The notes beneath the pieces are model-generated. The model was given only the letters and a program-made list of their open reading frames with translations. It searched no databases and was not told where the DNA came from. Positions 1 through 64,000 of a stretch of DNA of 64,000 nucleotides are shown piece by piece; positions within the stretch are counted from its first letter, which is position 1, and the number at the start of each line of letters is the position of its first letter. The stretch is from positions 1 to 64,000 of the forward strand of contig JAFSRX010000009.1 of NCBI GenBank assembly GCA_017445905.1, in the 5' to 3' direction. Origin of the DNA: Eubacterium sp. Its GTDB lineage: Bacteria > Bacillota > Clostridia > Oscillospirales > Acutalibacteraceae. A program made the position numbers and the translations under genes.

Positions 1-154
1 AGCAGTTTTGACAAAGTAATTTTAGTTCATAAATGTATTACAAAATTCCCTGCATACTCGCGTATGCAGGGAATTTTTAATGCTTTTAGGGACAAAAGGA
101 CAAAGTCAAAACCTATCCTTCGTTACCGCACCTCGCCTAAAGCATCCTGATTTT
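1..154. other. intergenic, terminator plus repeat-like sequence
   Basis: No gene is seen here. Positions 41-79 hold a strong inverted repeat (arms around TTCCCTGCATAC and GTATGCAGGGAA) with a T-run on both sides, a likely bidirectional intrinsic terminator. The stretch at about 88-110 contains the short direct repeat GGACAAAAGGACAAAG. The rest has no feature I recognise. Confidence 0.5.
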
Positions 155-1333
155 TTATTTAAGTGATATTCTTATTAATTCTTCCTTGTTATTAAGGTTT
201 GGATTTTTTATTACCTCTTGCAGTAAAAATTCTAGCATTTCCGATATTTCTTTTCCCTCGTATCCAATATTCATTAAGTCATTTCCGTTGATTTTCAAAT
301 CCTTTATTCGGTATGGCTCGTTGTTTTGAATTATTCTCTTTGTTTCTTCTTTAATAGTAATAAGGTCAGAATCATCATCATTCACATTTTTAAGCTCAAT
401 TAAATCAAAGAATAAATCACCACCGATTTTGTTTAAAACCGTCTTAATATCAATTTTATCACTGATTGAACAATCAGAAAACCTAATCAGCTTTGTTACT
501 TTATCAAATATATCTTTGCTGACTCTAAGCCTTTTTAAAACCTTTTCGTAATTCTCTGTATTCTTCAAAAGGATTGCAAGACGGATATAATCGGTTTTGG
601 GAGAAAATTCCAGCGAATCATAGTATATATCTTTAATTTCAGGAATGATAACATATATAACATCAATATATTCTTTTAAAACCTCGCTACAATTATCTCC
701 CAGTAAAAGTTTTATAAGTTCTGAATAAATACGCTCATTTGCAATATTTTTTAAAAGCTCTTTGTTTTTGAATATTGCATTTTTTGTGCTTTCTTCAACT
801 GAAAATCCAAGCTGAGAAGAAAAGCGAAGAGCCCTCATAATTCTGAGCGCATCCTCATTAAATCTTTTATCGCTGTCACCCACAGTTTTTATAATCTTTT
901 TATCAATGTCGTCTATTCCGCCAAATAAATCAACAAAACCTTCTTTATCATTATAAGCAATAGCATTAATTGTAAAATCACGTCTTGATAAATCATCTTT
1001 TATATCAGTAACAAAATAAACACTTTCGGGATGACGGTTATCAGAATATTTTCCGTCAGTTCTGAAGGTTGTTATTTCATAGGGCTTGTGATCAATAACA
1101 GCGGTAATCGTTCCATGTTTCAGTCCTGTTTCAACATACTTTATTCCATTATTCTTCAAAACAATTTCAACCTGATTCGGAAGCGCTGATGTTGTTATAT
1201 CATAATCTGAAATTTTTCTGTTCATTATTGCATCACGAACACATCCTCCAACTGCATACGCTTTATAGGAGGACTGATTTAGCAATTCGATTATTCTTTT
1301 TGCATCATCGGACAAAAACATAAAATTACTCAC
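155..1333 (-). CDS. cca: CCA tRNA nucleotidyltransferase
   Basis: This enzyme adds or repairs the CCA end of tRNAs from CTP and ATP in the cytoplasm. The class II nucleotidyltransferase head is clear: the motif AVGGCVRDAIMNRKISDYD (about residues 27-45) carries the GG, RD and catalytic DxD residues, and RRDFTINAIAYN lies near residue 116. A neck/body region with the pattern DALRIMRALRF (about 162-172) follows, with a helical C-terminus. At 392 residues it is in the usual size range. There is no HD phosphohydrolase domain. A poly(A) polymerase specificity cannot be excluded from sequence alone, but CCA addition is the normal role in this lineage. It is monocistronic as far as the window shows, with its 3' end near the terminator at 41-79. 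Confidence 0.93.
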   Translation of the reverse strand: MSNFMFLSDDAKRIIELLNQSSYKAYAVGGCVRDAIMNRKISDYDITTSALPNQVEIVLKNNGIKYVETGLKHGTITAVIDHKPYEITTFRTDGKYSDNRHPESVYFVTDIKDDLSRRDFTINAIAYNDKEGFVDLFGGIDDIDKKIIKTVGDSDKRFNEDALRIMRALRFSSQLGFSVEESTKNAIFKNKELLKNIANERIYSELIKLLLGDNCSEVLKEYIDVIYVIIPEIKDIYYDSLEFSPKTDYIRLAILLKNTENYEKVLKRLRVSKDIFDKVTKLIRFSDCSISDKIDIKTVLNKIGGDLFFDLIELKNVNDDDSDLITIKEETKRIIQNNEPYRIKDLKINGNDLMNIGYEGKEISEMLEFLLQEVIKNPNLNNKEELIRISLK

Positions 1334-1393
1334 TTCAAAATTTTTACTTTTTTATTCTAACATATTCCTGCAAATAATACAATTGGTGGTTAA

Positions 1394-1771
1394 ATGAAAG
1401 AATACCTGATTTATTCTCTTACATTTCTTGCCAGTGGAAATATTTACTGTTTAATAGAATTAATGTACCGCTCAAGAACTCATTACAGTATGTTTTTCTG
1501 TGCAGGGTTATCTGTAATAATCCTTCTATATATTTATCAGAATAACAAAAGTATAAATCCAATAGTTTTTGCGCTGATTGCCAGTGCTGTTATAACCTTA
1601 CTTGAACTGACTTTCGGAATCGTTTTCAATATATTTCTTGATGAAAAAGTCTGGGACTATTCAAGAACACCGCTAAATTTTTTAGGTCAGATTTGCGTTC
1701 CTTTTTCACTTATCTGGTTTTTATTTGGATTAATTATCTACTATATATTCAAAAAAACGGCTCTTAGCTAA
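1394..1771 (+). CDS. CmpB-like integral membrane protein (putative ABC-transporter type IV family)
   Basis: A 125-residue protein with about four hydrophobic segments (roughly residues 5-22, 32-47, 55-77 and 97-119). The conserved tail DYSRTPLNFLGQICVPFSLI followed by W and a glycine-rich helix matches the family labelled putative ABC-transporter type IV (CmpB). No ATPase partner lies nearby, so a transport role is only a family label. It is divergent from cca. Its stop codon sits inside the bidirectional terminator at 1755-1789. Confidence 0.7.
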   Translation: MKEYLIYSLTFLASGNIYCLIELMYRSRTHYSMFFCAGLSVIILLYIYQNNKSINPIVFALIASAVITLLELTFGIVFNIFLDEKVWDYSRTPLNFLGQICVPFSLIWFLFGLIIYYIFKKTALS

Positions 1772-1789
1772 TGAACTCAGAGCCGTTTT
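1755..1789. terminator. bidirectional intrinsic terminator
   Basis: Inverted repeat with arms AAACGGCTCT and AGAGCCGTTTT, and T-runs on both strands. It ends the plus-strand CmpB-like gene, whose stop codon is in the loop, and the minus-strand operon whose last gene ends at 1792. Confidence 0.8.
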
Positions 1790-1791
1790 CT

Positions 1792-2187
1792 CTATTCATC
1801 GCGCAAATAGAGTTTAATAATTGATTTTTCGTTGTATTTTTCAAGCTCGTCAATGGCTTGCTTTTTCTCATCCTCAGTAATTTGCGGACGTTCCTCGGGA
1901 TAATCCCAAAATTTGAAGGGATCATCCTTAGTACATAGCATTTTTCCATCAACAAGCACCCATGGATAGGAAAGAATCTTTCTCTTATTCTTAATATATA
2001 TCAGATTTCCTTTAGAGCCGTAGCTGATATTTTTGAAATAATTCAAACCTTTTGCCTGTTTCATAAGAATTCTTATCTGCTGATCAAAAGGAAGCTTTTT
2101 AAACTGAATTCTGTTAATTATCGGAAAAATAATTACTCCCAGAAGCAAAACAAAAGCAACAATTATAACAATAACAACAGGAGGCAT
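1792..2187 (-). CDS. small membrane-anchored protein of unknown function
   Basis: 131 residues: one strong N-terminal transmembrane helix (about residues 3-25) followed by a basic, then acidic, cytoplasmic or extracytoplasmic tail. I recognise no domain. Its start codon overlaps the stop of the upstream alpha-mannosidase gene as TAATG, so translation is probably coupled, and it is the last gene of the phosphohexomutase / NifU-like / GH38 operon. The role is unknown. Confidence 0.75.
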   Translation of the reverse strand: MPPVVIVIIVAFVLLLGVIIFPIINRIQFKKLPFDQQIRILMKQAKGLNYFKNISYGSKGNLIYIKNKRKILSYPWVLVDGKMLCTKDDPFKFWDYPEERPQITEDEKKQAIDELEKYNEKSIIKLYLRDE

Positions 2188-5120
2188 TAATCCTCAACTC
2201 CAATCGTTATAATTTCAAACGGAGAATATTCAATAGCTACTGTTTCGCCGATTTCTTCCTCGAGCATATTGAGAAGTTTCACTTTTCTTCCGAGTTCGAT
2301 TCTTCCTCTGTCTCCGTTTTGCTCAGAAAGGCGAATGACAGTCATTTTTCCGTCCTCGCTCTTTTTAGCAGCCTGAAGAATAAGAGGCTCAAAAGTGGGA
2401 AGATTCCATTTTGCATCCGTTCTGATAAGTGGATTATTATATTGCAGCGCAATCTTATTAATTCCCGCATTAACAGCATCGCTCTTATGAGGCATTATCA
2501 TATAACAGAAGTGATGATGACCTAAATCTGAGGTAACATCCGGACGCTTTGTTCCGCGAAGAAGTGAAAGACTCATACTGCTGTTTTCAAAAGAAACGCC
2601 GTATTTACCTTCATTGATAATTGAAACTCCTCCGAATGCTTCTGCAACAGAACACCATTTATGATGGCAAACCTCAAAGCGCGCCTGCTGCCAGGAGGTA
2701 TTCTTATGTGTTTCTCTTTCGATAAATCCGGCAGAAGTATCGCAAAGAGCTCTTCTGGTTAACACATTGCAGGAAAATTCAACCTTTGCAAGCTTATGCG
2801 TATCCTGCCAGTCAACAATGTTTTCAACCTCGATTCCCCTGCTCTGACGGAACAGACGAATAATCATTTTCCATTTTGAATTATCTGTTTTAAGAGTTAC
2901 CTCAAATGATGCACATTCTCCGTCGAGCTCAATTAAATGAAGGGGCTCATCAACATAAACAGGATATTGTTTATCCTTATATGTCGGAAGTATATCCCAT
3001 GCATCATATACACCGGGTCTGTCCTCAAAAATCTTGAGTTTGTTGAAATATCCAAGTTTCCATTCTCTTCTTAGCTCTTTATCATAGAGCATTTCAAAAG
3101 AACCGTCCTCAGCCATAGAAATTGCATAAAACGGAGTTACAACGTCGGTTGAGTCAATCTTTATCCAATTAGTATTGCTCTTCTTTGCTCTGAGATTTTT
3201 AGAGCTCATTGCCGGAATATCGGGAATAAGCCAGTTTCCTTTTTTACCGTATCTTGTTGATGTTCCTTCTTTATTTTCAACAAAGGTTATAATATCCCTT
3301 GTCATATTAAGCGAATTGAAATACTTTCCCTTTTCAGATGAAATAATCTTATCAAGAGCTTTTTCAATCTCGTTATAATCCTTCATTGCGTCCTCGAAAA
3401 CAGGATGGATATGAGATCCCGGAAGAATATCATGAAACTGATTAACAAGGAATTTTTTATAAAGCTCAGTTATTTTATCCCTGTTATCATCCCCTCTCAT
3501 AACTGAAAGAATTTCAGCATTCCTGAATTTTCCTTCAAGTCTGCGATTTGTTTTCTTGAGGTCTGATTTAGTGGTAAAAGTTCCGCGGTGCATTTCAAGA
3601 TAGAGTTCACCGTCCCACACCTCAAGATTCGGATTATCCTTCAGATTTCTTTCAAGATATTCAGCGCCGCCCATATGTTCGCATTTCGGCATTGCAGAAA
3701 TCTTTTCGAATCGCTTCATCATTTCGAGCATATCCTCAGTACAGCCCGATCCACCGTCTCCATAACCAAACATATTCATGGTCTGACCGCCGAGATCTTT
3801 ATCAATATAGGCATTCCAGTTTTCCTGAATCTGAGAAGGAGCATTCCAAGTAATAAAATGAGTTGGCGGAACACAGGCTAAAATCTTTGTTCCGTCAATA
3901 CCTCTCCAGATGAAGTTATTATGCGGAAAACGGTTAGTATCATTCCATGTTGACATCTTATTGGAAACAAAATAGTCAACTCCGCTCTTTTTAAGAATCT
4001 GTGGCATTATCCAGGAGTTACCAAAAACATCGGGCAACCATGCGTTATTAACGGTTTTACCAAACATTCTCTTATAGGTCTGCTGACCGTAAAGACACTG
4101 ACGAATAAGGGATTCTGCATTCGGTATATTGCAGTCGGGCTCAACATACATCGCTCCAACCGGTTCAAACTGACCTGTTTTAACCTTTTCTTTAAGTTCT
4201 TCAAATACTTCGGGATAGTATTTTTCAAGAGTTTCATAGATATAAGGTTGAGTATGTGTATATTTAAACTCAGGATATCTATCCATAAGTCTGAGCTGTA
4301 TTAAAACCGTTCTGAGATTTTTCTGAACAGTATGTATTCTTCTCCAGTAATAAGCTAAATCAAGATGCGAATGTGCAATAAGCGCAACATCCCCTGCTCC
4401 TTTATATGTATCATTTGCATAGATAACATCTTCAATATACTGCTTTGCTTCATCAACACCGCCAAGTTCATCACTTTCAAAATCAATGAGATTCATTGCA
4501 TTATTAAGTTCTCTGATTAAGAATTCACGGTAATCTTCGCTAAAAGACTCGCCCCTTGCTATATCAAGAAGCACTTCAAAATCCCATACAAGATCCTGAA
4601 CTTTATGGTTTACTGTGCAAAGATATGCGCCCTCAAAAATCTGACGACATCCTCTAACAGAAAGCGATTCCGGGTTTCTTTCATCATCAGGTTTTGAGCG
4701 GTTGTATCCCATCATATCAAAATGAAGGGTCTCGTTTTCATTGATATACGGAGATATTAACATTCTCTCTCTATTTGGATCAACACCGCCAATATATTTT
4801 CCGTTTATCTTAACACAAATTTCCGCTGCAGTTTTAAGAGAAAACCAAAGTTCTTTTCCTTTAAGCTCTTCAGGAATATCAACATCTGCTTTAATAAACG
4901 CAGTTCCGTCAGGAGTGAAATACATATCACCTTTATTCAGCGGACGATAATCATCTGAATAATATTCAAACTCCATTTCATCAATCTGACGTGCGTCTCT
5001 TATCTGGAGATTTTTAATTTCCCACTTACTGCTGTAAATATATCTTTTAAGCCATCCGAAACGAAGCTCAGTCCATTCCTCCGGTCTCATTGAACGTCTT
5101 ACTACTTTAATATGTGCCAT
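2187..5120 (-). CDS. alpha-mannosidase, glycoside hydrolase family 38
   Basis: A 977-residue GH38 enzyme that would hydrolyse alpha-mannosides through a zinc-dependent retaining mechanism. The zinc site AHSHLDLAYYW lies near residues 248-258, and the predicted nucleophile Asp is in NAWLPDVFGNSW, about residues 361-372. The region around EPVGAMYVEPDCNIPNAES is also typical of the family, as are the C-terminal beta-sandwich domains. There is no signal peptide, so it acts in the cytoplasm, probably on imported mannosides. It lies 26 bases downstream of a NifU-like gene and is followed, with TAATG overlap, by a small membrane protein. Confidence 0.92.
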   Translation of the reverse strand: MAHIKVVRRSMRPEEWTELRFGWLKRYIYSSKWEIKNLQIRDARQIDEMEFEYYSDDYRPLNKGDMYFTPDGTAFIKADVDIPEELKGKELWFSLKTAAEICVKINGKYIGGVDPNRERMLISPYINENETLHFDMMGYNRSKPDDERNPESLSVRGCRQIFEGAYLCTVNHKVQDLVWDFEVLLDIARGESFSEDYREFLIRELNNAMNLIDFESDELGGVDEAKQYIEDVIYANDTYKGAGDVALIAHSHLDLAYYWRRIHTVQKNLRTVLIQLRLMDRYPEFKYTHTQPYIYETLEKYYPEVFEELKEKVKTGQFEPVGAMYVEPDCNIPNAESLIRQCLYGQQTYKRMFGKTVNNAWLPDVFGNSWIMPQILKKSGVDYFVSNKMSTWNDTNRFPHNNFIWRGIDGTKILACVPPTHFITWNAPSQIQENWNAYIDKDLGGQTMNMFGYGDGGSGCTEDMLEMMKRFEKISAMPKCEHMGGAEYLERNLKDNPNLEVWDGELYLEMHRGTFTTKSDLKKTNRRLEGKFRNAEILSVMRGDDNRDKITELYKKFLVNQFHDILPGSHIHPVFEDAMKDYNEIEKALDKIISSEKGKYFNSLNMTRDIITFVENKEGTSTRYGKKGNWLIPDIPAMSSKNLRAKKSNTNWIKIDSTDVVTPFYAISMAEDGSFEMLYDKELRREWKLGYFNKLKIFEDRPGVYDAWDILPTYKDKQYPVYVDEPLHLIELDGECASFEVTLKTDNSKWKMIIRLFRQSRGIEVENIVDWQDTHKLAKVEFSCNVLTRRALCDTSAGFIERETHKNTSWQQARFEVCHHKWCSVAEAFGGVSIINEGKYGVSFENSSMSLSLLRGTKRPDVTSDLGHHHFCYMIMPHKSDAVNAGINKIALQYNNPLIRTDAKWNLPTFEPLILQAAKKSEDGKMTVIRLSEQNGDRGRIELGRKVKLLNMLEEEIGETVAIEYSPFEIITIGVED

Positions 5121-5146
5121 AAAGAAATTCTCCTGTAAGAAGTGAT

Positions 5147-5389
5147 TTATACATCGTGAAAATACGGTTTTTTGCGAATTGATGTTATTTTAACCTTTTT
5201 GTTAAGGTCTTTTTCAATCTGTTCCTCAATCCATGAACAACAGCGATGAAGTATCAGGCATTTTGAACATTCACCGCGAAAAAGCAGCGTTAAATCGCTT
5301 CCTTCAAGGGATACAAATTCAACCCAGCCTCCGTCGCCCTGTAGTTTTGGCTGAATATTTTTTTCAATATAACTTTTAACCTTATTCAT
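5147..5389 (-). CDS. NifU C-terminal-domain-like protein
   Basis: An 80-residue stand-alone domain of the NifU C-terminal type, a proposed iron-sulfur scaffold or carrier. The N-terminal helix IEKNIQPKLQGDGGWVEFV and the following CxxC (GECSKC) match the family. The usual small residues after the CxxC are replaced by LILHRCC, which adds two further cysteines. It sits 3 bases after the phosphohexomutase gene and just before alpha-mannosidase, so it is co-transcribed with sugar enzymes rather than with iron-sulfur assembly genes. Confidence 0.75.
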   Translation of the reverse strand: MNKVKSYIEKNIQPKLQGDGGWVEFVSLEGSDLTLLFRGECSKCLILHRCCSWIEEQIEKDLNKKVKITSIRKKPYFHDV

Positions 5390-5392
5390 TTA

Positions 5393-7048
5393 TTAGTCCT
5401 CTATGATTGATTTAATTGTTTCTCTGATTTTTTCAAGACGTGATTTAGCATTATCCCTGTTTTCATCAACTATTGAATAATAAACCTTGATTTTCGGCTC
5501 GGTTCCGCTGGGACGAACAGCCATCCAGGAGCCGTCGATAAAGATGTACTTTAAAACATTTTCCTTTGGTAAATCATCAATACCATCTTTATAATCAATA
5601 ATATCTTTTATGTCTGAAAACAGAGCTTTTCCTGTTTCTCTGAAGTGAACCATAAGACTCTGTATTTTCTCGGCACCGTCCTTGCCCTTTAAAACAAAGC
5701 TATCAAGAAAATCAAGATAATAACCGTATTCGCCGTATATTTCATTCAAGCCGTCAACAAGAGTTTTGCCCTGGTTTTTATACCATGCAGCCATCTGACA
5801 AATCAGCATTGAGGAAACAACCGCATCCTTGTCTCTTGCGTGAGTTCCTACAAGATAGCCATAGCTCTCCTCATATCCGATAACAAATACCTTATCACCT
5901 TTTTCTTCATATTTATTAATCTTATCACCGATATATTTAAATCCGGTTAAGGTTTCTTCAACCTGGAGTCCGAATTTTCTTCCGATATTCGCTCCGAGTT
6001 CAGAAGTAACAATAGTTTTAACCAGTGTTGACTTCTCACTCAGTTCAGCTTTTCTCATAGTTAAGATAAAGTTAACAAGAAGCGCTCCCGTCTGATTTCC
6101 TGTGAATAAAACATATTCACCGCCGTGACGAACTGCAATACCAACTCTGTCGCAGTCAGGGTCTGTTCCGAGAACTAAATCAGCTCCAATTTCCTTTGCT
6201 TTTTCAATAGCAAGAGTTAATGCCGCTCTGTCCTCTGGATTGGGCGATTTAACAGTCGGAAAATTACCGTCGGGCTCCGCTTGGGATTCAAGAAGAGTAA
6301 CATCCATCCCGTCAAGAACTGCGAGAACAGGAAATCTGCCTGTTCCGTGAAGAGGAGTATAAACTATCTTTAAATCATTCTTTTCCTGATAAGCAGCCTG
6401 AGTTTCAACTGCAGCAATGAACTCATTAAGCTCCTCATTATATATACATTCAATTATTCCGTCACTGATATATTCATCAGAAGATTTACAATTTTCATAT
6501 ATATGAGAATAATCGTCTATTTCGTTAATATAGGCTATTGCATTCTTGGCATCTTCAGTACAGAACTGACAGCCCTTATTATCATAAACCTTATAACCGT
6601 TATATTCCTTTGGATTATGGGAGGCGGTTATCATAACACCTGCAGTACATTTATGATGTCTTGTAGTAAAAGACAAAACAGGAACAGGAACAATGTCACT
6701 GTAAGCATAAACCTTGAATCCCTCCGAGGCGAAAACTCTTGCAGCCGCCCATAGAAAATCTTTAGAATTCAGTCTTGAGTCACACGCAATAGCAACGCTG
6801 AGCTCACCCGAATTCTTTGATTTAAGATATCTTGCAAGACCGAGAGTTGCTTTCCCAACAGTATAGGCATTCATTCTGTTAGTTCCTGCGCCCATAATAC
6901 CGCGAAGTCCGCCTGTTCCGAAGGCGAGGTCTTTATAAAATCTATCTTCAATTTCTTTTTCGTCTTTAACAGCTTCAAGTTCAGTTTTTGTTTTTTCATC
7001 GAACGTAAGCCATAAATCATATTTTTCTCTGTAAGTCATACGTATCAC
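5393..7048 (-). CDS. phospho-sugar mutase (phosphoglucomutase/phosphomannomutase)
   Basis: A 551-residue alpha-D-phosphohexomutase interconverting hexose 1- and 6-phosphates. The catalytic phosphoserine loop is TASHNPKEYNGYK (about residues 141-153), the metal loop is GTDPDCDRVG (near 294-303), the sugar-binding loop is GYEESYGY (near 393-400), and the phosphate-binding loop RPSGTEPK is near the C-terminus. Length fits the bacterial PgcA-type group. It is the first gene of an operon with the NifU-like and GH38 genes. With an alpha-mannosidase downstream, use on mannose or glucose phosphates is plausible, but the sequence does not settle the substrate. Confidence 0.92.
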   Translation of the reverse strand: MIRMTYREKYDLWLTFDEKTKTELEAVKDEKEIEDRFYKDLAFGTGGLRGIMGAGTNRMNAYTVGKATLGLARYLKSKNSGELSVAIACDSRLNSKDFLWAAARVFASEGFKVYAYSDIVPVPVLSFTTRHHKCTAGVMITASHNPKEYNGYKVYDNKGCQFCTEDAKNAIAYINEIDDYSHIYENCKSSDEYISDGIIECIYNEELNEFIAAVETQAAYQEKNDLKIVYTPLHGTGRFPVLAVLDGMDVTLLESQAEPDGNFPTVKSPNPEDRAALTLAIEKAKEIGADLVLGTDPDCDRVGIAVRHGGEYVLFTGNQTGALLVNFILTMRKAELSEKSTLVKTIVTSELGANIGRKFGLQVEETLTGFKYIGDKINKYEEKGDKVFVIGYEESYGYLVGTHARDKDAVVSSMLICQMAAWYKNQGKTLVDGLNEIYGEYGYYLDFLDSFVLKGKDGAEKIQSLMVHFRETGKALFSDIKDIIDYKDGIDDLPKENVLKYIFIDGSWMAVRPSGTEPKIKVYYSIVDENRDNAKSRLEKIRETIKSIIED

Positions 7049-7100
7049 CTCTTCAATAAGAGATTATATATTATTAAATACAATAATTCAAGAATATATA

Positions 7101-7142
7101 AAAAGAAACTGCCTTAACTTTCATAAAAATTAAGACAGTTTC
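7101..7142 (-). terminator. intrinsic terminator of the 22-residue peptide transcript
   Basis: On the minus strand, arms AAACTGTCTTAA and TTAAGGCAGTTT (one G-U pair) flank a 12-base loop and are followed by CTTTTTAT. It separates the small peptide gene from the phosphohexomutase gene. Confidence 0.8.
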
Positions 7143-7168
7143 GCTATAAGTCATTAATTAGGCACTGA

Positions 7169-7237
7169 TTATCTTTTAACATATGCCTTATCACCAGCGG
7201 CAAGAATCTCGGCGCATTTAACGAGAAGTTTTAACAT
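7169..7237 (-). CDS. 22-residue peptide of unknown function
   Basis: A tiny ORF reading MLKLLVKCAEILAAGDKAYV then KR and TAA. It has a near-ideal Shine-Dalgarno site (AAAGGAGG, 9 bases before ATG), a consensus promoter upstream at 7327-7354, a hairpin-forming leader and a terminator after the stop. It therefore looks like a free-standing gene for a short peptide. The sequence is an amphipathic, mildly basic helix with one cysteine and no export signal. I do not recognise a family. A leader-peptide role for the phosphohexomutase operon is the main alternative, but the terminator lies well after the stop and no amino-acid codon run is present. A spurious ORF is unlikely given the combined signals. 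Confidence 0.65.
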   Translation of the reverse strand: MLKLLVKCAEILAAGDKAYVKR

Positions 7238-7263
7238 ATATGTCCGCCTCCTTTTTCGTACTA

Positions 7264-7319
7264 AAAGCAAGAGTTTTTAACTATATTTCAAGCAAATTTG
7301 ATGTATCTCCTCTTGCTTT
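7264..7319 (-). promoter_or_regulatory. structured 5' leader of the small-peptide transcript
   Basis: A perfect 10-bp inverted repeat (AAAGCAAGAG at the 5' side, CTCTTGCTTT at the 3' side on the minus strand) encloses about 36 bases, directly downstream of the predicted transcription start and ending about 25 bases before the peptide start codon. No T-run follows, so it is more likely a leader fold than a terminator. Confidence 0.55.
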
Positions 7320-7326
7320 CACCTGC

Positions 7327-7354
7327 ATTATATTCACATATACAAAAAAGTCAA
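7327..7354 (-). promoter_or_regulatory. sigma-A promoter for the small-peptide unit
   Basis: TTGACT, a 16-base spacer and TATAAT on the minus strand. Transcription would start near 7320 and run to the terminator at 7101-7142, giving an RNA of about 215 bases. Confidence 0.75.
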
Positions 7355-7446
7355 CGAAAAAAGACGTGAGTTTACAATTTGTTTACATTTGTTTTTTGTG
7401 CAGTTTGAATAATTATTGATGTGCTACATTATTTGAAAAAACATAA

Positions 7447-8319
7447 TTATAGTGCAATCTGCACAATTTCACCGTCATTCCTTGTAATAAGTAGATTTTC
7501 TGTTTCAATTTCCCATTTGCTACAAATTCTGCAAGCCTGAAATTTTAAATCACTTGCATCACCGGCAGTTTCACGATTAGTATAAATAAAATTCTGAAGA
7601 CCAATGTTCTGAACATCGGAAGTAGTCATGCCGAAAAACTTTAAAAGCTTACCTTTGTTGTCATAATACTCGGTAAACATATCGAAGTAATATAGTTTTC
7701 CGTCAAGTTCAGCTGCGCTTATTCCTTTAGAATTTCCTCCCATATCTTCGCAAAGAATATGATATGCCTTAATACCCTTTTGCTGGAGGAGGTATTCAAA
7801 CATATTTGAATAACTGAAAGAGGTCCCCTCTGCGTTCATCATTGTTTCATAACAGCTTATTGACGGATTATCACTAACTTTTATTGAAGAAGCAATTTTA
7901 TTATATATTCTTACAGCATAAGCAGTATCGCTTTCGTTATTAATGTCAGTTTTATATTCATTAACCTTATTTATGAAATCTTCAACTTCCTGAGAATGCT
8001 TTTCTTCATTTTTATAAATAATTCTGAATACACTTTCATTCGGTTCAATGTTTTTAACTGTTACACTCAAAGGAAAAGAAGTATAAAAGAGTTGAAGAAC
8101 ATTGTCGAGAAGTCCCGAATTCATTCTTAGCTCATTTTCTCCGTTAACAACAGCTTTGCAAAGATCTTTATAAGCTCTTATGGTTGCATCATCGAATGAG
8201 TAAGCACTGTCATATGTATAATTAATATCAGCTGTTTTTTCGGAATTGTCTTTCTTACAGGAAATAAACAGCGTTGCTATAAGGCAAAAACAAAGAATAA
8301 TCGATATTGATTTTTTCAT
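7447..8319 (-). CDS. lipoprotein with a degenerate transglutaminase-like domain
   Basis: 290 residues. A lipoprotein signal peptide ends in the lipobox LFISC (Cys about residue 20), so the protein is likely anchored outside the membrane. The second half, from about residue 155, follows the transglutaminase-like core pattern. The position where the catalytic Cys is expected reads GTSFSYSNMFEYLLQQKGI, that is Ser in place of Cys, and the usual His before the ELDGKLYYFD strand is absent, while an Asp remains. It may bind rather than cleave or cross-link. It follows the sirtuin gene by 8 bases and likely shares its transcript. The family call is moderate. Confidence 0.6.
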   Translation of the reverse strand: MKKSISIILCFCLIATLFISCKKDNSEKTADINYTYDSAYSFDDATIRAYKDLCKAVVNGENELRMNSGLLDNVLQLFYTSFPLSVTVKNIEPNESVFRIIYKNEEKHSQEVEDFINKVNEYKTDINNESDTAYAVRIYNKIASSIKVSDNPSISCYETMMNAEGTSFSYSNMFEYLLQQKGIKAYHILCEDMGGNSKGISAAELDGKLYYFDMFTEYYDNKGKLLKFFGMTTSDVQNIGLQNFIYTNRETAGDASDLKFQACRICSKWEIETENLLITRNDGEIVQIAL

Positions 8320-8327
8320 ATTAACCT

Positions 8328-9035
8328 CTATATTTTTATTTCATTTAAAACTTTTCCGACTTTATCGTTGATAACAAGGTCAGCCATATTATCAGCAGGA
8401 GTTTTTGCAAGGTTTATCAAAACAAAATGTTTTCCTTTAAAATACCTTATAAATCCTGCTGCAGGATAAACGTTAAGCGATGTTCCTGCAACTATAAGGC
8501 AATCCGCTTTACTTATGGCATTAACCGCTCCTTCAATGGTTTGCGAATCCAGACCCTCTTCGTATAAAACAACGTCAGGTTTTATAAGTCCACCGCATTC
8601 ACATCTCGGAATACCTTGAGAATACTTTATAAACTCAGCATCATAAAGCTTATTGCATCTCTGACAATAATTTCTATGAACACTTCCGTGTAGTTCATAA
8701 ACGTTCTTTGAGCCGGCTTTCTGATGAAGCCCATCTATATTTTGAGTTATAACGGCTTTGAGTTTTCCTGCCTTTTCAAGACTTGCAAGTTTAAGATGAG
8801 CGGAATTTGGCTGAGCGTCAAGAAAGAGCATTTTTTCGCGGTAGAAATTATAGAAATATTCAGTTTGTCGCTCGAAAAAGGTATGGCTGAGTATCTCTTC
8901 CGGAGGATAAGCATATTTCTGGTTATAAAGACCGTCAACACTCCTGAAGTCGGGTATTCCGCTTTCCGTTGAAACTCCTGCTCCTCCGAAGAAAACAATG
9001 TTTTCAGACTCGTTTATTATTTCCTGTAAATTCAT
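8328..9035 (-). CDS. cobB: NAD-dependent protein deacylase, Sir2 family
   Basis: A 235-residue sirtuin that removes acyl groups from lysines using NAD+. Seen: the NAD-binding FFGGAGVSTESGIPDFRS (about residues 15-32), TQNIDGLHQKAGS (near 97-109), the catalytic His in YELHGSVH (near 113-120), and a zinc ribbon with CQRC and CEC pairs (about 123-147). Size is that of minimal bacterial sirtuins. It sits in a three-gene run between a beta-helix surface protein and a lipoprotein, which does not explain its target. Confidence 0.93.
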   Translation of the reverse strand: MNLQEIINESENIVFFGGAGVSTESGIPDFRSVDGLYNQKYAYPPEEILSHTFFERQTEYFYNFYREKMLFLDAQPNSAHLKLASLEKAGKLKAVITQNIDGLHQKAGSKNVYELHGSVHRNYCQRCNKLYDAEFIKYSQGIPRCECGGLIKPDVVLYEEGLDSQTIEGAVNAISKADCLIVAGTSLNVYPAAGFIRYFKGKHFVLINLAKTPADNMADLVINDKVGKVLNEIKI

Positions 9036-9045
9036 ATTTCACCTG

Positions 9046-10761
9046 CTATATTTTTATGCTTTTTATATCTGAATACGATGAATAGTTATAGATATTGTTA
9101 ATCTTTCTTTTTGCTCTGACTTTATAATAATACTTACGCCCTTTTTTAACATTAGTATCTTTATATTTAAGTTTTGTTGATTTTATAGTCGCAGTTTTCT
9201 CATATGTACCGTTTTTGGATGACGAGCGATAAATCTGATAATACTGTGCTTTTTTAACAGCTTTCCACTCAACTATTACGCCCTTATTATTCTTGCTTAA
9301 AGAGAGCTCAGGTACTGCAAGATTAGAAAATACATATGATTTCTTTTCACCCGCAGAATAACCGTTTGAAGTATTTGAAGCAAACTTATTATAATGAGTA
9401 TAAGCTGTTATTCCAGATGAAAAATAAATTCCCCACCGATTATCTTTAAGAGTATTTGATTTTAAAATATTGTTGTTTCCGCTGACTAAATAAATACCGT
9501 GTTCAAATTTTCTAACTGTATTATTATAAATCTTATTAGATTTAGAATCCGAATCAAGACGAATACCATAGCTTTTGGCATTTCCGCTGATATCATTTCC
9601 TGAAATAACTGAATTACTAACGTCATACATAGAAATTCCAAAGTTTTCAGTTTTAATTTTATTGTTTTTGATTTTCAAATTGCCAACATAGTAATTTCCT
9701 GTTTTAAAGCTGACGTTCTTATCTTTTGTTATGTTATTTCCGAAAACATATATACCAAAGGAGCTTGAAACATCTTTGGTCTTTATAACAGAAATATCAT
9801 TTGATGAAATAACTGTATTACAGTCTGATATAGGCGAGCCCTCGCCTTCAATATAATTCATTTTTTGAAGATTTGCATCACTCATCATCAGAGAATATTT
9901 AATTCCCTCACCGCAATCAGTTATTCTGTTATTACTAAAAGTTGAATCAATAAAATTCAAACAGTTAATTGCAGCTGATTTAATATTATTAAAACGGCAA
10001 TTAGTTATTTTTATATTCTTCTGATAAATACCTGCAAATGCTGAACTTGTTCCAATTCCTCTTAAAACATTTGAAAAAGTGCAGTTATTAACAGTTATTT
10101 TCTTATTCATTGTTACATCGTAATCAGGCATATCCTTGAAATGCTTTGTTTTTTCAAGAATATCAATCTGAAGCGCTTCTCCGCTGTTACCTATAAAATT
10201 GCCTTTTCCGTTTTTAAATGTGCAGCTTTCAAATGAAACATCATAGCAAGCGGCAATTTCAACGTTATGTGAATTATAATTATTTTGAAAAACAGTTTTT
10301 TCAAAGGTGATATGTTTCCCGTGCGCTATGCGAATCTGGCAGCCGCTTCCTGCGTAATCATCTGAATATGTCAGCGTTCCGCCGAGAATTTTGAAATTTG
10401 TTGTTCCATTGTATTTTTTAACATTTCTTTTTCCGATAAATATATTAGTATTGTTCTTACCGTTTACTAATACAACATTATCAGTTAAATCAAGAGTGGC
10501 ATTATCACAAAGTGTTATCGGAGAGCTTACTGTATATTCCCCCATCGGAACACTTACAGTATATTTTTTATCGCTGTGCGAATCGCAATATGAGAATGCT
10601 TCCTGAAGGGTTTTAGTGATATTATCAGAGCTGATATTATAAACACGGGTGTTTTCTCCGTCAAAAACATTAACCGAGTTTTTTGCAAATGCCATAAACG
10701 GAATTGCAACGCTTATAAACAAAAGAACCGATAAAATCAGCGAAATAGATTTTTTATACAT
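9046..10761 (-). CDS. secreted right-handed beta-helix protein with C-terminal fibronectin-like domain
   Basis: 571 residues. An N-terminal signal peptide (about residues 1-26) is followed by a parallel beta-helix of about residues 40-460 with many short N/S-rich turns such as NNILKSNTLKDN, and a C-terminal fibronectin type III-like module (about 475-571, ending SSYSDIKSIKI). Such folds are common in polysaccharide lyases, epimerases and adhesins. No catalytic motif stands out, so polysaccharide binding or degradation is inference. No LPXTG sorting motif is present. It is preceded by a consensus promoter and starts a likely operon with the sirtuin and the lipoprotein. Confidence 0.8.
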   Translation of the reverse strand: MYKKSISLILSVLLFISVAIPFMAFAKNSVNVFDGENTRVYNISSDNITKTLQEAFSYCDSHSDKKYTVSVPMGEYTVSSPITLCDNATLDLTDNVVLVNGKNNTNIFIGKRNVKKYNGTTNFKILGGTLTYSDDYAGSGCQIRIAHGKHITFEKTVFQNNYNSHNVEIAACYDVSFESCTFKNGKGNFIGNSGEALQIDILEKTKHFKDMPDYDVTMNKKITVNNCTFSNVLRGIGTSSAFAGIYQKNIKITNCRFNNIKSAAINCLNFIDSTFSNNRITDCGEGIKYSLMMSDANLQKMNYIEGEGSPISDCNTVISSNDISVIKTKDVSSSFGIYVFGNNITKDKNVSFKTGNYYVGNLKIKNNKIKTENFGISMYDVSNSVISGNDISGNAKSYGIRLDSDSKSNKIYNNTVRKFEHGIYLVSGNNNILKSNTLKDNRWGIYFSSGITAYTHYNKFASNTSNGYSAGEKKSYVFSNLAVPELSLSKNNKGVIVEWKAVKKAQYYQIYRSSSKNGTYEKTATIKSTKLKYKDTNVKKGRKYYYKVRAKRKINNIYNYSSYSDIKSIKI

Positions 10762-10784
10762 ATTTATACCTCTTAATAAGAAAT

Positions 10785-10813
10785 ATTATAATATTTAGTA
10801 TTATTATTGTCAA
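10785..10813 (-). promoter_or_regulatory. sigma-A promoter of the beta-helix operon
   Basis: Minus strand TTGACA, 17-base spacer, TATAAT, about 30 bases before the start codon. Confidence 0.75.
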
Positions 10814-10849
10814 CAAATCATAAACATATAAAATGTTTATAAATAAGCA

Positions 10850-10878
10850 TTGACATTGATTATATAAAGATATATAAT
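10850..10878 (+). promoter_or_regulatory. sigma-A promoter of the YhgE/Pip gene
   Basis: TTGACA, 17-base spacer, TATAAT on the plus strand. Upstream at 10823-10839 is an AAACAT/ATGTTT inverted repeat, and downstream at 10901-10921 is a TAGTAT/ATACTA inverted repeat. Both are possible operators. Confidence 0.75.
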
Positions 10879-10945
10879 ATTGAAAACATTTAACAACTAT
10901 TAGTATTATTGTAATATACTATTTGTATAACAGGTGATGAGATAT

Positions 10946-13438
10946 ATGGCTAAAAGACTAAAAAAAGAAACAAAAGTGCATTCATTCATTAAAAAGCACT
11001 TTATGGTTATCGTTGTATTTGCGATAATGCTAATTCCATCTATATATACTGTTTTATTTCTCGGTTCTATGTGGGATCCCTACGGAAATACAGGTTCGCT
11101 CCCCGTTGCAATAGTTAATGAGGATGAAGCAGTTATATACGGGGGAAAAGAAATTAATATTGGAGAACAGCTATGTGAAAACCTGAAAAAGAATGATCAG
11201 CTTCAGTTTAACTTTGTTGATGAAAAGGTTGCACTGGACGGGCTCGAAAACGGAACATATTACATGGTTCTTGTAGTACCGAAAAACTTCTCTCGTAATT
11301 CAACAACGCTGACTGAAAAAAATCCTGAAAAAATGCAGCTTGAATACTATGTTAACCCAGGAACCAACTATATTGCAAGTAAGTTTGGTGAATCCGGCGT
11401 TAAATCCATAAAAGAAAGCATAAATAAATCTGTTATAAATACATATGCAACAACAATTTATTCAAAGCTTAACACTATCGGAGACGGTTTTACACAGGCT
11501 GCGGACGGCTCAGGTCAGATATATGACGGCGTAGGTCAGCTACGTACCGGAAACGGAAAAATCACTGACGGGCTCGACACTCTGTCAAACGGTTGCCTGG
11601 TAATAAAGAAAGGTACCGGAACGTTGAAGGATGGACTTGAGCAATATACCGACGGCGTTTCTCAGGTTAACGACGGAGTTAAACAACTTCACGACGGTGT
11701 TCCGCTTCTTGAAGACGGTGTTGAGAAACTTCAGGACGGCGCTTCCCAGCTGCAGAATGGAACTTCTCAGCTTGTTTCAAACAACAGCGCGCTTAATGAT
11801 GGCGCTCAGCAGCTGCTAAGCGGACTCAACACAATGAGTGACCAGATTGGCGAATCGCTTACAGAAGAAAATCTCAACGATTTACAAAGACTTGAAGACG
11901 GGCTTATTGAACTTAATGACGGAATTCAGACTCTTCAGAAAGCTGTTAACGAGGATTACAAAGTCAGCGATGAAACAATCGAAAAAATCAAAACGACTAT
12001 ATCAGATGTTGAAGCGTTAATTAAATCCGATGAATTCGCTCTAATGAGCAAGATTATCTCTACCAATTATATTGACTGGAAAAGAATTGATAATCTTTGT
12101 GATACTCTTGATACATTTCCACTAAATGAAAACAATAAAAAAGCAGTTGAAAGCCTCAGAAATCTTTCAAGCTCGATGAAAAAGGTTCAGGAGTTCGCAA
12201 CAAAGGTTACTCCTGAAAATGCCGAAAAACTTGTTAGCATGGCAAACAAGCTCATTGATGCATATTATCAGTTGACCGATGGAGTTCAGAAACTTTCTGA
12301 CGGAGGAAATCAAGCACTTCCTGTTGCATCAGAAACGCTTAAAAAGCTTTCAGGCGGACTTCTCTCAGTTCAGGACGGACTTAACAGAACAAAGGCTAAA
12401 GAAGGCGAAACAGGTCTTATAGAAGGAATGACAACACTGAAGAACGGTATATCGCAATACACCGACGGAGTTTCTCAGGTTGATTCAGGTGTTTCACAGG
12501 TTTCGGGCGGTCTTGTTCAGCTTGGCAACGGACTCGGCACTGCAGGAAAAGGAATCAACAAGCTTTATAGCGGAACCCAGAAGCTTGTAAAAAATAACAA
12601 TAAGCTTAACAGCGGTGCGGGTAAACTAAATGACGGAACAAGTCAGCTTTATGACGGTTCGGTTAAACTGTATAACGGAACTCTGCAGGTTGACGAGGGT
12701 TGCGAAAAACTTATGTTCGGAGCAAATACTCTTAAAGAATCCCTTGCAGACGGAGCTCAACAGATTGAAGATATCAACACAGGCGAAAGTGCCGCTGAGA
12801 TGTTGAGTCAACCTGTTGAGGCTAACGAAACCTTCCAGAGAACAATTAATACTAATGGTGAAGCTATGAGCGCATATATGATGTGCGCAGGCTTATGGGT
12901 TGCTTGTCTTGCATTCTGTTTGATGTTCTCACCGTTTAAAACTTCACTCGGAAGCAGAAAAACATTTATTGCTCACGCATTTATCGCTCTGTTTGTTTCA
13001 TTAGTTCAGGCGCCGATTATGGTAACTCTTCTGATGGCTATAAACGGTATGAGACCGCAGAATGTTGGACTCACCTATCTGATGGCGATACTGGCATCGA
13101 TGGCGTTTATGTCGATTGTATATTATCTTAATACGCTTCTTGATTCAATCGGCTCGTTCTTACTGCTGATACTTCTGTGTCTGCAGCTGTCGGGAGCCGC
13201 GGGAACGTATCCGATTGAGTTATCGCCTAAATTCTATCAGATTATTCATCCGTTTATGCCTTTCTCATATGGAGTTGACGCATTCAGAAGCACTCTTTCA
13301 ACAGGCAATTCGCTGACAACGGATATTCTCGTATTTATTGGAATAATTGCTGCAGGAATAGCATTAACCTGCTTAACTTATGAAATGAGAAGAATTAAAC
13401 TCAAAAGAAAACAAGAAAACGAATTAATAGAAGCATAA
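10946..13438 (+). CDS. YhgE/Pip-family membrane protein
   Basis: About 830 residues with the YhgE/Pip architecture: an N-terminal transmembrane helix (about 20-45), a long extracytoplasmic region, and a C-terminal group of about five helices (about 645-820) of the ABC-2 permease type. The middle region is full of heptad-like repeats with the pattern DGxxQLxDG, for example DGVSQVNDGVKQLHDG, expected to form a long coiled or beta-solenoid stalk. The family includes phage-receptor proteins and ESX/type VII-related components; the precise role here is unknown. The start at ATG 10946 is preferred over the in-frame GTG at 10934 because AGGTGA is 8 bases upstream of the ATG. It is monocistronic. Confidence 0.85.
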   Translation: MAKRLKKETKVHSFIKKHFMVIVVFAIMLIPSIYTVLFLGSMWDPYGNTGSLPVAIVNEDEAVIYGGKEINIGEQLCENLKKNDQLQFNFVDEKVALDGLENGTYYMVLVVPKNFSRNSTTLTEKNPEKMQLEYYVNPGTNYIASKFGESGVKSIKESINKSVINTYATTIYSKLNTIGDGFTQAADGSGQIYDGVGQLRTGNGKITDGLDTLSNGCLVIKKGTGTLKDGLEQYTDGVSQVNDGVKQLHDGVPLLEDGVEKLQDGASQLQNGTSQLVSNNSALNDGAQQLLSGLNTMSDQIGESLTEENLNDLQRLEDGLIELNDGIQTLQKAVNEDYKVSDETIEKIKTTISDVEALIKSDEFALMSKIISTNYIDWKRIDNLCDTLDTFPLNENNKKAVESLRNLSSSMKKVQEFATKVTPENAEKLVSMANKLIDAYYQLTDGVQKLSDGGNQALPVASETLKKLSGGLLSVQDGLNRTKAKEGETGLIEGMTTLKNGISQYTDGVSQVDSGVSQVSGGLVQLGNGLGTAGKGINKLYSGTQKLVKNNNKLNSGAGKLNDGTSQLYDGSVKLYNGTLQVDEGCEKLMFGANTLKESLADGAQQIEDINTGESAAEMLSQPVEANETFQRTINTNGEAMSAYMMCAGLWVACLAFCLMFSPFKTSLGSRKTFIAHAFIALFVSLVQAPIMVTLLMAINGMRPQNVGLTYLMAILASMAFMSIVYYLNTLLDSIGSFLLLILLCLQLSGAAGTYPIELSPKFYQIIHPFMPFSYGVDAFRSTLSTGNSLTTDILVFIGIIAAGIALTCLTYEMRRIKLKRKQENELIEA

Positions 13439-13440
13439 AT

Positions 13441-13465
13441 AAAAGCGGCATTACGCCGCTTTTAT
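13441..13465. terminator. bidirectional terminator
   Basis: AAAAGCGGC / GCCGCTTTT inverted repeat with a five-base loop between convergent genes, with U-runs available on both strands. Confidence 0.85.
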
Positions 13466-13471
13466 TCTTTA

Positions 13472-16400
13472 TTAAATTGTTTCAAATATCGCATCGGTAT
13501 AAACAGTAGTTGTTATTCCCTGGTCGTTTTTATATGAGATATATCCTTTATAAATAACGTCTCCGCTCAGTCCGTTAACTGCTATTGTAAACTGATGCGC
13601 TCCAACATCCTTTGTTGACTTAAATCTCGTCAGAGTGTATTCGCTTGAAATTCCGATATTTTCAAGTTTAACATCAGATGCGCTGATGCTGCCGCTTGAA
13701 TTAGCCTTTCCCATAAGAATTCCGTATTCGGATATCTCATAGCTTCCGTCGGTTACAAACTGACCGTTGAAGGTAACCTTCTTCTTTCCGTTATCATTAA
13801 TAACATAAGTTCCGCTCTGACGAACGTTTATCCACGGAAGTGAATAATTATCAAATTCAGACTTTTCAACAGGCCTTAGTGTTACAGATTCTGTTGCAAA
13901 GAATTCAACATCTTTTCCAACATAAAACGGCTTATAGGAATTAGTATTTCCGATTTTTTCAAGCCAGCCATATGTGTTACTGTTGCCTCCTAACAAAACC
14001 TTGTCATTATATGAAGCAGTAGTTCCATCTTTTTCTTCAACATTAATGGCAAACGGCAGAGTATTATCAGAAGTGTAATTAGCAATAATAGTTATATCTT
14101 CATCAAAGTTAATAATATCGCCTGCCAATATAGGATCACCATTAAATGTGTATCCCGCGAAATTATAATATGATAGAGCAGGAGCAACTGGAACAGTATA
14201 GCTACCGCTTACATAATCAACAAGCTGAACCGGAGTTCTTTCATTATCGTTATAGCTTCTCAGAATTGTAACTTTATTTCCAATTTCTTCGGTTTTAACA
14301 CTGATATTTATATTACCAAAGACATTAGTTGAATATGTTTTGCCAATATCCTGGAACTGTTCATCCCTGCTGGCTGTTTCAGAATAAAAATCCATATACC
14401 AGGCTGCATTATCAGAATCAGAGGTCAGATTCATTTTTGTTCCGTATGTTGCGAAATATGAACCGCTTTCTTTATCCTCTTTATATTTACCGCCTGTAAA
14501 GGTTATTCCGTTAATATCACTGAGTTTGCCCTGAGAAATCTTAATTTCATACATTCTTGTATGATTTGTAAATGAGCTTTGAAGAATGCTTATTGCAGCA
14601 TCAACAGTTGCAGCTGTAACTCCGCTCTTAAGAACATTGATATTTGCAGTTTCACCACTGAGATTTGTATATGTTACAGATGGACCGTAAACAAATTTCT
14701 TATAAGTATTAAGATCTCTTTGAAGAGTTGATTCAGGATAATCATAAGCATCGCTGTCAACACTCTGAGCATTCTCCCAAAGAGCATTATATGCGCTCAG
14801 GTCAACTGTTGATTCTGATAGTGATGCGAGTTCATCACTGATTGTCTGAGTCAGGCTGTCGATTTCAGCGCCGTTTGATTTAATTCCGAATTCTCTCTTT
14901 TCTGATGCCGTTGCATTAAGATACTTTTCACTGTTTTCAATCGCTTCAACAAGACTTTCGAGTTCTGCCCATGTATAAACAGCGGGCTGATTATCAAGTT
15001 CCATCAGGACTTCATCCGCCTGTTCGTAAGCGGTATTCAAAGGATCAAGTGACTTTGTATAGTCGAGATACTGTGATGAGCCCGTATTGATAAATTCAAT
15101 CTCTTCATCAATTAGATTTTGTTCTGAAATCGGTGTTTCATTCTGTTGAGCCTGGGTGTAATGAGAGTATTTCGTATTATTAACCAACGCATCCCTGAAC
15201 GCTTCAACAGATGCAGTTGTACAGAGATTCATTAAAGCACTGTTTGAATAATTAATTCTTGCTTCATATGCGCTTAAAAGCGTTGAGAAATCGGCTTTTC
15301 TAGAAAGAGAATGATGCGCATTTGAAAGCGCTGAATAAATGCTTGTTACAGTTGATTTATACGGATTCTCCGCAAGAAGAGCCATTTCAGATGCAGCATT
15401 ATCATATTTTTCTTTAAATACTGCAATGGAAGAGGTTGTATAGGCTGTTTCAAGCTCAGTTCCAAAATAATCACTCATAGCAGAATTAAAGCCGTTATGA
15501 GATGAGCCCATCTCATTTCTCAGGTTATTATAAACATCTCCTGTTTTTGCAACATTTCTTAAACCTTCAACAACATTTTTAATTCCAAGAGCACAGGCAT
15601 CAACCTTGCCAGACTGGTCGCTGTCCCAGTTACCGCCGCCGTATGAATTCGGGTCGAATGCTGTTGCAGCGTCATATTTTTCAAAGAAACTGCTAAGTCC
15701 GCCTTCTTTATAGTTTGTAATATTGTTTTTAGCAAAGTCTGCAGCACTGCTTAGCTGATTTAAAACAGCCGCATAGTTAATAACATAAATTGGTCTGTCA
15801 GAAGTCTGATAGGTTGAATCATTCTGATTGTTGCTTGGATATTCTCCCTCTCTTGCAGTTTGTGACGCATTTGAAGTATCGTTATTATTTGAATAGATAA
15901 ATCCCCATGTAATTCCGTTAACAATCTTTGAATACTGATTGCTTGCAAACTGATTAGAGCCGTCAAAATTCATAATATTTGCATAACAGAAGCATTTAGC
16001 ACCGCTACCGCCGGAAGAAACTTCGTAATAAATATCTCCGTTATTCCAGTATCTTACATTCTTTTCACCGTGATAGAACCACGAATAAACAAGATTTAAC
16101 TGTCCGTCAGTACCGCGCCAGTTGTGATTCAGATACATTCCCTGTGCATTGCTATCAATATAAACAGCTCTGTGACGCTGCTTAAATGTTCCGCTTCCGC
16201 CCTTCCATCCGCGGCATCTGAACATAACGGGAATCCTCGGATCATCTCCGCTTTTTCCTGTATATACAAGAACAGCGCTTTCACGGTAAATAACCGGACG
16301 AATTGAGTTTTTATTTGTTCCGCCGTAGGTGTTTACCTCGTTGCCGATTGCTGTTGCAGATGAATAATCATTCTCTCCGGGAGCTCCAATGGGAACTCCA

Positions 16401-18799
16401 CCGCTCCAAAGAACGTTATGGTAAAGCTCATCAATATAAACATCTGCTCCGTGAGCATCGTGGCTTGCCCATTTTTCTGCACTTCCGGAAGGAACTGAAA
16501 AACTCCTTGAAAAACCGCTCATATTATTAGTTGCATTATTAAGATTGGTTATTGCTTCGTTGATTAATTCGCCGTCAACTTCTTTATTACCAAATCTAAC
16601 TGCATCGGCAAGTCTGTTAACCTTAACATACGCTTCATATGCGGCTTTAGTGTTGTTATAAACATTACCTGTTTTAATCTTATTTTCATAATTCGCTGCT
16701 GCCTGAGAAAGCTTATCGGCTAAGAATTCTTTTGAACTGCTTGCAAAAAGCTGTGTTACCTGTTTTTGCGACAGAGCTGCATTATAGAGTCTGAAATCTC
16801 TCATCCAAAAATCAGAACCGGGGTCCCAGTTTGGTGAGGCAGCGCCGATTAAAAGCATGGTATCATCAACAAGTCTGTCAAACCAACTTGGTGATAGTCT
16901 GTTAGTCGTTGTTGTTCCAATTTTAGCGCCGTCACGGTAAACGATAATTCCTCCCTGAACAACAGTAATCGTCCATACATGCCAGTTATCTAAATCGCTG
17001 ACATTCGGAACCGCAGAATCCTCGCCGCCATTTGTTCTTGCGTTGATATTTCCTCCAGTTGAGAAATAGAAATAATTGTTATCCGAATCTCCGCCGAAAC
17101 CGCTGTTTGCATTCGTCAGTTCAAAAAATCTCTGCCAAGAATCAGAATTTCTCTTGCCCATAAACGAAACAGTTATTCCCGTATATTCATCAGCACTGCT
17201 TAAAACACTGCCAAGTTGATTTTTTGAAAGATACAAAAAGTGGTTTTTAACATTGCCGTCAGTTGAATTCTGACCTAACATATGAGCAACACTGTATCCG
17301 TCTTTTTCAACCCATTCAGCACCTTGACCCTGAACGGATAAATTCGGAGAACCTGAAACAGCATTAGAAGTTATATCATCATTAAGGTATTTAGCGGCAA
17401 GATATGAGGATTCATCTTCATTTTTCTGATAGGAATAAGCAGATAAATCAAAGATATCAAGCCAGTTGCCTACTCCGTTTCTTCCGCCGATTGTTAGGGA
17501 TTTTATTCCCTCAAAAAATTCTGCATTTGCAGAAACATCAGCACTAAATTTCATTTCGTCATTCATCAGAACGCTGATAATTCCGTTATGATATGCATAT
17601 GTCAGTTTAAGCGGTTTGGGATTGTTTTCATTTCCGTCACCGAAGAAATAATCTTTGAGATTAACCCCTGTATCACCTAAGGGCGCATTAAAATCATTTG
17701 TATTAAAGTAAACCTTTCCGTTTGAGCTGACGCCAAAGCTTTTAATTCCGCCGAAATCTTCGCCGACTGTTTCGCTTGAAATTCCCAGCATTCTCTCAAG
17801 CCTGTTTGCGCCGATTCCTGAATTAGTTAAACTGAAAGAAAAATCAATTTTCCAGTTTTTATTATATCTTTCATCCCTTATCATACCGGGAACATGGGCA
17901 TACATCCAGCCGTCACGTAGCCAGATATGATCGCCAAATTGCTGATATGCAGGGTCATTCCAAGACTGAGCAATAGTAAATGAACTTGAACTCTGTTCGT
18001 CGCCGAGTTCTTTTCCGTTATCAAAAGTATAGTGAAAAAGCTCTCTTGTTTCATCCGGAGTGCCAACGGTTATTTTCAGATTTTTCATATATCCGTTTAA
18101 AAGCGGATCATTCCAGATTGATTTTCCGATATAGTATGTTGTGTAGTTTGCAAAGGATTCAATATAACTATCGTAATTTGCAACGTTGTAGATATAGTAA
18201 AGGGTATTATCAAAATAGTAATAAAGTCTTCCGATATTACCGAATTTAAAAACCGAAACCTTTATATTATGCCACTGACCTGCAGACTGGCTTTCAAGGA
18301 AGTTTGCACGGTTATATATAACAGTTCCGTCACCGGAACCACTGCCGTAATAACGGATTTCATTTCCGTTTAACTTAGAAAAAATGCAATAACGAACAAA
18401 TGCATCAGAATTATCACTTCCAGCATTGATTGCAAAATAATTACTTGTTGTTCCGTTGCTGAAATCAAGAATACGGGCATAGTTGCCGTTTGATGAATTT
18501 CTTTTAACATCTACAGAAACAGTGAAACCGCTCTTTTTTGAAACATTTTCAAAAGGAGCATTATTAATCTGAATATATGCTTCACTGCTTCCGTTAAATG
18601 ACGCAGCATTTTCATTATTATCCCATGAAACACCGCTGTGAGCTGTTATATTCTCATCGCTAAGACTTGATGAATCAGTTAAATACTCATAAACTGTCTT
18701 TTCCTTAGCAGAAATCGAAACAGCATAGAAAGGTATGGACGCCATTACCAAAACGATGCTGAGAATAATACTTGATATTGCTTTTGTTAGTTTTTTCAA
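13472..18799 (-). CDS. giant secreted LamG-domain protein (1775 aa)
   Basis: A signal peptide (about residues 1-32) leads a mosaic protein: a LamG/concanavalin-like domain (about 35-250), a second (about 265-465), a third (about 475-690, ending SKQVTQLFA-like), a short helical linker, a conserved domain around FSVPSGSAEKWASHDAHGAD (about 760-1010), a long alpha-helical region (about 1020-1420), an InlB-type repeat region around YYNFAGYTFNGDPILAGD, and a C-terminal beta domain ending in VYTDAIFETI. No LPXTG or SLH motif is seen, so attachment is unclear. It is paralogous to the gene at 18840; the third LamG accounts for most of the length difference. The start codon is TTG, preceded by GGGGGT. 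Function probably adhesion or glycan binding (inference). Confidence 0.75.
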   Translation of the reverse strand: MKKLTKAISSIILSIVLVMASIPFYAVSISAKEKTVYEYLTDSSSLSDENITAHSGVSWDNNENAASFNGSSEAYIQINNAPFENVSKKSGFTVSVDVKRNSSNGNYARILDFSNGTTSNYFAINAGSDNSDAFVRYCIFSKLNGNEIRYYGSGSGDGTVIYNRANFLESQSAGQWHNIKVSVFKFGNIGRLYYYFDNTLYYIYNVANYDSYIESFANYTTYYIGKSIWNDPLLNGYMKNLKITVGTPDETRELFHYTFDNGKELGDEQSSSSFTIAQSWNDPAYQQFGDHIWLRDGWMYAHVPGMIRDERYNKNWKIDFSFSLTNSGIGANRLERMLGISSETVGEDFGGIKSFGVSSNGKVYFNTNDFNAPLGDTGVNLKDYFFGDGNENNPKPLKLTYAYHNGIISVLMNDEMKFSADVSANAEFFEGIKSLTIGGRNGVGNWLDIFDLSAYSYQKNEDESSYLAAKYLNDDITSNAVSGSPNLSVQGQGAEWVEKDGYSVAHMLGQNSTDGNVKNHFLYLSKNQLGSVLSSADEYTGITVSFMGKRNSDSWQRFFELTNANSGFGGDSDNNYFYFSTGGNINARTNGGEDSAVPNVSDLDNWHVWTITVVQGGIIVYRDGAKIGTTTTNRLSPSWFDRLVDDTMLLIGAASPNWDPGSDFWMRDFRLYNAALSQKQVTQLFASSSKEFLADKLSQAAANYENKIKTGNVYNNTKAAYEAYVKVNRLADAVRFGNKEVDGELINEAITNLNNATNNMSGFSRSFSVPSGSAEKWASHDAHGADVYIDELYHNVLWSGGVPIGAPGENDYSSATAIGNEVNTYGGTNKNSIRPVIYRESAVLVYTGKSGDDPRIPVMFRCRGWKGGSGTFKQRHRAVYIDSNAQGMYLNHNWRGTDGQLNLVYSWFYHGEKNVRYWNNGDIYYEVSSGGSGAKCFCYANIMNFDGSNQFASNQYSKIVNGITWGFIYSNNNDTSNASQTAREGEYPSNNQNDSTYQTSDRPIYVINYAAVLNQLSSAADFAKNNITNYKEGGLSSFFEKYDAATAFDPNSYGGGNWDSDQSGKVDACALGIKNVVEGLRNVAKTGDVYNNLRNEMGSSHNGFNSAMSDYFGTELETAYTTSSIAVFKEKYDNAASEMALLAENPYKSTVTSIYSALSNAHHSLSRKADFSTLLSAYEARINYSNSALMNLCTTASVEAFRDALVNNTKYSHYTQAQQNETPISEQNLIDEEIEFINTGSSQYLDYTKSLDPLNTAYEQADEVLMELDNQPAVYTWAELESLVEAIENSEKYLNATASEKREFGIKSNGAEIDSLTQTISDELASLSESTVDLSAYNALWENAQSVDSDAYDYPESTLQRDLNTYKKFVYGPSVTYTNLSGETANINVLKSGVTAATVDAAISILQSSFTNHTRMYEIKISQGKLSDINGITFTGGKYKEDKESGSYFATYGTKMNLTSDSDNAAWYMDFYSETASRDEQFQDIGKTYSTNVFGNINISVKTEEIGNKVTILRSYNDNERTPVQLVDYVSGSYTVPVAPALSYYNFAGYTFNGDPILAGDIINFDEDITIIANYTSDNTLPFAINVEEKDGTTASYNDKVLLGGNSNTYGWLEKIGNTNSYKPFYVGKDVEFFATESVTLRPVEKSEFDNYSLPWINVRQSGTYVINDNGKKKVTFNGQFVTDGSYEISEYGILMGKANSSGSISASDVKLENIGISSEYTLTRFKSTKDVGAHQFTIAVNGLSGDVIYKGYISYKNDQGITTTVYTDAIFETI

Positions 18800-18839
18800 A
18801 ACAATACCCCCAATTATAGATTAACTCAATTTTATTTTA

Positions 18840-21800
18840 CTATATTGTTTCAGATATCGCATCTGTATAAACAGTTACAGTTGTTCCGCCGGCTGCTTTA
18901 TAGGTTATATATCCTTTATAGATAACATCTCCCAAAAGTCCGTTAACTGCTATCGTAAACTGATGAGCCCCAACGTCCTTAGTTGACTTGAATCTTGTTA
19001 ATACATAGTCCGATGATGTATCTATATTTTCAAGAACTACATCGCTCGCCTTAATACTCCCGTTTTCTGTTGCTTTTCCGAGTAGAACCCCGTATTCAAC
19101 TATATCAGCGTTTCCGTCAGTTACAAACTGACCGTTGAAGGTAACTCTCTTCTTGCCGCCTGTTTCAACAACATATGTTCCGCTCTGGCGAACATTTATA
19201 TTTGGAAGCGTATATCCGCCATTATTAAATTCTTGTTCTGTTACAGGCTTGAGAGTTGTGTTTTCTGTTGCAAAGAATTCAACATCTTTTCCGATATAGA
19301 ACGGTCTGTAGCTTTCTGAATTTGCTTTCTTTTCAAGCCATGCATACGTATCCGCATTTCCTTCAAGATTAACCTTTCCGTTATAAGACGCTGTTGTTCC
19401 CTCTTTGCCTTCAACATTGATTGCAAACGGCAAGCCCTCTGCTGCTTCATAATTTGCGATAATAGTTATATCCTCTTTTACTGTCAGTTCATCGCCTGCT
19501 GTAATATTATTTCCATTTAAGGTGTAACCTGTAAATGTATAATACGGAAGTGATGATGCATTAGGAACAGTGAAACTGCTTTCAACATAGTCAACTCTTC
19601 CGATTGGATTTCTGTCGTTATCGCTATAATTTCTAACAATAGTTACCTTGTGACCGTTTGTAGCTGATTTAACGCTTACATTGAGATTTCCGAAAACATT
19701 TGTTGAGAAATATTTTCCGCTGTCCTGATACTGTTCGCTTCTGCTTGCGGTTTCTGAATAAAATTCCATATACCACGCTGTATCTGCGGAATCAGCCTTG
19801 AAATTAACCTTTGTTCCGTAGGTTGCATAGTATGCGTTTTCCTCAGCGTTATAGCTATGCGTTCCACCGTTGAAGGTTATTCCGTTTGTATCGCTCACTT
19901 TTCCATCAACAACCTGAATTTTGTATTTTCTGATATGAGTTGTTGCAGAGCTTTGAAGGAGGCTTACAACTGCGTTAACAAGCGACTGCGAAACATTGTT
20001 TTTGAGAACTTTAATATCTGTTCCGTTATAGTTAACCGTCTTAGTCAACGCTTTAGTTGCAATTTTCATATCCGAAGCTTTCTGCTCATCGGGATAATCG
20101 TAGGCATCTGTATCAAGATTTTCAAGAACATTAACAACCTCCTGATATGCTCCAAGGTCAACGCTGCCTTCAACTTCGCCCTGATCTGCGGCTATAAGGT
20201 TATTATAAGCAGTTTCAATATCAGTTTTCAGGTTTGCTGCTTCGGTTTCCTCTGCACCGCCCTTTTCATAATTTGCTTTGGCAGCGTCTGTTGCACCAAC
20301 ATATTTCTGAACATCTGAACTGCTAAGAACATTTATTAGTGCGTTGATTGATGCCTCAGTATATATTGCCGTTGATGAATTAAAATCTAGCACCTTACTG
20401 TTTATTTCATCATACTTATCAAGGAAGGACTGAATGCTTCCGCGCTCTTTGAGTATTCTTGAAACTGCATCTACAACGCTATCCTTTTCGCTGTTTATTG
20501 CGCTTTGTGAATCAGTTGAGGTATCTGCTCTTTCTGATGCATTTTTATTATGATAGGTTAAGCTGCTCATAAAGCTTTCAAAGGAAGAAACCGAATTAGG
20601 AGTATAAATGCCCTTGTTAAGCGAATTATATGCGCTCATTTCTGAATCGTATGCTGAATCAAGTGCAGAAAAATCTGCTTTTAATTTAAGGTTATGATGA
20701 GCAGTCTGAAGCTCGCTGAGATACGAGCCGAGATTTGTTTCATATCCGTTATCAGTGAGCCTTGAAAGTCTTACCTTTGCTTTAACATACTTTTCTTTAA
20801 ATGCAGCGAAAGAAGAAGTTGTATAAATCTCGGGATGATTGATATCTGCCTGAGCTGAATTATGACCGTCGTGGCTTACCATAAGCTCGTTTTTAAGAGA
20901 ATCATAGATATTTGCTCTCTTTGAAACATTAAGGTCAGAAATCTTTGTTCCGATATCGTTTGCGCAGTCATTAACCTTGTTTGCAGTATCGTTGTAATCG
21001 TAGTTTGCAGGATTGAAATTCTGAGCTGCCTGATACTTATCAAAGTAATCACTCATTCCGCCCTCTTTATAGCTTGCAACCTGCTTTGAGGTTGAGTTTG
21101 AAGCATTGCCGAGCGCATCAATAAGAGCTTTATAGTTAATTACATAAATCGGTTTATTTGTCGGATCGTAACTTGAATCATTTTGTTTATCACTTGCACG
21201 ATTTCCTTCGGTTGCTGTCTGAGTCTGAACACTATCATTATTATTTGAATACTTGAATCCCCAAGTTATTCCATTTACAGTTTTCGAATATTGGTTATTA
21301 CCGAACTGCCCTGAACCATTATATCTAAGAACATTGGCATAACAATACTTCTTAACTCCAGTTCCGCCTGAAGATAAATCATTATAAGATGAGCTGTCGC
21401 TTGAAGATTTAAGATTTGTTACAGGATGATTGAACATAGTAAATATATAATTTAACTGTCCATCAGTTCCGTGCCAGTTTCCGCTCATATACATACCCTG
21501 AGCATTATTGTCAATATAAACACTGCGGTGCCGCTGAGTCCATGTTCCGCTTCCGCTTCGCCATCCTCTTGCTCTGAACATTACGGGCATATACGGGTCA
21601 TCATTGGAACGTCCGGTGTAAACAAGAACTGCGCTTTCACGGTAAATAACCGGTCTGAGTGAATTCTTGTTGCTTCCTTTCTCATACGTTTTATCCTCAT
21701 ATCCAATAGCGACCGCGTCTGTGTAATCGTTTTCACCCGGATCTCCTGCAGACACGCCGCCGCTCCATAAAACGTTATGATAAACGTTACCGATTGTTAC

Positions 21801-23459
21801 AGTTGCACCGTGTGCATCATGGCTTGCCCATTTATTTGCAGAGCCGTCGGGAACGCTGAAGGTTCTTGATGACCAGGTTCCCATATTATCGGTTGCGCTT
21901 CTGAGGTTATTTGCAAGGCTGTTGGCAATCTCGGTTGAAATTCCAGCTTCGCCAAAGGTTATTGCATCAATTCTTCTGTTAACCTCAATATAGTTGTTAT
22001 ATGCATTTTTTGCATTAGTGAAAACAGTTCCGCTCTGCATTCTGTTTTCATAATATTGAGCTGCATCGCCAAGAATTTTCAGCTGTTCAAAAGACTGGAA
22101 GTTAGCATTTAAATTGCTGTAAGCTCTGAGATCCCAGACATCCATATATGTTGTTGCGCCGCCTCTTCCGCCTAAAACGATGCTCGAAATATTTTCAAAG
22201 AAATCTTTGTTATCGCTGACATCTTTTTTGAATTTGAGAATATCGTTGAAATAAACTCTGATAATTCCGTCGTTATAAGCATAGGAAATCCTGTGGCGTG
22301 ATTTATTCCCAACATATTCATTTCCGCTTCCTGTGAAATCAACGCCCGTATCACCTATATAATTATTTATATCACCTGTTTTGAAATAAACCTTTCCGTT
22401 TCTGCTTACACCAAAGGCATTGTTTTCATCGGTTGCATTAGTTGTATTAGAAATTCCCATAATAGGTGCATACTGACTTGCATCCAAATCATGACCGCTG
22501 ACAAAGTTAAAACAGAAGTCAATAGTCCAGTTCTTTTTAACAGATTGCATAGCATCAGCAATATCAGCAGTTAAAAATGCATTTTGAAGATAAATATGGT
22601 CGCCGTATCCCCCATATGTTGCTCCATCACCTGCAACCCATGCGCCCATTCCTTTATCGCTTCTTTTTGCATCTTCAAGGGTGCTGTCGAAAGTATAATT
22701 TAATACGAGATTATCTTCCGTTCCCGACGAGGTTGTTATTCTGAGGTTTTTCAAATAACCCTTAAATGTTCCGTCGCTCGGATAGAAGCCCATTCCGACA
22801 TAATAGGTTGAAAGAATGCTTCTGAAATTGCCGACAAAATCATTATAGTTAGACATTTCATAAACATAATAAAGAGTTTCATCTATATAGTAATAAAGCC
22901 TGCCGACTGTACCTGCCTTTGTGCAGACAAGCTTGAAATTATGCCATTCTTCCGCGGATTCTGTTGAAACAAAATTTGAATTTCTGACAAGAACATTTCC
23001 CTGACCGCTGCCGTCTGCATAATATCTTATTTCGCTGCCGTTATACTTTGTTAAAACGCAATATCTCTTGTTATCTCCGTTTTTGCTTCCGTTGATTGCA
23101 AAATAGTTGCTCTGACCGTTTCCGAAATCAAGAATTCTTGCCCACTCACCATTATTTGTTCCTCGCTTAACATCAATAGAAACAGTAAAACCTGAATCAG
23201 CAGTAACACTTGCAAGAGGAGTGTTTCCGATTGTGAGATATGAATTATCACCGCTGAAATATGCTGCGTTTTCATTTGCATCCCAGCGAACATTATTAAC
23301 AGTACTCAGAGTATTTGAAGAAAGACTTAAAGAGTCCGTTAAATACTCATAAACCGAACCGCTTGATGCATTTGCAGAAAACGGCATTGCCAGAATAACT
23401 GGCATAGCCATAATCATTGCCATTAATAATGCTATGGTTCTTTTAGTGAATTTCGACAT
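18840..23459 (-). CDS. giant secreted LamG-domain protein (1539 aa), paralogue
   Basis: Signal peptide (about residues 1-31), two LamG-like domains (about 35-250 and 265-465), then the same order of modules as the 1775-residue neighbour: helical linker, the FSVPDGSANKWASHDAHGAT domain (about 540-790), a long helical region, an InlB-type repeat region around YYTFTGYTLNGNNITAGD, and a C-terminal domain ending VYTDAISETI. The two proteins are clearly similar along their whole length apart from the missing third LamG. It lies first in the pair, 40 bases upstream of the other, so they are probably co-transcribed. No enzymatic motif or anchor is seen. A surface adhesin or scaffold is the best guess. 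Confidence 0.75.
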   Translation of the reverse strand: MSKFTKRTIALLMAMIMAMPVILAMPFSANASSGSVYEYLTDSLSLSSNTLSTVNNVRWDANENAAYFSGDNSYLTIGNTPLASVTADSGFTVSIDVKRGTNNGEWARILDFGNGQSNYFAINGSKNGDNKRYCVLTKYNGSEIRYYADGSGQGNVLVRNSNFVSTESAEEWHNFKLVCTKAGTVGRLYYYIDETLYYVYEMSNYNDFVGNFRSILSTYYVGMGFYPSDGTFKGYLKNLRITTSSGTEDNLVLNYTFDSTLEDAKRSDKGMGAWVAGDGATYGGYGDHIYLQNAFLTADIADAMQSVKKNWTIDFCFNFVSGHDLDASQYAPIMGISNTTNATDENNAFGVSRNGKVYFKTGDINNYIGDTGVDFTGSGNEYVGNKSRHRISYAYNDGIIRVYFNDILKFKKDVSDNKDFFENISSIVLGGRGGATTYMDVWDLRAYSNLNANFQSFEQLKILGDAAQYYENRMQSGTVFTNAKNAYNNYIEVNRRIDAITFGEAGISTEIANSLANNLRSATDNMGTWSSRTFSVPDGSANKWASHDAHGATVTIGNVYHNVLWSGGVSAGDPGENDYTDAVAIGYEDKTYEKGSNKNSLRPVIYRESAVLVYTGRSNDDPYMPVMFRARGWRSGSGTWTQRHRSVYIDNNAQGMYMSGNWHGTDGQLNYIFTMFNHPVTNLKSSSDSSSYNDLSSGGTGVKKYCYANVLRYNGSGQFGNNQYSKTVNGITWGFKYSNNNDSVQTQTATEGNRASDKQNDSSYDPTNKPIYVINYKALIDALGNASNSTSKQVASYKEGGMSDYFDKYQAAQNFNPANYDYNDTANKVNDCANDIGTKISDLNVSKRANIYDSLKNELMVSHDGHNSAQADINHPEIYTTSSFAAFKEKYVKAKVRLSRLTDNGYETNLGSYLSELQTAHHNLKLKADFSALDSAYDSEMSAYNSLNKGIYTPNSVSSFESFMSSLTYHNKNASERADTSTDSQSAINSEKDSVVDAVSRILKERGSIQSFLDKYDEINSKVLDFNSSTAIYTEASINALINVLSSSDVQKYVGATDAAKANYEKGGAEETEAANLKTDIETAYNNLIAADQGEVEGSVDLGAYQEVVNVLENLDTDAYDYPDEQKASDMKIATKALTKTVNYNGTDIKVLKNNVSQSLVNAVVSLLQSSATTHIRKYKIQVVDGKVSDTNGITFNGGTHSYNAEENAYYATYGTKVNFKADSADTAWYMEFYSETASRSEQYQDSGKYFSTNVFGNLNVSVKSATNGHKVTIVRNYSDNDRNPIGRVDYVESSFTVPNASSLPYYTFTGYTLNGNNITAGDELTVKEDITIIANYEAAEGLPFAINVEGKEGTTASYNGKVNLEGNADTYAWLEKKANSESYRPFYIGKDVEFFATENTTLKPVTEQEFNNGGYTLPNINVRQSGTYVVETGGKKRVTFNGQFVTDGNADIVEYGVLLGKATENGSIKASDVVLENIDTSSDYVLTRFKSTKDVGAHQFTIAVNGLLGDVIYKGYITYKAAGGTTVTVYTDAISETI

Positions 23460-23509
23460 ATTGTTACCCCCATTGTAAAAAAATATTATAATATTTCAAT
23501 AATATTATA

Positions 23510-23533
23510 TAATATAATTATTTTACTGGTCAA
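23510..23533 (-). promoter_or_regulatory. likely promoter of the LamG gene pair
   Basis: Minus strand TTGACC at 23528-23533 with AT-rich -10-like hexamers (TATAAT or TATTAT) 13 to 18 bases on. It directly abuts the terminator of the oxidoreductase operon. The Shine-Dalgarno before the first LamG gene is GGGGGT, the same unusual form as in the second gene. Confidence 0.5.
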
Positions 23534-23576
23534 TAAAAAAACAGCGCGATTTACATATGTAAATCACACTGTTTTT
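23534..23576 (-). terminator. terminator of the 2-oxoacid oxidoreductase operon
   Basis: Minus strand arms AACAGTGTGATTTAC and GTAAATCGCGCTGTT with a four-base loop and a seven-T run. Confidence 0.85.
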
Positions 23577-23598
23577 ATGATATTTCACATTATTATTT

Positions 23599-24549
23599 TT
23601 AATATGAAAACTTATGTCCGTCGCAGCGTTTGAGGAGTTCGTCCCATCTTCTATCGACTTCCTTCTGGAATTCTTCAATCATCCATTCGTTTCCTGATTT
23701 AAACATATGCTTAAATCTTCCCTGTTTTGAAAGCCATTCTTCAACCGGAACATATTTTGCAGGCTCATAGTTTAATATCCATTTTCCATCTACAACCTCA
23801 AAAAGCGGCCAGTATCTTGTTTCAACTGCAAGACGGCAGATATCCATAATATCATAAGTCGGATATCTCCATCCTCTCGGACAGGGAGCCATAATATTAA
23901 GAAATGCAGCACCCTTTGTATAAATAGCCTTTTCGCTCTTGCAATGAAGGTCTCTGAAATTTCTGAAGAATGTTGTTTGAGCAACATAAGGAACATGATG
24001 CTCAGCAATAATTGCCGCAAGGTCTTTTCTGTATTCAACCTTACCCGATGACTGCTTTCCGACAGGGGTTGTTGTTGTATCAGCAAACATCGGTGTTGCA
24101 GAGGAGCGCTGAATACCTGTATTCATATATGCGCCGTTGTCATAACAGACATAAACCATATCGTGATTTCTCTCCATAGCTCCTGAAAGCGACTGAAAGC
24201 CGATATCATATGTTCCACCGTCACCGCCAAATGTTATGAATTTGAAGGTTTCGTCTTCAGATAGTTTGCCTTTTCTTCTTAGTGCATTATATGCGCCTTC
24301 AACTCCTGCAAGAGTTGCTCCTGCGTTTTCAAATGCATTATGTATATATGAATCCTTATATGCAGTATATGGATACATAAAGCTTGAAACCTCAAGACAT
24401 CCGGTTGCGTTGCCTACAACAGCTTTATCACCCTCGTGAACAGCTTTTAATACATTTCTAACTGCAATTGTTCCGCCGCAGCCTGCGCACATTCTGTGTC
24501 CGGGAACAAGTCTGTCATCACGCGATACAAATTCTTTAAAATTATACAT
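23599..24549 (-). CDS. porB: 2-oxoacid:ferredoxin oxidoreductase, beta (TPP-binding) subunit
   Basis: 316 residues. It binds thiamine diphosphate in a heterotetrameric 2-oxoacid:ferredoxin oxidoreductase that interconverts a 2-oxoacid plus CoA with acyl-CoA, CO2 and reduced ferredoxin. Seen: CAGCGGTIAVRNV (cluster-ligand cysteines, about 22-34), the TPP/Mg motif GGDGGTYDIGFQSLSGAMER (about 108-127) and VCYDNGAYMNTGIQRS. It is the last gene of an operon ordered gamma, delta, alpha, beta. The motifs fit the pyruvate type, but branched-chain 2-oxoacid enzymes share them, and the T-box leader upstream makes the substrate uncertain. Confidence 0.88.
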   Translation of the reverse strand: MYNFKEFVSRDDRLVPGHRMCAGCGGTIAVRNVLKAVHEGDKAVVGNATGCLEVSSFMYPYTAYKDSYIHNAFENAGATLAGVEGAYNALRRKGKLSEDETFKFITFGGDGGTYDIGFQSLSGAMERNHDMVYVCYDNGAYMNTGIQRSSATPMFADTTTTPVGKQSSGKVEYRKDLAAIIAEHHVPYVAQTTFFRNFRDLHCKSEKAIYTKGAAFLNIMAPCPRGWRYPTYDIMDICRLAVETRYWPLFEVVDGKWILNYEPAKYVPVEEWLSKQGRFKHMFKSGNEWMIEEFQKEVDRRWDELLKRCDGHKFSY

Positions 24550-24561
24550 ACCTATCCCCTC

Positions 24562-25743
24562 CTACTCTCTTACGCCCATATATCTATATGGGTTTTCAAC
24601 CTTGCCTACCTGAGCAGCTGTTTCAAGTTCGGCATAAACATTTTCCATATCCTCAACTCTGACATCACGTCCACCGAGACCATAGACATAATTAATTGTT
24701 AAGCAATCTGATTTTGCTCTGTAAAGCGCTGTTGTAACCTCGCTTCCGAGTGGTCCGCAGTTGTCGTTATATGACTCTGTTCTGTCCATAATCGCAACCG
24801 CTTTAACACCTTCGAGCGCCTTTGCAAGCTCATCTGCGGGGAAAGGACGGAAAAGTCTGATTTTTATCAATCCAACCTTTTTTCCCTGAGCTCTGAGCTT
24901 ATCAACAGCATCCTTTGTAGTACCTGCAGCAGAGCCGATAATAACAACGGCATAATCAGCATCGTCCATTTTATATTCTTCAAAAAGACCATAGCTTCTT
25001 CCGGTTATCTTTTCGTATTCCTTTGCAACATCAAGAACAACCTGTTTTGCGTTTTTAAGCGCCTCAGCCTGAGCTCTTTTAGCTTCAAAGTAATAATTAG
25101 TAACACTGTAAGGTCCGACAGCCATGGGACATTCTGAATTAAGAAGGAAGTTTTCGGGATTATATTCACCGACAAAGTTCTTAACTTCATCATCCTCATT
25201 TAATACAATATTTTCAACAGCGTGAGAGGTTATGAATCCATCCTGACAAATCATAACAGGAAGCATAACATCTTTATGCTCGCCTATTCTGTAAGCCATA
25301 CAGAGATTATCGTAAACCTCCTGATTGTTTTCTGCGTATATCTGAATCCAGCCCGAATCCCTTGCGCCCATTGAATCCGAGTGGTCGCAGTTGATATTAA
25401 TCGGACCCGAAAGCGCTCTGTTTACAAGAGTTAAAACAATCGGAAGTCTGTTCGAGGCTGCGAGATAAAGCTCTTCCCACATCAAAGCCATACCCGCAGA
25501 AGATGTTGCAGTAACACTTCTTGCTCCTGCAGCTTCTGATCCAATAACAGCAGACATTGCTGAGTGTTCACTCTCAACAGGAATAAACTCGCTGTCAACA
25601 AGTCCGTTAGCAACAAGCTTTGAAAAATACTGAGGAATTTCAGTTGACGGAGTTATAGGAAACGCCGCCATAACATCGGGATTAATCTGACGAAGCGCTT
25701 CGCTGACAGCTTCGTTGCCCGATAATCTGTCTTTTCTTGCCAT
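24562..25743 (-). CDS. porA: 2-oxoacid:ferredoxin oxidoreductase, alpha subunit
   Basis: 393 residues, the pyrimidine-binding/transketolase-like subunit. Characteristic segments are FPITPSTEIPQYF (about residues 28-40), a conserved Glu in VESEHSAMSAVIGSEAAGAR, TATSSAGMALMWEE and the substrate-side region NRALSGPININCDHSDSMG. A C-terminal domain II follows (from about 250). Its ATG overlaps the stop of the ferredoxin subunit (TAATG), implying translational coupling. The subunit itself does not tell pyruvate from 2-oxoisovalerate or 2-oxo-3-methylvalerate. Confidence 0.88.
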   Translation of the reverse strand: MARKDRLSGNEAVSEALRQINPDVMAAFPITPSTEIPQYFSKLVANGLVDSEFIPVESEHSAMSAVIGSEAAGARSVTATSSAGMALMWEELYLAASNRLPIVLTLVNRALSGPININCDHSDSMGARDSGWIQIYAENNQEVYDNLCMAYRIGEHKDVMLPVMICQDGFITSHAVENIVLNEDDEVKNFVGEYNPENFLLNSECPMAVGPYSVTNYYFEAKRAQAEALKNAKQVVLDVAKEYEKITGRSYGLFEEYKMDDADYAVVIIGSAAGTTKDAVDKLRAQGKKVGLIKIRLFRPFPADELAKALEGVKAVAIMDRTESYNDNCGPLGSEVTTALYRAKSDCLTINYVYGLGGRDVRVEDMENVYAELETAAQVGKVENPYRYMGVRE

Positions 25744-26051
25744 TATTTAACCCCCTCCATTGTTAATGCACCTGTTGGACAGGTTTTAACGCATATTCCG
25801 CAGCCTTTGCAGTGGTCGTAATCAAGCGGACCTCTTGCATGTGTTCCCGGAATAACAGTAATACAGCTATCAGGACACACCGGAATACACATAAGGCAGT
25901 GAATACATTTTTCGTTATCAAGTTCGGGTTTAATTGAGGTCCATTCGCCTGTTTTGAATTTAACGGATGTTCCCTCACCGTAAATCTGCATACCTTCGGT
26001 CAAATCCTGCCACTTACAGTCAAGACCGAGTTTTGAAAGATCGCTTTTCAT
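25743..26051 (-). CDS. porD: 2-oxoacid:ferredoxin oxidoreductase, delta (2x[4Fe-4S]) subunit
   Basis: 102 residues. Two classic cluster motifs are present in the second half: CIHCLMCIPVCP and CKGCGICVKTCP. They carry electrons from the TPP centre to external ferredoxin. The N-terminal 50 residues are a family-typical extension. The start codon overlaps the stop of the gamma subunit and its stop overlaps the start of the alpha subunit, both as TAATG. Confidence 0.92.
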   Translation of the reverse strand: MKSDLSKLGLDCKWQDLTEGMQIYGEGTSVKFKTGEWTSIKPELDNEKCIHCLMCIPVCPDSCITVIPGTHARGPLDYDHCKGCGICVKTCPTGALTMEGVK

Positions 26052-26626
26052 TATCCGACAACCTCCTCATAAGCCATTTTAAGAGCATTCATATTGCCCT
26101 CTATAACCTCGGGTTTTGATGAAAATTTATGCTCAAAAGAAACTCTCATTTCACTTAGAAAATTATTCCAATCCATAACTCTTGAAACCTTAACTATTGC
26201 AGCAAGCATAGGTGTGTTTGGAAAATACTTACCAAGGCAGGCTTTTGAAACCTTTTTTGCATCAATAGTAAATATTTTTCCTTCATATCCACCGAGATGC
26301 GGTTTTATTTCTTCTATTGATTTTTTTGTATTAACAACTATTGCGCCGTCCTTTGAAAGTCCGTTTGCAACATCGGCAACCTCAAGAAGACTTTCATCAA
26401 CAACGACAACGAAATCGGGATCATAAATATTTGAATGAACTCTTATTTCATTATCGCTTATTCGGTTATATGCGGTAATCGGCGCACCCATTCTCTCAGG
26501 ACCGTATTCAGGAAAACCCTGAACATATTTCCCTGTTTTAAAAGCAACATCTGCAAGGAGCAAAGCAGCAGTTTTTGCACCCTGTCCGCCACGTCCGTGC
26601 CAGCGAATTTCAACAGCATTATTCAT
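26051..26626 (-). CDS. porC: 2-oxoacid:ferredoxin oxidoreductase, gamma subunit
   Basis: About 191 residues. EIRWHGRGGQGAKTAALLLA near the N-terminus and GFPEYGPERMGAPITAYNRI mark the gamma domain that binds CoA. The start at 26626 is preferred over the in-frame ATG nine bases upstream, because GGAGA would lie directly against the upstream ATG but is 9 bases from this one. It is the first gene of the operon and lies about 90 bases after a T-box terminator, so expression is probably governed by tRNA charging. Confidence 0.9.
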   Translation of the reverse strand: MNNAVEIRWHGRGGQGAKTAALLLADVAFKTGKYVQGFPEYGPERMGAPITAYNRISDNEIRVHSNIYDPDFVVVVDESLLEVADVANGLSKDGAIVVNTKKSIEEIKPHLGGYEGKIFTIDAKKVSKACLGKYFPNTPMLAAIVKVSRVMDWNNFLSEMRVSFEHKFSSKPEVIEGNMNALKMAYEEVVG

Positions 26627-26712
26627 AATAATCATTCTCCAATCTCAATTAACTAAGGTGTGGACAGAGTCCACCAGAAATTCTCCATTCTAAATTCTCG
26701 ATTATTAATTAA
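26627..26712 (-). other. spacer between T-box and porC with small palindrome and repeats
   Basis: Contains a perfect 6-bp hairpin (GTGGAC, loop TCT, GTCCAC; 26660-26674) and short repeats of the GAGAATT / GGAGAATT type (26678-26700). No promoter is seen between the T-box and porC, which supports read-through control. Confidence 0.45.
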
Positions 26713-26975
26713 TAAAAAACGCCTCTCAGCCATAGGGCTAAGAGGCGATAATTATACCGTGGTACCACTCTTATTCGTTATTTTCATAACGCACTTCTCG
26801 AACTATTATTCGATATCTCTTTAACGGAAGAAACCGGGTTTTCTTACTATGTTCAGAAAGCCTGCTCAGAGAGGATATTCGCTACTTCATTGTATTGCCT
26901 CGCACCAAACGGCAACTCTCTGAAACGAAATCATCAGCGACATTGTTCTCATCAACGCATTTATTTGGATTTAAT
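26713..26975 (-). promoter_or_regulatory. T-box riboswitch leader, probably isoleucine-specific
   Basis: The conserved T-box core AAGAGTGGTACCACGG lies at about 26756-26773 on the minus strand, with the distal Stem I motif AGAGAG...TTTGGTGCGAGGCAA around 26904-26920 and a Rho-independent terminator (CGCCTCT/AGAGGCG plus six T, 26713-26747). The specifier region reads GCGAATATCCTCTCTGAGC: AUC (Ile, 26874-26876) is the best fit by position, while UAU (Tyr) in a shifted register is the alternative. In T-boxes, uncharged tRNA pairs with the specifier and the GGTACCAC bulge and prevents termination. The next gene in the same direction is porC. Confidence 0.88.
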
Positions 26976-26983
26976 TTAGATGT

Positions 26984-27012
26984 ATTATAATTAATAATTA
27001 GTCATTTGTCAA
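26984..27012 (-). promoter_or_regulatory. sigma-A promoter of the T-box / por operon
   Basis: Minus strand TTGACA, 17-base spacer, TATAAT: a full consensus. Its -35 overlaps, on the opposite strand, the -35 (TTGTCA, 27006-27011) of the divergent ppa promoter. Confidence 0.85.
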
Positions 27013-27035
27013 GAAATTTTTTTATTGTATATAAA
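27006..27035 (+). promoter_or_regulatory. likely promoter of ppa
   Basis: Plus strand TTGTCA, 18-base spacer, TATAAA, about 40 bases before the start codon, sharing -35 bases with the por promoter. Confidence 0.6.
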
Positions 27036-27074
27036 TAAATTATATGATAAAATAACAAAAAAGGAGGAAATTCT

Positions 27075-27608
27075 ATGAATATTTGGCATGATATATCACC
27101 TAAGAGAATAAAGAAAGACAGATTTTACGCTGTTATTGAAATATCAAAGGGCGGTAAAAATAAATATGAACTTGATAAGGAAACAGGTATGTTAAAACTT
27201 GACAGAGTTCTTTTTACATCAACGCACTACCCTGCTAACTACGGTTTTATTCCTCGTACATATGCAAGCGACCACGACCCGCTTGACGTTCTTGTTTTAT
27301 GCAGCGAAGCAATACTTCCAATGACAATTGTTGAATGCACTCCAATCGGCGTTCTTATTATGGAGGACGGAGGAGCAAATGATGAAAAGATTATTGCTGT
27401 TCCCGTTAACGATCCTAATTACAATGTTTATAAAAATATTGATATGCTTCCTGCACACAGATTTGAGGAAATAAAGCACTTCTTTAAAGTCTATAAAACA
27501 CTTGAACAGGGCAAGGCTACTTCTGTAACCGAAGTTCAACCAAGAGAAACTGCTGAAGAAATCATCCAGAACTGCATAGACGAATATATTAAAAACTTTC
27601 AGATGTAA
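27075..27608 (+). CDS. ppa: inorganic pyrophosphatase, family I
   Basis: 177 residues. It hydrolyses pyrophosphate to two phosphates in the cytoplasm and pulls biosynthetic reactions forward. Family I motifs are present: ISKGGKNKYELDKETG (about 23-38), HYPANYGFIPRTY (about 51-63) and the metal-binding signature DHDPLDVLVL (about 66-75), with further Asp/Lys residues downstream. The Shine-Dalgarno AAGGAGG is strong. The gene ends in a terminator and stands alone, divergent from the por operon. Confidence 0.95.
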   Translation: MNIWHDISPKRIKKDRFYAVIEISKGGKNKYELDKETGMLKLDRVLFTSTHYPANYGFIPRTYASDHDPLDVLVLCSEAILPMTIVECTPIGVLIMEDGGANDEKIIAVPVNDPNYNVYKNIDMLPAHRFEEIKHFFKVYKTLEQGKATSVTEVQPRETAEEIIQNCIDEYIKNFQM

Positions 27609-27610
27609 AT

Positions 27611-27643
27611 AAATAAGACGGTTCAAGTGAACCGTCTTATTTT
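27611..27643 (+). terminator. terminator of ppa
   Basis: AATAAGACGGTTCA / TGAACCGTCTTATT inverted repeat followed by TTGTT, immediately after the ppa stop. It also lies just past the 3' end of the oppositely oriented tRNA-Ser. Confidence 0.8.
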
Positions 27644-27645
27644 GT

Positions 27646-27736
27646 TGGCGCAGAAGGAGAGACTCGAACTCTCGCGTCGGTTGCCCGGCCTACGCCCTTA
27701 GCAGGGGCGCCTCGTCACCAGCTTGAGTACTTCTGC
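27646..27736 (-). tRNA. tRNA-Ser (GCT)
   Basis: 91 bases with encoded CCA. Acceptor arms GCAGAAG / CTTCTGC, a long variable arm, T-loop GTTCGAGTC, and anticodon loop CTGCTAA giving anticodon GCT. A promoter (TTGACT, 17 bases, TAAAGT) lies at 27788-27816. Confidence 0.95.
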
Positions 27737-27787
27737 GTGTAACTTGCGTTTTCCTGTCAAGTTTTATACACTTTTCAGTGCTTAAAT

Positions 27788-27816
27788 ACTTTATCATATA
27801 GTTAATAAAAAGTCAA
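27788..27816 (-). promoter_or_regulatory. promoter of tRNA-Ser (GCT)
   Basis: TTGACT, 17-base spacer and TAAAGT on the minus strand. Confidence 0.6.
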
Positions 27817-27838
27817 GACAGATTTATTAATTTTTTTC

Positions 27839-27867
27839 TTGACATAATAAAAAACTTATGTTAATAT
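27839..27867 (+). promoter_or_regulatory. promoter of tRNA-Ser (TGA)
   Basis: TTGACA, 17-base spacer, TAATAT, about 19 bases before the tRNA 5' end. Confidence 0.7.
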
Positions 27868-27885
27868 ATCTAAGCACTCAGATAC

Positions 27886-27974
27886 GCAGAGGTATCGAAG
27901 AGGTCATAACGAGGCGGTCTTGAAAACCGTTTGGGTTAACGCCCACGTGGGTTCGAATCCCACCCTCTGCGCCA
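27886..27974 (+). tRNA. tRNA-Ser (TGA)
   Basis: 89 bases with encoded CCA. Acceptor arms GCAGAGG / CCTCTGC, anticodon loop CTTGAAA (anticodon TGA), long variable arm, T-loop GGTTCGAATCC. A GC-rich terminator follows at 27978-28003. Confidence 0.95.
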
Positions 27975-27976
27975 AA

Positions 27977-28005
27977 TGGCTCGGCTTTGCCGAGCCTATT
28001 ATTTT
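27977..28005 (+). terminator. terminator of tRNA-Ser (TGA)
   Basis: GGCTCGGC / GCCGAGCC stem with a three-base loop followed by TATTATTTT. Confidence 0.8.
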
Positions 28006-28029
28006 ATAATTTTGTGAAAGGTTGATTAT

Positions 28030-29037
28030 ATGGAAACTAAAACAAAAAAGAAAAAAAATATTCTAAAAAAAGTATTATGTTTTATTCTTTCAATTATTCT
28101 TATTATTGCTGTTGTTGATATAATCTCGATTAACTGGCATTCAAATCCTGATAATATTCAAAAATATGAAACGTCTAACAGATATATCTCATCAAATAAT
28201 TCACCATTTGTCAGCGCTCACCGATGCGGCGGAGGAATAATGCCCGAAGAATCTATGATGGCATTTGAAAACTGCGTAAATAACAAGGATTTTAATGTTG
28301 ATGTTTTTGAATTTGATCTTCATATAACAAAGGATAACAAACTCGTTCTTCTTCATGATGACACCCTCGACAGAACAACTGATTCTTTTGAGGTCTTTGG
28401 CAAAAAAGACGCTAAGCCTGAGGACTATACATACGATGAACTCAGAGTTCTGAATATAGGAGCGAAATTCGAAGATGAAAACGGAGACTTCCCCTACTCT
28501 TCTCTTCATGGCGACGAAGTTCCTGATACGCTGAAAATTGTTAAGGTTGATGACTTGCTTGACTATCTTAACAAATATGGAAAATTTGATTACATAATCG
28601 AAATCAAAAACAGCGAAGATCTTGGTAAAAAGGGCGTTGATATTTTATACGGAATTTTAAAAGAGAGAAATCTTCTTGACCGTGTTATTTTCGGAACCTT
28701 CAATGAAGAGGTTTCGCTCTATGTTGATGAAAAGCATCCCGATTTAAAAAGAAGCGCAACGATTAATGAAGTTCTCGATTTTTATAAAGCAGCAATGACT
28801 GACAGAAAAGATTTCAAGGTAAATTATATTGCCCTTCAGATTCCGTATAATATGCCGTACAGAGCAGTGGTAAATCTTGGAACGGCAAAGGTTATCAACT
28901 ATGCCCACAAGCATAACATTGCTGTTCAGTACTGGACAATTAATGAAGAAAGCGAACTCGAATATCTTTCATCAATCGGAGCTGACTGCATAATGAGCGA
29001 TTACCCCGATAAATTATACGATATAATTCATAAATAA
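28030..29037 (+). CDS. membrane-anchored glycerophosphodiester phosphodiesterase
   Basis: 335 residues. One N-terminal transmembrane helix (about 14-36) anchors an extracytoplasmic GDPD-type TIM barrel. Catalytic motifs: VSAHRCGGGIMPEES (about 60-74, His-Arg), VDVFEFDLHITKDN (Glu and Asp ligands) and LLHDDTLDRTT (second His). The C-terminal segment VQYWTINEESELEYLSSIGA is typical of the family. It would hydrolyse glycerophosphodiesters such as deacylated phospholipids or teichoic-acid fragments to glycerol-3-phosphate. No own promoter is obvious; it begins 25 bases after the tRNA terminator. A hairpin terminator at its end overlaps the next gene's start. Confidence 0.9.
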   Translation: METKTKKKKNILKKVLCFILSIILIIAVVDIISINWHSNPDNIQKYETSNRYISSNNSPFVSAHRCGGGIMPEESMMAFENCVNNKDFNVDVFEFDLHITKDNKLVLLHDDTLDRTTDSFEVFGKKDAKPEDYTYDELRVLNIGAKFEDENGDFPYSSLHGDEVPDTLKIVKVDDLLDYLNKYGKFDYIIEIKNSEDLGKKGVDILYGILKERNLLDRVIFGTFNEEVSLYVDEKHPDLKRSATINEVLDFYKAAMTDRKDFKVNYIALQIPYNMPYRAVVNLGTAKVINYAHKHNIAVQYWTINEESELEYLSSIGADCIMSDYPDKLYDIIHK

Positions 29038-29048
29038 TCATAAACATT

Positions 29049-29099
29049 AAGCCTCTTATCATACTAATAAATGGTGATAGTATGAATAAGAGGCTTTTT
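29049..29099 (+). terminator. terminator-like hairpin overlapping the next gene's start codon
   Basis: Arms AAGCCTCTTAT and ATAAGAGGCTT, extended by ATACTA/TAGTAT, followed by a T-run. The Shine-Dalgarno (GGTGA) is in the loop and the ATG at 29082 lies in the 3' arm, so one structure can end the upstream transcript and block the downstream start. Confidence 0.75.
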
Positions 29100-29609
29100 A
29101 AAAATCAAGTAATAGGATTTATTTTTATTTCAATTTCAGGGACAATAGGTCATTTTATTTTCAAATGGAGTGGTAAAAATCCATTAATAGGATTATTCTT
29201 TTCAGTCAATGAAAGTCCTTGGGAGCATTTAAAGCTGCTGTTTTTCCCTTTCCTGGCTTTTACGGTTTATACCGCAATTAAGTTTAAACAGGATAAATTT
29301 AACATATTCTTTGCCAACTGTGTTTCAGTTTATCTTGGAATGTGGAGCATTTTGTCGTATTACTACACTTTTACATCGGCAACAGGAAATGCGAGCGAAT
29401 TTATAAATGTCAGTTCCTTCTTTGTCGGCGTTGCTGTTTCATTTATCGTTAGCTATTTTCTGATTAATAACTCCATTGGAAGAGGTATGCCAAACGCATT
29501 CGGAATAATAATATTTATTCTGACATCTTTTGCGTTTTTTCTCTTCACTTTTAAACCGCCTTATATACCACTTTTCCAGGATCCGCAAACATTAACTTTC
29601 AGTTTCTGA
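29082..29609 (+). CDS. DUF6512-like integral membrane protein
   Basis: 175 residues with about five to six transmembrane segments. The segment FSVNESPWEHLKLLFFPF (about 41-58), with conserved NES.WEH, is the hallmark I associate with the DUF6512 family; no function is known. The first codons double as the 3' arm and U-run of the hairpin at 29049-29099. No partner gene is evident. Confidence 0.65.
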   Translation: MNKRLFKNQVIGFIFISISGTIGHFIFKWSGKNPLIGLFFSVNESPWEHLKLLFFPFLAFTVYTAIKFKQDKFNIFFANCVSVYLGMWSILSYYYTFTSATGNASEFINVSSFFVGVAVSFIVSYFLINNSIGRGMPNAFGIIIFILTSFAFFLFTFKPPYIPLFQDPQTLTFSF

Positions 29610-29616
29610 ATAAATA

Positions 29617-29743
29617 ACTGATAGGCAAACTACAAGGTAGAGCGACGCACTATCAAAAGCTCCACCGGAGCTTTCTCCCGATTCCCTTCGACTACGTCTT
29701 GAAAATCGGAGTGCTTTTCGACGGTTCAAGTCCGCTGTAATAT
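29617..29743 (+). pseudogene. tRNA-like debris
   Basis: Pieces typical of tRNA occur in the right order on the plus strand: a D-arm-like GGTAGAGCG (29636-29644), an anticodon-arm-like CTTGAAAATCGG (29698-29709), and a T-arm-like CGGTTCAAGTCCGC that is identical over 14 bases to the T-arm of the nearby tRNA-Thr. About 50 extra bases, including an AAAGCTCC/GGAGCTTT hairpin, separate the D- and anticodon-like parts, and no acceptor stem closes the structure. A decayed or disrupted tRNA is the likeliest explanation. Confidence 0.45.
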
Positions 29744-29744
29744 T

Positions 29745-29782
29745 GAAAAACACCCAATAGGCTTATGCCTATTGGGTATTTT
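29745..29782 (-). terminator. terminator of the tRNA-Asp/tRNA-Thr transcript
   Basis: ACCCAATAGGC / GCCTATTGGGT stem with a five-base loop and a T-rich tail on the minus strand; it could work in both directions. Confidence 0.8.
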
Positions 29783-29858
<76 letters not shown>

Positions 29859-29868
29859 GCAAAAAAAA

Positions 29869-29945
29869 TGGCGACCCGGAACGGGCTCGAACCGTCGACC
29901 TCTAGCGTGACAGGCTAGCGTTCTAACCAACTGAACTACCGGGCC
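29869..29945 (-). tRNA. tRNA-Asp (GTC)
   Basis: 77 bases with CCA. Acceptor arms GGCCCGG / CCGGGTC (one G-U), anticodon loop CTGTCAC (anticodon GTC), T-loop GGTTCGAGCC. A consensus promoter precedes it. Confidence 0.95.
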
Positions 29946-29965
29946 ATTTTTTCTCTGCGTTATGT

Positions 29966-29994
29966 ATTATAACTAATGAAGCTAACAATGTCAA
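29966..29994 (-). promoter_or_regulatory. sigma-A promoter of the tRNA-Asp/tRNA-Thr unit
   Basis: TTGACA, 17-base spacer, TATAAT on the minus strand: a perfect consensus, as expected for tRNA genes. Confidence 0.85.
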
Positions 29995-30019
29995 GTAATA
30001 AATTATATTTTTAAAAACA

Positions 30020-30050
30020 AACGAGTATATGGGATTACCCTTATACTCGC
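30020..30050 (-). terminator. terminator of the CHAP-domain gene
   Basis: Minus strand CGAGTATAAGGG / CCCATATACTCG stem followed by TTTGTTTTT. Confidence 0.75.
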
Positions 30051-30761
30051 TTATTTTTTCTTAATAAACAATTTGTTGTTTTTGCACTCCCATATACAAA
30101 TATATCCGCTTGGAATTTTTGCCCAGAGATTGCCTGTATCAAGCAGTTTAACTTTTTCAATAGTTACCTTAGTTCCTTTTTTCAAATATGCATTTCCGCT
30201 CTTTTTTGTTGCACATTTTTTGCCGTTTTCGGTTAGTTCACTTACCTGCTTTCTTCCGCCTTTAGCGCCCCATTTTTTATAGACGCCTCTAATTGCAGTC
30301 AGCCTGTAAGTTCCTGTTAGTATTTCAGGATGAATGGCAATATTTTTTTGATTTTTTGGTCTGAGAAAACCCTCAACACCCTTCAGCGTATGAACAACCA
30401 TATGCATTGCTTTTTCGCCATAGTTTTCATCATAGGTTGTTATTGTTGTTTTGGTCTGTTCGCCCGTTGCTATTGCAATATGACCATATTTTGATTTTCC
30501 GTTATAACCAATTCCCCAGACAACAAGGTCGCCTCTTTGTGATTTAACCCCTTTTTTATACTTTATTCTTGTAAAATAATTTTTTAAATAGGTTTCATTG
30601 AAATCATCGTAGTAACAATTCGCATTCCCTATTGACTGAGGTTTAACGCCTATTACTTTATCAATATATAATTTAGCAAGGTCAACACACTGAACGCCGC
30701 TTGTTCCGTCGTAGTCAGTTGCCTTGTTTAGATATCTTTTAACAAATTCGTTATACGTCAA
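30051..30761 (-). CDS. CHAP-domain peptidoglycan hydrolase with SH3-like C-terminus, endolysin-like
   Basis: 236 residues. An N-terminal CHAP amidase/endopeptidase domain (about 1-140) has the catalytic Cys in TSGVQCVDLAKLYI (about residue 25) and His in KYGHIAIATG (about 93). A C-terminal SH3-like cell-wall-binding module follows (about 150-228, ending GYICIWE). There is no signal peptide, which is typical of phage endolysins rather than housekeeping hydrolases. No holin or other phage gene is next to it, so it may be a prophage relic or a domesticated lysin; the tRNA genes beside it are common phage integration sites. Confidence 0.8.
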   Translation of the reverse strand: MTYNEFVKRYLNKATDYDGTSGVQCVDLAKLYIDKVIGVKPQSIGNANCYYDDFNETYLKNYFTRIKYKKGVKSQRGDLVVWGIGYNGKSKYGHIAIATGEQTKTTITTYDENYGEKAMHMVVHTLKGVEGFLRPKNQKNIAIHPEILTGTYRLTAIRGVYKKWGAKGGRKQVSELTENGKKCATKKSGNAYLKKGTKVTIEKVKLLDTGNLWAKIPSGYICIWECKNNKLFIKKK

Positions 30762-30817
30762 ATTAATTCACCTCTTAATTATTGTTTATATTCTATTATA
30801 TTCAATAAGAGGAAAAA

Positions 30818-30858
30818 AATGAAAAAGCCGTTTTGAATAATCATTACTCAAAACGGCA
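30818..30858 (-). terminator. terminator of the Thr-rich membrane protein gene
   Basis: GCCGTTTTGA / TCAAAACGGC stem followed by TTTTTC on the minus strand. Confidence 0.8.
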
Positions 30859-30872
30859 TATTATATAACATA

Positions 30873-31583
30873 TTATTCTTGATTTGAAGTTGAACTATTT
30901 TTTGAAGTAGTATTTGATTTTTTCTTTGCGGCTTTCTTTTTAGTTGTTGTTTCAGGCGGAAGAGTTGTTGTTTCTGCCTCTGCTATAAGACCGGTTGATT
31001 CCTTATGAGTTATTACAGTATCTTTTCCGTAAAATCCCATTTGCTCAAGAAGCTGAAGAACCTCAAAATTAAGAAAATCACTGTTTGCGCCTTCGTCAAT
31101 GATTGTATAGGCGGTTGTGCTCTTATCTTCATATTCAAGAGCTTTCTGAAGACCTTCAATGCCCTTGACTTCCACTGCGTCAACAAAGATATATGTTCCT
31201 TTAACAACTATTGTTCCTTTATAAACGTCCTCAAGCTTTGTTACTGCCTCAGTAGTTGTTGTTTTCTTAGCTGTAGTTGTTTCATTAAGAAACTTTATAC
31301 TGCCTGTTACATACAAAGCAGAAAAAGCACCTGCAAGTATTACTATAATTATCAATACAGCAATTAGCCCTCGGTGGCTTTTTTTCTCTTTTCTGAAGCG
31401 GTGGCGTCTGAGGGTTGGATAATCTTCCTCTGAATGAGTATCATTCATTTCAACTGTTGCAGATGATTCATCATAAGAAGCATCGCTCTTTTTATGTACA
31501 ACAAGCGGATTATCAAGTTTTTCGGACTCTTGTGCATTTACATCCTCATTATCAATAATTTCGTTTATATTATCGTTGCTCAT
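30873..31583 (-). CDS. single-pass membrane protein with Thr-rich linkers, unknown function
   Basis: About 236 residues: an acidic cytoplasmic N-terminus (about 1-65), a basic stretch RRHRFRKEKKSHR, one transmembrane helix (about 70-92), a Thr-rich linker, an extracytoplasmic alpha/beta domain (about 115-200) and a Thr/Lys/Ser-rich low-complexity tail. I do not recognise the globular part. The start at 31583 is chosen because AAGGTGA sits 5 bases ahead of that ATG, while the in-frame GTG nine bases upstream lies within this site. Topology is of an N-in, C-out surface protein. Confidence 0.6.
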   Translation of the reverse strand: MSNDNINEIIDNEDVNAQESEKLDNPLVVHKKSDASYDESSATVEMNDTHSEEDYPTLRRHRFRKEKKSHRGLIAVLIIIVILAGAFSALYVTGSIKFLNETTTAKKTTTTEAVTKLEDVYKGTIVVKGTYIFVDAVEVKGIEGLQKALEYEDKSTTAYTIIDEGANSDFLNFEVLQLLEQMGFYGKDTVITHKESTGLIAEAETTTLPPETTTKKKAAKKKSNTTSKNSSTSNQE

Positions 31584-31652
31584 AATATTCACCTTATTAA
31601 AGATTTATTATATTAAATAATAACATATTTCGGCTTTCTTTTCAACATTTTA

Positions 31653-31681
31653 TTGAATTTTGAAAGACTAATTGATATAAT
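31653..31681 (+). promoter_or_regulatory. promoter of the ROK kinase gene
   Basis: TTGAAT, 17-base spacer, TATAAT on the plus strand, about 30 bases before the start; a GGAGG Shine-Dalgarno follows. Confidence 0.65.
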
Positions 31682-31711
31682 AATATTAATTAAGTATAGC
31701 GGAGGCATGAT

Positions 31712-32593
31712 ATGAGAATTCTTACCTTTGATATCGGCGGAGATTTTATTAAATACGGAATATGTAATGAGAAATTCAAGCTTCTTGAAACTCATAAGGT
31801 TCCAACAGAATCTGAAAAAGGCGGTCAGGTTCTTATTGAAAAGATTATTTCAATAATCGAGAGTTTTGATAACATTGACCGTATTGCTGTTTCAACCGCA
31901 GGTCAGGTTGACAGTGAAAACGGAATTGTTGTTTATTCAACTGCAAAAATTCCCTACTATACAGGTATGATGGTTAAGAAACTCATCGAAAATAAAACAG
32001 GTATCAAAACCTTTGTTGAAAACAATGTTAACGCAGCAGCTATCGGAGAAGCTGTTTTCGGTGCTGCAAAAGGCGAAGATAATTTCATTTGCCTCACCTA
32101 TGGAAACGGCATTGGCGGAGCGCTTTTCATTGACGGAAAGGTTTATAAAGGCTCTCGCTCTTCTGCCGGAGAAATCGGACACATGATAATTCATACAGGA
32201 GGAAAGCAGTGCAACTGCGGAGGTGAGGGTTGCTATGAGTGTTATGCTTCTGCAACGGCATTAATAAACTCAGTAAACAAGGTTGTAAAAGAGCCTCTTG
32301 ACGCTTTTCAGATTTTTGAAAAGGAAAATATTAACAGACCTGAAATCAGAAGCGAAATTGATAAATGGATTGATGAAATAATCGCAGGTCTTATCAATAT
32401 AACTTATATCTTCAATCCCCCGCTCATTGTTCTCGGCGGCGGAATTATGAATGAGGATTATATCATTGATTTAATCGACAGAAAAATCTATAACAGGCTT
32501 ATGGATAATTTCAGAAATGTTAATATCGTTCGTTCAAGACTAGGAAATAATGCAGCGCTTTTAGGAGCAGCCTATGAAGCTGCAAAATTATAA
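31712..32593 (+). CDS. ROK-family sugar kinase
   Basis: 293 residues. It would phosphorylate glucose, N-acetylmannosamine or a related sugar with ATP. Seen: the phosphate-1 motif FDIGGDFIKYGI (about 5-16), the hinge VENNVNAAAIGEA (about 103-115), the ATP/sugar region TYGNGIGGALFIDGKV (about 130-145), the sugar-contacting EIGHM and zinc-binding CNCGGEGCYECYAS (about 168-181). No N-terminal DNA-binding helix-turn-helix is present, so it is an enzyme rather than a NagC-type repressor. It is monocistronic, and the substrate cannot be fixed from sequence. Confidence 0.9.
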   Translation: MRILTFDIGGDFIKYGICNEKFKLLETHKVPTESEKGGQVLIEKIISIIESFDNIDRIAVSTAGQVDSENGIVVYSTAKIPYYTGMMVKKLIENKTGIKTFVENNVNAAAIGEAVFGAAKGEDNFICLTYGNGIGGALFIDGKVYKGSRSSAGEIGHMIIHTGGKQCNCGGEGCYECYASATALINSVNKVVKEPLDAFQIFEKENINRPEIRSEIDKWIDEIIAGLINITYIFNPPLIVLGGGIMNEDYIIDLIDRKIYNRLMDNFRNVNIVRSRLGNNAALLGAAYEAAKL

Positions 32594-32603
32594 TCATTGA
32601 ACA

Positions 32604-32636
32604 CAAAAAACAGGGCTTGATAGCCCTGTTTTTTAT
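32604..32636. terminator. bidirectional terminator
   Basis: AAAACAGGGCT / AGCCCTGTTTT stem with a four-base loop and runs of A before and T after, between the convergent ROK and YbbR-domain genes. Confidence 0.85.
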
Positions 32637-33907
32637 GTTATATCAACTGTTGCATTGTATTCTGAATATACCCAAGCGTTATCGTTATTAGTAATCGATA
32701 TATTTAAAGGATATTTATTATCATCAGATTTATCGCTGACATCAACCTTCACTTCAAGTTCAAGATCTGATGCAGGAATATCATTTGGCATTATAACCGT
32801 AACATAGTATTTATCAAGATTTCTGACATTTGCTTTATGCTTGCCTGAAACGCCTTCAACAAGCACATCGCTTCTTCTTATTGCAATAGTTTTAATCGCG
32901 TAAGAGGAGCTGACATTTACCGTAGCTGTTATCGTTTTCAGATTATCATTAAGCACGGTTATTCCCTTAAGCTTCGTAACATCAAAATCGAATTTATTCT
33001 CGCCAACAGTTATTTTATTGAAATCAATTGTACCCAATACTGCGCTTTTGATATTTGCACTGTCGAGAACGCCTGCTTCTATACTATCCTGAGAATATCC
33101 CACTGTCACAAGACCTTCATCAACGCCCTCGGGAGCGTCATCAAGCTGAACGGATACAGGAAGCGTTTCGACCTTCAGAACAGGAATTGTTACAGATATC
33201 TTTTCAAGAGGAGTTTTGGTATCGGTTCTTGAAGTAACATTAAGGTAATCCGCTTCAAGGCTAATTCCCTCAAACTCAATAGGACATTCCGTTTTATAAG
33301 GCTCTTTAATATTCTTCTTGTCGCCAAAATCAATATTCAGAACCGCCTTATCAATCTTATCTATTGATGATTTAGGACCACTTACAACAATTTTATCCTC
33401 ACTGAGAACAGGATCTCCGAAAATATATCCGTCGGCTGCATAGCTTTCATCGTATTCAAGATTCAGATCAAATGTTTTGGTCATGCTTACATCAAAAAAT
33501 GCATCTATTGATGAAGGACTGACATTTGTAACATTAAAATCAAGATTAGAATTATTTGAAACAAGTATAGGAACTCTCTGTTCCCCTGTTCTGGTAACAG
33601 CGCTTGTATCAAATTTTACATTGAAGTCGTTTTCGTCAACCTGACCAATAACATATTTTGCGCCCGAAAAACTAACGCTTATTTCAACTGTATCCTGAAG
33701 TGAATAGTATTGCATTGAAAGCTGATCCGAAACCTCGTCACTAAGTGTGATCGGAACATCAATTTTAATTGTTTTCTCTTCAACATCGCCGATATTGATT
33801 GAAGTTATTATCCAAACAACAATAGCCAGTAAAAGAGAAACAACAATAAGATACTTATCGTTAAAAATCAGCTTTTTCAGTATATTTCTTGTTTTCTTAT
33901 CAGCCAT
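32633..33907 (-). CDS. cdaR: YbbR-domain protein, CdaA regulator
   Basis: 424 residues: an N-terminal transmembrane helix (about 19-37) followed by four YbbR-like beta domains outside the membrane. In Bacilli and Clostridia CdaR binds CdaA and tunes c-di-AMP synthesis. The gene start overlaps the stop of cdaA (TAATG), so the pair is translationally coupled. The usual third gene, glmM, is not next here; the phosphohexomutase at 5393 is of a different type. Confidence 0.88.
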   Translation of the reverse strand: MADKKTRNILKKLIFNDKYLIVVSLLLAIVVWIITSINIGDVEEKTIKIDVPITLSDEVSDQLSMQYYSLQDTVEISVSFSGAKYVIGQVDENDFNVKFDTSAVTRTGEQRVPILVSNNSNLDFNVTNVSPSSIDAFFDVSMTKTFDLNLEYDESYAADGYIFGDPVLSEDKIVVSGPKSSIDKIDKAVLNIDFGDKKNIKEPYKTECPIEFEGISLEADYLNVTSRTDTKTPLEKISVTIPVLKVETLPVSVQLDDAPEGVDEGLVTVGYSQDSIEAGVLDSANIKSAVLGTIDFNKITVGENKFDFDVTKLKGITVLNDNLKTITATVNVSSSYAIKTIAIRRSDVLVEGVSGKHKANVRNLDKYYVTVIMPNDIPASDLELEVKVDVSDKSDDNKYPLNISITNNDNAWVYSEYNATVDIT

Positions 33908-34821
33908 TATCTTTTCATCCTCCTGACAAATTTCTTTATTGCAGAATCCTTTGAAGAGGACGGATCAATAACAAATTCCTTTGTAAGAATATCTCTCAGC
34001 TCTCCCGTTGAAACACCGGTCTGAAGATTACCAGAATCTGCTACACTGATTGAGCCGGTTTCTTCACTTACAACAACAACCATAGCGTCACTCTGCTGAG
34101 TAACTCCAATAGCTGCTCTGTGTCTCGTTCCGAGTGATGAGGATATATCTTTATTACTGGTAAGCGGAAGAATACATCCGGCAGCATAGATTTTGCCGCT
34201 TCTGATAATCATTGCGCCGTCGTGAAGCGGAGATTTCGGGAAGAATACATTTTCAACAAGTTCTTTTGTTGCAGTAGCCTGAAGAAGAGTTCCGCTTGAA
34301 ATAATATCTCCAAGCATTGTTTCTCTTTCAAAAACTATCAAGGCTCCCGTTTTGGTATCGCTCATATCAGCGCAGGCTTTACAAACGGCATCTATCGTTT
34401 TCTTCATTTCGCTAACTTCAACTGCTGCGCCTGAGTCAAGGATGGCAATCAAATTGCTTCTTGCTGCTCCCTTGCCCATTTCTTCGAGAATATTTCTTAT
34501 CTCGGGGCCAAAAAGAATAACAACAATTATCAGTATATTTGAGAATATCCCTTTCAATATATAGGTTGAGGCAGCCATGCCCAAAAAACTGACAAGGCCG
34601 TATAAAAGAACAAGGAATAAAAGTCCTTTAATAAGTTGCATTGCCCTTGTATCTCTAATAATTCTTATTACCATATAAATAACAACGGCAACAAACAGAA
34701 TATCGATAACATCAATAAAGCCAAAGGTTCCGAATAATCCTTTAACCTGGGAAAAGAAATCAATAATTGTGTTGCCGAGATTCTTTATATACCTGAATCT
34801 TAATGCTAAATCAATCGGCAT
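33907..34821 (-). CDS. cdaA: diadenylate cyclase CdaA
   Basis: 304 residues. Three N-terminal transmembrane helices (about 30-105) precede a DAC domain that condenses two ATP into c-di-AMP. The hallmark motifs are SPLHDGAMII (DGA, about 205-214) and LGTRHRAAIG (RHR, about 236-245). Length is slightly above the usual 270-280 because of a short N-terminal extension and a basic tail. C-di-AMP controls potassium, osmotic and cell-wall balance. It is followed by cdaR with overlapping codons. Confidence 0.95.
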   Translation of the reverse strand: MPIDLALRFRYIKNLGNTIIDFFSQVKGLFGTFGFIDVIDILFVAVVIYMVIRIIRDTRAMQLIKGLLFLVLLYGLVSFLGMAASTYILKGIFSNILIIVVILFGPEIRNILEEMGKGAARSNLIAILDSGAAVEVSEMKKTIDAVCKACADMSDTKTGALIVFERETMLGDIISSGTLLQATATKELVENVFFPKSPLHDGAMIIRSGKIYAAGCILPLTSNKDISSSLGTRHRAAIGVTQQSDAMVVVVSEETGSISVADSGNLQTGVSTGELRDILTKEFVIDPSSSKDSAIKKFVRRMKR

Positions 34822-34890
34822 TTTTCAACATTCCTTAATAATTTTAATTAATATTATAATAGCATATATTAAAAAAGAAATAAAGCACTT

Positions 34891-36021
34891 TTATAACTTT
34901 TTTACAACATTCATAAATCTATAACAATCTTTTTCTGAATTAAAAGGACCAACGCTAATTCTTACAGTTCCCCGCTTGATTGTATTGAAATGCCTGTGTG
35001 CAAGATACGAACAGTGATAACCTGCTCTTGTGCAGATATTATGCTCAGCAAGAATTGCAGCAGTTTTTTCACTTGAAAAATCGTTTATATTAAAAGAAAT
35101 TATCGGCATTGATTTGTTTTTTTCAGGCTTTGGTGCATACAATTCAACATTTTTCATTTTGCTCAGTTCATCATAAAGATATGAGCTTAGCTTTAATTCG
35201 TGATTATAGATATTTTCTGTTCCGATATTATTTATATATTTTATTCCCTCGCCCAAACCGATTATTCCGAGATTATTCAGAGTTCCAACCTCGTACCTAT
35301 CCGGAGAAAACTCAGGAGATACCGGGCTGAGGGAATTGCTTCCCGTTCCTCCGTCAAATAAGGGCTTTAGTTTAACGCCTTCTTTAAGTGCCATAAATCC
35401 GCTTCCCATAGGTCCTAAAAGGCATTTATGTCCAGCACAGCAAAGAATATCAATATTATCTCTATTTGCCTTTATATCGGCAACTCCTGCGCCCTGAGCT
35501 CCATCAACTATAAATCGTATATCATGCTTTTTACAGAGCTTTCCAATTTTCTCAATCGGAAATGTTACTCCGAAGACATTGCTTGAATGCATACAAATAA
35601 TTGTTTTGGTATTATCTCTTATCAGGCTTTCAAAATTTCTTACTGCTTCATCTTCGTCAAAAGAAAATGCAGCAATATCATAATCAATTATATCATCAAG
35701 AAAAAGAGAATGAACAACTCGAAAAACGCTGTTATGCTCAAGAGAGGATATTATAACGTGGTCCCCTTTTGAAACGCTTCCTTTTATTGCCATATTCAGA
35801 GCTTCAGAACAGTTTTTAGTAAAAATAATATTTTCACTTTCAAACGCAAACATTTCTCCTATCAAGTTTCTGACTGAATAAATCTTTTCAGCAGCTTTAA
35901 GCGACTGATAATATCCTCCTCTTCCGCTATTGAAAGAATAATTTTTAAGCGCATCAAGAGTTTTAGTAATAACTCCGTACGGTTTCGGATAGCTTGTTGC
36001 TCCGTTATCAAAATATATCAT
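34891..36021 (-). CDS. cysteine desulfurase-like aminotransferase class V
   Basis: 376 residues. PLP-dependent removal of sulfur (or selenium) from cysteine is the family reaction. Seen: YFDNGATSYPKP at the start, the PLP lysine in CCAGHKCLLGPMGSG (about 195-210), and the catalytic cysteine loop CTRAGYHCSYLAHR (about 338-351). It belongs to the group often annotated as cysteine desulfurase family protein. It overlaps the preceding DUF3343 gene by four bases (ATGA), so the two are a functional pair; a sulfur or selenium relay is the natural inference. Confidence 0.88.
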   Translation of the reverse strand: MIYFDNGATSYPKPYGVITKTLDALKNYSFNSGRGGYYQSLKAAEKIYSVRNLIGEMFAFESENIIFTKNCSEALNMAIKGSVSKGDHVIISSLEHNSVFRVVHSLFLDDIIDYDIAAFSFDEDEAVRNFESLIRDNTKTIICMHSSNVFGVTFPIEKIGKLCKKHDIRFIVDGAQGAGVADIKANRDNIDILCCAGHKCLLGPMGSGFMALKEGVKLKPLFDGGTGSNSLSPVSPEFSPDRYEVGTLNNLGIIGLGEGIKYINNIGTENIYNHELKLSSYLYDELSKMKNVELYAPKPEKNKSMPIISFNINDFSSEKTAAILAEHNICTRAGYHCSYLAHRHFNTIKRGTVRISVGPFNSEKDCYRFMNVVKKL

Positions 36022-36236
36022 TCATTCTCAACTCCGAGAATGTTTATGCCTGAATTATTTAAAATATGAATTATTTTTTCTCTGTCTTTACTGTTTGCCT
36101 TTAAAACATACCCACACCCATCACTTGGTTTTGGATTTGATAGCCTTGAAATCTTTGTTGCAACTCCGTTTTTTGACAAAATTTTCTGCGCTCTCTGAGT
36201 ATTTGTTATCGACCCTAATTTAATTACAAAAGACAT
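36018..36236 (-). CDS. DUF3343 putative Se/S carrier-like protein
   Basis: 72 residues. The pattern of a short alpha/beta domain with a conserved single Cys in SDGCGYVLKA (about residue 41) fits DUF3343, described as a putative Se/S carrier-like family that often sits beside cysteine desulfurases or selenium genes. The SD GAGGTG is 7 bases before ATG but is completely enclosed in the 3' arm of a long hairpin at 36244-36286. The role of carrying sulfur from the downstream desulfurase is inference. Confidence 0.78.
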   Translation of the reverse strand: MSFVIKLGSITNTQRAQKILSKNGVATKISRLSNPKPSDGCGYVLKANSKDREKIIHILNNSGINILGVENE

Positions 36237-36243
36237 AAAAAAT

Positions 36244-36286
36244 CACCTCACTTTTTCATACTTCATAATATGAGAAAAATGAGGTG
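36244..36286 (-). promoter_or_regulatory. hairpin sequestering the RBS of the DUF3343 gene
   Basis: Minus strand CACCTCA-TTTTT-C-TCATA pairs with TATGA-AAAAG-TGAGGTG around an eight-base loop. The 3' arm contains the Shine-Dalgarno GAGGTG, followed by ATTTTTT and the start codon. It can act as a terminator for the upstream gene or as a translation switch. Confidence 0.6.
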
Positions 36287-36349
36287 ATTGTTAAATATTA
36301 TATTCGATTAGTTTAAGCGCTTTTGCCGACATATATTAATTAATCGACA

Positions 36350-37051
36350 TTAATACGACGAATAATCAAGATAGTGCATTGATGTGTCTCCGTATTTTTT
36401 CTTTCCGTTCACTATTTTATATGGTCTTATTTCAATAATTCCTGCACACATAATCCATCCTGTATATGATGTTTTGTTTTTTACATTTATTCTTGTAACG
36501 TCATTATAATCATAGCAGGAATGGGCAATAATCTGATAACCGCTCATACCAGTCATCTTGTTCCAGGTTAATTTAAGCTCAAGATTCGGACTATAATCAT
36601 TATCAAGAATTTTCCCCTTGAAACCGGTCACCTGATTAACTGTTTTGAATTTTGTTTTCTTAACTTTACTCCAACTACCATATACTTTTTTACCGTTTTT
36701 ATTTTTGTATGCACGGATTTTTACAGCATTATAATAATTATCAGGATCATAATAACCGATAGAAGGCTTGTAGTTAGTTTTCTTTGCGCCCTTTATTGTC
36801 TTTGTTTTAACATAATATGATCCACTGTCATCTCCGCTTTCAACTGCAAGTTTGATTTGGTAACCCGCAACACCTTTAAGTGCTTTCCATGTTACTTTAT
36901 AAGTACATTTCTTATTAAATCTGTCGGCAGTTAATACTGCAGACGTGATAGTTACCTTCTTTGGCTTAGAGACTGCCTGAACAGTTACTGCAAATCCAAA
37001 AGAGCTAAGCAACATTGTAACTGCTAAAAATAAGCTTATCCATTTTTTCAT
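36350..37051 (-). CDS. secreted fibronectin-like repeat protein
   Basis: 233 residues. A signal peptide (about 1-27) is followed by two fibronectin type III-like beta modules (about 30-130 and 135-225) rich in Lys, Tyr and Thr, such as WKALKGVAGYQIKLA. There is no enzymatic domain and no cell-wall anchor motif. The modules resemble those in the GH30 and beta-helix proteins of this window. It may be a small surface or matrix protein. Confidence 0.7.
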   Translation of the reverse strand: MKKWISLFLAVTMLLSSFGFAVTVQAVSKPKKVTITSAVLTADRFNKKCTYKVTWKALKGVAGYQIKLAVESGDDSGSYYVKTKTIKGAKKTNYKPSIGYYDPDNYYNAVKIRAYKNKNGKKVYGSWSKVKKTKFKTVNQVTGFKGKILDNDYSPNLELKLTWNKMTGMSGYQIIAHSCYDYNDVTRINVKNKTSYTGWIMCAGIIEIRPYKIVNGKKKYGDTSMHYLDYSSY

Positions 37052-37080
37052 AATAACACACTATCCTTTCTTAAAACAAT

Positions 37081-37677
37081 TTAAGCTTCGGTTTCTTCAA
37101 CAACCGTCGCCTGTGTTTCGATATCCCCTGCCGACTCAACAATTTCATTTGCCTGCTTAACGAGTTTTCTGACCTGTATAAAGGAAATAATATCCATGAC
37201 AGCATAAACAAGCAAAGCGACACCGATAAACTGAACGATTGTTATTGTCAGTTCACCTGATTTAGTTATTGCAATAACACCAAAAACACTTGATATTATC
37301 GAGAGTCCGAACGTTATCCATCCAAAAACAACACTTGATGCGATAACCTTTATTGAAGTAAATAGATTAAACACTCCGCTTGCAAGAATAAAGATACCAA
37401 AGATAATAACAATCAGAGAAATAATCGCCTTATACTCTGCACAAACTATAATTCCAACAATCGCTGAAACAATTCCGAGAGCTAAAGTAAAACCACTTGT
37501 TTTATCAATGAAATATCCGATAACGCCTGCAACACCAAGCATGATAAGAGAAATGCCTACTGCAAGTGAAATATAGGTTATACATTTATCTGGAAATGCT
37601 ATAAATGAAATACCGAGAAGAATTGAAATAATAATTGACGCTATGGAAATCTTTTTTATCTGAGCAACAAATTTCAT
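37081..37677 (-). CDS. DUF308 (HdeD-like) membrane protein
   Basis: 198 residues with six predicted transmembrane helices in paired repeats, matching the DUF308/HdeD layout (for example IISILLGISFIAFP and LALGIVSAIVGIIV). The C-terminal tail is hydrophilic and acidic. HdeD is linked to acid stress in enterobacteria, but function in Clostridia is unknown. It lies just upstream of the secreted fibronectin-like gene on the same strand. Confidence 0.75.
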   Translation of the reverse strand: MKFVAQIKKISIASIIISILLGISFIAFPDKCITYISLAVGISLIMLGVAGVIGYFIDKTSGFTLALGIVSAIVGIIVCAEYKAIISLIVIIFGIFILASGVFNLFTSIKVIASSVVFGWITFGLSIISSVFGVIAITKSGELTITIVQFIGVALLVYAVMDIISFIQVRKLVKQANEIVESAGDIETQATVVEETEA

Positions 37678-37714
37678 GTAATCAAACCTTTCAAATTTAT
37701 TTCAAATATAGTTC

Positions 37715-37743
37715 AAATAAGGGAGGGCAATACCCTCCCTATA
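37715..37743 (-). terminator. terminator of the EF-G-like gene
   Basis: AGGGAGGG / CCCTCCCT stem around a five-base loop; on the minus strand it follows the stop of the EF-G-like gene and is trailed by TTATTT. Confidence 0.7.
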
Positions 37744-37747
37744 AAAA

Positions 37748-39790
37748 TTACTCTTCGTTCTGAGCTTCCTCAATAACCTTCTGAGTAACCTGCTCCGGAC
37801 ATCTTTCATATCTTGCAAATTCAGTTGTGAAAGAGCCTCTGCCCTGGGTTATCTGACGCATAGAGGTTGAGAAAGTTGTCATCTCTGCCTGAGGAACCTC
37901 GGCAACAATTTCCTGCATTCCGTCGGAGGTTGGATTCATACCAAGAACTCTTCCGCGTCTCTTGTTTATGTCACCAATAATATCGCCCATTGCTTCGTCA
38001 TTACAAATAGCGTTAAGAGTGATAATCGGCTCAAGAAGAACAGGACCGGCGTTAGGAATACCGTTCTTAAACGCGATTGAAGCAGCCATCTTAAAGCTCA
38101 TTTCACTTGAGTCAACAGGATGATATGAACCGTCGAAGAGTGTTGCCTTAACGCCAACCATTGGATAGCCTGCAAGAACACCTCTCTCCATTGATTCCTT
38201 AAGTCCTTTTTCTACTGCAGGGAAGAAATTCTTAGGAACTGAGCCGCCGACAACTCTTTCAGCAAATACAAGCTCATCACTGTCACAGGGTTCAAACTCG
38301 ATAAATACATCACCGAACTGACCGTGTCCGCCCGACTGTTTCTTATGCCTACCCTGGCACTCAACTTTTCTTGAAATTGTTTCTCTGTATGCAACCTTTG
38401 GCTGAATAAGAGAAGCAGTAACATTATATCTTGACTTAAGTTTAGAAAGAGTTACTTCAAGATGCTGTTCGCCAAGACCGGAAATAATTGTCTGGTGAGT
38501 TTCGTTATTTGTTTCAAATTTGATTGAAGGATCTTCATCAACCATCTTGTTTACTGCATTAGCAATCTTTTCCTCGTCGCCCTTCTTTTCAGGAATAATT
38601 GCCATTGAATAAGATGCGCCGGGAATATCAACTCTGTTAAGAGTTACTACATTGTTCTGAGCGCACATTGTGTCGCCGGTTTTGAAGGTTGAAAGTTTAG
38701 CAATAGCGCAAATGTCGCCATTTGAAACTTCTTTTACATCGCTTTGTTTTGAGCCGAGCATTGAAACAAGTTTACCGACTCTTTCTTCATCACCTGTTCT
38801 TGAATTAACAACAGTAACGCCCTGAGTGAGCTTTCCACGGATAACCTTAAAGAAATTGAGTTTTCCAATAAACGGATCGGCAACAGTTTTAAAACAAACA
38901 GCAGCAAGAGCGCCTGACGGATCAACTGTTATTTCAACCGGCTCGTCGTTTTCATTGCTTGCGTATTCAGACTTCGGCGACGGAGCACAATCAGAAATAA
39001 ATCCTAATAACTGATCAACAGCCTCACCTGTAATACCTGAAAGTGCAAAAACAGGAACAATACTTCCATCAGCAATACCGATTGAAAGACCCTTGATTTT
39101 TTCTTCTTTTGTTAACGGCTCGCCTTCGAAATACTTTTCCATAAGTTCATCGTCAGCACCTGCAACAGCTTCATTGAAAACCTCTTTAATGGCATCAAAT
39201 CTGCCTTCATCATCGTGAGATATATCGCTTGAAGATGCTTTTATTCCGTTATAGCTATATGCCTTATCCTCGATCATATTGTAATAGCCTGCAACCTTTC
39301 CACCGCTGATTACAGGAACAACAACAGGACATACAGATGTTCCGAACTTAGCAACAAGACCGTTAAATGCCTTATAGAAATCAGCTCTTTCATCATCCAT
39401 CTTTGTTGTTACAATAATTCTTGCTTTTCCCTTCTGGGTTGCAGCCTTAAATGCTTTTTCAGCGCCTGCTGCTAAGCCTGAACGAGCAGATACAACGATA
39501 ATTGCTGTATCAGCAGCGCGCATTCCTTCAGCAGGACCAAGTGCAAAGTCAAAAAGACCCGGAGTATCTATTGCATTGATTTTTGCATCCTTGTAACCGA
39601 ACTGAAGAACAGAGGACGAAATACTAACGCCTCTTTTCTTTTCTTCTGCATCAAAATCTGAAACAGTATTTGAGTCCGCAACTTTACCCATTCTCTCTGT
39701 TGCGCCTGCAACGTTGAGCATTGCTTCTGCAAGAGTTGTTTTACCCTTTGATGCGTGACCAACTATAGTTATGTTTTTTATAGTACTCAT
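37748..39790 (-). CDS. EF-G-like translational GTPase
   Basis: 680 residues, with EF-G domain order I-V. G1 is GHASKGKTTL (about 11-20), G2 RGVSI, G3 DTPGLFDF (about 76-83), and G4 TKMD. The catalytic His expected after DTPG is Leu, and the Asn of NKxD is Thr. It resembles the bacterial EF-G-2/EF-G-like paralogue family rather than canonical EF-G or TetM. A role in ribosome work other than normal translocation is likely, but unproven. A consensus promoter lies upstream (39821-39849), the RBS GGAGG is strong, and the gene is monocistronic. Confidence 0.85.
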   Translation of the reverse strand: MSTIKNITIVGHASKGKTTLAEAMLNVAGATERMGKVADSNTVSDFDAEEKKRGVSISSSVLQFGYKDAKINAIDTPGLFDFALGPAEGMRAADTAIIVVSARSGLAAGAEKAFKAATQKGKARIIVTTKMDDERADFYKAFNGLVAKFGTSVCPVVVPVISGGKVAGYYNMIEDKAYSYNGIKASSSDISHDDEGRFDAIKEVFNEAVAGADDELMEKYFEGEPLTKEEKIKGLSIGIADGSIVPVFALSGITGEAVDQLLGFISDCAPSPKSEYASNENDEPVEITVDPSGALAAVCFKTVADPFIGKLNFFKVIRGKLTQGVTVVNSRTGDEERVGKLVSMLGSKQSDVKEVSNGDICAIAKLSTFKTGDTMCAQNNVVTLNRVDIPGASYSMAIIPEKKGDEEKIANAVNKMVDEDPSIKFETNNETHQTIISGLGEQHLEVTLSKLKSRYNVTASLIQPKVAYRETISRKVECQGRHKKQSGGHGQFGDVFIEFEPCDSDELVFAERVVGGSVPKNFFPAVEKGLKESMERGVLAGYPMVGVKATLFDGSYHPVDSSEMSFKMAASIAFKNGIPNAGPVLLEPIITLNAICNDEAMGDIIGDINKRRGRVLGMNPTSDGMQEIVAEVPQAEMTTFSTSMRQITQGRGSFTTEFARYERCPEQVTQKVIEEAQNEE

Positions 39791-39820
39791 AAATTTTCCT
39801 CCAAATAATCGATTGTATAA

Positions 39821-39849
39821 ATTGTATAATAAATTTCAAATAAAGTCAA
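39821..39849 (-). promoter_or_regulatory. sigma-A promoter of the EF-G-like gene
   Basis: TTGACT, 17-base spacer, TACAAT on the minus strand. Confidence 0.75.
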
Positions 39850-39892
39850 TATAATTTGATTATTTTCAACATATCGCATAAATTTGTAACAG

Positions 39893-42004
39893 TTATTTTG
39901 TGAGTATTACTGATACAACTGACTGCATAGGTATCATAAGCTCATTCTGCGAATAAAAATCTCCGCTTGAATTCAGTTTAATATTATCCAGTGCAGTTGT
40001 TCGGTAAAGCTTATATTTTGAGTAATTATTAGCATCAATATTGACATTTATATTCTTAGTAGTTTGGTTAACATAAACAATAACAAGTGATCCATCAGGA
40101 TTCAGAAAAGCACTTGAAAGAAGGTCTTTTTGTTTTTCTTTGACATCAACTCTTACTGCCCCGCTCTTAATAAATTTTGAATAATTACCAAGACACCAAA
40201 GGCGTTTGGTCAGTTTAATATCACTATGATTTGAATCGTTGATATAAACAAGTCCGTCAGGATAAATTCCGTTTGAGCATGCGGTCCACCAATTCCACTG
40301 GGTTGCATTCAGAATTGTTAAATCCTCATTAATAACTCTTGCAAGCTGAACGCCGAAATCGATTGTATAACCGTTTTTAGCTTCTCCTTCAAGAGATTCA
40401 AGTGTTTTAACTACTCCGTTGCTTTCATCATTTAGCATCTGACAATATTCGGTGCATGCGATATTTATAGTCGAATCGATTGAATCAACATAATCCCTGC
40501 AGGCTTTCTTTCCATCAGCATTTGCCCAATAGGAATGAGTTGATATTGTTCTTAACTTATTCTTATTAATGAATAGACTGTATATTTCATTAACATAATT
40601 AGTGAAGTGAGTATTATCTCCTTCTGGAGTTAACCCTTCAGCAGCACCAGCTTCAAACATTGAAACATTGTAGCTCTTTCCATCAGCTTTTAAAACCATC
40701 TCTTTGAACAGATTTTTGAGTTCATCGGGTTTATAATGTGCGCCCTCCTGCCCCATTGAAAATGTTCCGTCGCCATTCTTCCACTCTGCCCATGCAAACT
40801 GAGGCTCGTTTACAGGTGAAATATCAATAACATTATATCCCTGTTTAACGAAGTAATCTGCAACATCACATTCAAACTTAGCATAGAGTTTATAGTTTTT
40901 CGGATCAAGATTAGACTTCCATCCCCAATACCAATCTTCTTCATTAAAGGAGCAATATGCTTTTCCGTTCTTTGTAAGCTGAACAGGAGGAGAATTAGAA
41001 AACAACGATACTTTAAGGTCTTTTCCTGCAAACTTCTTAGCAATTTTCAGTGAATTCTGAGCTTCTGCGTCCCTTGTAAAATCATATGTAATATTCTGTT
41101 TAACAAAGTCAACATCTTTAATAAATCCATCTGTTCTGGACCAGTAATTATAAATCTCGGTATCATTTCTTGATCCTGTTCCAACATTATAACGATATAT
41201 ATTTAGACCAATTCCGTCTTTTTTATCATAAAGATACTTAATTATATTCTCGGCATTATCCCAACCGCCAACCTTATGTCCCCACCAGGCAGCAGATGCG
41301 CCAAAGCCTTCTATTGTCTGGTATTTCTTCGATGTGTTAACTGTTGATAAAGTTGATGAATTAATAGCTGCAGTTTTTATGGCTGACGACGGTGCAGATA
41401 AATATGTTTTTTTCGCTAGCTTTTTATATGCATATATTCTTATATAATAAGTTATATTTGAAAGAGATTTAACCGTTGCCTTAACTGAAGTTGTTTTAGT
41501 GCTTTTAACATTCTTCTTGAAGTTTTTATCAGTTGAATACTCAACTTTATAGCCGCTTGCTTTTTTAACTTTATTCCATGATAGCTTTACACTTGAAACA
41601 TTTCTTCCAAGAATTTTTATTCCGCTAACCTTACCCGGCAAAGTTGCAACTCTTGTTTTTGCTGAATAAGCTGAATAGTATGTCTTATTACCACTCTTTT
41701 TATATGCTTTAACCGAAAAGATATAAACTGAAGCTGAACTTAGTTTAGAAATTTTACAAGTATTTTTTTGTGCAGTTTTCAAATATGAATACTTTTTTGT
41801 TTTACTGTTATAAGAATAAACTTTGTATCCATTCGCTGAATTAACCTTTTTCCATTTCAGTGTTACAGAATTAACAGTGGAAGAAGCAGTAAGCGAAGTT
41901 GGCTTTGACGGATTTTTTGCACTTGCCAAAGTTCCAACAGGAAACACTGTTATTATTAAAATTACAGTAAGAATAACCGACAACAAAACTTTAAACTTTT
42001 TCAT
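39893..42004 (-). CDS. secreted GH30-family glycosidase with fibronectin-like domains
   Basis: About 703 residues. Signal peptide (about 1-29), two fibronectin-like modules (about 35-120 and 122-212), then a GH30 catalytic domain starting with YQTIEGFGASAAWW. The acid/base Glu is predicted in ISPVNEPQFAW and the nucleophile Glu in ACTEYCQML; the C-terminal beta-sandwich ends at SVVSVILTK. The layout resembles endo-beta-1,6-galactanase-type GH30 enzymes; glucan or xylan activity is possible. ATG 42004 is chosen because GGAGGAG lies 6 bases before it, whereas the in-frame ATG pair at 42022 and 42019 is upstream of this site. Promoter: TTGCAA, 16 bases, TATAAT. Confidence 0.85.
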   Translation of the reverse strand: MKKFKVLLSVILTVILIITVFPVGTLASAKNPSKPTSLTASSTVNSVTLKWKKVNSANGYKVYSYNSKTKKYSYLKTAQKNTCKISKLSSASVYIFSVKAYKKSGNKTYYSAYSAKTRVATLPGKVSGIKILGRNVSSVKLSWNKVKKASGYKVEYSTDKNFKKNVKSTKTTSVKATVKSLSNITYYIRIYAYKKLAKKTYLSAPSSAIKTAAINSSTLSTVNTSKKYQTIEGFGASAAWWGHKVGGWDNAENIIKYLYDKKDGIGLNIYRYNVGTGSRNDTEIYNYWSRTDGFIKDVDFVKQNITYDFTRDAEAQNSLKIAKKFAGKDLKVSLFSNSPPVQLTKNGKAYCSFNEEDWYWGWKSNLDPKNYKLYAKFECDVADYFVKQGYNVIDISPVNEPQFAWAEWKNGDGTFSMGQEGAHYKPDELKNLFKEMVLKADGKSYNVSMFEAGAAEGLTPEGDNTHFTNYVNEIYSLFINKNKLRTISTHSYWANADGKKACRDYVDSIDSTINIACTEYCQMLNDESNGVVKTLESLEGEAKNGYTIDFGVQLARVINEDLTILNATQWNWWTACSNGIYPDGLVYINDSNHSDIKLTKRLWCLGNYSKFIKSGAVRVDVKEKQKDLLSSAFLNPDGSLVIVYVNQTTKNINVNIDANNYSKYKLYRTTALDNIKLNSSGDFYSQNELMIPMQSVVSVILTK

Positions 42005-42072
42005 TATAAACTCCTCCATCATATTTATATTATATCATTTTTTATATCTATTGCAAACAATCTTTTATTGAC

Positions 42073-42101
42073 TTGATAAAACAAACCGATTAAAATATTA
42101 T
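42073..42101 (+). promoter_or_regulatory. promoter of the VanZ-like gene
   Basis: TTGATA, 17-base spacer, TATTAT on the plus strand. It lies in the divergent gap with the GH30 gene. Confidence 0.55.
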
Positions 42102-42136
42102 ATAAACATAAATAATTCGATTTCAGAAGGAATATT

Positions 42137-42940
42137 ATGAAAGAATCAACTAAAACAAAATTGCAGGAAAGCTTTTTCGGTATTGCGTTTATACTTTCCT
42201 GCTTTACAATGAATAGCGATAATCTTGGCGGATATTGGGAAAGCAATGGAATGCCGAAAATAATGCTTAGGTATTTGCTCATTTTTGTTTTTTTAACTTT
42301 TCTCACTATAATTAATAAAACAAATTTTAGCTTCATATCAAAGTTTGTTAAATATACGCTTTTTGGAATAACACCGCTCGTTATTTTTGATTATTATGTT
42401 ACAGAGTTCAGCGGAGGTCAGTTTCTTTACAGAGTCTGGTGGATATCATATATAATTATCGCTGCTGCAACTGTTTTCTCTGTTGCGACTATAATAAAAC
42501 CAAAAGAATATAAATGCTTTTATTATGAATTTTGGCAGGGATTTTTGCCGATTTATCTTTTCACATTATTTATCTGTTTCCTGAGAACCCCATTTACTAG
42601 CCTAACAACAAATTATATAATCGGTAACGGAACACTTCTTATGCTCAAAGCAATAATCAGGAATCCGCATATTGATTTTGAACCATATTTGATATTTTTT
42701 GGTAATGTTATTATTTTTATTCCCCTGCCCTTTATTCTTTCTGCGTTTTTAAAAAAAATAAAGCCATATCAGCTTGTGCTGATAGGATTAATAACGCCTT
42801 TTATTGTTGAGGGATACCAATACTTTCTTAAATGCGGGGATGTTGATATTGATGATATTATTTTAAACTGGCTGGGATATTTCATTGGAATGGGAATATA
42901 TTTGATTATAAAAAAGCGATTGCTCACAAAAAGTGAGTAA
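42137..42940 (+). CDS. VanZ-like integral membrane protein
   Basis: 267 residues with about seven to eight transmembrane helices. The C-terminal segment VEGYQYFLKCGDVDIDDIIL followed by NWLGYFIGMG is the VanZ hallmark (acidic DxDD then NxxG). The N-terminal half is a less conserved helical bundle. VanZ-like proteins are linked to glycopeptide resistance and membrane stress, but no van genes are nearby. The stop lies in a terminator shared with the convergent adenosyltransferase gene. Confidence 0.75.
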   Translation: MKESTKTKLQESFFGIAFILSCFTMNSDNLGGYWESNGMPKIMLRYLLIFVFLTFLTIINKTNFSFISKFVKYTLFGITPLVIFDYYVTEFSGGQFLYRVWWISYIIIAAATVFSVATIIKPKEYKCFYYEFWQGFLPIYLFTLFICFLRTPFTSLTTNYIIGNGTLLMLKAIIRNPHIDFEPYLIFFGNVIIFIPLPFILSAFLKKIKPYQLVLIGLITPFIVEGYQYFLKCGDVDIDDIILNWLGYFIGMGIYLIIKKRLLTKSE

Positions 42941-42948
42941 TCGCTTTA
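42912..42948. terminator. bidirectional terminator
   Basis: AAGCGATT-G-CTCAC / GTGAG-T-AATCGCTT stem with a five-base A loop; T-run strongest on the minus strand, serving the polysaccharide locus end. Confidence 0.75.
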
Positions 42949-42951
42949 ACT

Positions 42952-43413
42952 TTAATATTCAATACCTTTTCTGGCTTTAACACCTTTATCGTAAGGATGT
43001 TTTATTTTATCCATATGAGTAATATAATCAGCTTTATCAAAAAGCGCAGGAATCTCTTTATGTCCTGTTATAACTAATTCACAGTCTTTTGAAAAAAGTT
43101 CAAGTGCCTTTTCCTTACTGCAAAACTCAGGAATAATATCCAGAAATTCATCAAGTATTATAATATCGACTTCACAAAGATTAATGTATTCAAGTGCAGA
43201 ATCAATCCAACTCTGATAACTTTTATCCGGATTGAATGATACACTTTCAGGTGATTCAAACACTTCAAACGGAACTGATTTAAGTTCACTCGACTTATTA
43301 TCTTTCAGAAATTGAATCAGGCATACAGTTTTACCCGCTCCGTAAGCTCTCATACCTAGACCGATTGCAGCGCTCGTTTTGCCTTTTCCGTAGCCATAAT
43401 ATATATGAATCAT
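42952..43413 (-). CDS. corrinoid adenosyltransferase, CobO/BtuR type
   Basis: 153 residues, a compact CobO/BtuR-type ATP:cob(I)alamin adenosyltransferase that makes adenosylcobamide. The P-loop YGYGKGKTSAAIGLGMRA (about 5-22) and IIILDEFLDI (about 98-107) are diagnostic; the C-terminus ends with HPYDKGVKARKGIEY. No other cobamide genes are nearby, suggesting salvage. It follows the PfkB gene directly and so is at the end of the minus-strand locus. Confidence 0.9.
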   Translation of the reverse strand: MIHIYYGYGKGKTSAAIGLGMRAYGAGKTVCLIQFLKDNKSSELKSVPFEVFESPESVSFNPDKSYQSWIDSALEYINLCEVDIIILDEFLDIIPEFCSKEKALELFSKDCELVITGHKEIPALFDKADYITHMDKIKHPYDKGVKARKGIEY

Positions 43414-43414
43414 A

Positions 43415-44299
43415 TTAATAAAACTCTTTAATGTAATCTAAAACATCTTCCCTCGTGCCTTTGAAAGGTCCGGGGGTTTCCATTTTCAGTGAAACAAGAG
43501 CTGTGCAATACTGCAGTGCATCTTTAACATCAGCTCTCTGACGTTCGGTTATATAACCCGCAAAGGTAGTATCTCCCCTTCCCGTTCTGCCTGAAAGATT
43601 GCGGGCTTTAATCGGGCAGGTATAAATCTCTTTGCCGTCATAAGCAAGAACCTCGGTATTATGAGTAATAAGAACCTCTTTAGCACCCCAAGAATGCAGA
43701 AGCTTAGCTGCTTCAGCTCTATCGGTCAACCCGGTTAAAATCTCAGCTTCCGCAGCATCAGTTTTAAGATAGTCTATGTACTGAAGATACTCCATCTTTT
43801 CAGCCCAGTCGTGAAAAGCCATCGATTTATCCGCTTCAACATGGCGCAAAAGGCACTGAACATCAACTGCAACCTTGCCATGCTTTGAAGCCTCTTTGAA
43901 AAGCTCGCCATAAAAATCACCATATACAAGACCTGCAAAGTGATAAATCTTTGAGTTGATATCGGGAAGTTCATCAAATCTGAAAGTGTCGCAAACGCCC
44001 ATTGAGGTGCATTCTCTTTTCTCTTTATCAGCAGTAAAATACTGATTTTTTATTGAGCAGGTATCTTTCGAATCACCCCAGTATAAATCAGCGTCTGAAT
44101 CTGCAAAACGCTTTTCAACCTCAGCTTTATCAAATGCCTTTGATTTGGTAAACAATGCGGTTTTATTGCCGCTCTTAGCAGCAGCAAAACCCGAAGCAAC
44201 AACCGCTCCGCCAAGCTCCTCGAGCTTATTTCCCTGGTAATCAATATTGCAGTCCCAAGAAACAGGACCAATAACCAAAACATCGTAATCTTTTTTCAT
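43415..44299 (-). CDS. PfkB-family carbohydrate kinase
   Basis: 294 residues. PfkB kinases phosphorylate sugars or nucleosides. The N-terminal DVLVIGPVSWDCN and glycine-rich LEELGGAVVASGFAAAKSGN region are typical, and the catalytic signature is LSGRTGRGDTTFAGY (about 243-257), with Asp as base. The usual GAGD reads GRGD. The neighbouring cytidylyltransferase-like gene (23 bases upstream) suggests a kinase/nucleotidyltransferase pair, perhaps feeding the polysaccharide locus. The substrate is unknown. Confidence 0.82.
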   Translation of the reverse strand: MKKDYDVLVIGPVSWDCNIDYQGNKLEELGGAVVASGFAAAKSGNKTALFTKSKAFDKAEVEKRFADSDADLYWGDSKDTCSIKNQYFTADKEKRECTSMGVCDTFRFDELPDINSKIYHFAGLVYGDFYGELFKEASKHGKVAVDVQCLLRHVEADKSMAFHDWAEKMEYLQYIDYLKTDAAEAEILTGLTDRAEAAKLLHSWGAKEVLITHNTEVLAYDGKEIYTCPIKARNLSGRTGRGDTTFAGYITERQRADVKDALQYCTALVSLKMETPGPFKGTREDVLDYIKEFY

Positions 44300-44322
44300 A
44301 ATTTTTCCTCAATATAAGTAGG

Positions 44323-44733
44323 TTAATACTCATTAAGTTTTTCTCTTAGCAGGGTTGAACTGGTTCCGTCAGTATGAGGAAGATAAACGACTTCAGCGCC
44401 AACTTCCTTCATTTCGACTTCGGTCTTTTTCCAGCGTTCGTTATCTTTCCAGTCATCGCCGATAAAAATCTTATCAAAATGCAATTTTTTATGCATTTGC
44501 ACCTTATCAAGAGTGTTACATATAACAACCTGATCAACATAGCGGATAGAACTGATAATATCAATTCTCTCTTCCAACGGTACAATCGCTAATTTATTTT
44601 TATACGTTTTAACAAGCTCATCCGTATTAACGCCAACAATTAAATAATCACAATGCAATTTGGCGTTACGAATAAGATTTAGATGTCCGATATGGAACAT
44701 ATCATATGTTCCCTGAGTATATCCTATAATCAT
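44323..44733 (-). CDS. glycerol-3-phosphate cytidylyltransferase-like protein
   Basis: 136 residues, of TagD size. The nucleotide-binding GTYDMFHIGHLNLIRNAK (about 8-25, HxGH) is diagnostic of the cytidylyltransferase family and the C-terminal DGTSSTLLREKL corresponds to the RTxGISTT region. It probably makes CDP-glycerol or another CDP-alditol for wall polymers; other small nucleotidyl transfers are possible. It sits between a PfkB kinase and the rfb-type genes, preceded by GGAG 7 bases before ATG. Confidence 0.82.
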   Translation of the reverse strand: MIIGYTQGTYDMFHIGHLNLIRNAKLHCDYLIVGVNTDELVKTYKNKLAIVPLEERIDIISSIRYVDQVVICNTLDKVQMHKKLHFDKIFIGDDWKDNERWKKTEVEMKEVGAEVVYLPHTDGTSSTLLREKLNEY

Positions 44734-44800
44734 TAGAATTCTCCAATTAAGAATTATTACTTAAATGACGTTTTCAAGTTCTTGTTATTCACAAAACAGA

Positions 44801-44869
44801 TTATCCTCTATTTCCATACATTTTCTCATAATAATCCTGATATTCACCTGAAATGATGGTTTCCCACCA
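44801..44869 (-). pseudogene. 3' fragment of rfbB
   Basis: Directly after the rfbC stop codon, the minus strand encodes WWETIISGEYQDYYEKMYGN then R, G and stop. This is nearly identical to the C-terminus of the intact rfbB at 50763-51785 (WWETIISGEYQDYYEKMYGD, R, S). No start codon or upstream part of the gene remains. It is the remnant of a second rfbB copy lost in a recombination event near the rfbC end. Confidence 0.85.
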
Positions 44870-44870
44870 A

Positions 44871-45425
44871 TTAATCCTTAATGCTAATATATTGCCAATT
44901 CTTATCTTTGTCACTTAGCAAGATTTCCATATCCTCTGGAATCGGCCATTCAACGCCGATTGTCGGATCATTATAGGCAATTCCACCTTCATCATTAGGA
45001 TGAAAGAAATCGTCAACCTTATAGCAGAATTCAGCATAATCAGAAAGAACAAGAAATCCGTGAGCAAAACCCTTAGGAATCAAAAACTGCGTTTTATTCT
45101 CAGCAGTTAAAAGTTCACCGTGCCATTTAAGATATGTTGGGCTTCCCTCTCTCATATCAACTGCAACATCAAAAACCTCACCGACTATAACACGAACAAG
45201 CTTTGTCTGAGGAAAGTTTATCTGACGGTGAAGCCCGCGCAAAACGCCTTTCGTTGAAGCGGACTGATTATCCTGAACAAACTTGATATCAAATCCTGCT
45301 TCTTTCATATCATTTTCATTATAGGTTTCCATAAAATACCCTCTGCTGTCGCCATGAACAGCAGGAGTTATCAGGCAAAGCCCTTCAATACCGCTTAAAT
45401 TTTTTTCAACTTTAATTTGAGACAT
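44871..45425 (-). CDS. rfbC: dTDP-4-dehydrorhamnose 3,5-epimerase
   Basis: 184 residues, normal length. The cupin enzyme epimerises dTDP-4-keto-6-deoxyglucose at C3 and C5 in dTDP-L-rhamnose synthesis. Seen: VHGDSRGYFMETYN, the region QSASTKGVLRGLHRQ with the catalytic His (about 53-67), and LIPKGFAHGFLVLSDYAEF (about 115-133). The last dTDP-rhamnose enzyme, RfbD, is not in the window. The pathway partners rfbA and rfbB are 5-7 kb upstream, separated from rfbC by several genes. Confidence 0.93.
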   Translation of the reverse strand: MSQIKVEKNLSGIEGLCLITPAVHGDSRGYFMETYNENDMKEAGFDIKFVQDNQSASTKGVLRGLHRQINFPQTKLVRVIVGEVFDVAVDMREGSPTYLKWHGELLTAENKTQFLIPKGFAHGFLVLSDYAEFCYKVDDFFHPNDEGGIAYNDPTIGVEWPIPEDMEILLSDKDKNWQYISIKD

Positions 45426-45456
45426 AAGAATTCCTTTAAACCAATATATATGTTAA

Positions 45457-46212
45457 TTACCCTTTCAAATATGACTCGGCAATCATCTCGTCAAAAATCT
45501 CCCTAATGTAAAAAAATCCTGTTTTTCCATAAATATAATTAGCTGCAATTAAAGCGCCATTAACAAATGCATCTCGGGAAAATGATTGATGCTCAAGAGA
45601 AATACATTCATATCCGTTTGTTGCTATTACTTCATGAACACCAACAAAGCCATCTAATCTTACTGATGAAATATTAACATTATTTCTACAAATTGATTCT
45701 CCAATTACTTTTGCTGTTTTAGTTGGTGAGCCCTTTTGAGTTCCGTGTTTTTCAATTATTTCAAATGAAAAGTCAGAAAAAATCGATGAAAGTTTTTGAA
45801 CAAAATCTATTAACATGTTGATTCCAACTGTTAAAGTAGGTGCAAAAACAATACCAATATTTGATTCTTCTGCTTTTTGCTTAATTCTATCAATTTCAGA
45901 ATCTGAAAAATTTGTTGGACAAATTATAAGATTAATTTTGTACTTACTGCATAAATCCACTAATTCGAAAGTAGTTGGATTATTAGAAAAATCAATTATG
46001 ACATCTAATTTTTCTTTGTTATCAAATTCAGAAATTTTTTTTACAATGAGATTAGGATTAACATTAATATTAGTCACTTCTGCCACTTTTTTACCCGCTG
46101 AATTACTATTTTCTCTGCAAAGAACAGTATTTAAACAATACTGTTCTGAACCTATAGTGAATTCAACAAATTTTTTCCCTGCTTTACCAAGTCCACATAA
46201 TCCAATATTCAT
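45457..46212 (-). CDS. dihydrodipicolinate reductase-like protein
   Basis: About 251 residues. The N-terminal Rossmann fold MNIGLCGLGKAGKKFVEF and the catalytic helix IIEKHGTQKGSPTKTAKVIG match DapB; the first catalytic His and the Lys are kept, while the usual E(x)HH...DAPSGTA is altered. The start at 46212 (MNIGLCG) is chosen over an in-frame ATG 48 bases upstream because the family begins there and a GGGAA lies 7 bases ahead. Its place among an ATP-grasp ligase and a DegT aminotransferase suggests a modified substrate rather than lysine synthesis. Confidence 0.72.
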   Translation of the reverse strand: MNIGLCGLGKAGKKFVEFTIGSEQYCLNTVLCRENSNSAGKKVAEVTNINVNPNLIVKKISEFDNKEKLDVIIDFSNNPTTFELVDLCSKYKINLIICPTNFSDSEIDRIKQKAEESNIGIVFAPTLTVGINMLIDFVQKLSSIFSDFSFEIIEKHGTQKGSPTKTAKVIGESICRNNVNISSVRLDGFVGVHEVIATNGYECISLEHQSFSRDAFVNGALIAANYIYGKTGFFYIREIFDEMIAESYLKG

Positions 46213-46252
46213 AATGATTCCCATAGCCTTTCTGCCCACAAATAGATTATTA

Positions 46253-46376
46253 AAATTCACACATTACGATTCCCTTGCAGGGCGGACAAGGCGTGTAATG
46301 GGAATTTAGCCATCGCTCATTGCCGCTTCACGACAAACTAAGCTGGCAAATATAATCTTAGGATAGCGTGAATTTT
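46253..46376. repeat. short element bounded by inverted repeats
   Basis: The gap between the DapB-like and ATP-grasp genes is bounded by AAATTCAC (left) and GTGAATTT (right) and has an internal CTTG/CAAG stem. It encodes nothing recognisable. It could be a small miniature element or an RNA fold. Confidence 0.3.
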
Positions 46377-46394
46377 CACACCATCTCCTTATAT

Positions 46395-47633
46395 TTACCA
46401 AATTATTCCCTTTATACCATCATCAGTGATAACTCTAATATCAAGCGTTTTCTCAATTGTTTTAATTACTTCTTCTGCCTCTGGAATACTTTCTGTTAAA
46501 AAAATAATTGGTCCATATTTTTCAGCATCATGTGTTAACCCACTAACCCTTTTACCAACATACAAATCATTAAGATGAAGCATCTTTATACTTTTCATAT
46601 TAGATAATTCTTCAATTCCGCTTATAGATTCTATTACACCTTCAGGCAAGGCAAAACAAGCATAACCGGATACCTTGTCAAGAGGTCTTTCAAGTTTTGT
46701 AATAATTCCTTCCACTATATAGTCTATCAATGCTTTATTTGAATTAAATCCAGTAACCATTGGCGTAATATTGGAAGAAATAAATGTGCCTCCACCTCTC
46801 GCTGCGATTTCAACTAAATAAGCTTTCTTTTCCTTTTCGTTATACAAATAGTCAGCATGTGTAATACCAGCATTAAGCCCAATGCCTTCGACAAGTTGTT
46901 TATTGGTTTTTAATACAGTTTTCTTAATTTCATTATCAACATAACAAGCTGATTCAAAAATACAACGCCTTGTAATAAATAAATCAATAGATTTAAAATA
47001 TGATTTATTAGCAATATCTAAATTATAGTATTCACCGTCTATCGCAAATCCGTTAACTATAAATGGTATTCCTGTAATAAACTGCTCTAAAATAACATAT
47101 CCATTTGACGAGAATTTCTGCGCTTGAGAAAACCTATCCTTTAATTCATCAATATTATCGATTTTTGAAACTCCTCGGCTACCGCTACTGTCTACAGGCT
47201 TCAGCATTAAAGGAAATCCAATTTTTTCAGCAAAAACAACTGCATCACTAACATTGTTGAATTCTTCAAATTCAGGAACAGGAACGCCTGCATCTTTTGC
47301 TGCTTTTCTCATTTCATACTTATTTGTAAATTTTAGTGAAGTATTATAACCGATTCCTCTCAATCCGAGTTTTTCACTCACATAAGCAACTGTTTGAACA
47401 GATGCATCTGTTTGATCAGTTAAGATAGCATCAATACCTTCGTGTTTTGCAGCTTTTAGAATTGATTCTTTATCACGAGTATCATAATAATATGATTTAT
47501 CAGCAAATTCAAAACCAGGATAGTTGCCTTTGATACTTACAACAATTACATAATATCCATTGTCTTTACAAATTTTTATGAAAGGAAGCTGACCATTCGC
47601 TGCGCCTAAAATCATTACTTTCTTCTTTTCCAT
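46395..47633 (-). CDS. ATP-grasp carboxylate-amine ligase
   Basis: 412 residues. N-terminal Rossmann-like domain (MILGAANGQLPFIKICKDNG), an ATP-grasp core (FPLMLKPVDSSGSRGVSKID, about 143-162; EIAARGGGTFISSN, about 275-288) and a C-terminal domain. The fold matches the CarB/PurT/BtrJ-type ligases that join a carboxylate to an amine via acyl-phosphate. It is flanked by a DegT-type aminotransferase upstream and a DapB-like reductase downstream, which points to acylation of an amino sugar, or construction of an unusual amino acid, for the polysaccharide. The substrate is unknown. Confidence 0.82.
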   Translation of the reverse strand: MEKKKVMILGAANGQLPFIKICKDNGYYVIVVSIKGNYPGFEFADKSYYYDTRDKESILKAAKHEGIDAILTDQTDASVQTVAYVSEKLGLRGIGYNTSLKFTNKYEMRKAAKDAGVPVPEFEEFNNVSDAVVFAEKIGFPLMLKPVDSSGSRGVSKIDNIDELKDRFSQAQKFSSNGYVILEQFITGIPFIVNGFAIDGEYYNLDIANKSYFKSIDLFITRRCIFESACYVDNEIKKTVLKTNKQLVEGIGLNAGITHADYLYNEKEKKAYLVEIAARGGGTFISSNITPMVTGFNSNKALIDYIVEGIITKLERPLDKVSGYACFALPEGVIESISGIEELSNMKSIKMLHLNDLYVGKRVSGLTHDAEKYGPIIFLTESIPEAEEVIKTIEKTLDIRVITDDGIKGIIW

Positions 47634-47657
47634 AATTTAATCACCAATCAAAAAATC

Positions 47658-48785
47658 CTAATTATTTGCATTAACTTCTTTTATTATTAGCTCAACATCT
47701 TCATCAGTAAGCCACATATGAAGGGGCATTGTTATAAGGTGTTGGCTTATTTCGTGTGCCTTCGGACAGGTTCCGTTAGCATATTTATACATACTGTATT
47801 CAGTATTATCCCTGTAATGAACGCCGCAGTTTATTCCTTTTGCAGAAAGCTTCTGAAGCAAATCTTCTCTATCCGGAACTGCAAGTTCAAAAAGATGATA
47901 TGAACACTCATCTGAATAATTAGCAGGAATAATCTTAATTTTATCGTTATTCTTAAAACCTTCCGTATACATCTTAACAATTTCTCTTCTTCTTGCATTT
48001 TCTTCATCAAGATACTGAAGCTGAACTAAACCAATTGCTGCCATAATTGCATTGCCGTTATACTTATAGCCAACATAGTCAACATCGTATTTCCATGCAT
48101 ATGTTCCTTTATTTGAACGGGAATATGTATCTTTATTTATACCAAGCCATGCAATCTGACGTGAGAGCTTATCGCCATCTTCATCATTCCAGCAGATCAT
48201 TCCGCTGTCGCCTGTTGCAAGGTTTTTTACTGCCTGATAAGAATACACAGTTACATCAATTCCGTGAAGTGTTCCCGGAACAACGCCATTCATTCTTGTT
48301 CCGCTCATATGAGCAGCATCAAGAATTAATCTTAAATTATGCTTTTTGCAAAGTTCGATTACTTTTTCCAGCTGACCGACTCTTCCGCCGTAGCCAACAA
48401 AAATAACCGCCTTTGTTTTCTCAGTTATCTTTTTTTCAACATCCTCGGGGTCAATACAGAGATATTCATCAACATCTGCAAAAACCGGTTTCATATTTTC
48501 ATAAAGAATTGCGTGGTTTGTTGAAACGAAAGTTATTGGAGATGAAATTATCTCATCGCCGTCTTCCCATCCGTATCTCATTTTTAAAATCTTAACCGCA
48601 AGATGAAGACCAACTGTATTTGAATTAAGATAATAAGCATATTTATGCCCCGTATATTCCTTCCACTTTTCTTCAAACTCAACAGTTTTGAATCCCATGC
48701 CCGTCCATCCCATTTCAAGGCACTCCCTAACTGCATCAAGACACTCATCAACATGAAATTTTGGTTTTAATACTTGAATTGCCAT
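47658..48785 (-). CDS. DegT/DnrJ/EryC1/StrS-type sugar aminotransferase
   Basis: 375 residues. A PLP enzyme that aminates a keto-sugar nucleotide. The PLP lysine is in VYSYQAVKNLATGDSGMI (about 181-198); the N-terminal YYLNSNTVGLHLAVKILK and the Asp of LRLILDAAHMSGTRM are typical. The likely donor is dTDP-4-keto-6-deoxyglucose from rfbB, giving a 4-amino or 3-amino sugar. The following ATP-grasp ligase could then acylate that amine. Confidence 0.88.
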   Translation of the reverse strand: MAIQVLKPKFHVDECLDAVRECLEMGWTGMGFKTVEFEEKWKEYTGHKYAYYLNSNTVGLHLAVKILKMRYGWEDGDEIISSPITFVSTNHAILYENMKPVFADVDEYLCIDPEDVEKKITEKTKAVIFVGYGGRVGQLEKVIELCKKHNLRLILDAAHMSGTRMNGVVPGTLHGIDVTVYSYQAVKNLATGDSGMICWNDEDGDKLSRQIAWLGINKDTYSRSNKGTYAWKYDVDYVGYKYNGNAIMAAIGLVQLQYLDEENARRREIVKMYTEGFKNNDKIKIIPANYSDECSYHLFELAVPDREDLLQKLSAKGINCGVHYRDNTEYSMYKYANGTCPKAHEISQHLITMPLHMWLTDEDVELIIKEVNANN

Positions 48786-48803
48786 TATCTTATCCTCCTG
48801 AAA

Positions 48804-49766
48804 TTATAGTTTATGAATTGATTTATGAATTTTACAAAACAGATTTGGGGAAATATAGAAAAATGCAAACTTGATCTTGTTTTTTATAGGTAAATCGACA
48901 TTTTTTCGTACTTCTTTATATCTGGTTTTATATTCATTATAAACGCTTTTCATTTCCGAACTAAAATCGGATTCATCAGCATACATATCATAATAAAGTG
49001 TTATTGGTAAATGAAGCGTTCCTGATAAAAAAATCTTCCAAAGATTTGGATATTTTTTTTCATAAAACTCTTTATAAACATCATAAAGCTTCATCCCTGT
49101 TAACTGAACAGATCTGAATTTGCCGCGAACAGCACTTTCTTCAGACTGAACATAATGATACATTGCTCTTTTATCAAAAAAGCATTTTTCGCTTTGTTCA
49201 ATTGCCTGATGAACAAAAAGGCTATCCTCTCCTCTGAATATTGTTTCATCAAACATTAAGCCAGAAATAGAATTCTTTGAATAAATTCTGTTACAAGCAA
49301 AAGGTATTCCTTGCAAAACTGCTCTGTGTGAGTTTTCAACATCAAAGAGTCCATAAACACTACCAGAAAAATGCTTTTCGTCTTCATGATCACTATAAGT
49401 TACATAATAATCAAAACTAACAATGTCACAGCCGTGTTTGTTCATAAGTTTCAAGCAATATTCATAGCAGTCCTCATCAATATAATCATCACTATCAGGA
49501 AAATGGAAGTAATCACCCTTTGCATTTCTTATACCTGCGTTTCTTGCTTTTGAAACTCCACTATTTTGCTGATGAATAACGGTTATACGGCTGTCTATTC
49601 TTGCATATTCATCACAAACTTCAGCACTGCCGTCTGTAGAGCCGTCGTCAATCAGTATTATATCAAGCTCTTTATATGTTTGATTAATAATTGAATCAAT
49701 GCAATTATATAAATATTTTCCCGTGTTGTATACGGGTATAATAACTGAAATAATTGGTTTATTCAT
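48804..49766 (-). CDS. family 2 glycosyltransferase
   Basis: 320 residues. The GT-A fold is clear: PIISVIIPVYNTGKYLYNCI (about 3-22), DDGSTDGSAEVCDEYA (about 41-56), and the metal-binding FHFPDSDDYID (about 87-97). It transfers a sugar from a nucleotide donor onto the growing repeat unit at the cytoplasmic membrane face. It follows another transferase by two bases in the locus. Confidence 0.9.
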   Translation of the reverse strand: MNKPIISVIIPVYNTGKYLYNCIDSIINQTYKELDIILIDDGSTDGSAEVCDEYARIDSRITVIHQQNSGVSKARNAGIRNAKGDYFHFPDSDDYIDEDCYEYCLKLMNKHGCDIVSFDYYVTYSDHEDEKHFSGSVYGLFDVENSHRAVLQGIPFACNRIYSKNSISGLMFDETIFRGEDSLFVHQAIEQSEKCFFDKRAMYHYVQSEESAVRGKFRSVQLTGMKLYDVYKEFYEKKYPNLWKIFLSGTLHLPITLYYDMYADESDFSSEMKSVYNEYKTRYKEVRKNVDLPIKNKIKFAFFYISPNLFCKIHKSIHKL

Positions 49767-49767
49767 T

Positions 49768-50763
49768 TTAATCTCCGGTTAAAAACTCTTCAAAAAACAA
49801 TATTCGATTATATGGATTATACATATCTCTCTTAACAAAAGAACAATAATCTATAGGTTTTCTTATAAAATCAAAATCTATATCTTCAAAATTAGAAAAT
49901 ACACTCATGTTAGAAGCATCATAATAATCTTGATAAACAATGCTAATGTTATTTGTCAACAGTTTTCGCTTATAAACCTGTGCTTCACTGGTTCTCAATG
50001 TCGCAGAGCTACTTCCCCCTTGTATTAACTCTAAAACACATTTGCTATTTTGAACATTTTTTAAATTTTCAAGATAAGAAATAGGTCTATTGTAAATTAA
50101 CCCTTCTTCACTAAGTTTTTTATCATTATCAACTCCGCAAACAATAAACTTGCAATTAAAACCCTGATTTTTAAGGGATAAAAAGGTGTTGTGAATCTCG
50201 TCAAGCCTGTCTTTAGCGAAGCCCAAAAAATAAACATCGTTTTCAAATTCAGAAGGCGTTGTAATATCAATCAATGCACCATAGTATTTACCTTTATAGT
50301 GGCATATATCATATTTTTCTGCTTCGCCTTTATCGTATGTTACGATATAATCACAGTGCGATTTAACTTTGTTAATATTCCAATTCTTCTTAGATATCAA
50401 ATCAGCACAGTAAATAACAACCTTATTCTCAGGATTAAGCTTTTTAATATAATAAAAAAGTTCAGGAGCATCATTGATGTATTTTCCGCCTAAGAATACA
50501 AAACAAATAGGTTTATTGTTATCAAAACTATTATTGCATATTTTTTTAAACCAAAGTTTTTTAAATGGAACTCTGATTCGTCTATTTAGTTTATATGAAT
50601 AGTGAAGAAAAAACAGTTTTTGAATCAGATTATTAGAAACAAAGGCGTTTTTTCTCACTTCAATTTGCGGATACTTTTCAAGCGGTTTGAAACTTGGTTC
50701 TAAATAATCTTCATTGACATTATAAAAAACATAGTTATAGTTTGTATCGTTCAAATCTTTCAT
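49768..50763 (-). CDS. putative glycosyltransferase-like protein of the polysaccharide locus
   Basis: 331 residues. No clear signature motif. The alternating alpha/beta pattern with KPICFVFLGGKYI (about 85-97) and the later RPISYLENLKNVQNSKCVLE and SSSATLRTSEAQVYKRKLLT segments resembles GT-B-type C-terminal domains of LPS-type transferases. The start codon overlaps the rfbB stop (TAATG). I call the family with moderate doubt; an accessory enzyme is possible. Confidence 0.55.
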   Translation of the reverse strand: MKDLNDTNYNYVFYNVNEDYLEPSFKPLEKYPQIEVRKNAFVSNNLIQKLFFLHYSYKLNRRIRVPFKKLWFKKICNNSFDNNKPICFVFLGGKYINDAPELFYYIKKLNPENKVVIYCADLISKKNWNINKVKSHCDYIVTYDKGEAEKYDICHYKGKYYGALIDITTPSEFENDVYFLGFAKDRLDEIHNTFLSLKNQGFNCKFIVCGVDNDKKLSEEGLIYNRPISYLENLKNVQNSKCVLELIQGGSSSATLRTSEAQVYKRKLLTNNISIVYQDYYDASNMSVFSNFEDIDFDFIRKPIDYCSFVKRDMYNPYNRILFFEEFLTGD

Positions 50764-51785
50764 TACGATCTATCCCCATACATCTTTTCATAATAATCCT
50801 GATATTCGCCGGAGATGATGGTTTCCCACCAATCACGATTTTCAAGATACCACTTAATTGTTTTCTTTATTCCATCTTCAAACTTTGTTTCAGGCAGCCA
50901 TCCGAGTTCACTGTGAATCTTCGTCGGGTCGATTGCATAACGCATATCGTGGCCCTTTCTGTCCGCAACAAAGGTTATAAGACTCTCGGGCTTACCAAGT
51001 TCCTTGCAGATGAGCTTAACAATATCAATGTTTTTCATCTCATTGTGACCGCCGATGTTGTAAACCTCGCCGACTCTTCCGTTATGAATAACAAGATCAA
51101 TTGCCTTGCAGTGGTCTTCAACATAGAGCCAGTCGCGAACATTCAAGCCTTCGCCGTAAACAGGAAGAGGCTTATCATTAAGCGCATTTGCAATCATAAG
51201 CGGAATGAGCTTTTCGGGAAAATGATAGGGTCCGTAGTTATTTGAACAACGGCTGATAGTTACGGGCAGACCGAAGGTTCTGTGATACGCAAGAACAAGA
51301 AGGTCTGCGCCAGCCTTTGATGATGAATAGGGCGAGCTTGTATGAATCGGAGTTTCCTCGGTAAAGAACAAATCGGGTCTGTCAAGAGGAAGGTCGCCAT
51401 AAACCTCATCAGTTGAAACCTGATGATAGCGCTTTATTCCATATTTTCTGCAGGCGTCCATAAGAACCTGAGTTCCGAGAATATTCGTTTTAAGAAAGAT
51501 TCCCGGATCCTCGATAGAACGGTCAACATGGCTTTCAGCAGCAAAATTGACAACGACATCCGGATGCTCCTCTTCAAAGAGCTTTTCAACAGCTTCCCTG
51601 TCGCAGATATCTGCTTTAACAAATCTGAAATTTTCATTATTCATAATCGGAGCAAGCGTTGAAAGATTGCCCGCATATGTAAGTTTATCAAGGCAAATAA
51701 TGCGATAATCGGGATGCTTTTTAAGCATATAGAATATGAAATTCGAGCCGATAAATCCTGCTCCGCCTGTTACAATTATAGTCAT
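50763..51785 (-). CDS. rfbB: dTDP-glucose 4,6-dehydratase
   Basis: 340 residues of the extended SDR type. It converts dTDP-glucose to dTDP-4-keto-6-deoxyglucose. Seen: the NAD motif TGGAGFIGSNFIFYML (about 6-21), the catalytic YSSSKAG (about 159-165, Tyr-Lys) with Ser/Thr at STDEVYGDL (about 127-135), and HVDRSIEDPG. It starts at the last base of the rfbA stop (TGATGA overlap). The keto-sugar feeds rfbC and probably the DegT aminotransferase. A decayed second copy of its 3' end is at 44801-44869. Confidence 0.95.
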   Translation of the reverse strand: MTIIVTGGAGFIGSNFIFYMLKKHPDYRIICLDKLTYAGNLSTLAPIMNNENFRFVKADICDREAVEKLFEEEHPDVVVNFAAESHVDRSIEDPGIFLKTNILGTQVLMDACRKYGIKRYHQVSTDEVYGDLPLDRPDLFFTEETPIHTSSPYSSSKAGADLLVLAYHRTFGLPVTISRCSNNYGPYHFPEKLIPLMIANALNDKPLPVYGEGLNVRDWLYVEDHCKAIDLVIHNGRVGEVYNIGGHNEMKNIDIVKLICKELGKPESLITFVADRKGHDMRYAIDPTKIHSELGWLPETKFEDGIKKTIKWYLENRDWWETIISGEYQDYYEKMYGDRS

Positions 51786-52666
51786 CAGATTTCTCCCTTT
51801 GCAACTTTTTTAAGATACTTTCCGTAGTCGCTCTTTCCGTACTTTTTAGCCGATTCCATAAGCTTTTCATTATCAATCATACCCATCCTGAATGCTATTT
51901 CTTCAGGCGCAGATATACGGATTCCCTGCTGTTTCTGAATCGTTTGAACAAAGTCTGCTGCATCTATAAGGCTTTCCATAGTTCCTGTATCAAGCCATGC
52001 AAAGCCTCTTCCAAGAAGACGAACATCAAGTTCATCTGATTCAAGATAAAGCTTATTCAAGTCTGTTATTTCAAGCTCTCCCCTATCAGAAGGTTTGAGT
52101 GATTTTGCATATTTAACGCAACGGTTGTCATAGAAATATAATCCTGTAACAGCCCACGGTGATTTAGGGTGCTTTGGCTTTTCTTCCAGGGAAAGGACCT
52201 TATGTTTTTCGTCAAACTCAACAATTCCGAATCGCTCAGGGTCATCAACATGATATGCGAAAACAGTTGCTCTTCCGTTTTCCTCAGCATTCTTCTTTGC
52301 ATTTTCAAGAATTTCTGCAAAGCCTGCGCCATAGAAGATATTATCACCGAGAATCATTGCACAACAATCATCACCGATAAATTCATCGCCGATAATGAAC
52401 GCCTGAGCAAGTCCATCGGGTGACGGCTGCTCTTTATATGTAAGCTTAATACCATACTGAGAACCATCGCCGAGCAGCCTTTTGAAATTCGGCAAATCGG
52501 CAGGAGTTGAAATGATTAAAATATCATCTATCCCTGCAAGCATAAGAGTGCTTAAAGGATAATAAATCATTGGTTTATCATAAATCGGCAACAACTGCTT
52601 TGAAGTTACCATTGTAAGCGGATAAAGCCTTGTTCCGCTTCCGCCTGCTAAGATTATACCTTTCAT
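51785..52666 (-). CDS. rfbA: glucose-1-phosphate thymidylyltransferase
   Basis: About 293 residues. It makes dTDP-glucose from dTTP and glucose-1-phosphate. The signature [17 protein letters not shown] (about 2-18), the acceptor region [18 protein letters not shown] and the Mg site ILGDNIFYG are present, and the C-terminal [13 protein letters not shown] is typical. The ATG at 52666 is preferred over the in-frame ATG six bases upstream, because AGGAG is 7 bases before it but only 1 base from the other. Followed by rfbB with overlapping codons. Confidence 0.95.
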
Positions 52667-52676
52667 GTTCATTCTC

Positions 52677-53582
52677 CTATAACAATTTTAAAATCTTATC
52701 AATTCCCTCTTCAAAAGATACTTGGGGTTTAAATCCTGTATCTTCAGTAAGTTTTGAAATATCTGCACACAAAAACATAACCTGATCGGGATAATAATCA
52801 ATTGCACCGAAATTGAGTTTTGCATTTTTATTTCCGACTGTGTCATAAATAATCTGCGCATATTCCTTCATCGGTTTTGGCTTACCGCAGCCAATAATAT
52901 ATGTTTGATCAGGCTTGCCCTTTTCGGCAATAAGTTTTAACCCTCTTGCAATATCTTCATTAAAGATATAATCCCAATACTGCTCGCAAGGAGTTAAATT
53001 GCAAACATTTCCTTTTTTGCAATTGTTAATGATATGCATAACAAATGAATTTTCGTTATCTCCAATTCCGTAAGTTGAAAGAACTCTACACCAGTTAAAC
53101 TTAATACCAAGCTCATTACAGAGCTTACGACACTCGTTTCTTGCTTTAAGTTTTGCTTTTCCATATGCACTTTCGGGGTTTTCTTTGAGTTCCGGAGAAA
53201 GCTTAATTCCATTTTTAACCTTACCGTATTCAGCCTGACTGCCTACTCCGACAAAGCATTTGCAGCCAGCTTTTTTTGCAAGTCTGACCGCTTCAAAAGA
53301 AATATTTATATTATTATTCTGCAACTCTTCATCAAGCCTTGATGCTCCTCTTGTGCCTGTCCATCCTAGATGAAAAAAGTAATCAAATTTCTCATTGATA
53401 TTCAGAGAATCAAGAGCATTCAAGTCGCAAAAGACAACATCAACATTTTCTTTTTTGCTTAATTCTTCTGCCTTTGAGGATTTTCTTGCAATTACCAAAA
53501 CCCTATATTCATTTTTAATTAATTCGTTTACCAATGCACTTCCGATTACTCCGGTTGCACCTGTTACAATGGCTTTTTTCAT
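52677..53582 (-). CDS. NAD-dependent epimerase/dehydratase, likely CDP-sugar reductase
   Basis: 301 residues of the extended SDR family: [16 protein letters not shown] (about 7-22) for NAD(P) and [13 protein letters not shown] (about 137-149) with the Tyr-Lys pair. No close match to RfbD is seen. In the CDP-3,6-dideoxyhexose context it could be the ketoreductase (RfbJ/paratose synthase type) or the YerF-type reductase for the acetylated branched sugar. That assignment is inference from the neighbouring TPP enzyme. Confidence 0.72.
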
Positions 53583-53588
53583 ATATTT

Positions 53589-54692
53589 TTAAATATTTAG
53601 CTTTCTAAAAATAAACTGTTTTAAACGGTTTCCAAAATAATATGAAATACTACTAGAAACAATAATCAAAACAATGAGAACTATTATTTTAACAGCCTCA
53701 TTTAAATTGATACCCAATAATTTAAGTAAGTTATCAATGTTATAAAACCAATACATATGGTTCATAAACAATACAAGTGTGCTTTTACCGAGACTACGCA
53801 CAAATGAATTATCAAGTTTTTCATAAAAAAGTGATTTCTTTGAAAGAGTTATTGTAACAGCTATTAACATTGATAATAAAGCAGTAGTCATACCTATTTC
53901 TAAATCTTCAATTTCTTGTAAAAAAATCATATATAAAAAAGTGTACAAATATAACAGAATTTCAATAATTGTTATAAATAATCGAGAAAAATTATGCTTA
54001 TTTATAACAACAGATAATTCATAAATAAACATTCCTATAGAAATCATTGCAATTGCTCGTAAAAAACCTGTATTTAATATACCTATATACTTATTTGGAA
54101 CATTGAAAGTTCCAAAATTGGTCATTACTAAACCCATTGAAACCAAAAAAACAAGTATCGAATAGTACTTGGTATAAATGCTATAATACTTCAGAGCAAT
54201 AGGGTACAATATCATTAAGGCAAAAAACATAGAAGATAAAAACCATAAGATACCAGTAAACGAATAGCCCCCTAATCCATAGTTTAAAAGCATGAATAAG
54301 TCCATTGGCAACGCAGTCAACGAAACTATACTCGTCTTTACAGAAGAAGCACTTATAGTCTTAATCACAAAAGCAATGATTGTAGATACTGCATAAAATG
54401 GAAAAACAGACAAAAATTTTCTAATTATTGATTTTCTTGAAAAAGCAAACAATTCACTATTTGAAACATCGTATTTGTTTTCAGAAATCGATTTTCCTAA
54501 AAAAGCACCTGTTATAGTAAAAAAGAATTCAACCCCTAAATATCCACCTCTAAAAGTCAATAAACCAAAATAACCAAATTGCTCACAGTAATGTAAACCG
54601 ATAATTAAACAACAAAATATAAATCTAAGTATTTCAATATTGCCATTTCTTAATGTCTGTCTGTTAGTAGTTAGTATTTTCTCATTTTGCAT
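53589..54692 (-). CDS. acyltransferase family 3 membrane protein
   Basis: About 367 residues with about ten transmembrane helices. An early NIEILRFIFCCLIIGLHYCE (about 18-37) carries the catalytic His and Arg pattern of the acyltransferase 3 family; GGYLGVEFFFTITGAFLGKS is also typical. It would O-acetylate a cell-surface sugar from a cytoplasmic or lipid-linked acyl donor. The ATG at 54692 is chosen over the in-frame TTG at 54704. It lies between the TPP enzyme and the SDR gene and so may modify the same sugar. Confidence 0.82.
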   Translation of the reverse strand: MQNEKILTTNRQTLRNGNIEILRFIFCCLIIGLHYCEQFGYFGLLTFRGGYLGVEFFFTITGAFLGKSISENKYDVSNSELFAFSRKSIIRKFLSVFPFYAVSTIIAFVIKTISASSVKTSIVSLTALPMDLFMLLNYGLGGYSFTGILWFLSSMFFALMILYPIALKYYSIYTKYYSILVFLVSMGLVMTNFGTFNVPNKYIGILNTGFLRAIAMISIGMFIYELSVVINKHNFSRLFITIIEILLYLYTFLYMIFLQEIEDLEIGMTTALLSMLIAVTITLSKKSLFYEKLDNSFVRSLGKSTLVLFMNHMYWFYNIDNLLKLLGINLNEAVKIIVLIVLIIVSSSISYYFGNRLKQFIFRKLNI

Positions 54693-54717
54693 TATTTGTG
54701 TCAACCTTTTTTAATTA

Positions 54718-56544
54718 TTATGTTATTGGGTTAATAAACATATTTTCTTTTAATTCTTCTCTTGGCAAAAAAGGTGCTAAATCCTCAAGTGGAGGACTAA
54801 CAATTGTTCCGTCTTCAAGTCTTCTTGCACTGCTCTTTGGTTCCCAAACCTGCTCAGTATCGGTAAATATTTCGCAAAATGCAAAACCTTTATGTTCGAG
54901 AACTTCATTAACAACAGAATTCATTTCTTCATTGTTGTGAGCTGAATAGTAAGGAAATCCAAAAGCGCTTGCAATCTTTTCAAATTCAGGAAATGAAAGG
55001 TCGTTTGATTCAGGACCGATTCCAACTTTAGAATGATCTGCAAAAATATTATTTTGAGTTATTCTGATTGAATGATAACCCTGATTATTAATTAAAAACA
55101 GTTTTATTGGCAAATGATTCGTTATTATCGTTTGCAACTCCTGTAAATTCATCATAATTGAGCCATCGCCTTCAAGGCATATCGTATCTTTGTTCCCTGC
55201 TGCAACACATAATCCAATTGCAGCCGGCAAACCATATCCCATTGAAGCTATTGCGTTATTTATAATAAATCGAGTTTTATTTTTAATAACATAATTCTGA
55301 TGCCCAACAACGCAACATGCTCCGTTTGAAACAGCTGTATAACTCTCTTCAGGAAGAGAATTACTTAACTGATTTATAAAAGCATAAACATTAACTCTTT
55401 CGTTGCTATTCCAATGGCGTTCAAGAGTTACAGGATATTTCTTTTTCCAGTTTTGGCAAATATCAAGCCATTCCTGATTATTAAATACTTTTTTTTCAAC
55501 GATTCTATTAATTGTAGATAAGAAATCTTTTGCATCAGCCCATATTGGCATATCTATATGAAGAGTATGCTTCATCATTTCAGATTTATCGATATCAACC
55601 ATTATAACTTTTGCTTCTCTTGCCCAAGTTTTATAATCATATCCAACTTGACGAATAGATAGTCTCGTTCCTATTGCTATAACAAGATCAGAATTCTGAA
55701 CGGCAAAATTACCTGCACGATCTCCCATATTGCCACCTCTTCCGACATATAAAGGATTATCGCTTTCAATTAAATCAATGCTATTCCAATAGGTTACTAC
55801 AGGTATATTAAGCTTTTTAAGAGCTTTTCTGAATTCTTCATATCCTCCCGATATTCTGATTCCGCCACCTGCATAAATAACAGGTCTTTTTGAATTTCTT
55901 ATACATTCAATAACTGTGTTTATTGTTTCGTTTGAAACTGATGGTGGAATTTCTAAATCATTTTCACTTGGTGAAAATCCCTTTAAAGCATCTGTTTCAA
56001 TAATAGCTGCCTGTATATCAACAGGGACATCAAGCCACACTGGTCCAGGCCTTCCGTTTGTTGCGTAATACCATGCTTTTTCAAGTACATATCTTATGCT
56101 TTGGGGATCTTCAAGCATTTTTGAATATTTGGTCATATGCTTAACAGCGAATTCTATATCATATTCCTGATCGCCGAGCGAACGCAAATCAATCTCTGAA
56201 TTTAGACTCTTTGCATATCTTGATGTTGTAACATATTTAACCTGACCTGATACAATGAACATAGGAATACTGTCAAGCCATCCGCCGCAAACACCTGTCA
56301 ATGCATTAATGCCACCGGGTCCAGAAGTAACACAGAGTAGTGCAATTCTATTCTCCAATCTTGCATATGCTTCAGCTGCAATAGCACTTGCCTGTTCGTG
56401 ATGATTGTAGGTTACCTTTAAGCCATTTTTGTGTCCAAATGCATCATTTAGATGCATTGCGCCTCCACCAACAACACTAAACGCATCAGAAACACCATGA
56501 TTAACAAAAAAATCTGCAATATAATCCGCAACTCTCTGCTTCAT
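54718..56544 (-). CDS. thiamine diphosphate-dependent enzyme, YerE-like candidate
   Basis: 608 residues in the acetolactate-synthase/pyruvate-decarboxylase superfamily. Domains: N-terminal Pyr (SVVGGGAMHLNDAF, Glu in NHHEQASAIAAEAY), middle FAD-type domain (about 200-335), and a C-terminal PP domain with the TPP motif EGDGSIMMNLQELQTI and NNQGYHSIRITQN. It sits directly after rfbH. In Yersinia YerE, which belongs to this fold family, adds an acetyl group from pyruvate to a CDP-4-keto-3,6-dideoxy sugar to form yersiniose. By context this gene is a YerE-like candidate. An ordinary acetolactate synthase is the alternative but no ilv genes are near. Confidence 0.75.
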   Translation of the reverse strand: MKQRVADYIADFFVNHGVSDAFSVVGGGAMHLNDAFGHKNGLKVTYNHHEQASAIAAEAYARLENRIALLCVTSGPGGINALTGVCGGWLDSIPMFIVSGQVKYVTTSRYAKSLNSEIDLRSLGDQEYDIEFAVKHMTKYSKMLEDPQSIRYVLEKAWYYATNGRPGPVWLDVPVDIQAAIIETDALKGFSPSENDLEIPPSVSNETINTVIECIRNSKRPVIYAGGGIRISGGYEEFRKALKKLNIPVVTYWNSIDLIESDNPLYVGRGGNMGDRAGNFAVQNSDLVIAIGTRLSIRQVGYDYKTWAREAKVIMVDIDKSEMMKHTLHIDMPIWADAKDFLSTINRIVEKKVFNNQEWLDICQNWKKKYPVTLERHWNSNERVNVYAFINQLSNSLPEESYTAVSNGACCVVGHQNYVIKNKTRFIINNAIASMGYGLPAAIGLCVAAGNKDTICLEGDGSIMMNLQELQTIITNHLPIKLFLINNQGYHSIRITQNNIFADHSKVGIGPESNDLSFPEFEKIASAFGFPYYSAHNNEEMNSVVNEVLEHKGFAFCEIFTDTEQVWEPKSSARRLEDGTIVSPPLEDLAPFLPREELKENMFINPIT

Positions 56545-56561
56545 TAAGAAAAGCTCCTTGT

Positions 56562-57899
56562 TTAAATATTTGTAGCTTCAATAATGGTTTTCGCCATATA
56601 ATCTATCATTTCATCGGTCATTCCGGGGTATACACCAATCCAGAAAGTATCCTTCATAATTCTGTCTGTTACCGAAAGGTCTCTTGCAACTCTGAACCCT
56701 TCTCCGCTTACTCTCATTTCATCGAAAACAGGCTGTTTAACAACATTACCTGCAAAAAGCATTCTTGTTTGAACACCTTTATCTTCACAATACTGAACAA
56801 TAGTATTCTTTGAAACACCTTCTTTACAAGTTATTAAGAACCCGAACCAAGAAGGATTGCTGTTTTTGCAAGCTTCAGGGAGAATGAGTTTATCTTCAAC
56901 TTCTTTCAGTGCTTCTTTAAGTCTGTTAAAATTATGTCTTCTTCTTTCAACAAATGAAGGGAATTTTTCAAGCTGAGCACAGCCTATCGCAGCCTGCATT
57001 TCGGTTGCTTTTAAGTTAAATCCGAAATGAGAATAAACATATTTATGGTCATATCCCAGCGGAAGCTCTCCATATTGTTTATCAAATCTGTGTCCGCAAA
57101 GATTATCACAACCAGACGGACAAACGCAGTCCCTTCCCCAGTCACGAAGTGAATGAGCAATTTTGTTGAGAAGCGGATCATTTGTATAAACAGCTCCGCC
57201 TTCGCCCATTGTCATATGATGAGGAGGATAGAAACTTGAAGTTCCGATATCACCAATTGTACCTGTTAATTTAACCTCGCCGTCAATTTCATATTCACTG
57301 CCAAGAGCATCGCAGTTATCTTCAATAAGCCAGAGATTATGTTTTTCACAGAAATCCTTAACTGCCTTTAAATCAAAAGGATTTCCAAGTGTGTGCGCAA
57401 TCATAACAGCCTTTGTTTTATCAGACAATGCAGCTTCAAGCTGATTAACATCAATATTATATTGAGGAATTGTTAAATCAACAAAAACCGGAACAGCACC
57501 AAATTGAATAATCGGGGCAATAGTTGTTGGAAAACCGGCTGCAACAGTAATAACCTCGTCGCCTCTCTTAACTCGCCTATCGCCAAGCAGGTGAGAAGTC
57601 AGTGTCCAGAATGCAAGAAGATTTGCGGATGAACCTGAATTAACAAGAGAAACATATTTAACTCCGAGATACTCGCTGAATTTCTTTTCAAACTCATCGC
57701 AGTATCTTCCCGCTGTAAGCCAAAATTCTAATGCAGAATCAACTAAGTTCTTCATTTCTTTATCATCAAATACTCTTCTGGCATATGGGATTCTGTCACC
57801 CTCTTTATACTCAGGAATTTGCTTGAACTTTTTATAGTATTCGCTAACTAATGAGAGTATCTCTTCTTTTGCCTGATTTTCTGTTTTATTCTCAAACAT
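56562..57899 (-). CDS. rfbH: CDP-6-deoxy-D-xylo-4-hexulose-3-dehydrase (E1)
   Basis: 445 residues. A PMP-dependent [2Fe-2S] enzyme that removes the 3-hydroxyl of CDP-4-keto-6-deoxyglucose. Decisive points: the usual PLP lysine is His in SFYPPHHMTMGEGGAV (the E1 hallmark), and the iron-sulfur ligand set RDCVCPSGCDNLCGHRFDKQ (about 255-280) is present. The following segment GELPLGYDHKYVYSHFGFNL is characteristic. It needs a reductase partner (E3, RfbI/AscD type), which is not in the window. It lies next to rfbG and the TPP enzyme. Confidence 0.95.
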   Translation of the reverse strand: MFENKTENQAKEEILSLVSEYYKKFKQIPEYKEGDRIPYARRVFDDKEMKNLVDSALEFWLTAGRYCDEFEKKFSEYLGVKYVSLVNSGSSANLLAFWTLTSHLLGDRRVKRGDEVITVAAGFPTTIAPIIQFGAVPVFVDLTIPQYNIDVNQLEAALSDKTKAVMIAHTLGNPFDLKAVKDFCEKHNLWLIEDNCDALGSEYEIDGEVKLTGTIGDIGTSSFYPPHHMTMGEGGAVYTNDPLLNKIAHSLRDWGRDCVCPSGCDNLCGHRFDKQYGELPLGYDHKYVYSHFGFNLKATEMQAAIGCAQLEKFPSFVERRRHNFNRLKEALKEVEDKLILPEACKNSNPSWFGFLITCKEGVSKNTIVQYCEDKGVQTRMLFAGNVVKQPVFDEMRVSGEGFRVARDLSVTDRIMKDTFWIGVYPGMTDEMIDYMAKTIIEATNI

Positions 57900-57902
57900 T
57901 TT

Positions 57903-58961
57903 TTAGTCCTCCGTGTTAAAAAACTCATTAATCTGCTTGTCCATTATATCTGAAACCGAACCATCGCTGAAATAAACCTTTGTCCATTCAACAATTTTCT
58001 CAATTGCCTGTTCAACACTCCAAACAGGCTTCCAGCCGAAGGTTTCTTTAACCTTTGTTGTATCAAGTCGTAAAAAGCTTGCTTCGTGGGGCGCGTTCTT
58101 CTGACTTATATCCTTCCATGAAGCGCTCTCGCCCCAGCAATTACAAAACAGCGTTACTAAATTTCCCGTTGTTCTGCAGTCGGTTTCGTTTGGACCAACA
58201 TTATAATAGCCCTCAAGACTTCTGTTTTTATACTGTCCCTCTGCTATCATTAGATAGATTTTCAAAGGTTCTAAAACATGCTGATATGGTCTTGTTGAAT
58301 AAGGATTTCTTACAATTATTTCTTCACTCTTTTCAACTGCTCGTATACAATCCGGAATAATTCGATCGTTTGCAAAATCTCCGCCACCGATAACATTTCC
58401 TGCTCGTGCTGTTGACACAGCAACATCCATATTACAGAAAAATGATTTTTTATATGAATGTGTTACAAGCTCTGAACAAGATTTACTGTTTGAATATGGA
58501 TCATATCCGTCAAGCGGCATATCTTCTTTAAATGCAATATCCAAGTCATCATTTTCATAAACCTTATCGGTTGTTACATTCAGAAAAGATTTAACACAGG
58601 GATTTAGCCTAACACATTCACAAATATTAACAGTTCCAATAACATTAGTTTCATATGTATAAACAGGCATTTTATAGCTATCGCGAACAATCGGCTGAGC
58701 AGCAAGATGGAAAACTATTTCAGGCTGTTCCTTTTCAAATACCTTGTTTAGCTTTTCCAAATCTCTTATATCAGCAATATAAGATTTCATTTTCTTTTCA
58801 ATGCCCGAAAGCTCGAAAACACTTGGATTTGTTGGTGGTTCAAGCGAATAGCCAACAACCTGAGCCCCTGCGTTAATCAAAATCTTACAAAGCCAAGTAC
58901 CTTTAAAGCCAGTATGACCAGTTACTAAAACTTTTTTATTATTGTAGAACGATAAATTCAT
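57903..58961 (-). CDS. rfbG: CDP-glucose 4,6-dehydratase
   Basis: About 352 residues, SDR family. It makes CDP-4-keto-6-deoxyglucose from CDP-glucose. Seen: KVLVTGHTGFKGTWLCKIL (about 12-30), the catalytic YSNSKSCSEL (Tyr-Lys), and PYQHVLEPLKIYL, typical of RfbG. The ATG at 58961 is preferred because it is one base after the rfbF stop and begins the family-typical N-terminus; the longer ORF would run 50 bases into rfbF. It is coupled to rfbF upstream and rfbH downstream. Confidence 0.93.
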   Translation of the reverse strand: MNLSFYNNKKVLVTGHTGFKGTWLCKILINAGAQVVGYSLEPPTNPSVFELSGIEKKMKSYIADIRDLEKLNKVFEKEQPEIVFHLAAQPIVRDSYKMPVYTYETNVIGTVNICECVRLNPCVKSFLNVTTDKVYENDDLDIAFKEDMPLDGYDPYSNSKSCSELVTHSYKKSFFCNMDVAVSTARAGNVIGGGDFANDRIIPDCIRAVEKSEEIIVRNPYSTRPYQHVLEPLKIYLMIAEGQYKNRSLEGYYNVGPNETDCRTTGNLVTLFCNCWGESASWKDISQKNAPHEASFLRLDTTKVKETFGWKPVWSVEQAIEKIVEWTKVYFSDGSVSDIMDKQINEFFNTED

Positions 58962-58962
58962 A

Positions 58963-59739
58963 TTATTCCCAAACCTTCCATGGAGCATTTCCGCTCTCCC
59001 ACATTTCTTCAAGCTGTATTTTTTCTCTTAATGTATCCATTGGCTTCCAGAAACCGTTATGTATATATGCATCAAGCTCACCCATCTTTGCTACTGTTTC
59101 AAGAGGAGTCTTTTCAAAAACAGTTGAATCTCCTTCAATAAAATCAAATATCTTTGGCTCTAAAACCATAAAGCCTGCGTTGATTCTGCTTGAGTCCATA
59201 TCGCTTTTTTCTCTGAAAGAAGAAATCGTTAAATCGTCTTCAATGCCAAGGCAACCAAATCGCTGACCAACCGAAACAGCAGTCATAGTTGCAATATGGC
59301 CTTGTTTTTTATGGAAATCAACAAGCTTATTAATATCAACATCAGCAACTCCATCGCCATAGGTCAGCATAAAGGCTTCGTCGCCAATGTAATCTTTAAT
59401 TCTTTTAACTCTGCCACCCGTCATTGTATTGAGTCCTGTATCAACGATTGTTACTTTCCAAGGCTCTGCGTGCTCTGAATGAACAGTCATTTTATTTGCA
59501 GCAGTAAAATCAAATGTTACATCCGAGCAATGAAGAAAATAATTGGCAAAATACTCTTTTATTGCATACTGCTTATAACCTGCACATATAATAAACTCAT
59601 TATATCCATAGTGAGAATAGGTTTTCATAATATGCCAAAGGATTGGATATCCTCCTAAGTCAATCATCGGCTTAGGTTTATTCTGACTTTCTTCGCTTAT
59701 TCGAGTTCCGTATCCACCTGCTAAAATAACAACCTTCAT
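58963..59739 (-). CDS. rfbF: glucose-1-phosphate cytidylyltransferase
   Basis: 258 residues, the normal size. It makes CDP-glucose from CTP and glucose-1-phosphate. The N-terminal VVILAGGYGTRISEESQNKP (about 3-22) and the later FMLTYGDGVADVDI (Mg site) are diagnostic, as is the C-terminal MDTLREKIQLEEMWESG. First committed gene of the CDP-3,6-dideoxyhexose module, immediately downstream of the flippase. Confidence 0.95.
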   Translation of the reverse strand: MKVVILAGGYGTRISEESQNKPKPMIDLGGYPILWHIMKTYSHYGYNEFIICAGYKQYAIKEYFANYFLHCSDVTFDFTAANKMTVHSEHAEPWKVTIVDTGLNTMTGGRVKRIKDYIGDEAFMLTYGDGVADVDINKLVDFHKKQGHIATMTAVSVGQRFGCLGIEDDLTISSFREKSDMDSSRINAGFMVLEPKIFDFIEGDSTVFEKTPLETVAKMGELDAYIHNGFWKPMDTLREKIQLEEMWESGNAPWKVWE

Positions 59740-59741
59740 AA

Positions 59742-61262
59742 TCAGTTTTCCTGCTTTCCTCTTATTCTTAATTTACTGCCAATTACTGTTTTAACTAATT
59801 CACATCCAAGATGATATGATTTTATATCCGTTAGAGAAGCTACTGCAAAATACAATAATGTAATAATAATTGTATATGGAATTACAGCAATAATTATTTT
59901 TATATATGATGACATTTCAACATGAATTAACTTGTTAACAAATATAATTACAACAAATAATCCGATATCAACTGCCCACTTTTTATACGTTATAAGCGCT
60001 GAGCTCTTAATAAGATGTTTTCTGTTATAAAGAATCATATCATTACTTCTGTAAAGCAATGCAGCAATTGTTCCAATTAATACGCCGTATATACCTATTA
60101 AATTAACGCAAACAAGGGTAACTGTTATATTGATAATCATTTCTGCAACAGATCTCCATTGAGTTTGCTTAAAATGGCCTGCAAAGCTGGCTGTTCTGCC
60201 CGACATTTCTCTTCCTGAAACCATTACTTTAATTGAAACAAACAAAATAGGAAGCCATTTATCAATATAATTAATATCCGCGCCTGCAGTATAAAGTTTT
60301 AAAAACGGAAGAATAAAAATATATGCTGTGCAGTAAAACGCAAAGGAAAGCGCCATCATATATGTTTCCCATACCTCAAAATACTTGCAGAATTTTTTGT
60401 GTTCTGAATTATACAGCTGACCCATTTTATAAATAAAACCATTATTTACATTTTGAAGCAGCGTTGCAATCATATCAAACAGCATATTATAAATTGCATA
60501 CACACTTGCAACTTTATATCCGCAGAAAATTGAAAGAATAATTGTGTCGGTATTATTAAAAACAAGTCCTGTAACCTGATGAATAATGACATTTTTACTC
60601 TGAGATATTGCTTCTTTATTAGGCTTAGCTTTAAGATTTACCCATGAATAGTGCTTTTTAAAATAGAATGAATATATTATCATCTGAAAAATGTTCAGAA
60701 TAAACTGGGCAAATGTGATTTCAACAACGCTCAAACCAAGTGTTATTAAAACTATTTTTGATATGCTGACAAGCAAATGGATAAAAGTTGTTATATTTGT
60801 TATAACATACTGCCTGCCGTCAGCCATCATTATCTGCTTCATTTTTCCCTGGAAAAAGAAGTTAATGACATTGCCAAGACCAATAAACAGAATAACTAAA
60901 ACAACAGTTGTTCTTGGAATCTCAGATTTAACTGCTAAAGGATAAACAATTGCAAAGATGGCTATTGCAACAAGATAATAACAACCAACTCTTTTATAGA
61001 AATAGTGAGTAGCGGATATTATTTCTGAAACACTCTGCCGATCATTTCTTGCAATCGGTCCGTAAAGTGCTTGAATTGTTGCTGTACCTATTCCAGCCTC
61101 AAGAAGTGCAATATATGTAAAAATATTGTTAACTGAAGTCAGCATTCCGTTAACTTCAGAACCATATGAAAGTATAAACATTCTCGGAAGGACAATTCCG
61201 ATTGCGATAGTTATCGCCTGTCCGAGTATTCCGAAAAATATGTTTTTAAAGCTTTTGTTCAT
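59742..61262 (-). CDS. Wzx-type polysaccharide flippase
   Basis: 506 residues with about 12-14 transmembrane helices of the MATE/Wzx superfamily (beginning IFFGILGQAITIAIGIVLP). It moves lipid-linked oligosaccharide units across the membrane. It sits between a glycosyltransferase and the CDP-sugar genes, as is normal in such loci. No Wzy polymerase is evident within the window. Confidence 0.88.
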   Translation of the reverse strand: MNKSFKNIFFGILGQAITIAIGIVLPRMFILSYGSEVNGMLTSVNNIFTYIALLEAGIGTATIQALYGPIARNDRQSVSEIISATHYFYKRVGCYYLVAIAIFAIVYPLAVKSEIPRTTVVLVILFIGLGNVINFFFQGKMKQIMMADGRQYVITNITTFIHLLVSISKIVLITLGLSVVEITFAQFILNIFQMIIYSFYFKKHYSWVNLKAKPNKEAISQSKNVIIHQVTGLVFNNTDTIILSIFCGYKVASVYAIYNMLFDMIATLLQNVNNGFIYKMGQLYNSEHKKFCKYFEVWETYMMALSFAFYCTAYIFILPFLKLYTAGADINYIDKWLPILFVSIKVMVSGREMSGRTASFAGHFKQTQWRSVAEMIINITVTLVCVNLIGIYGVLIGTIAALLYRSNDMILYNRKHLIKSSALITYKKWAVDIGLFVVIIFVNKLIHVEMSSYIKIIIAVIPYTIIITLLYFAVASLTDIKSYHLGCELVKTVIGSKLRIRGKQEN

Positions 61263-61282
61263 TTAAATCCCAATCTTTAAAA

Positions 61283-62254
61283 CTATTTATTCATTTTTTT
61301 TAGCATTAATTTCCACAGTATTTTTGAATGGCAGAAAAAATAAATCATTTTTTCTCTGAATCCGCACCAATCGGTTTCTTTTAATTCGTTAAAGCATTCA
61401 TCCAGAAGATCTTTATTCAACAGGTTAAGGCATATATAAAACCTATCTTTTCTGATTCTGCCTTTAGCCATATGTGAGTAATAATCAAATTCTTTAACAG
61501 GTATTCTCTTTAGTGTTTCAATTATAGTTTCTTCCTGCCCTTTAAAAGCAACAACCTTTTTATCATCAGTGAAGGTTCCTGAATAGCTTGTTGATCTGAC
61601 AAGATAGTCACCGAGAGGCTCATCAATATATCCCTGCAGATTATGATATAAAAAAGGCATCTGACATTGATAGTTTTCGCCATATTTTGAAATAAAAATT
61701 TCTCTTTTTGGATTAACCTTATCCATCCATTTGGTTGACATCATATAAGAGATAGCGGTATAGATTGAATCTTTTGAAAGAATAATATTTTCAAAATTCT
61801 CTCTATCTCTTGTTTGATGCTTAACTCTCATCATTCCGGTTTTTTCATAATCTTCGTTAACAACATTAAGCTGACAATAAACTAATCCTTTTTCCGGGTG
61901 GCTCTCAAGATATCCAGCCATTTTTTCAACATAATCGGGATGAATCAGATCATCGCTGTCGCATCCAAAGAAGTATTCTCCATGCATTTCCTTAAATGCT
62001 TGCTGTTTCAATTCACACGTATATGGATTGTTCTTCTCAAGTGTTTTAAGTATAAAAGTGACACCTTTATCTTCAAGCTTTTTTCGATAACTCTCGGCAA
62101 TTTCAAGCGTTTTATCTTCAGACCCGTTATTGAAAAAGATTAGTTCAATATTGCTATATGTTTGCGATAAAACGGCTTCAAAGTATTTATCAACAAACGC
62201 TTCGCCGTTATAGCAATATGTTATCATTGAAACAAGTGGATTTGATTCTAACAT
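61283..62254 (-). CDS. family 2 glycosyltransferase
   Basis: 323 residues, GT-A fold: LVSMITYCYNGEAFVDKYF (about 6-24), FNNGSEDKTLEIAES, and the metal site FGCDSDDLIHPDYVEKM (about 96-112). Presumed sugar transfer onto the lipid-linked repeat. It is two bases from the downstream end of the pyruvyltransferase-F420 gene and about 20 bases from the flippase. Confidence 0.9.
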   Translation of the reverse strand: MLESNPLVSMITYCYNGEAFVDKYFEAVLSQTYSNIELIFFNNGSEDKTLEIAESYRKKLEDKGVTFILKTLEKNNPYTCELKQQAFKEMHGEYFFGCDSDDLIHPDYVEKMAGYLESHPEKGLVYCQLNVVNEDYEKTGMMRVKHQTRDRENFENIILSKDSIYTAISYMMSTKWMDKVNPKREIFISKYGENYQCQMPFLYHNLQGYIDEPLGDYLVRSTSYSGTFTDDKKVVAFKGQEETIIETLKRIPVKEFDYYSHMAKGRIRKDRFYICLNLLNKDLLDECFNELKETDWCGFREKMIYFFCHSKILWKLMLKKMNK

Positions 62255-62256
62255 AT

Positions 62257-64000
62257 TTACCTCTTAATTTTATTAGCTAACTTAGTTTTATAATAATTCA
62301 GCTTCTTTTTAGTATCACCAATAAAGCTGTTTCCGTACCAGTTTTTATCAATGTATTTGAAATCATTGTTGCTGAATTCAGTGAAGAAATCACTTCTGTG
62401 ATTATTTGGTTTAACAGAGCTTGTTGCAGCACTCTGAGAGGCACTAGCAAGTTCATAATCAATCTCCTGCAAAACATAGCTATCCTTGATTTCGTTAAAT
62501 AATTCTTTGCCCTTCTCGCTGTTTACAAAGAGCATTGAAAGCCCTTTGTCGTCATCCTTAAGCTGCGATTTAACCATATTCGGTCGCCAGCAATCTGCAA
62601 GAGTAAAATCTGAGACTCTAATTTCTTTTTTAAACTTACAGTTATAGCAAGAAGGACGAAGAATAGTATTATCAAGAAACAGTTTAAGGAACAAATCTTC
62701 ATCAAGTCTTTTTGTATAGTTCTTTTTGACTGTCTGAATATACATTGAAAAATAATGCCAACCATATTTTTTACTTCTAAAAGAAATATTTTTAATCTCT
62801 TCACCGTTTGAAATATACTTTAAATATTCGTTCCAAACATTCGGCGAAGGAACGCCATGGCAAATAATATCCTGAGTAAATAAATTTGTTTTTTCAACAT
62901 TATCAAGATACGAATATAGTCCCTCAATCTGGCATGGGGTTCCGGTAAATAGAACTTTTATACCTTCTTTTAAAAGCTGTTTTACTTGTTTATATGTATC
63001 GCCTATTCCACTCTGAACATATTTTGAACCACGGAGCTTATTTAATTCTTCTTTAGATTCAACCTTAATATGTTCAACTTCATATTTTTCATTAAAGGCA
63101 GCTCCAAAAACTACTCCGCCATCATCAATGATTTTTTCTGCGATAGGAGTAAACATACCGCCCGATGAACTGTTTTTCCTGATTTGCTGCTCTTTATTAA
63201 AGCCTAAATATGAAACAGGATTATTATCTGTTTTATCAACATTCACCGCAGGACAAACTTTTTTGCACATATTGCAGTGAATACATAATTCTTCATTAAT
63301 TCCCGGATACCAAAAGCCCTCTAAATCGTATTCCATTGAAATGCAACCTTTCGGGCAGGCATTATAACACGCATGGCATCCGCAGCAATCCTGTTTTGAT
63401 GACAGGAAATCAACAAAATCAGATTTATTCTTAATATCAGTCTCTTTAATAGCTTCAGTAAATGCTGATTTTAAGAAATCATCAGTCTTTTGCTGAAGGT
63501 TGCTTATAACCGAATCAGTTTCTGAAAAATCAATTTCATCAACATTATCTATCTTAAAAAAATGCCTGTTTTCCATTTTAAAGGTTTTGAGCAGCGTTTC
63601 AATTCTTGAGCTCATACCCTGCCCTCCGCTTTCAATTCTGTTGAAAACAACAAAAGGGGTATGCATAATCAAAGAGAAAACACAGCCATGAAATGAATCC
63701 GTAAAAACAGCTTTTGCATTATGAATTAAATAAACAAAATGTGATGGATTAAGTGCATAATGTTCAGGTTCTCTCAAATCAAAGATATTTATTATCTCAC
63801 AATTATTATCATTGGCATATTTCTCAATAAATCTTCTGTATTTATTTGTTTCATTGCCCAAAAAATATGTGAAAACATATGGTCTTGAAGTATCAAATTC
63901 GGGTTTTTCCTCAATTTTAACCCATTCTTCTTTTGAAAGGCACAGAGTCGGGTCTGCAAGAACAGGAACATCCCTTCCTGTTAAATCCTTAATTATTCTT
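62257..64000 (-). CDS. polysaccharide pyruvyl transferase / coenzyme F420-type oxidoreductase fusion (5' part beyond window)
   Basis: The reading frame is open to the window edge: translation of 63862-64000 gives DVPVLADPTLCLSKEEWV and continues into the annotated part, so the gene is truncated by the window. The N-terminal portion is a polysaccharide pyruvyl transferase domain (for example KAVFTDSFHGCVFSLIMHTP). The rest holds a two-cluster ferredoxin module (CCGCHACYNACPKGC and CIHCNMCKKVCP) followed by FrhB-type N- and C-terminal domains (SGGMFTPIAEKIIDDGGVVF; VLFTGTPCQIEGLYSYL). Pyruvylation or reduction of a sugar in the repeat unit is likely. Fusion of the two enzymes is unusual but known in polysaccharide loci. 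Confidence 0.85.
   Translation of the reverse strand, partial: RIIKDLTGRDVPVLADPTLCLSKEEWVKIEEKPEFDTSRPYVFTYFLGNETNKYRRFIEKYANDNNCEIINIFDLREPEHYALNPSHFVYLIHNAKAVFTDSFHGCVFSLIMHTPFVVFNRIESGGQGMSSRIETLLKTFKMENRHFFKIDNVDEIDFSETDSVISNLQQKTDDFLKSAFTEAIKETDIKNKSDFVDFLSSKQDCCGCHACYNACPKGCISMEYDLEGFWYPGINEELCIHCNMCKKVCPAVNVDKTDNNPVSYLGFNKEQQIRKNSSSGGMFTPIAEKIIDDGGVVFGAAFNEKYEVEHIKVESKEELNKLRGSKYVQSGIGDTYKQVKQLLKEGIKVLFTGTPCQIEGLYSYLDNVEKTNLFTQDIICHGVPSPNVWNEYLKYISNGEEIKNISFRSKKYGWHYFSMYIQTVKKNYTKRLDEDLFLKLFLDNTILRPSCYNCKFKKEIRVSDFTLADCWRPNMVKSQLKDDDKGLSMLFVNSEKGKELFNEIKDSYVLQEIDYELASASQSAATSSVKPNNHRSDFFTEFSNNDFKYIDKNWYGNSFIGDTKKKLNYYKTKLANKIKR

Follow-up and report, generated by a model that had tools for sequence, protein, structure and literature searches.

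Six neighbouring genes in the 64,000-nucleotide stretch of DNA analysed here (the window) raise the question of whether a Clostridia-like bacterium builds a branched-chain dideoxy sugar. According to the available text of two sources, C4-branched deoxy sugars have been described chiefly in the lipopolysaccharide of Gram-negative bacteria, the glycolipids of mycobacteria and the antibiotics of actinomycetes (PMC12247030, PMC4753412). A first-pass annotation of the locus had described such sugars as best known from Gram-negative O antigens; this stands in the main, although excerpts of PMC12247030 and PMC13317340 provide mycobacterial and Clostridium precedents. The host is probably Gram-positive and kin to gut and rumen Clostridia. 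Indirect support for the Gram-positive assignment, also made in that annotation, comes from its genome, which gave no match to LpxC and four to LytR-CpsA-Psr, and from the nearest relatives of its thiamine diphosphate (TPP) enzyme, which are mostly from Bacillota.

A gene run within a surface-polysaccharide cluster

The run of rfbF, rfbG, rfbH and genes for a TPP enzyme, an acyltransferase and a short-chain dehydrogenase/reductase (SDR), previously annotated at 52677–59739, was recovered in full. All six genes are on the minus strand with intergenic gaps of 1–17 bases (taking the rfbG start at 58961), and they sit within a surface-polysaccharide cluster. The earlier limits enclose these genes but not the cluster, which extends from roughly 43.4 kb to 75 kb on the contig. 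The genes of interest are as follows.

59742..61262, minus strand: Wzx-like flippase (506 aa), directly upstream of rfbF; weak PF01943 match, 21 bits (cut-off 28.2), and place in the cluster
58963..59739, minus strand: rfbF (ddhA), glucose-1-phosphate cytidylyltransferase; TIGR02623, 402 bits (cut-off 300)
57903..58961, minus strand: rfbG (ddhB), CDP-glucose 4,6-dehydratase; TIGR02622, 434 bits (cut-off 278)
56562..57899, minus strand: rfbH (ddhC, E1), PMP/[2Fe-2S] CDP-4-keto-6-deoxyglucose 3-dehydrase; NF011936, 720 bits (cut-off 423); 3bcx, 517 bits
54718..56544, minus strand: YerE-like ThDP lyase (the TPP enzyme); 8rph, 425 bits; tree support 100/99
53589..54704, minus strand: membrane acyltransferase (Acyl_transf_3); PF01757, 75.7 bits
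52677..53582, minus strand: extended SDR, proposed branch-ketone reductase (YerF-like role); PF01370, 119.8 bits
51785..52672, minus strand: rmlA, dTDP-glucose pyrophosphorylase; TIGR01207, 478 bits; same run, separate sugar
50763..51785, minus strand: rmlB, dTDP-glucose 4,6-dehydratase; TIGR01181, 502 bits; same run, separate sugar

The rfbG reading frame is open from a TTG at 59012, and the TIGR02622 match begins at residue 22 of this longer frame; the ATG at 58961 is the more likely start. Promoter-like and terminator-like sites showed no excess over shuffled sequences.

RfbF, RfbG and RfbH all exceeded the cut-offs of NCBIfam equivalog models, which bears out the names that they had been given. 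RfbH aligned with E1 (3bcx) over 431 of its 445 residues. Counted by hand on this alignment, the hallmarks that the first-pass annotation had noticed are in place: the active-site His that replaces Lys in E1 is kept, as are Cys residues at E1 positions 193, 251, 253 and 261, which we take to be the cluster-binding cysteines. We compared the window RfbH with those from 33 of the 41 rfbH loci of relatives, the ones in which the match was long enough; His and the first three Cys were found in 34 of these 34 sequences and the fourth Cys in 33.

The TPP enzyme groups with a YerE-like lyase

Pfam found three TPP domains in the product of the gene after rfbH, as expected from its annotated family, and the protein keeps the catalytic Glu50 and the ThDP/Mg motif (GDG at 459–461 and NN at 486–487). 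Its best solved relative was 8rph (425 bits, compared with 232 for the best acetolactate synthase, ALS), an entry that we assume to represent JanthE, a YerE-like lyase with 36% identity to the window enzyme. In a tree in which 8rph, a flagged long row, was the YerE-like reference, 28 rows including 8rph formed one clade against 10 ALS, Gcl, PoxB and Oxc rows. The check proposed at first pass, phylogeny against acetolactate synthases, thus placed the TPP enzyme with 8rph and outside ALS, and the IlvB of the same genome grouped with the other ALS.

Could the enzyme nevertheless be a biosynthetic or catabolic ALS that is merely located in the cluster? ALS models reach 333 bits on it (TIGR00118), but the cut-off is 538, and we rejected this identity on the score and the tree. 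The genome also has a separate IlvB, the gene that follows encodes the acyltransferase with no ilvN-like gene there, and the enzyme shares with 8rph a C-terminal extension that lies beyond the end of both ALS alignments. An ALS is therefore a highly improbable identity for this protein.

The clade with 8rph, the ThDP motif, the C-terminal extension and the link to CDP-3,6-dideoxyhexose genes all liken the enzyme to the YerE-like ThDP lyases, of which excerpts of PMC12247030 name YpYerE, JanthE, ErwE, MMAR_2332 and MygE. It differs from JanthE in its Clostridia-like host, in a canonical GDG where JanthE has CDG, and in Asp125 and Arg298 (Val and Pro in JanthE), letters that each occur in 80 of 91 family rows and correspond to JanthE active-site positions named in the available text of PMC12188165. 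Plasmid records held no match to YerE-like enzymes at E 1e-80.

Genes of the proposed pathway co-occur across the genus

YerE-like TPP enzymes were present in 16 of 80 genus genomes and RfbH in 15 of the 80, all of them among those 16 (Fisher p 2e-15, kinship ignored). The SDR was found in 16/16 genomes with the TPP enzyme and in 3 of the 64 others (p 4e-14, kinship ignored). This co-occurrence supports a single pathway and, together with the clade formed with 8rph, sustains the branched-chain sugar reading of the first-pass annotation. Three genus-mates (L020, L021 and L022) carry runs of rfbF-rfbG-rfbH-TPP-SDR-GT2. Across 80 relatives' loci, rfbH was seen in only 41, so the YerE-like family appears not to be tied to CDP sugars alone; any of rfbF, rfbG and rfbH was seen in 47, with some absences due to contig ends.

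The two genes after that for the TPP enzyme matched the families assigned to them, PF01757 for the acyltransferase and then PF01370 for the SDR. The resemblance of the SDR to nucleotide-sugar SDRs is generic (best solved relative, 61 bits), and an enzyme of the right superfamily adjoining rfbFGH might instead be a CDP-4-keto-3,6-dideoxyglucose 4-reductase of the RfbS/RfbJ type, with paratose or abequose made besides or in place of a branched sugar. Clostridium butyricum is predicted, in the available text of PMC13317340, to make paratose with RfbF, RfbG, RfbH and RfbS. However, the SDR follows the TPP enzyme in 16/16 genus genomes, SDR-like matches (several weak) occur in 16 of the 80 relatives' loci in which no rfb gene was seen, and a C4 reductase would consume the very ketone on which the TPP enzyme depends. 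We consider a C4 reductase improbable and favour reduction of the branch ketone by the SDR.

The acyltransferase had no BLAST match of at least 60 bits in the 80 relatives' loci, and we rejected it as a core part, although PF01757-type genes lie by the SDR elsewhere: another, different PF01757 protein adjoins it in genus-mate L017, with a similar piece in L124. We propose accessory O-acylation as its role.

The donor of the proposed branch

YerE uses pyruvate and CDP-3,6-dideoxy-4-keto-D-glucose, as stated in excerpts of PMC12247030. Genes for three kinds of keto-acid-forming enzyme (HMGL-, HpcH- or NeuB-like), which could make a donor, were not detected in the whole window or in locus L016 at E 1e-5, which is consistent with pyruvate as the donor; sequence alone does not fix this choice. 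The same pathway fed by a longer hydroxylated 2-keto acid would yield a long-branched sugar resembling erwiniose or caryophyllose, not yersiniose. ErwE and MMAR_2332 favour such donors (PMC12247030, available text), and 27 of 53 flank-complete relatives' loci contain an HMGL-, HpcH- or NeuB-like gene. An HMGL-like aldolase lies near close relatives of the window enzyme (for example in L026, L028, L031 and L082) and beside the TPP enzyme in 3 of the 16 genus genomes that have this enzyme: G014 (L023), G013 (L024) and G045 (L123, L128). The genome under study encodes an unlinked HMGL-like protein, but this stands beside a SecA-like ORF (recognized by eye) in what looks like a housekeeping place, and the window, L016 and the remaining genus loci searched, several of which end at contig ends, showed no donor gene. 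We judge a long donor unlikely here, with a real minority chance of being correct, and retain pyruvate. Active-site letters failed as donor markers: of 39 rows that lacked donor genes, 24 had Met273, and of 26 rows that had an HMGL-like gene, 12 had Val there, so that the classes overlap.

RfbH without a detected E3 reductase

E3 reductases of the DdhD/RfbI type contain Fer2, FAD_binding_6 and NAD domains. PF00970 found no DdhD/RfbI-type E3 in the genome at E 0.1 (an E. coli control, not itself a DdhD, was detected) and, at E 0.001, matched none of the 15 genus genomes that have RfbH, several of these being incomplete (68–99%). The two Fer2 matches in the genome fall within frames of 737 and 589 aa that neighbour NuoF-like ORFs. 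A divergent reductase may possibly have escaped the Pfam models. An FrhB-like iron-sulfur protein encoded from 62257 upwards seems not to be a substitute, as it had no match in genus loci L017–L025 (n = 9, some short). The absence of E3 had been missed at first pass.

Like SpnQ of spinosyn biosynthesis, which acts on a dTDP sugar of an antibiotic pathway, the window RfbH belongs with the E1-type [2Fe-2S] 3-dehydrases. According to the available text of PMC8987622, SpnQ functions with ferredoxin or flavodoxin pairs rather than with E3. These pairs are a feature of SpnQ, whereas what the window shows is that no E3 could be detected; because no DdhD/RfbI-type reductase was detected, RfbH may, by analogy, be reduced by cellular ferredoxin or flavodoxin.

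Discussion

From these sequences we consider it probable that the cluster serves to build a CDP-activated, C4-branched 3,6-dideoxyhexose destined for a polysaccharide of the cell surface, and the best reading of the product, if the donor is pyruvate, is a yersiniose-like sugar. RfbF would form CDP-glucose, RfbG would convert this to CDP-4-keto-6-deoxyglucose, and RfbH, probably served by cellular ferredoxin or flavodoxin in place of a dedicated E3, would use E1 chemistry to remove O-3, which yields CDP-4-keto-3,6-dideoxyglucose. Next, the YerE-like enzyme would decarboxylate an alpha-keto acid, for which pyruvate is the likeliest candidate, and add the two-carbon unit at the C4 ketone. The resulting tertiary alcohol would bear an acetyl branch, whose ketone the SDR would reduce to 1-hydroxyethyl. 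The acyltransferase may acylate the branched sugar, and the repeat unit would be flipped and then polymerized.

The yersiniose gene set of Yersinia pseudotuberculosis comprises ddhD, ddhA–C, yerE and yerF. At the level of gene sets, the window has homologues of DdhA, DdhB and DdhC, a YerE-like enzyme and an SDR that we propose takes the part of YerF; it differs in having no detected DdhD-type reductase, in the intervening acyltransferase and in its cluster of the Wzx/Wzy type, carried by a genome that gave no match to LpxC. The paratose island predicted for the flagella of Clostridium butyricum likewise has rfbF, rfbG and rfbH in a Gram-positive, recognized from sequence, but in the available text of PMC13317340 these accompany an RfbS-type reductase and flagellin glycosylation, whereas the window combines a YerE-like enzyme with a polysaccharide cluster. 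We found no report of YerE-like branched sugars in Bacillota at the level of titles and the opening lines of abstracts; the 2024 survey by Krug et al. of over 200 YerE-like enzymes, as cited in PMC12247030, may list some. The family is already known and Gram-positive precedents exist, and the window adds a Clostridia-like instance.

Tentatively, and with slightly more doubt than confidence, we suggest that YerE-like enzymes serve across Bacillota as a plug-in module for C-branching, in which RfbH and a general ferredoxin would supply the CDP-4-keto-3,6-dideoxy sugar without E3, and interchangeable donor genes would set the branch. The options would be none (pyruvate), an HMGL-like aldolase, an HpcH/HpaI-like aldolase or a PEP condensation of the NeuB-like kind, in many cases accompanied by a HAD phosphatase. 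The outcome would be an unrecognized range of short- and long-branched Gram-positive surface sugars. Branch length would then be predictable from the pattern of donor genes, and an E3-less RfbH would allow a direct test of which electron carriers can drive 3-deoxygenation in an anaerobe. If gut and rumen Clostridia do display C4-branched deoxy sugars, these would be part of the surface met by host immunity and phages, and the clusters would offer carboligases that form tertiary alcohols.

A six-gene run with a YerE-like lyase

Six closely spaced genes are present, and those after rfbH follow the order that the first-pass annotation had described.

52677-59739, minus strand: rfbF, rfbG, rfbH, TPP enzyme (a YerE-like ThDP lyase), acyltransferase and SDR, consecutive, with gaps of 1-17 bases

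RfbF, RfbG and RfbH all exceeded the NCBIfam equivalog cut-offs, confirming their earlier identification. The histidine-for-lysine swap and iron-sulfur cysteines noted in RfbH were also borne out. When RfbH was aligned with the structure of the 3-dehydrase E1 (3bcx; 517 bits), histidine replaced the PLP lysine, as in E1, and the cysteines that bind the [2Fe-2S] cluster in E1 were all four kept, with the first and second spaced four residues further apart. Across 34 sequences (the window and 33 of the 41 relatives' loci with rfbH), the histidine and three cysteines were invariant and the fourth cysteine was found in 33.

The closest solved relative of the TPP enzyme was 8rph (425 bits), followed by an acetolactate synthase (ALS; 232 bits). 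The 8rph record is titled only 'thiamine pyrophosphate-binding protein'. We take it to be JanthE, a YerE-like enzyme according to PMC12247030, because CDG occupies the ThDP site of its chain and all five JanthE residues named in PMC12188165 match its letters at an offset of one. In a careful 38-row tree, a branch with support of 100/99 separated the TPP enzyme, 8rph and 26 other rows from the genome's own IlvB, four ALS of the genus and E. coli IlvI, IlvB, Gcl, PoxB and Oxc; 8rph forms a long branch here, and the placement of such branches may be wrong. The proposed comparison with IlvB sets the enzyme apart, and its suggested YerE-like nature is supported with 8rph as the YerE-like reference. 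Acetolactate synthase is very unlikely as its identity, the ALS and IlvB rows lying across that branch. A fast 93-row tree placed the enzyme deep inside a mostly Bacillota clade.

Since RfbF, RfbG and RfbH match at equivalog level, it follows that they would carry out the steps to CDP-4-keto-3,6-dideoxyglucose. Carboligation at C4 by the TPP enzyme follows as a prediction from family membership and gene linkage. We infer that the SDR would then reduce the branch, with acylation and transfer to follow.

Co-occurrence across the genus and class

In a set of 80 genus genomes that included the window's own, the TPP enzyme matched in 21 (E 1e-60). Sixteen matches were counted as YerE-like (E 1e-91 or better, identity 43-100%; that of G043 is a contig-end fragment) and five as ALS (identity 29-31%). 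The ALS-type matches of G050, G002 and G051 and a second, weak match of G019 grouped with ALS in the 38-row tree, which left out those of G006 and G025. RfbH was found in 15 genomes (E 1e-100), all within the 16 with the YerE-like enzyme; the sixteenth, G054, whose TPP gene lies on a contig of 3.4 kb, gave no RfbH match. The SDR occurred in 19 (E 1e-40): all 16, plus G067, G049 and G010. Fisher tests of the two associations with the TPP enzyme, with kinship ignored, gave p 2e-15 for RfbH and p 4e-14 for the SDR. In a class-wide sample that included the window's genome, the enzyme was present at E 1e-120 in 18 of 243 genomes and 11 of 160 genera, a distribution that is scattered, not rare.

Electron source for RfbH

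E1 is reduced by E3, a flavin/iron-sulfur enzyme, according to PMC8987622. The window's own genome gave no FAD_binding_6 match at E 0.1, although nine control genomes, E. coli among them, were positive. The domain occurred in 6 of the 80 genus genomes and in none of the 15 with RfbH; this anticorrelation was not significant (p 0.59), because most of the genus lacks the domain. From these searches, RfbH-bearing genomes seem to manage without a reductase of this type. A motif scan for the reductase across 90 loci returned one spurious-looking match (L038) and none in the window. Both Fer2 matches of the own genome are next to NuoF-like ORFs, in frames 737 and 589 aa long. A divergent reductase beyond the reach of these searches is possible, the positive controls being genomes with FAD_binding_6 matches and not a true DdhD. 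A general electron carrier is the likely source by analogy with SpnQ, which works with ferredoxin or flavodoxin pairs (PMC8987622).

Relatives' loci and the keto-acid donor

A genome scan gave at least 593 relatives among 597 stretches, and we analysed the best 80 loci, picked by likeness to the query; 27 of these lack 5 kb on one or both sides. At 60 bits or more, rfbH was present in 41 of these 80, any of rfbF, rfbG and rfbH in 47, an SDR in 46 and an HMGL-like aldolase in 26. Where the SDR shared the TPP strand, it started less than 200 bases from the TPP gene in 32 of 45 loci. Among the 53 full-flank loci, keto-acid-forming (donor) genes, with reference members identified by Pfam, were HMGL-like in 17, HpcH/HpaI-like in 5, NeuB-like in 4 and both of the latter in 1; none of the kinds sought was found in 26. 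A HAD phosphatase accompanied 11 of 27 loci with donor genes versus 0 of 26 without (p 3e-4), a result that ignores kinship and is favoured by HAD reference sequences taken from donor-gene loci.

Neither the window nor L016, a stretch of the same contig, showed HMGL-, HpcH/HpaI- or NeuB-like genes or a HAD of the same kind (E 1e-5), and pyruvate as donor would fit this absence. An HMGL-like gene adjoins the TPP enzyme in 3 of the 16 genus genomes (G013, G014 and G045), several other loci being short. Elsewhere in the own genome, near 31380-32099 of G000:C42 (L112), a 325 aa HMGL-like protein (PF00682) adjoins a SecA-like ORF and might supply a hydroxy-keto acid from an unlinked position. In YerE-like loci outside the window's group, the TPP gene has nearby genes that Pfam identifies as NeuB-like or HpcH/HpaI-like (L091:6824-7936, L102:6903-7991, L093:2687-3772; L086:6549-7361, L103:4991-5806), as if different 2-keto acids supplied the branch. 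In a YerE-like clade of Hungatella, Enterocloster and oral Lachnospiraceae (L048, L057, L060-L063, L067, L068 and L095), one or two SDR-like matches lie close by, with no match of 60 bits to rfbF, rfbG or rfbH within reach.

The surrounding polysaccharide cluster

The six genes sit within a long polysaccharide cluster that reaches about 75 kb of the contig. One flank holds rmlA, rmlB, rmlC, a DegT aminotransferase and a GT2 glycosyltransferase; the opposite one holds a protein with weak similarity to Wzx, a GT2, a PS-pyruvyl-transferase/FrhB fusion, PGA_cap, a TupA-like ATP-grasp protein, EpsG (Wzy-like) and a Bac_transf initiating transferase. LpxC had no match in the own genome (E 0.01), LytR-CpsA-Psr had four, and 53 of the best 80 loci (of at least 593 relatives) were assigned to Bacillota.

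The polysaccharide pyruvyl transferase and FrhB-like [4Fe-4S] domains form a single ORF of 784 aa (contig 62257-64612; L016:2258-4612), of which 534 aa fall in the window's ORF list, the window ending at 64000. At 44871-52672 are rmlA, rmlB and rmlC, and the cluster also encodes DapB-like and ATP-grasp proteins, which together with the DegT aminotransferase may make an acylated amino sugar. dTDP-rhamnose as the rml product is doubtful, because RmlD-domain matches in the genome were only weak, one being rmlB itself. Adjacent very large ORFs at 13472-18799 and 18840-23459 (1775 and 1539 aa) look alike by eye and have signal-like N-terminal stretches.

In the literature searched, which covered few subscription papers, we found no description of YerE-like branched sugars in Bacillota polysaccharides. 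PMC12247030 cites an in silico survey of more than 200 members of the known YerE-like family and describes branched sugars of the same kind in mycobacteria. For C. butyricum flagella, PMC13317340 predicts rfbF/G/H, as in the window, together with RfbS. Against this background, the more novel parts are the apparent lack of E3 in the pathway and the patterns of donor genes.
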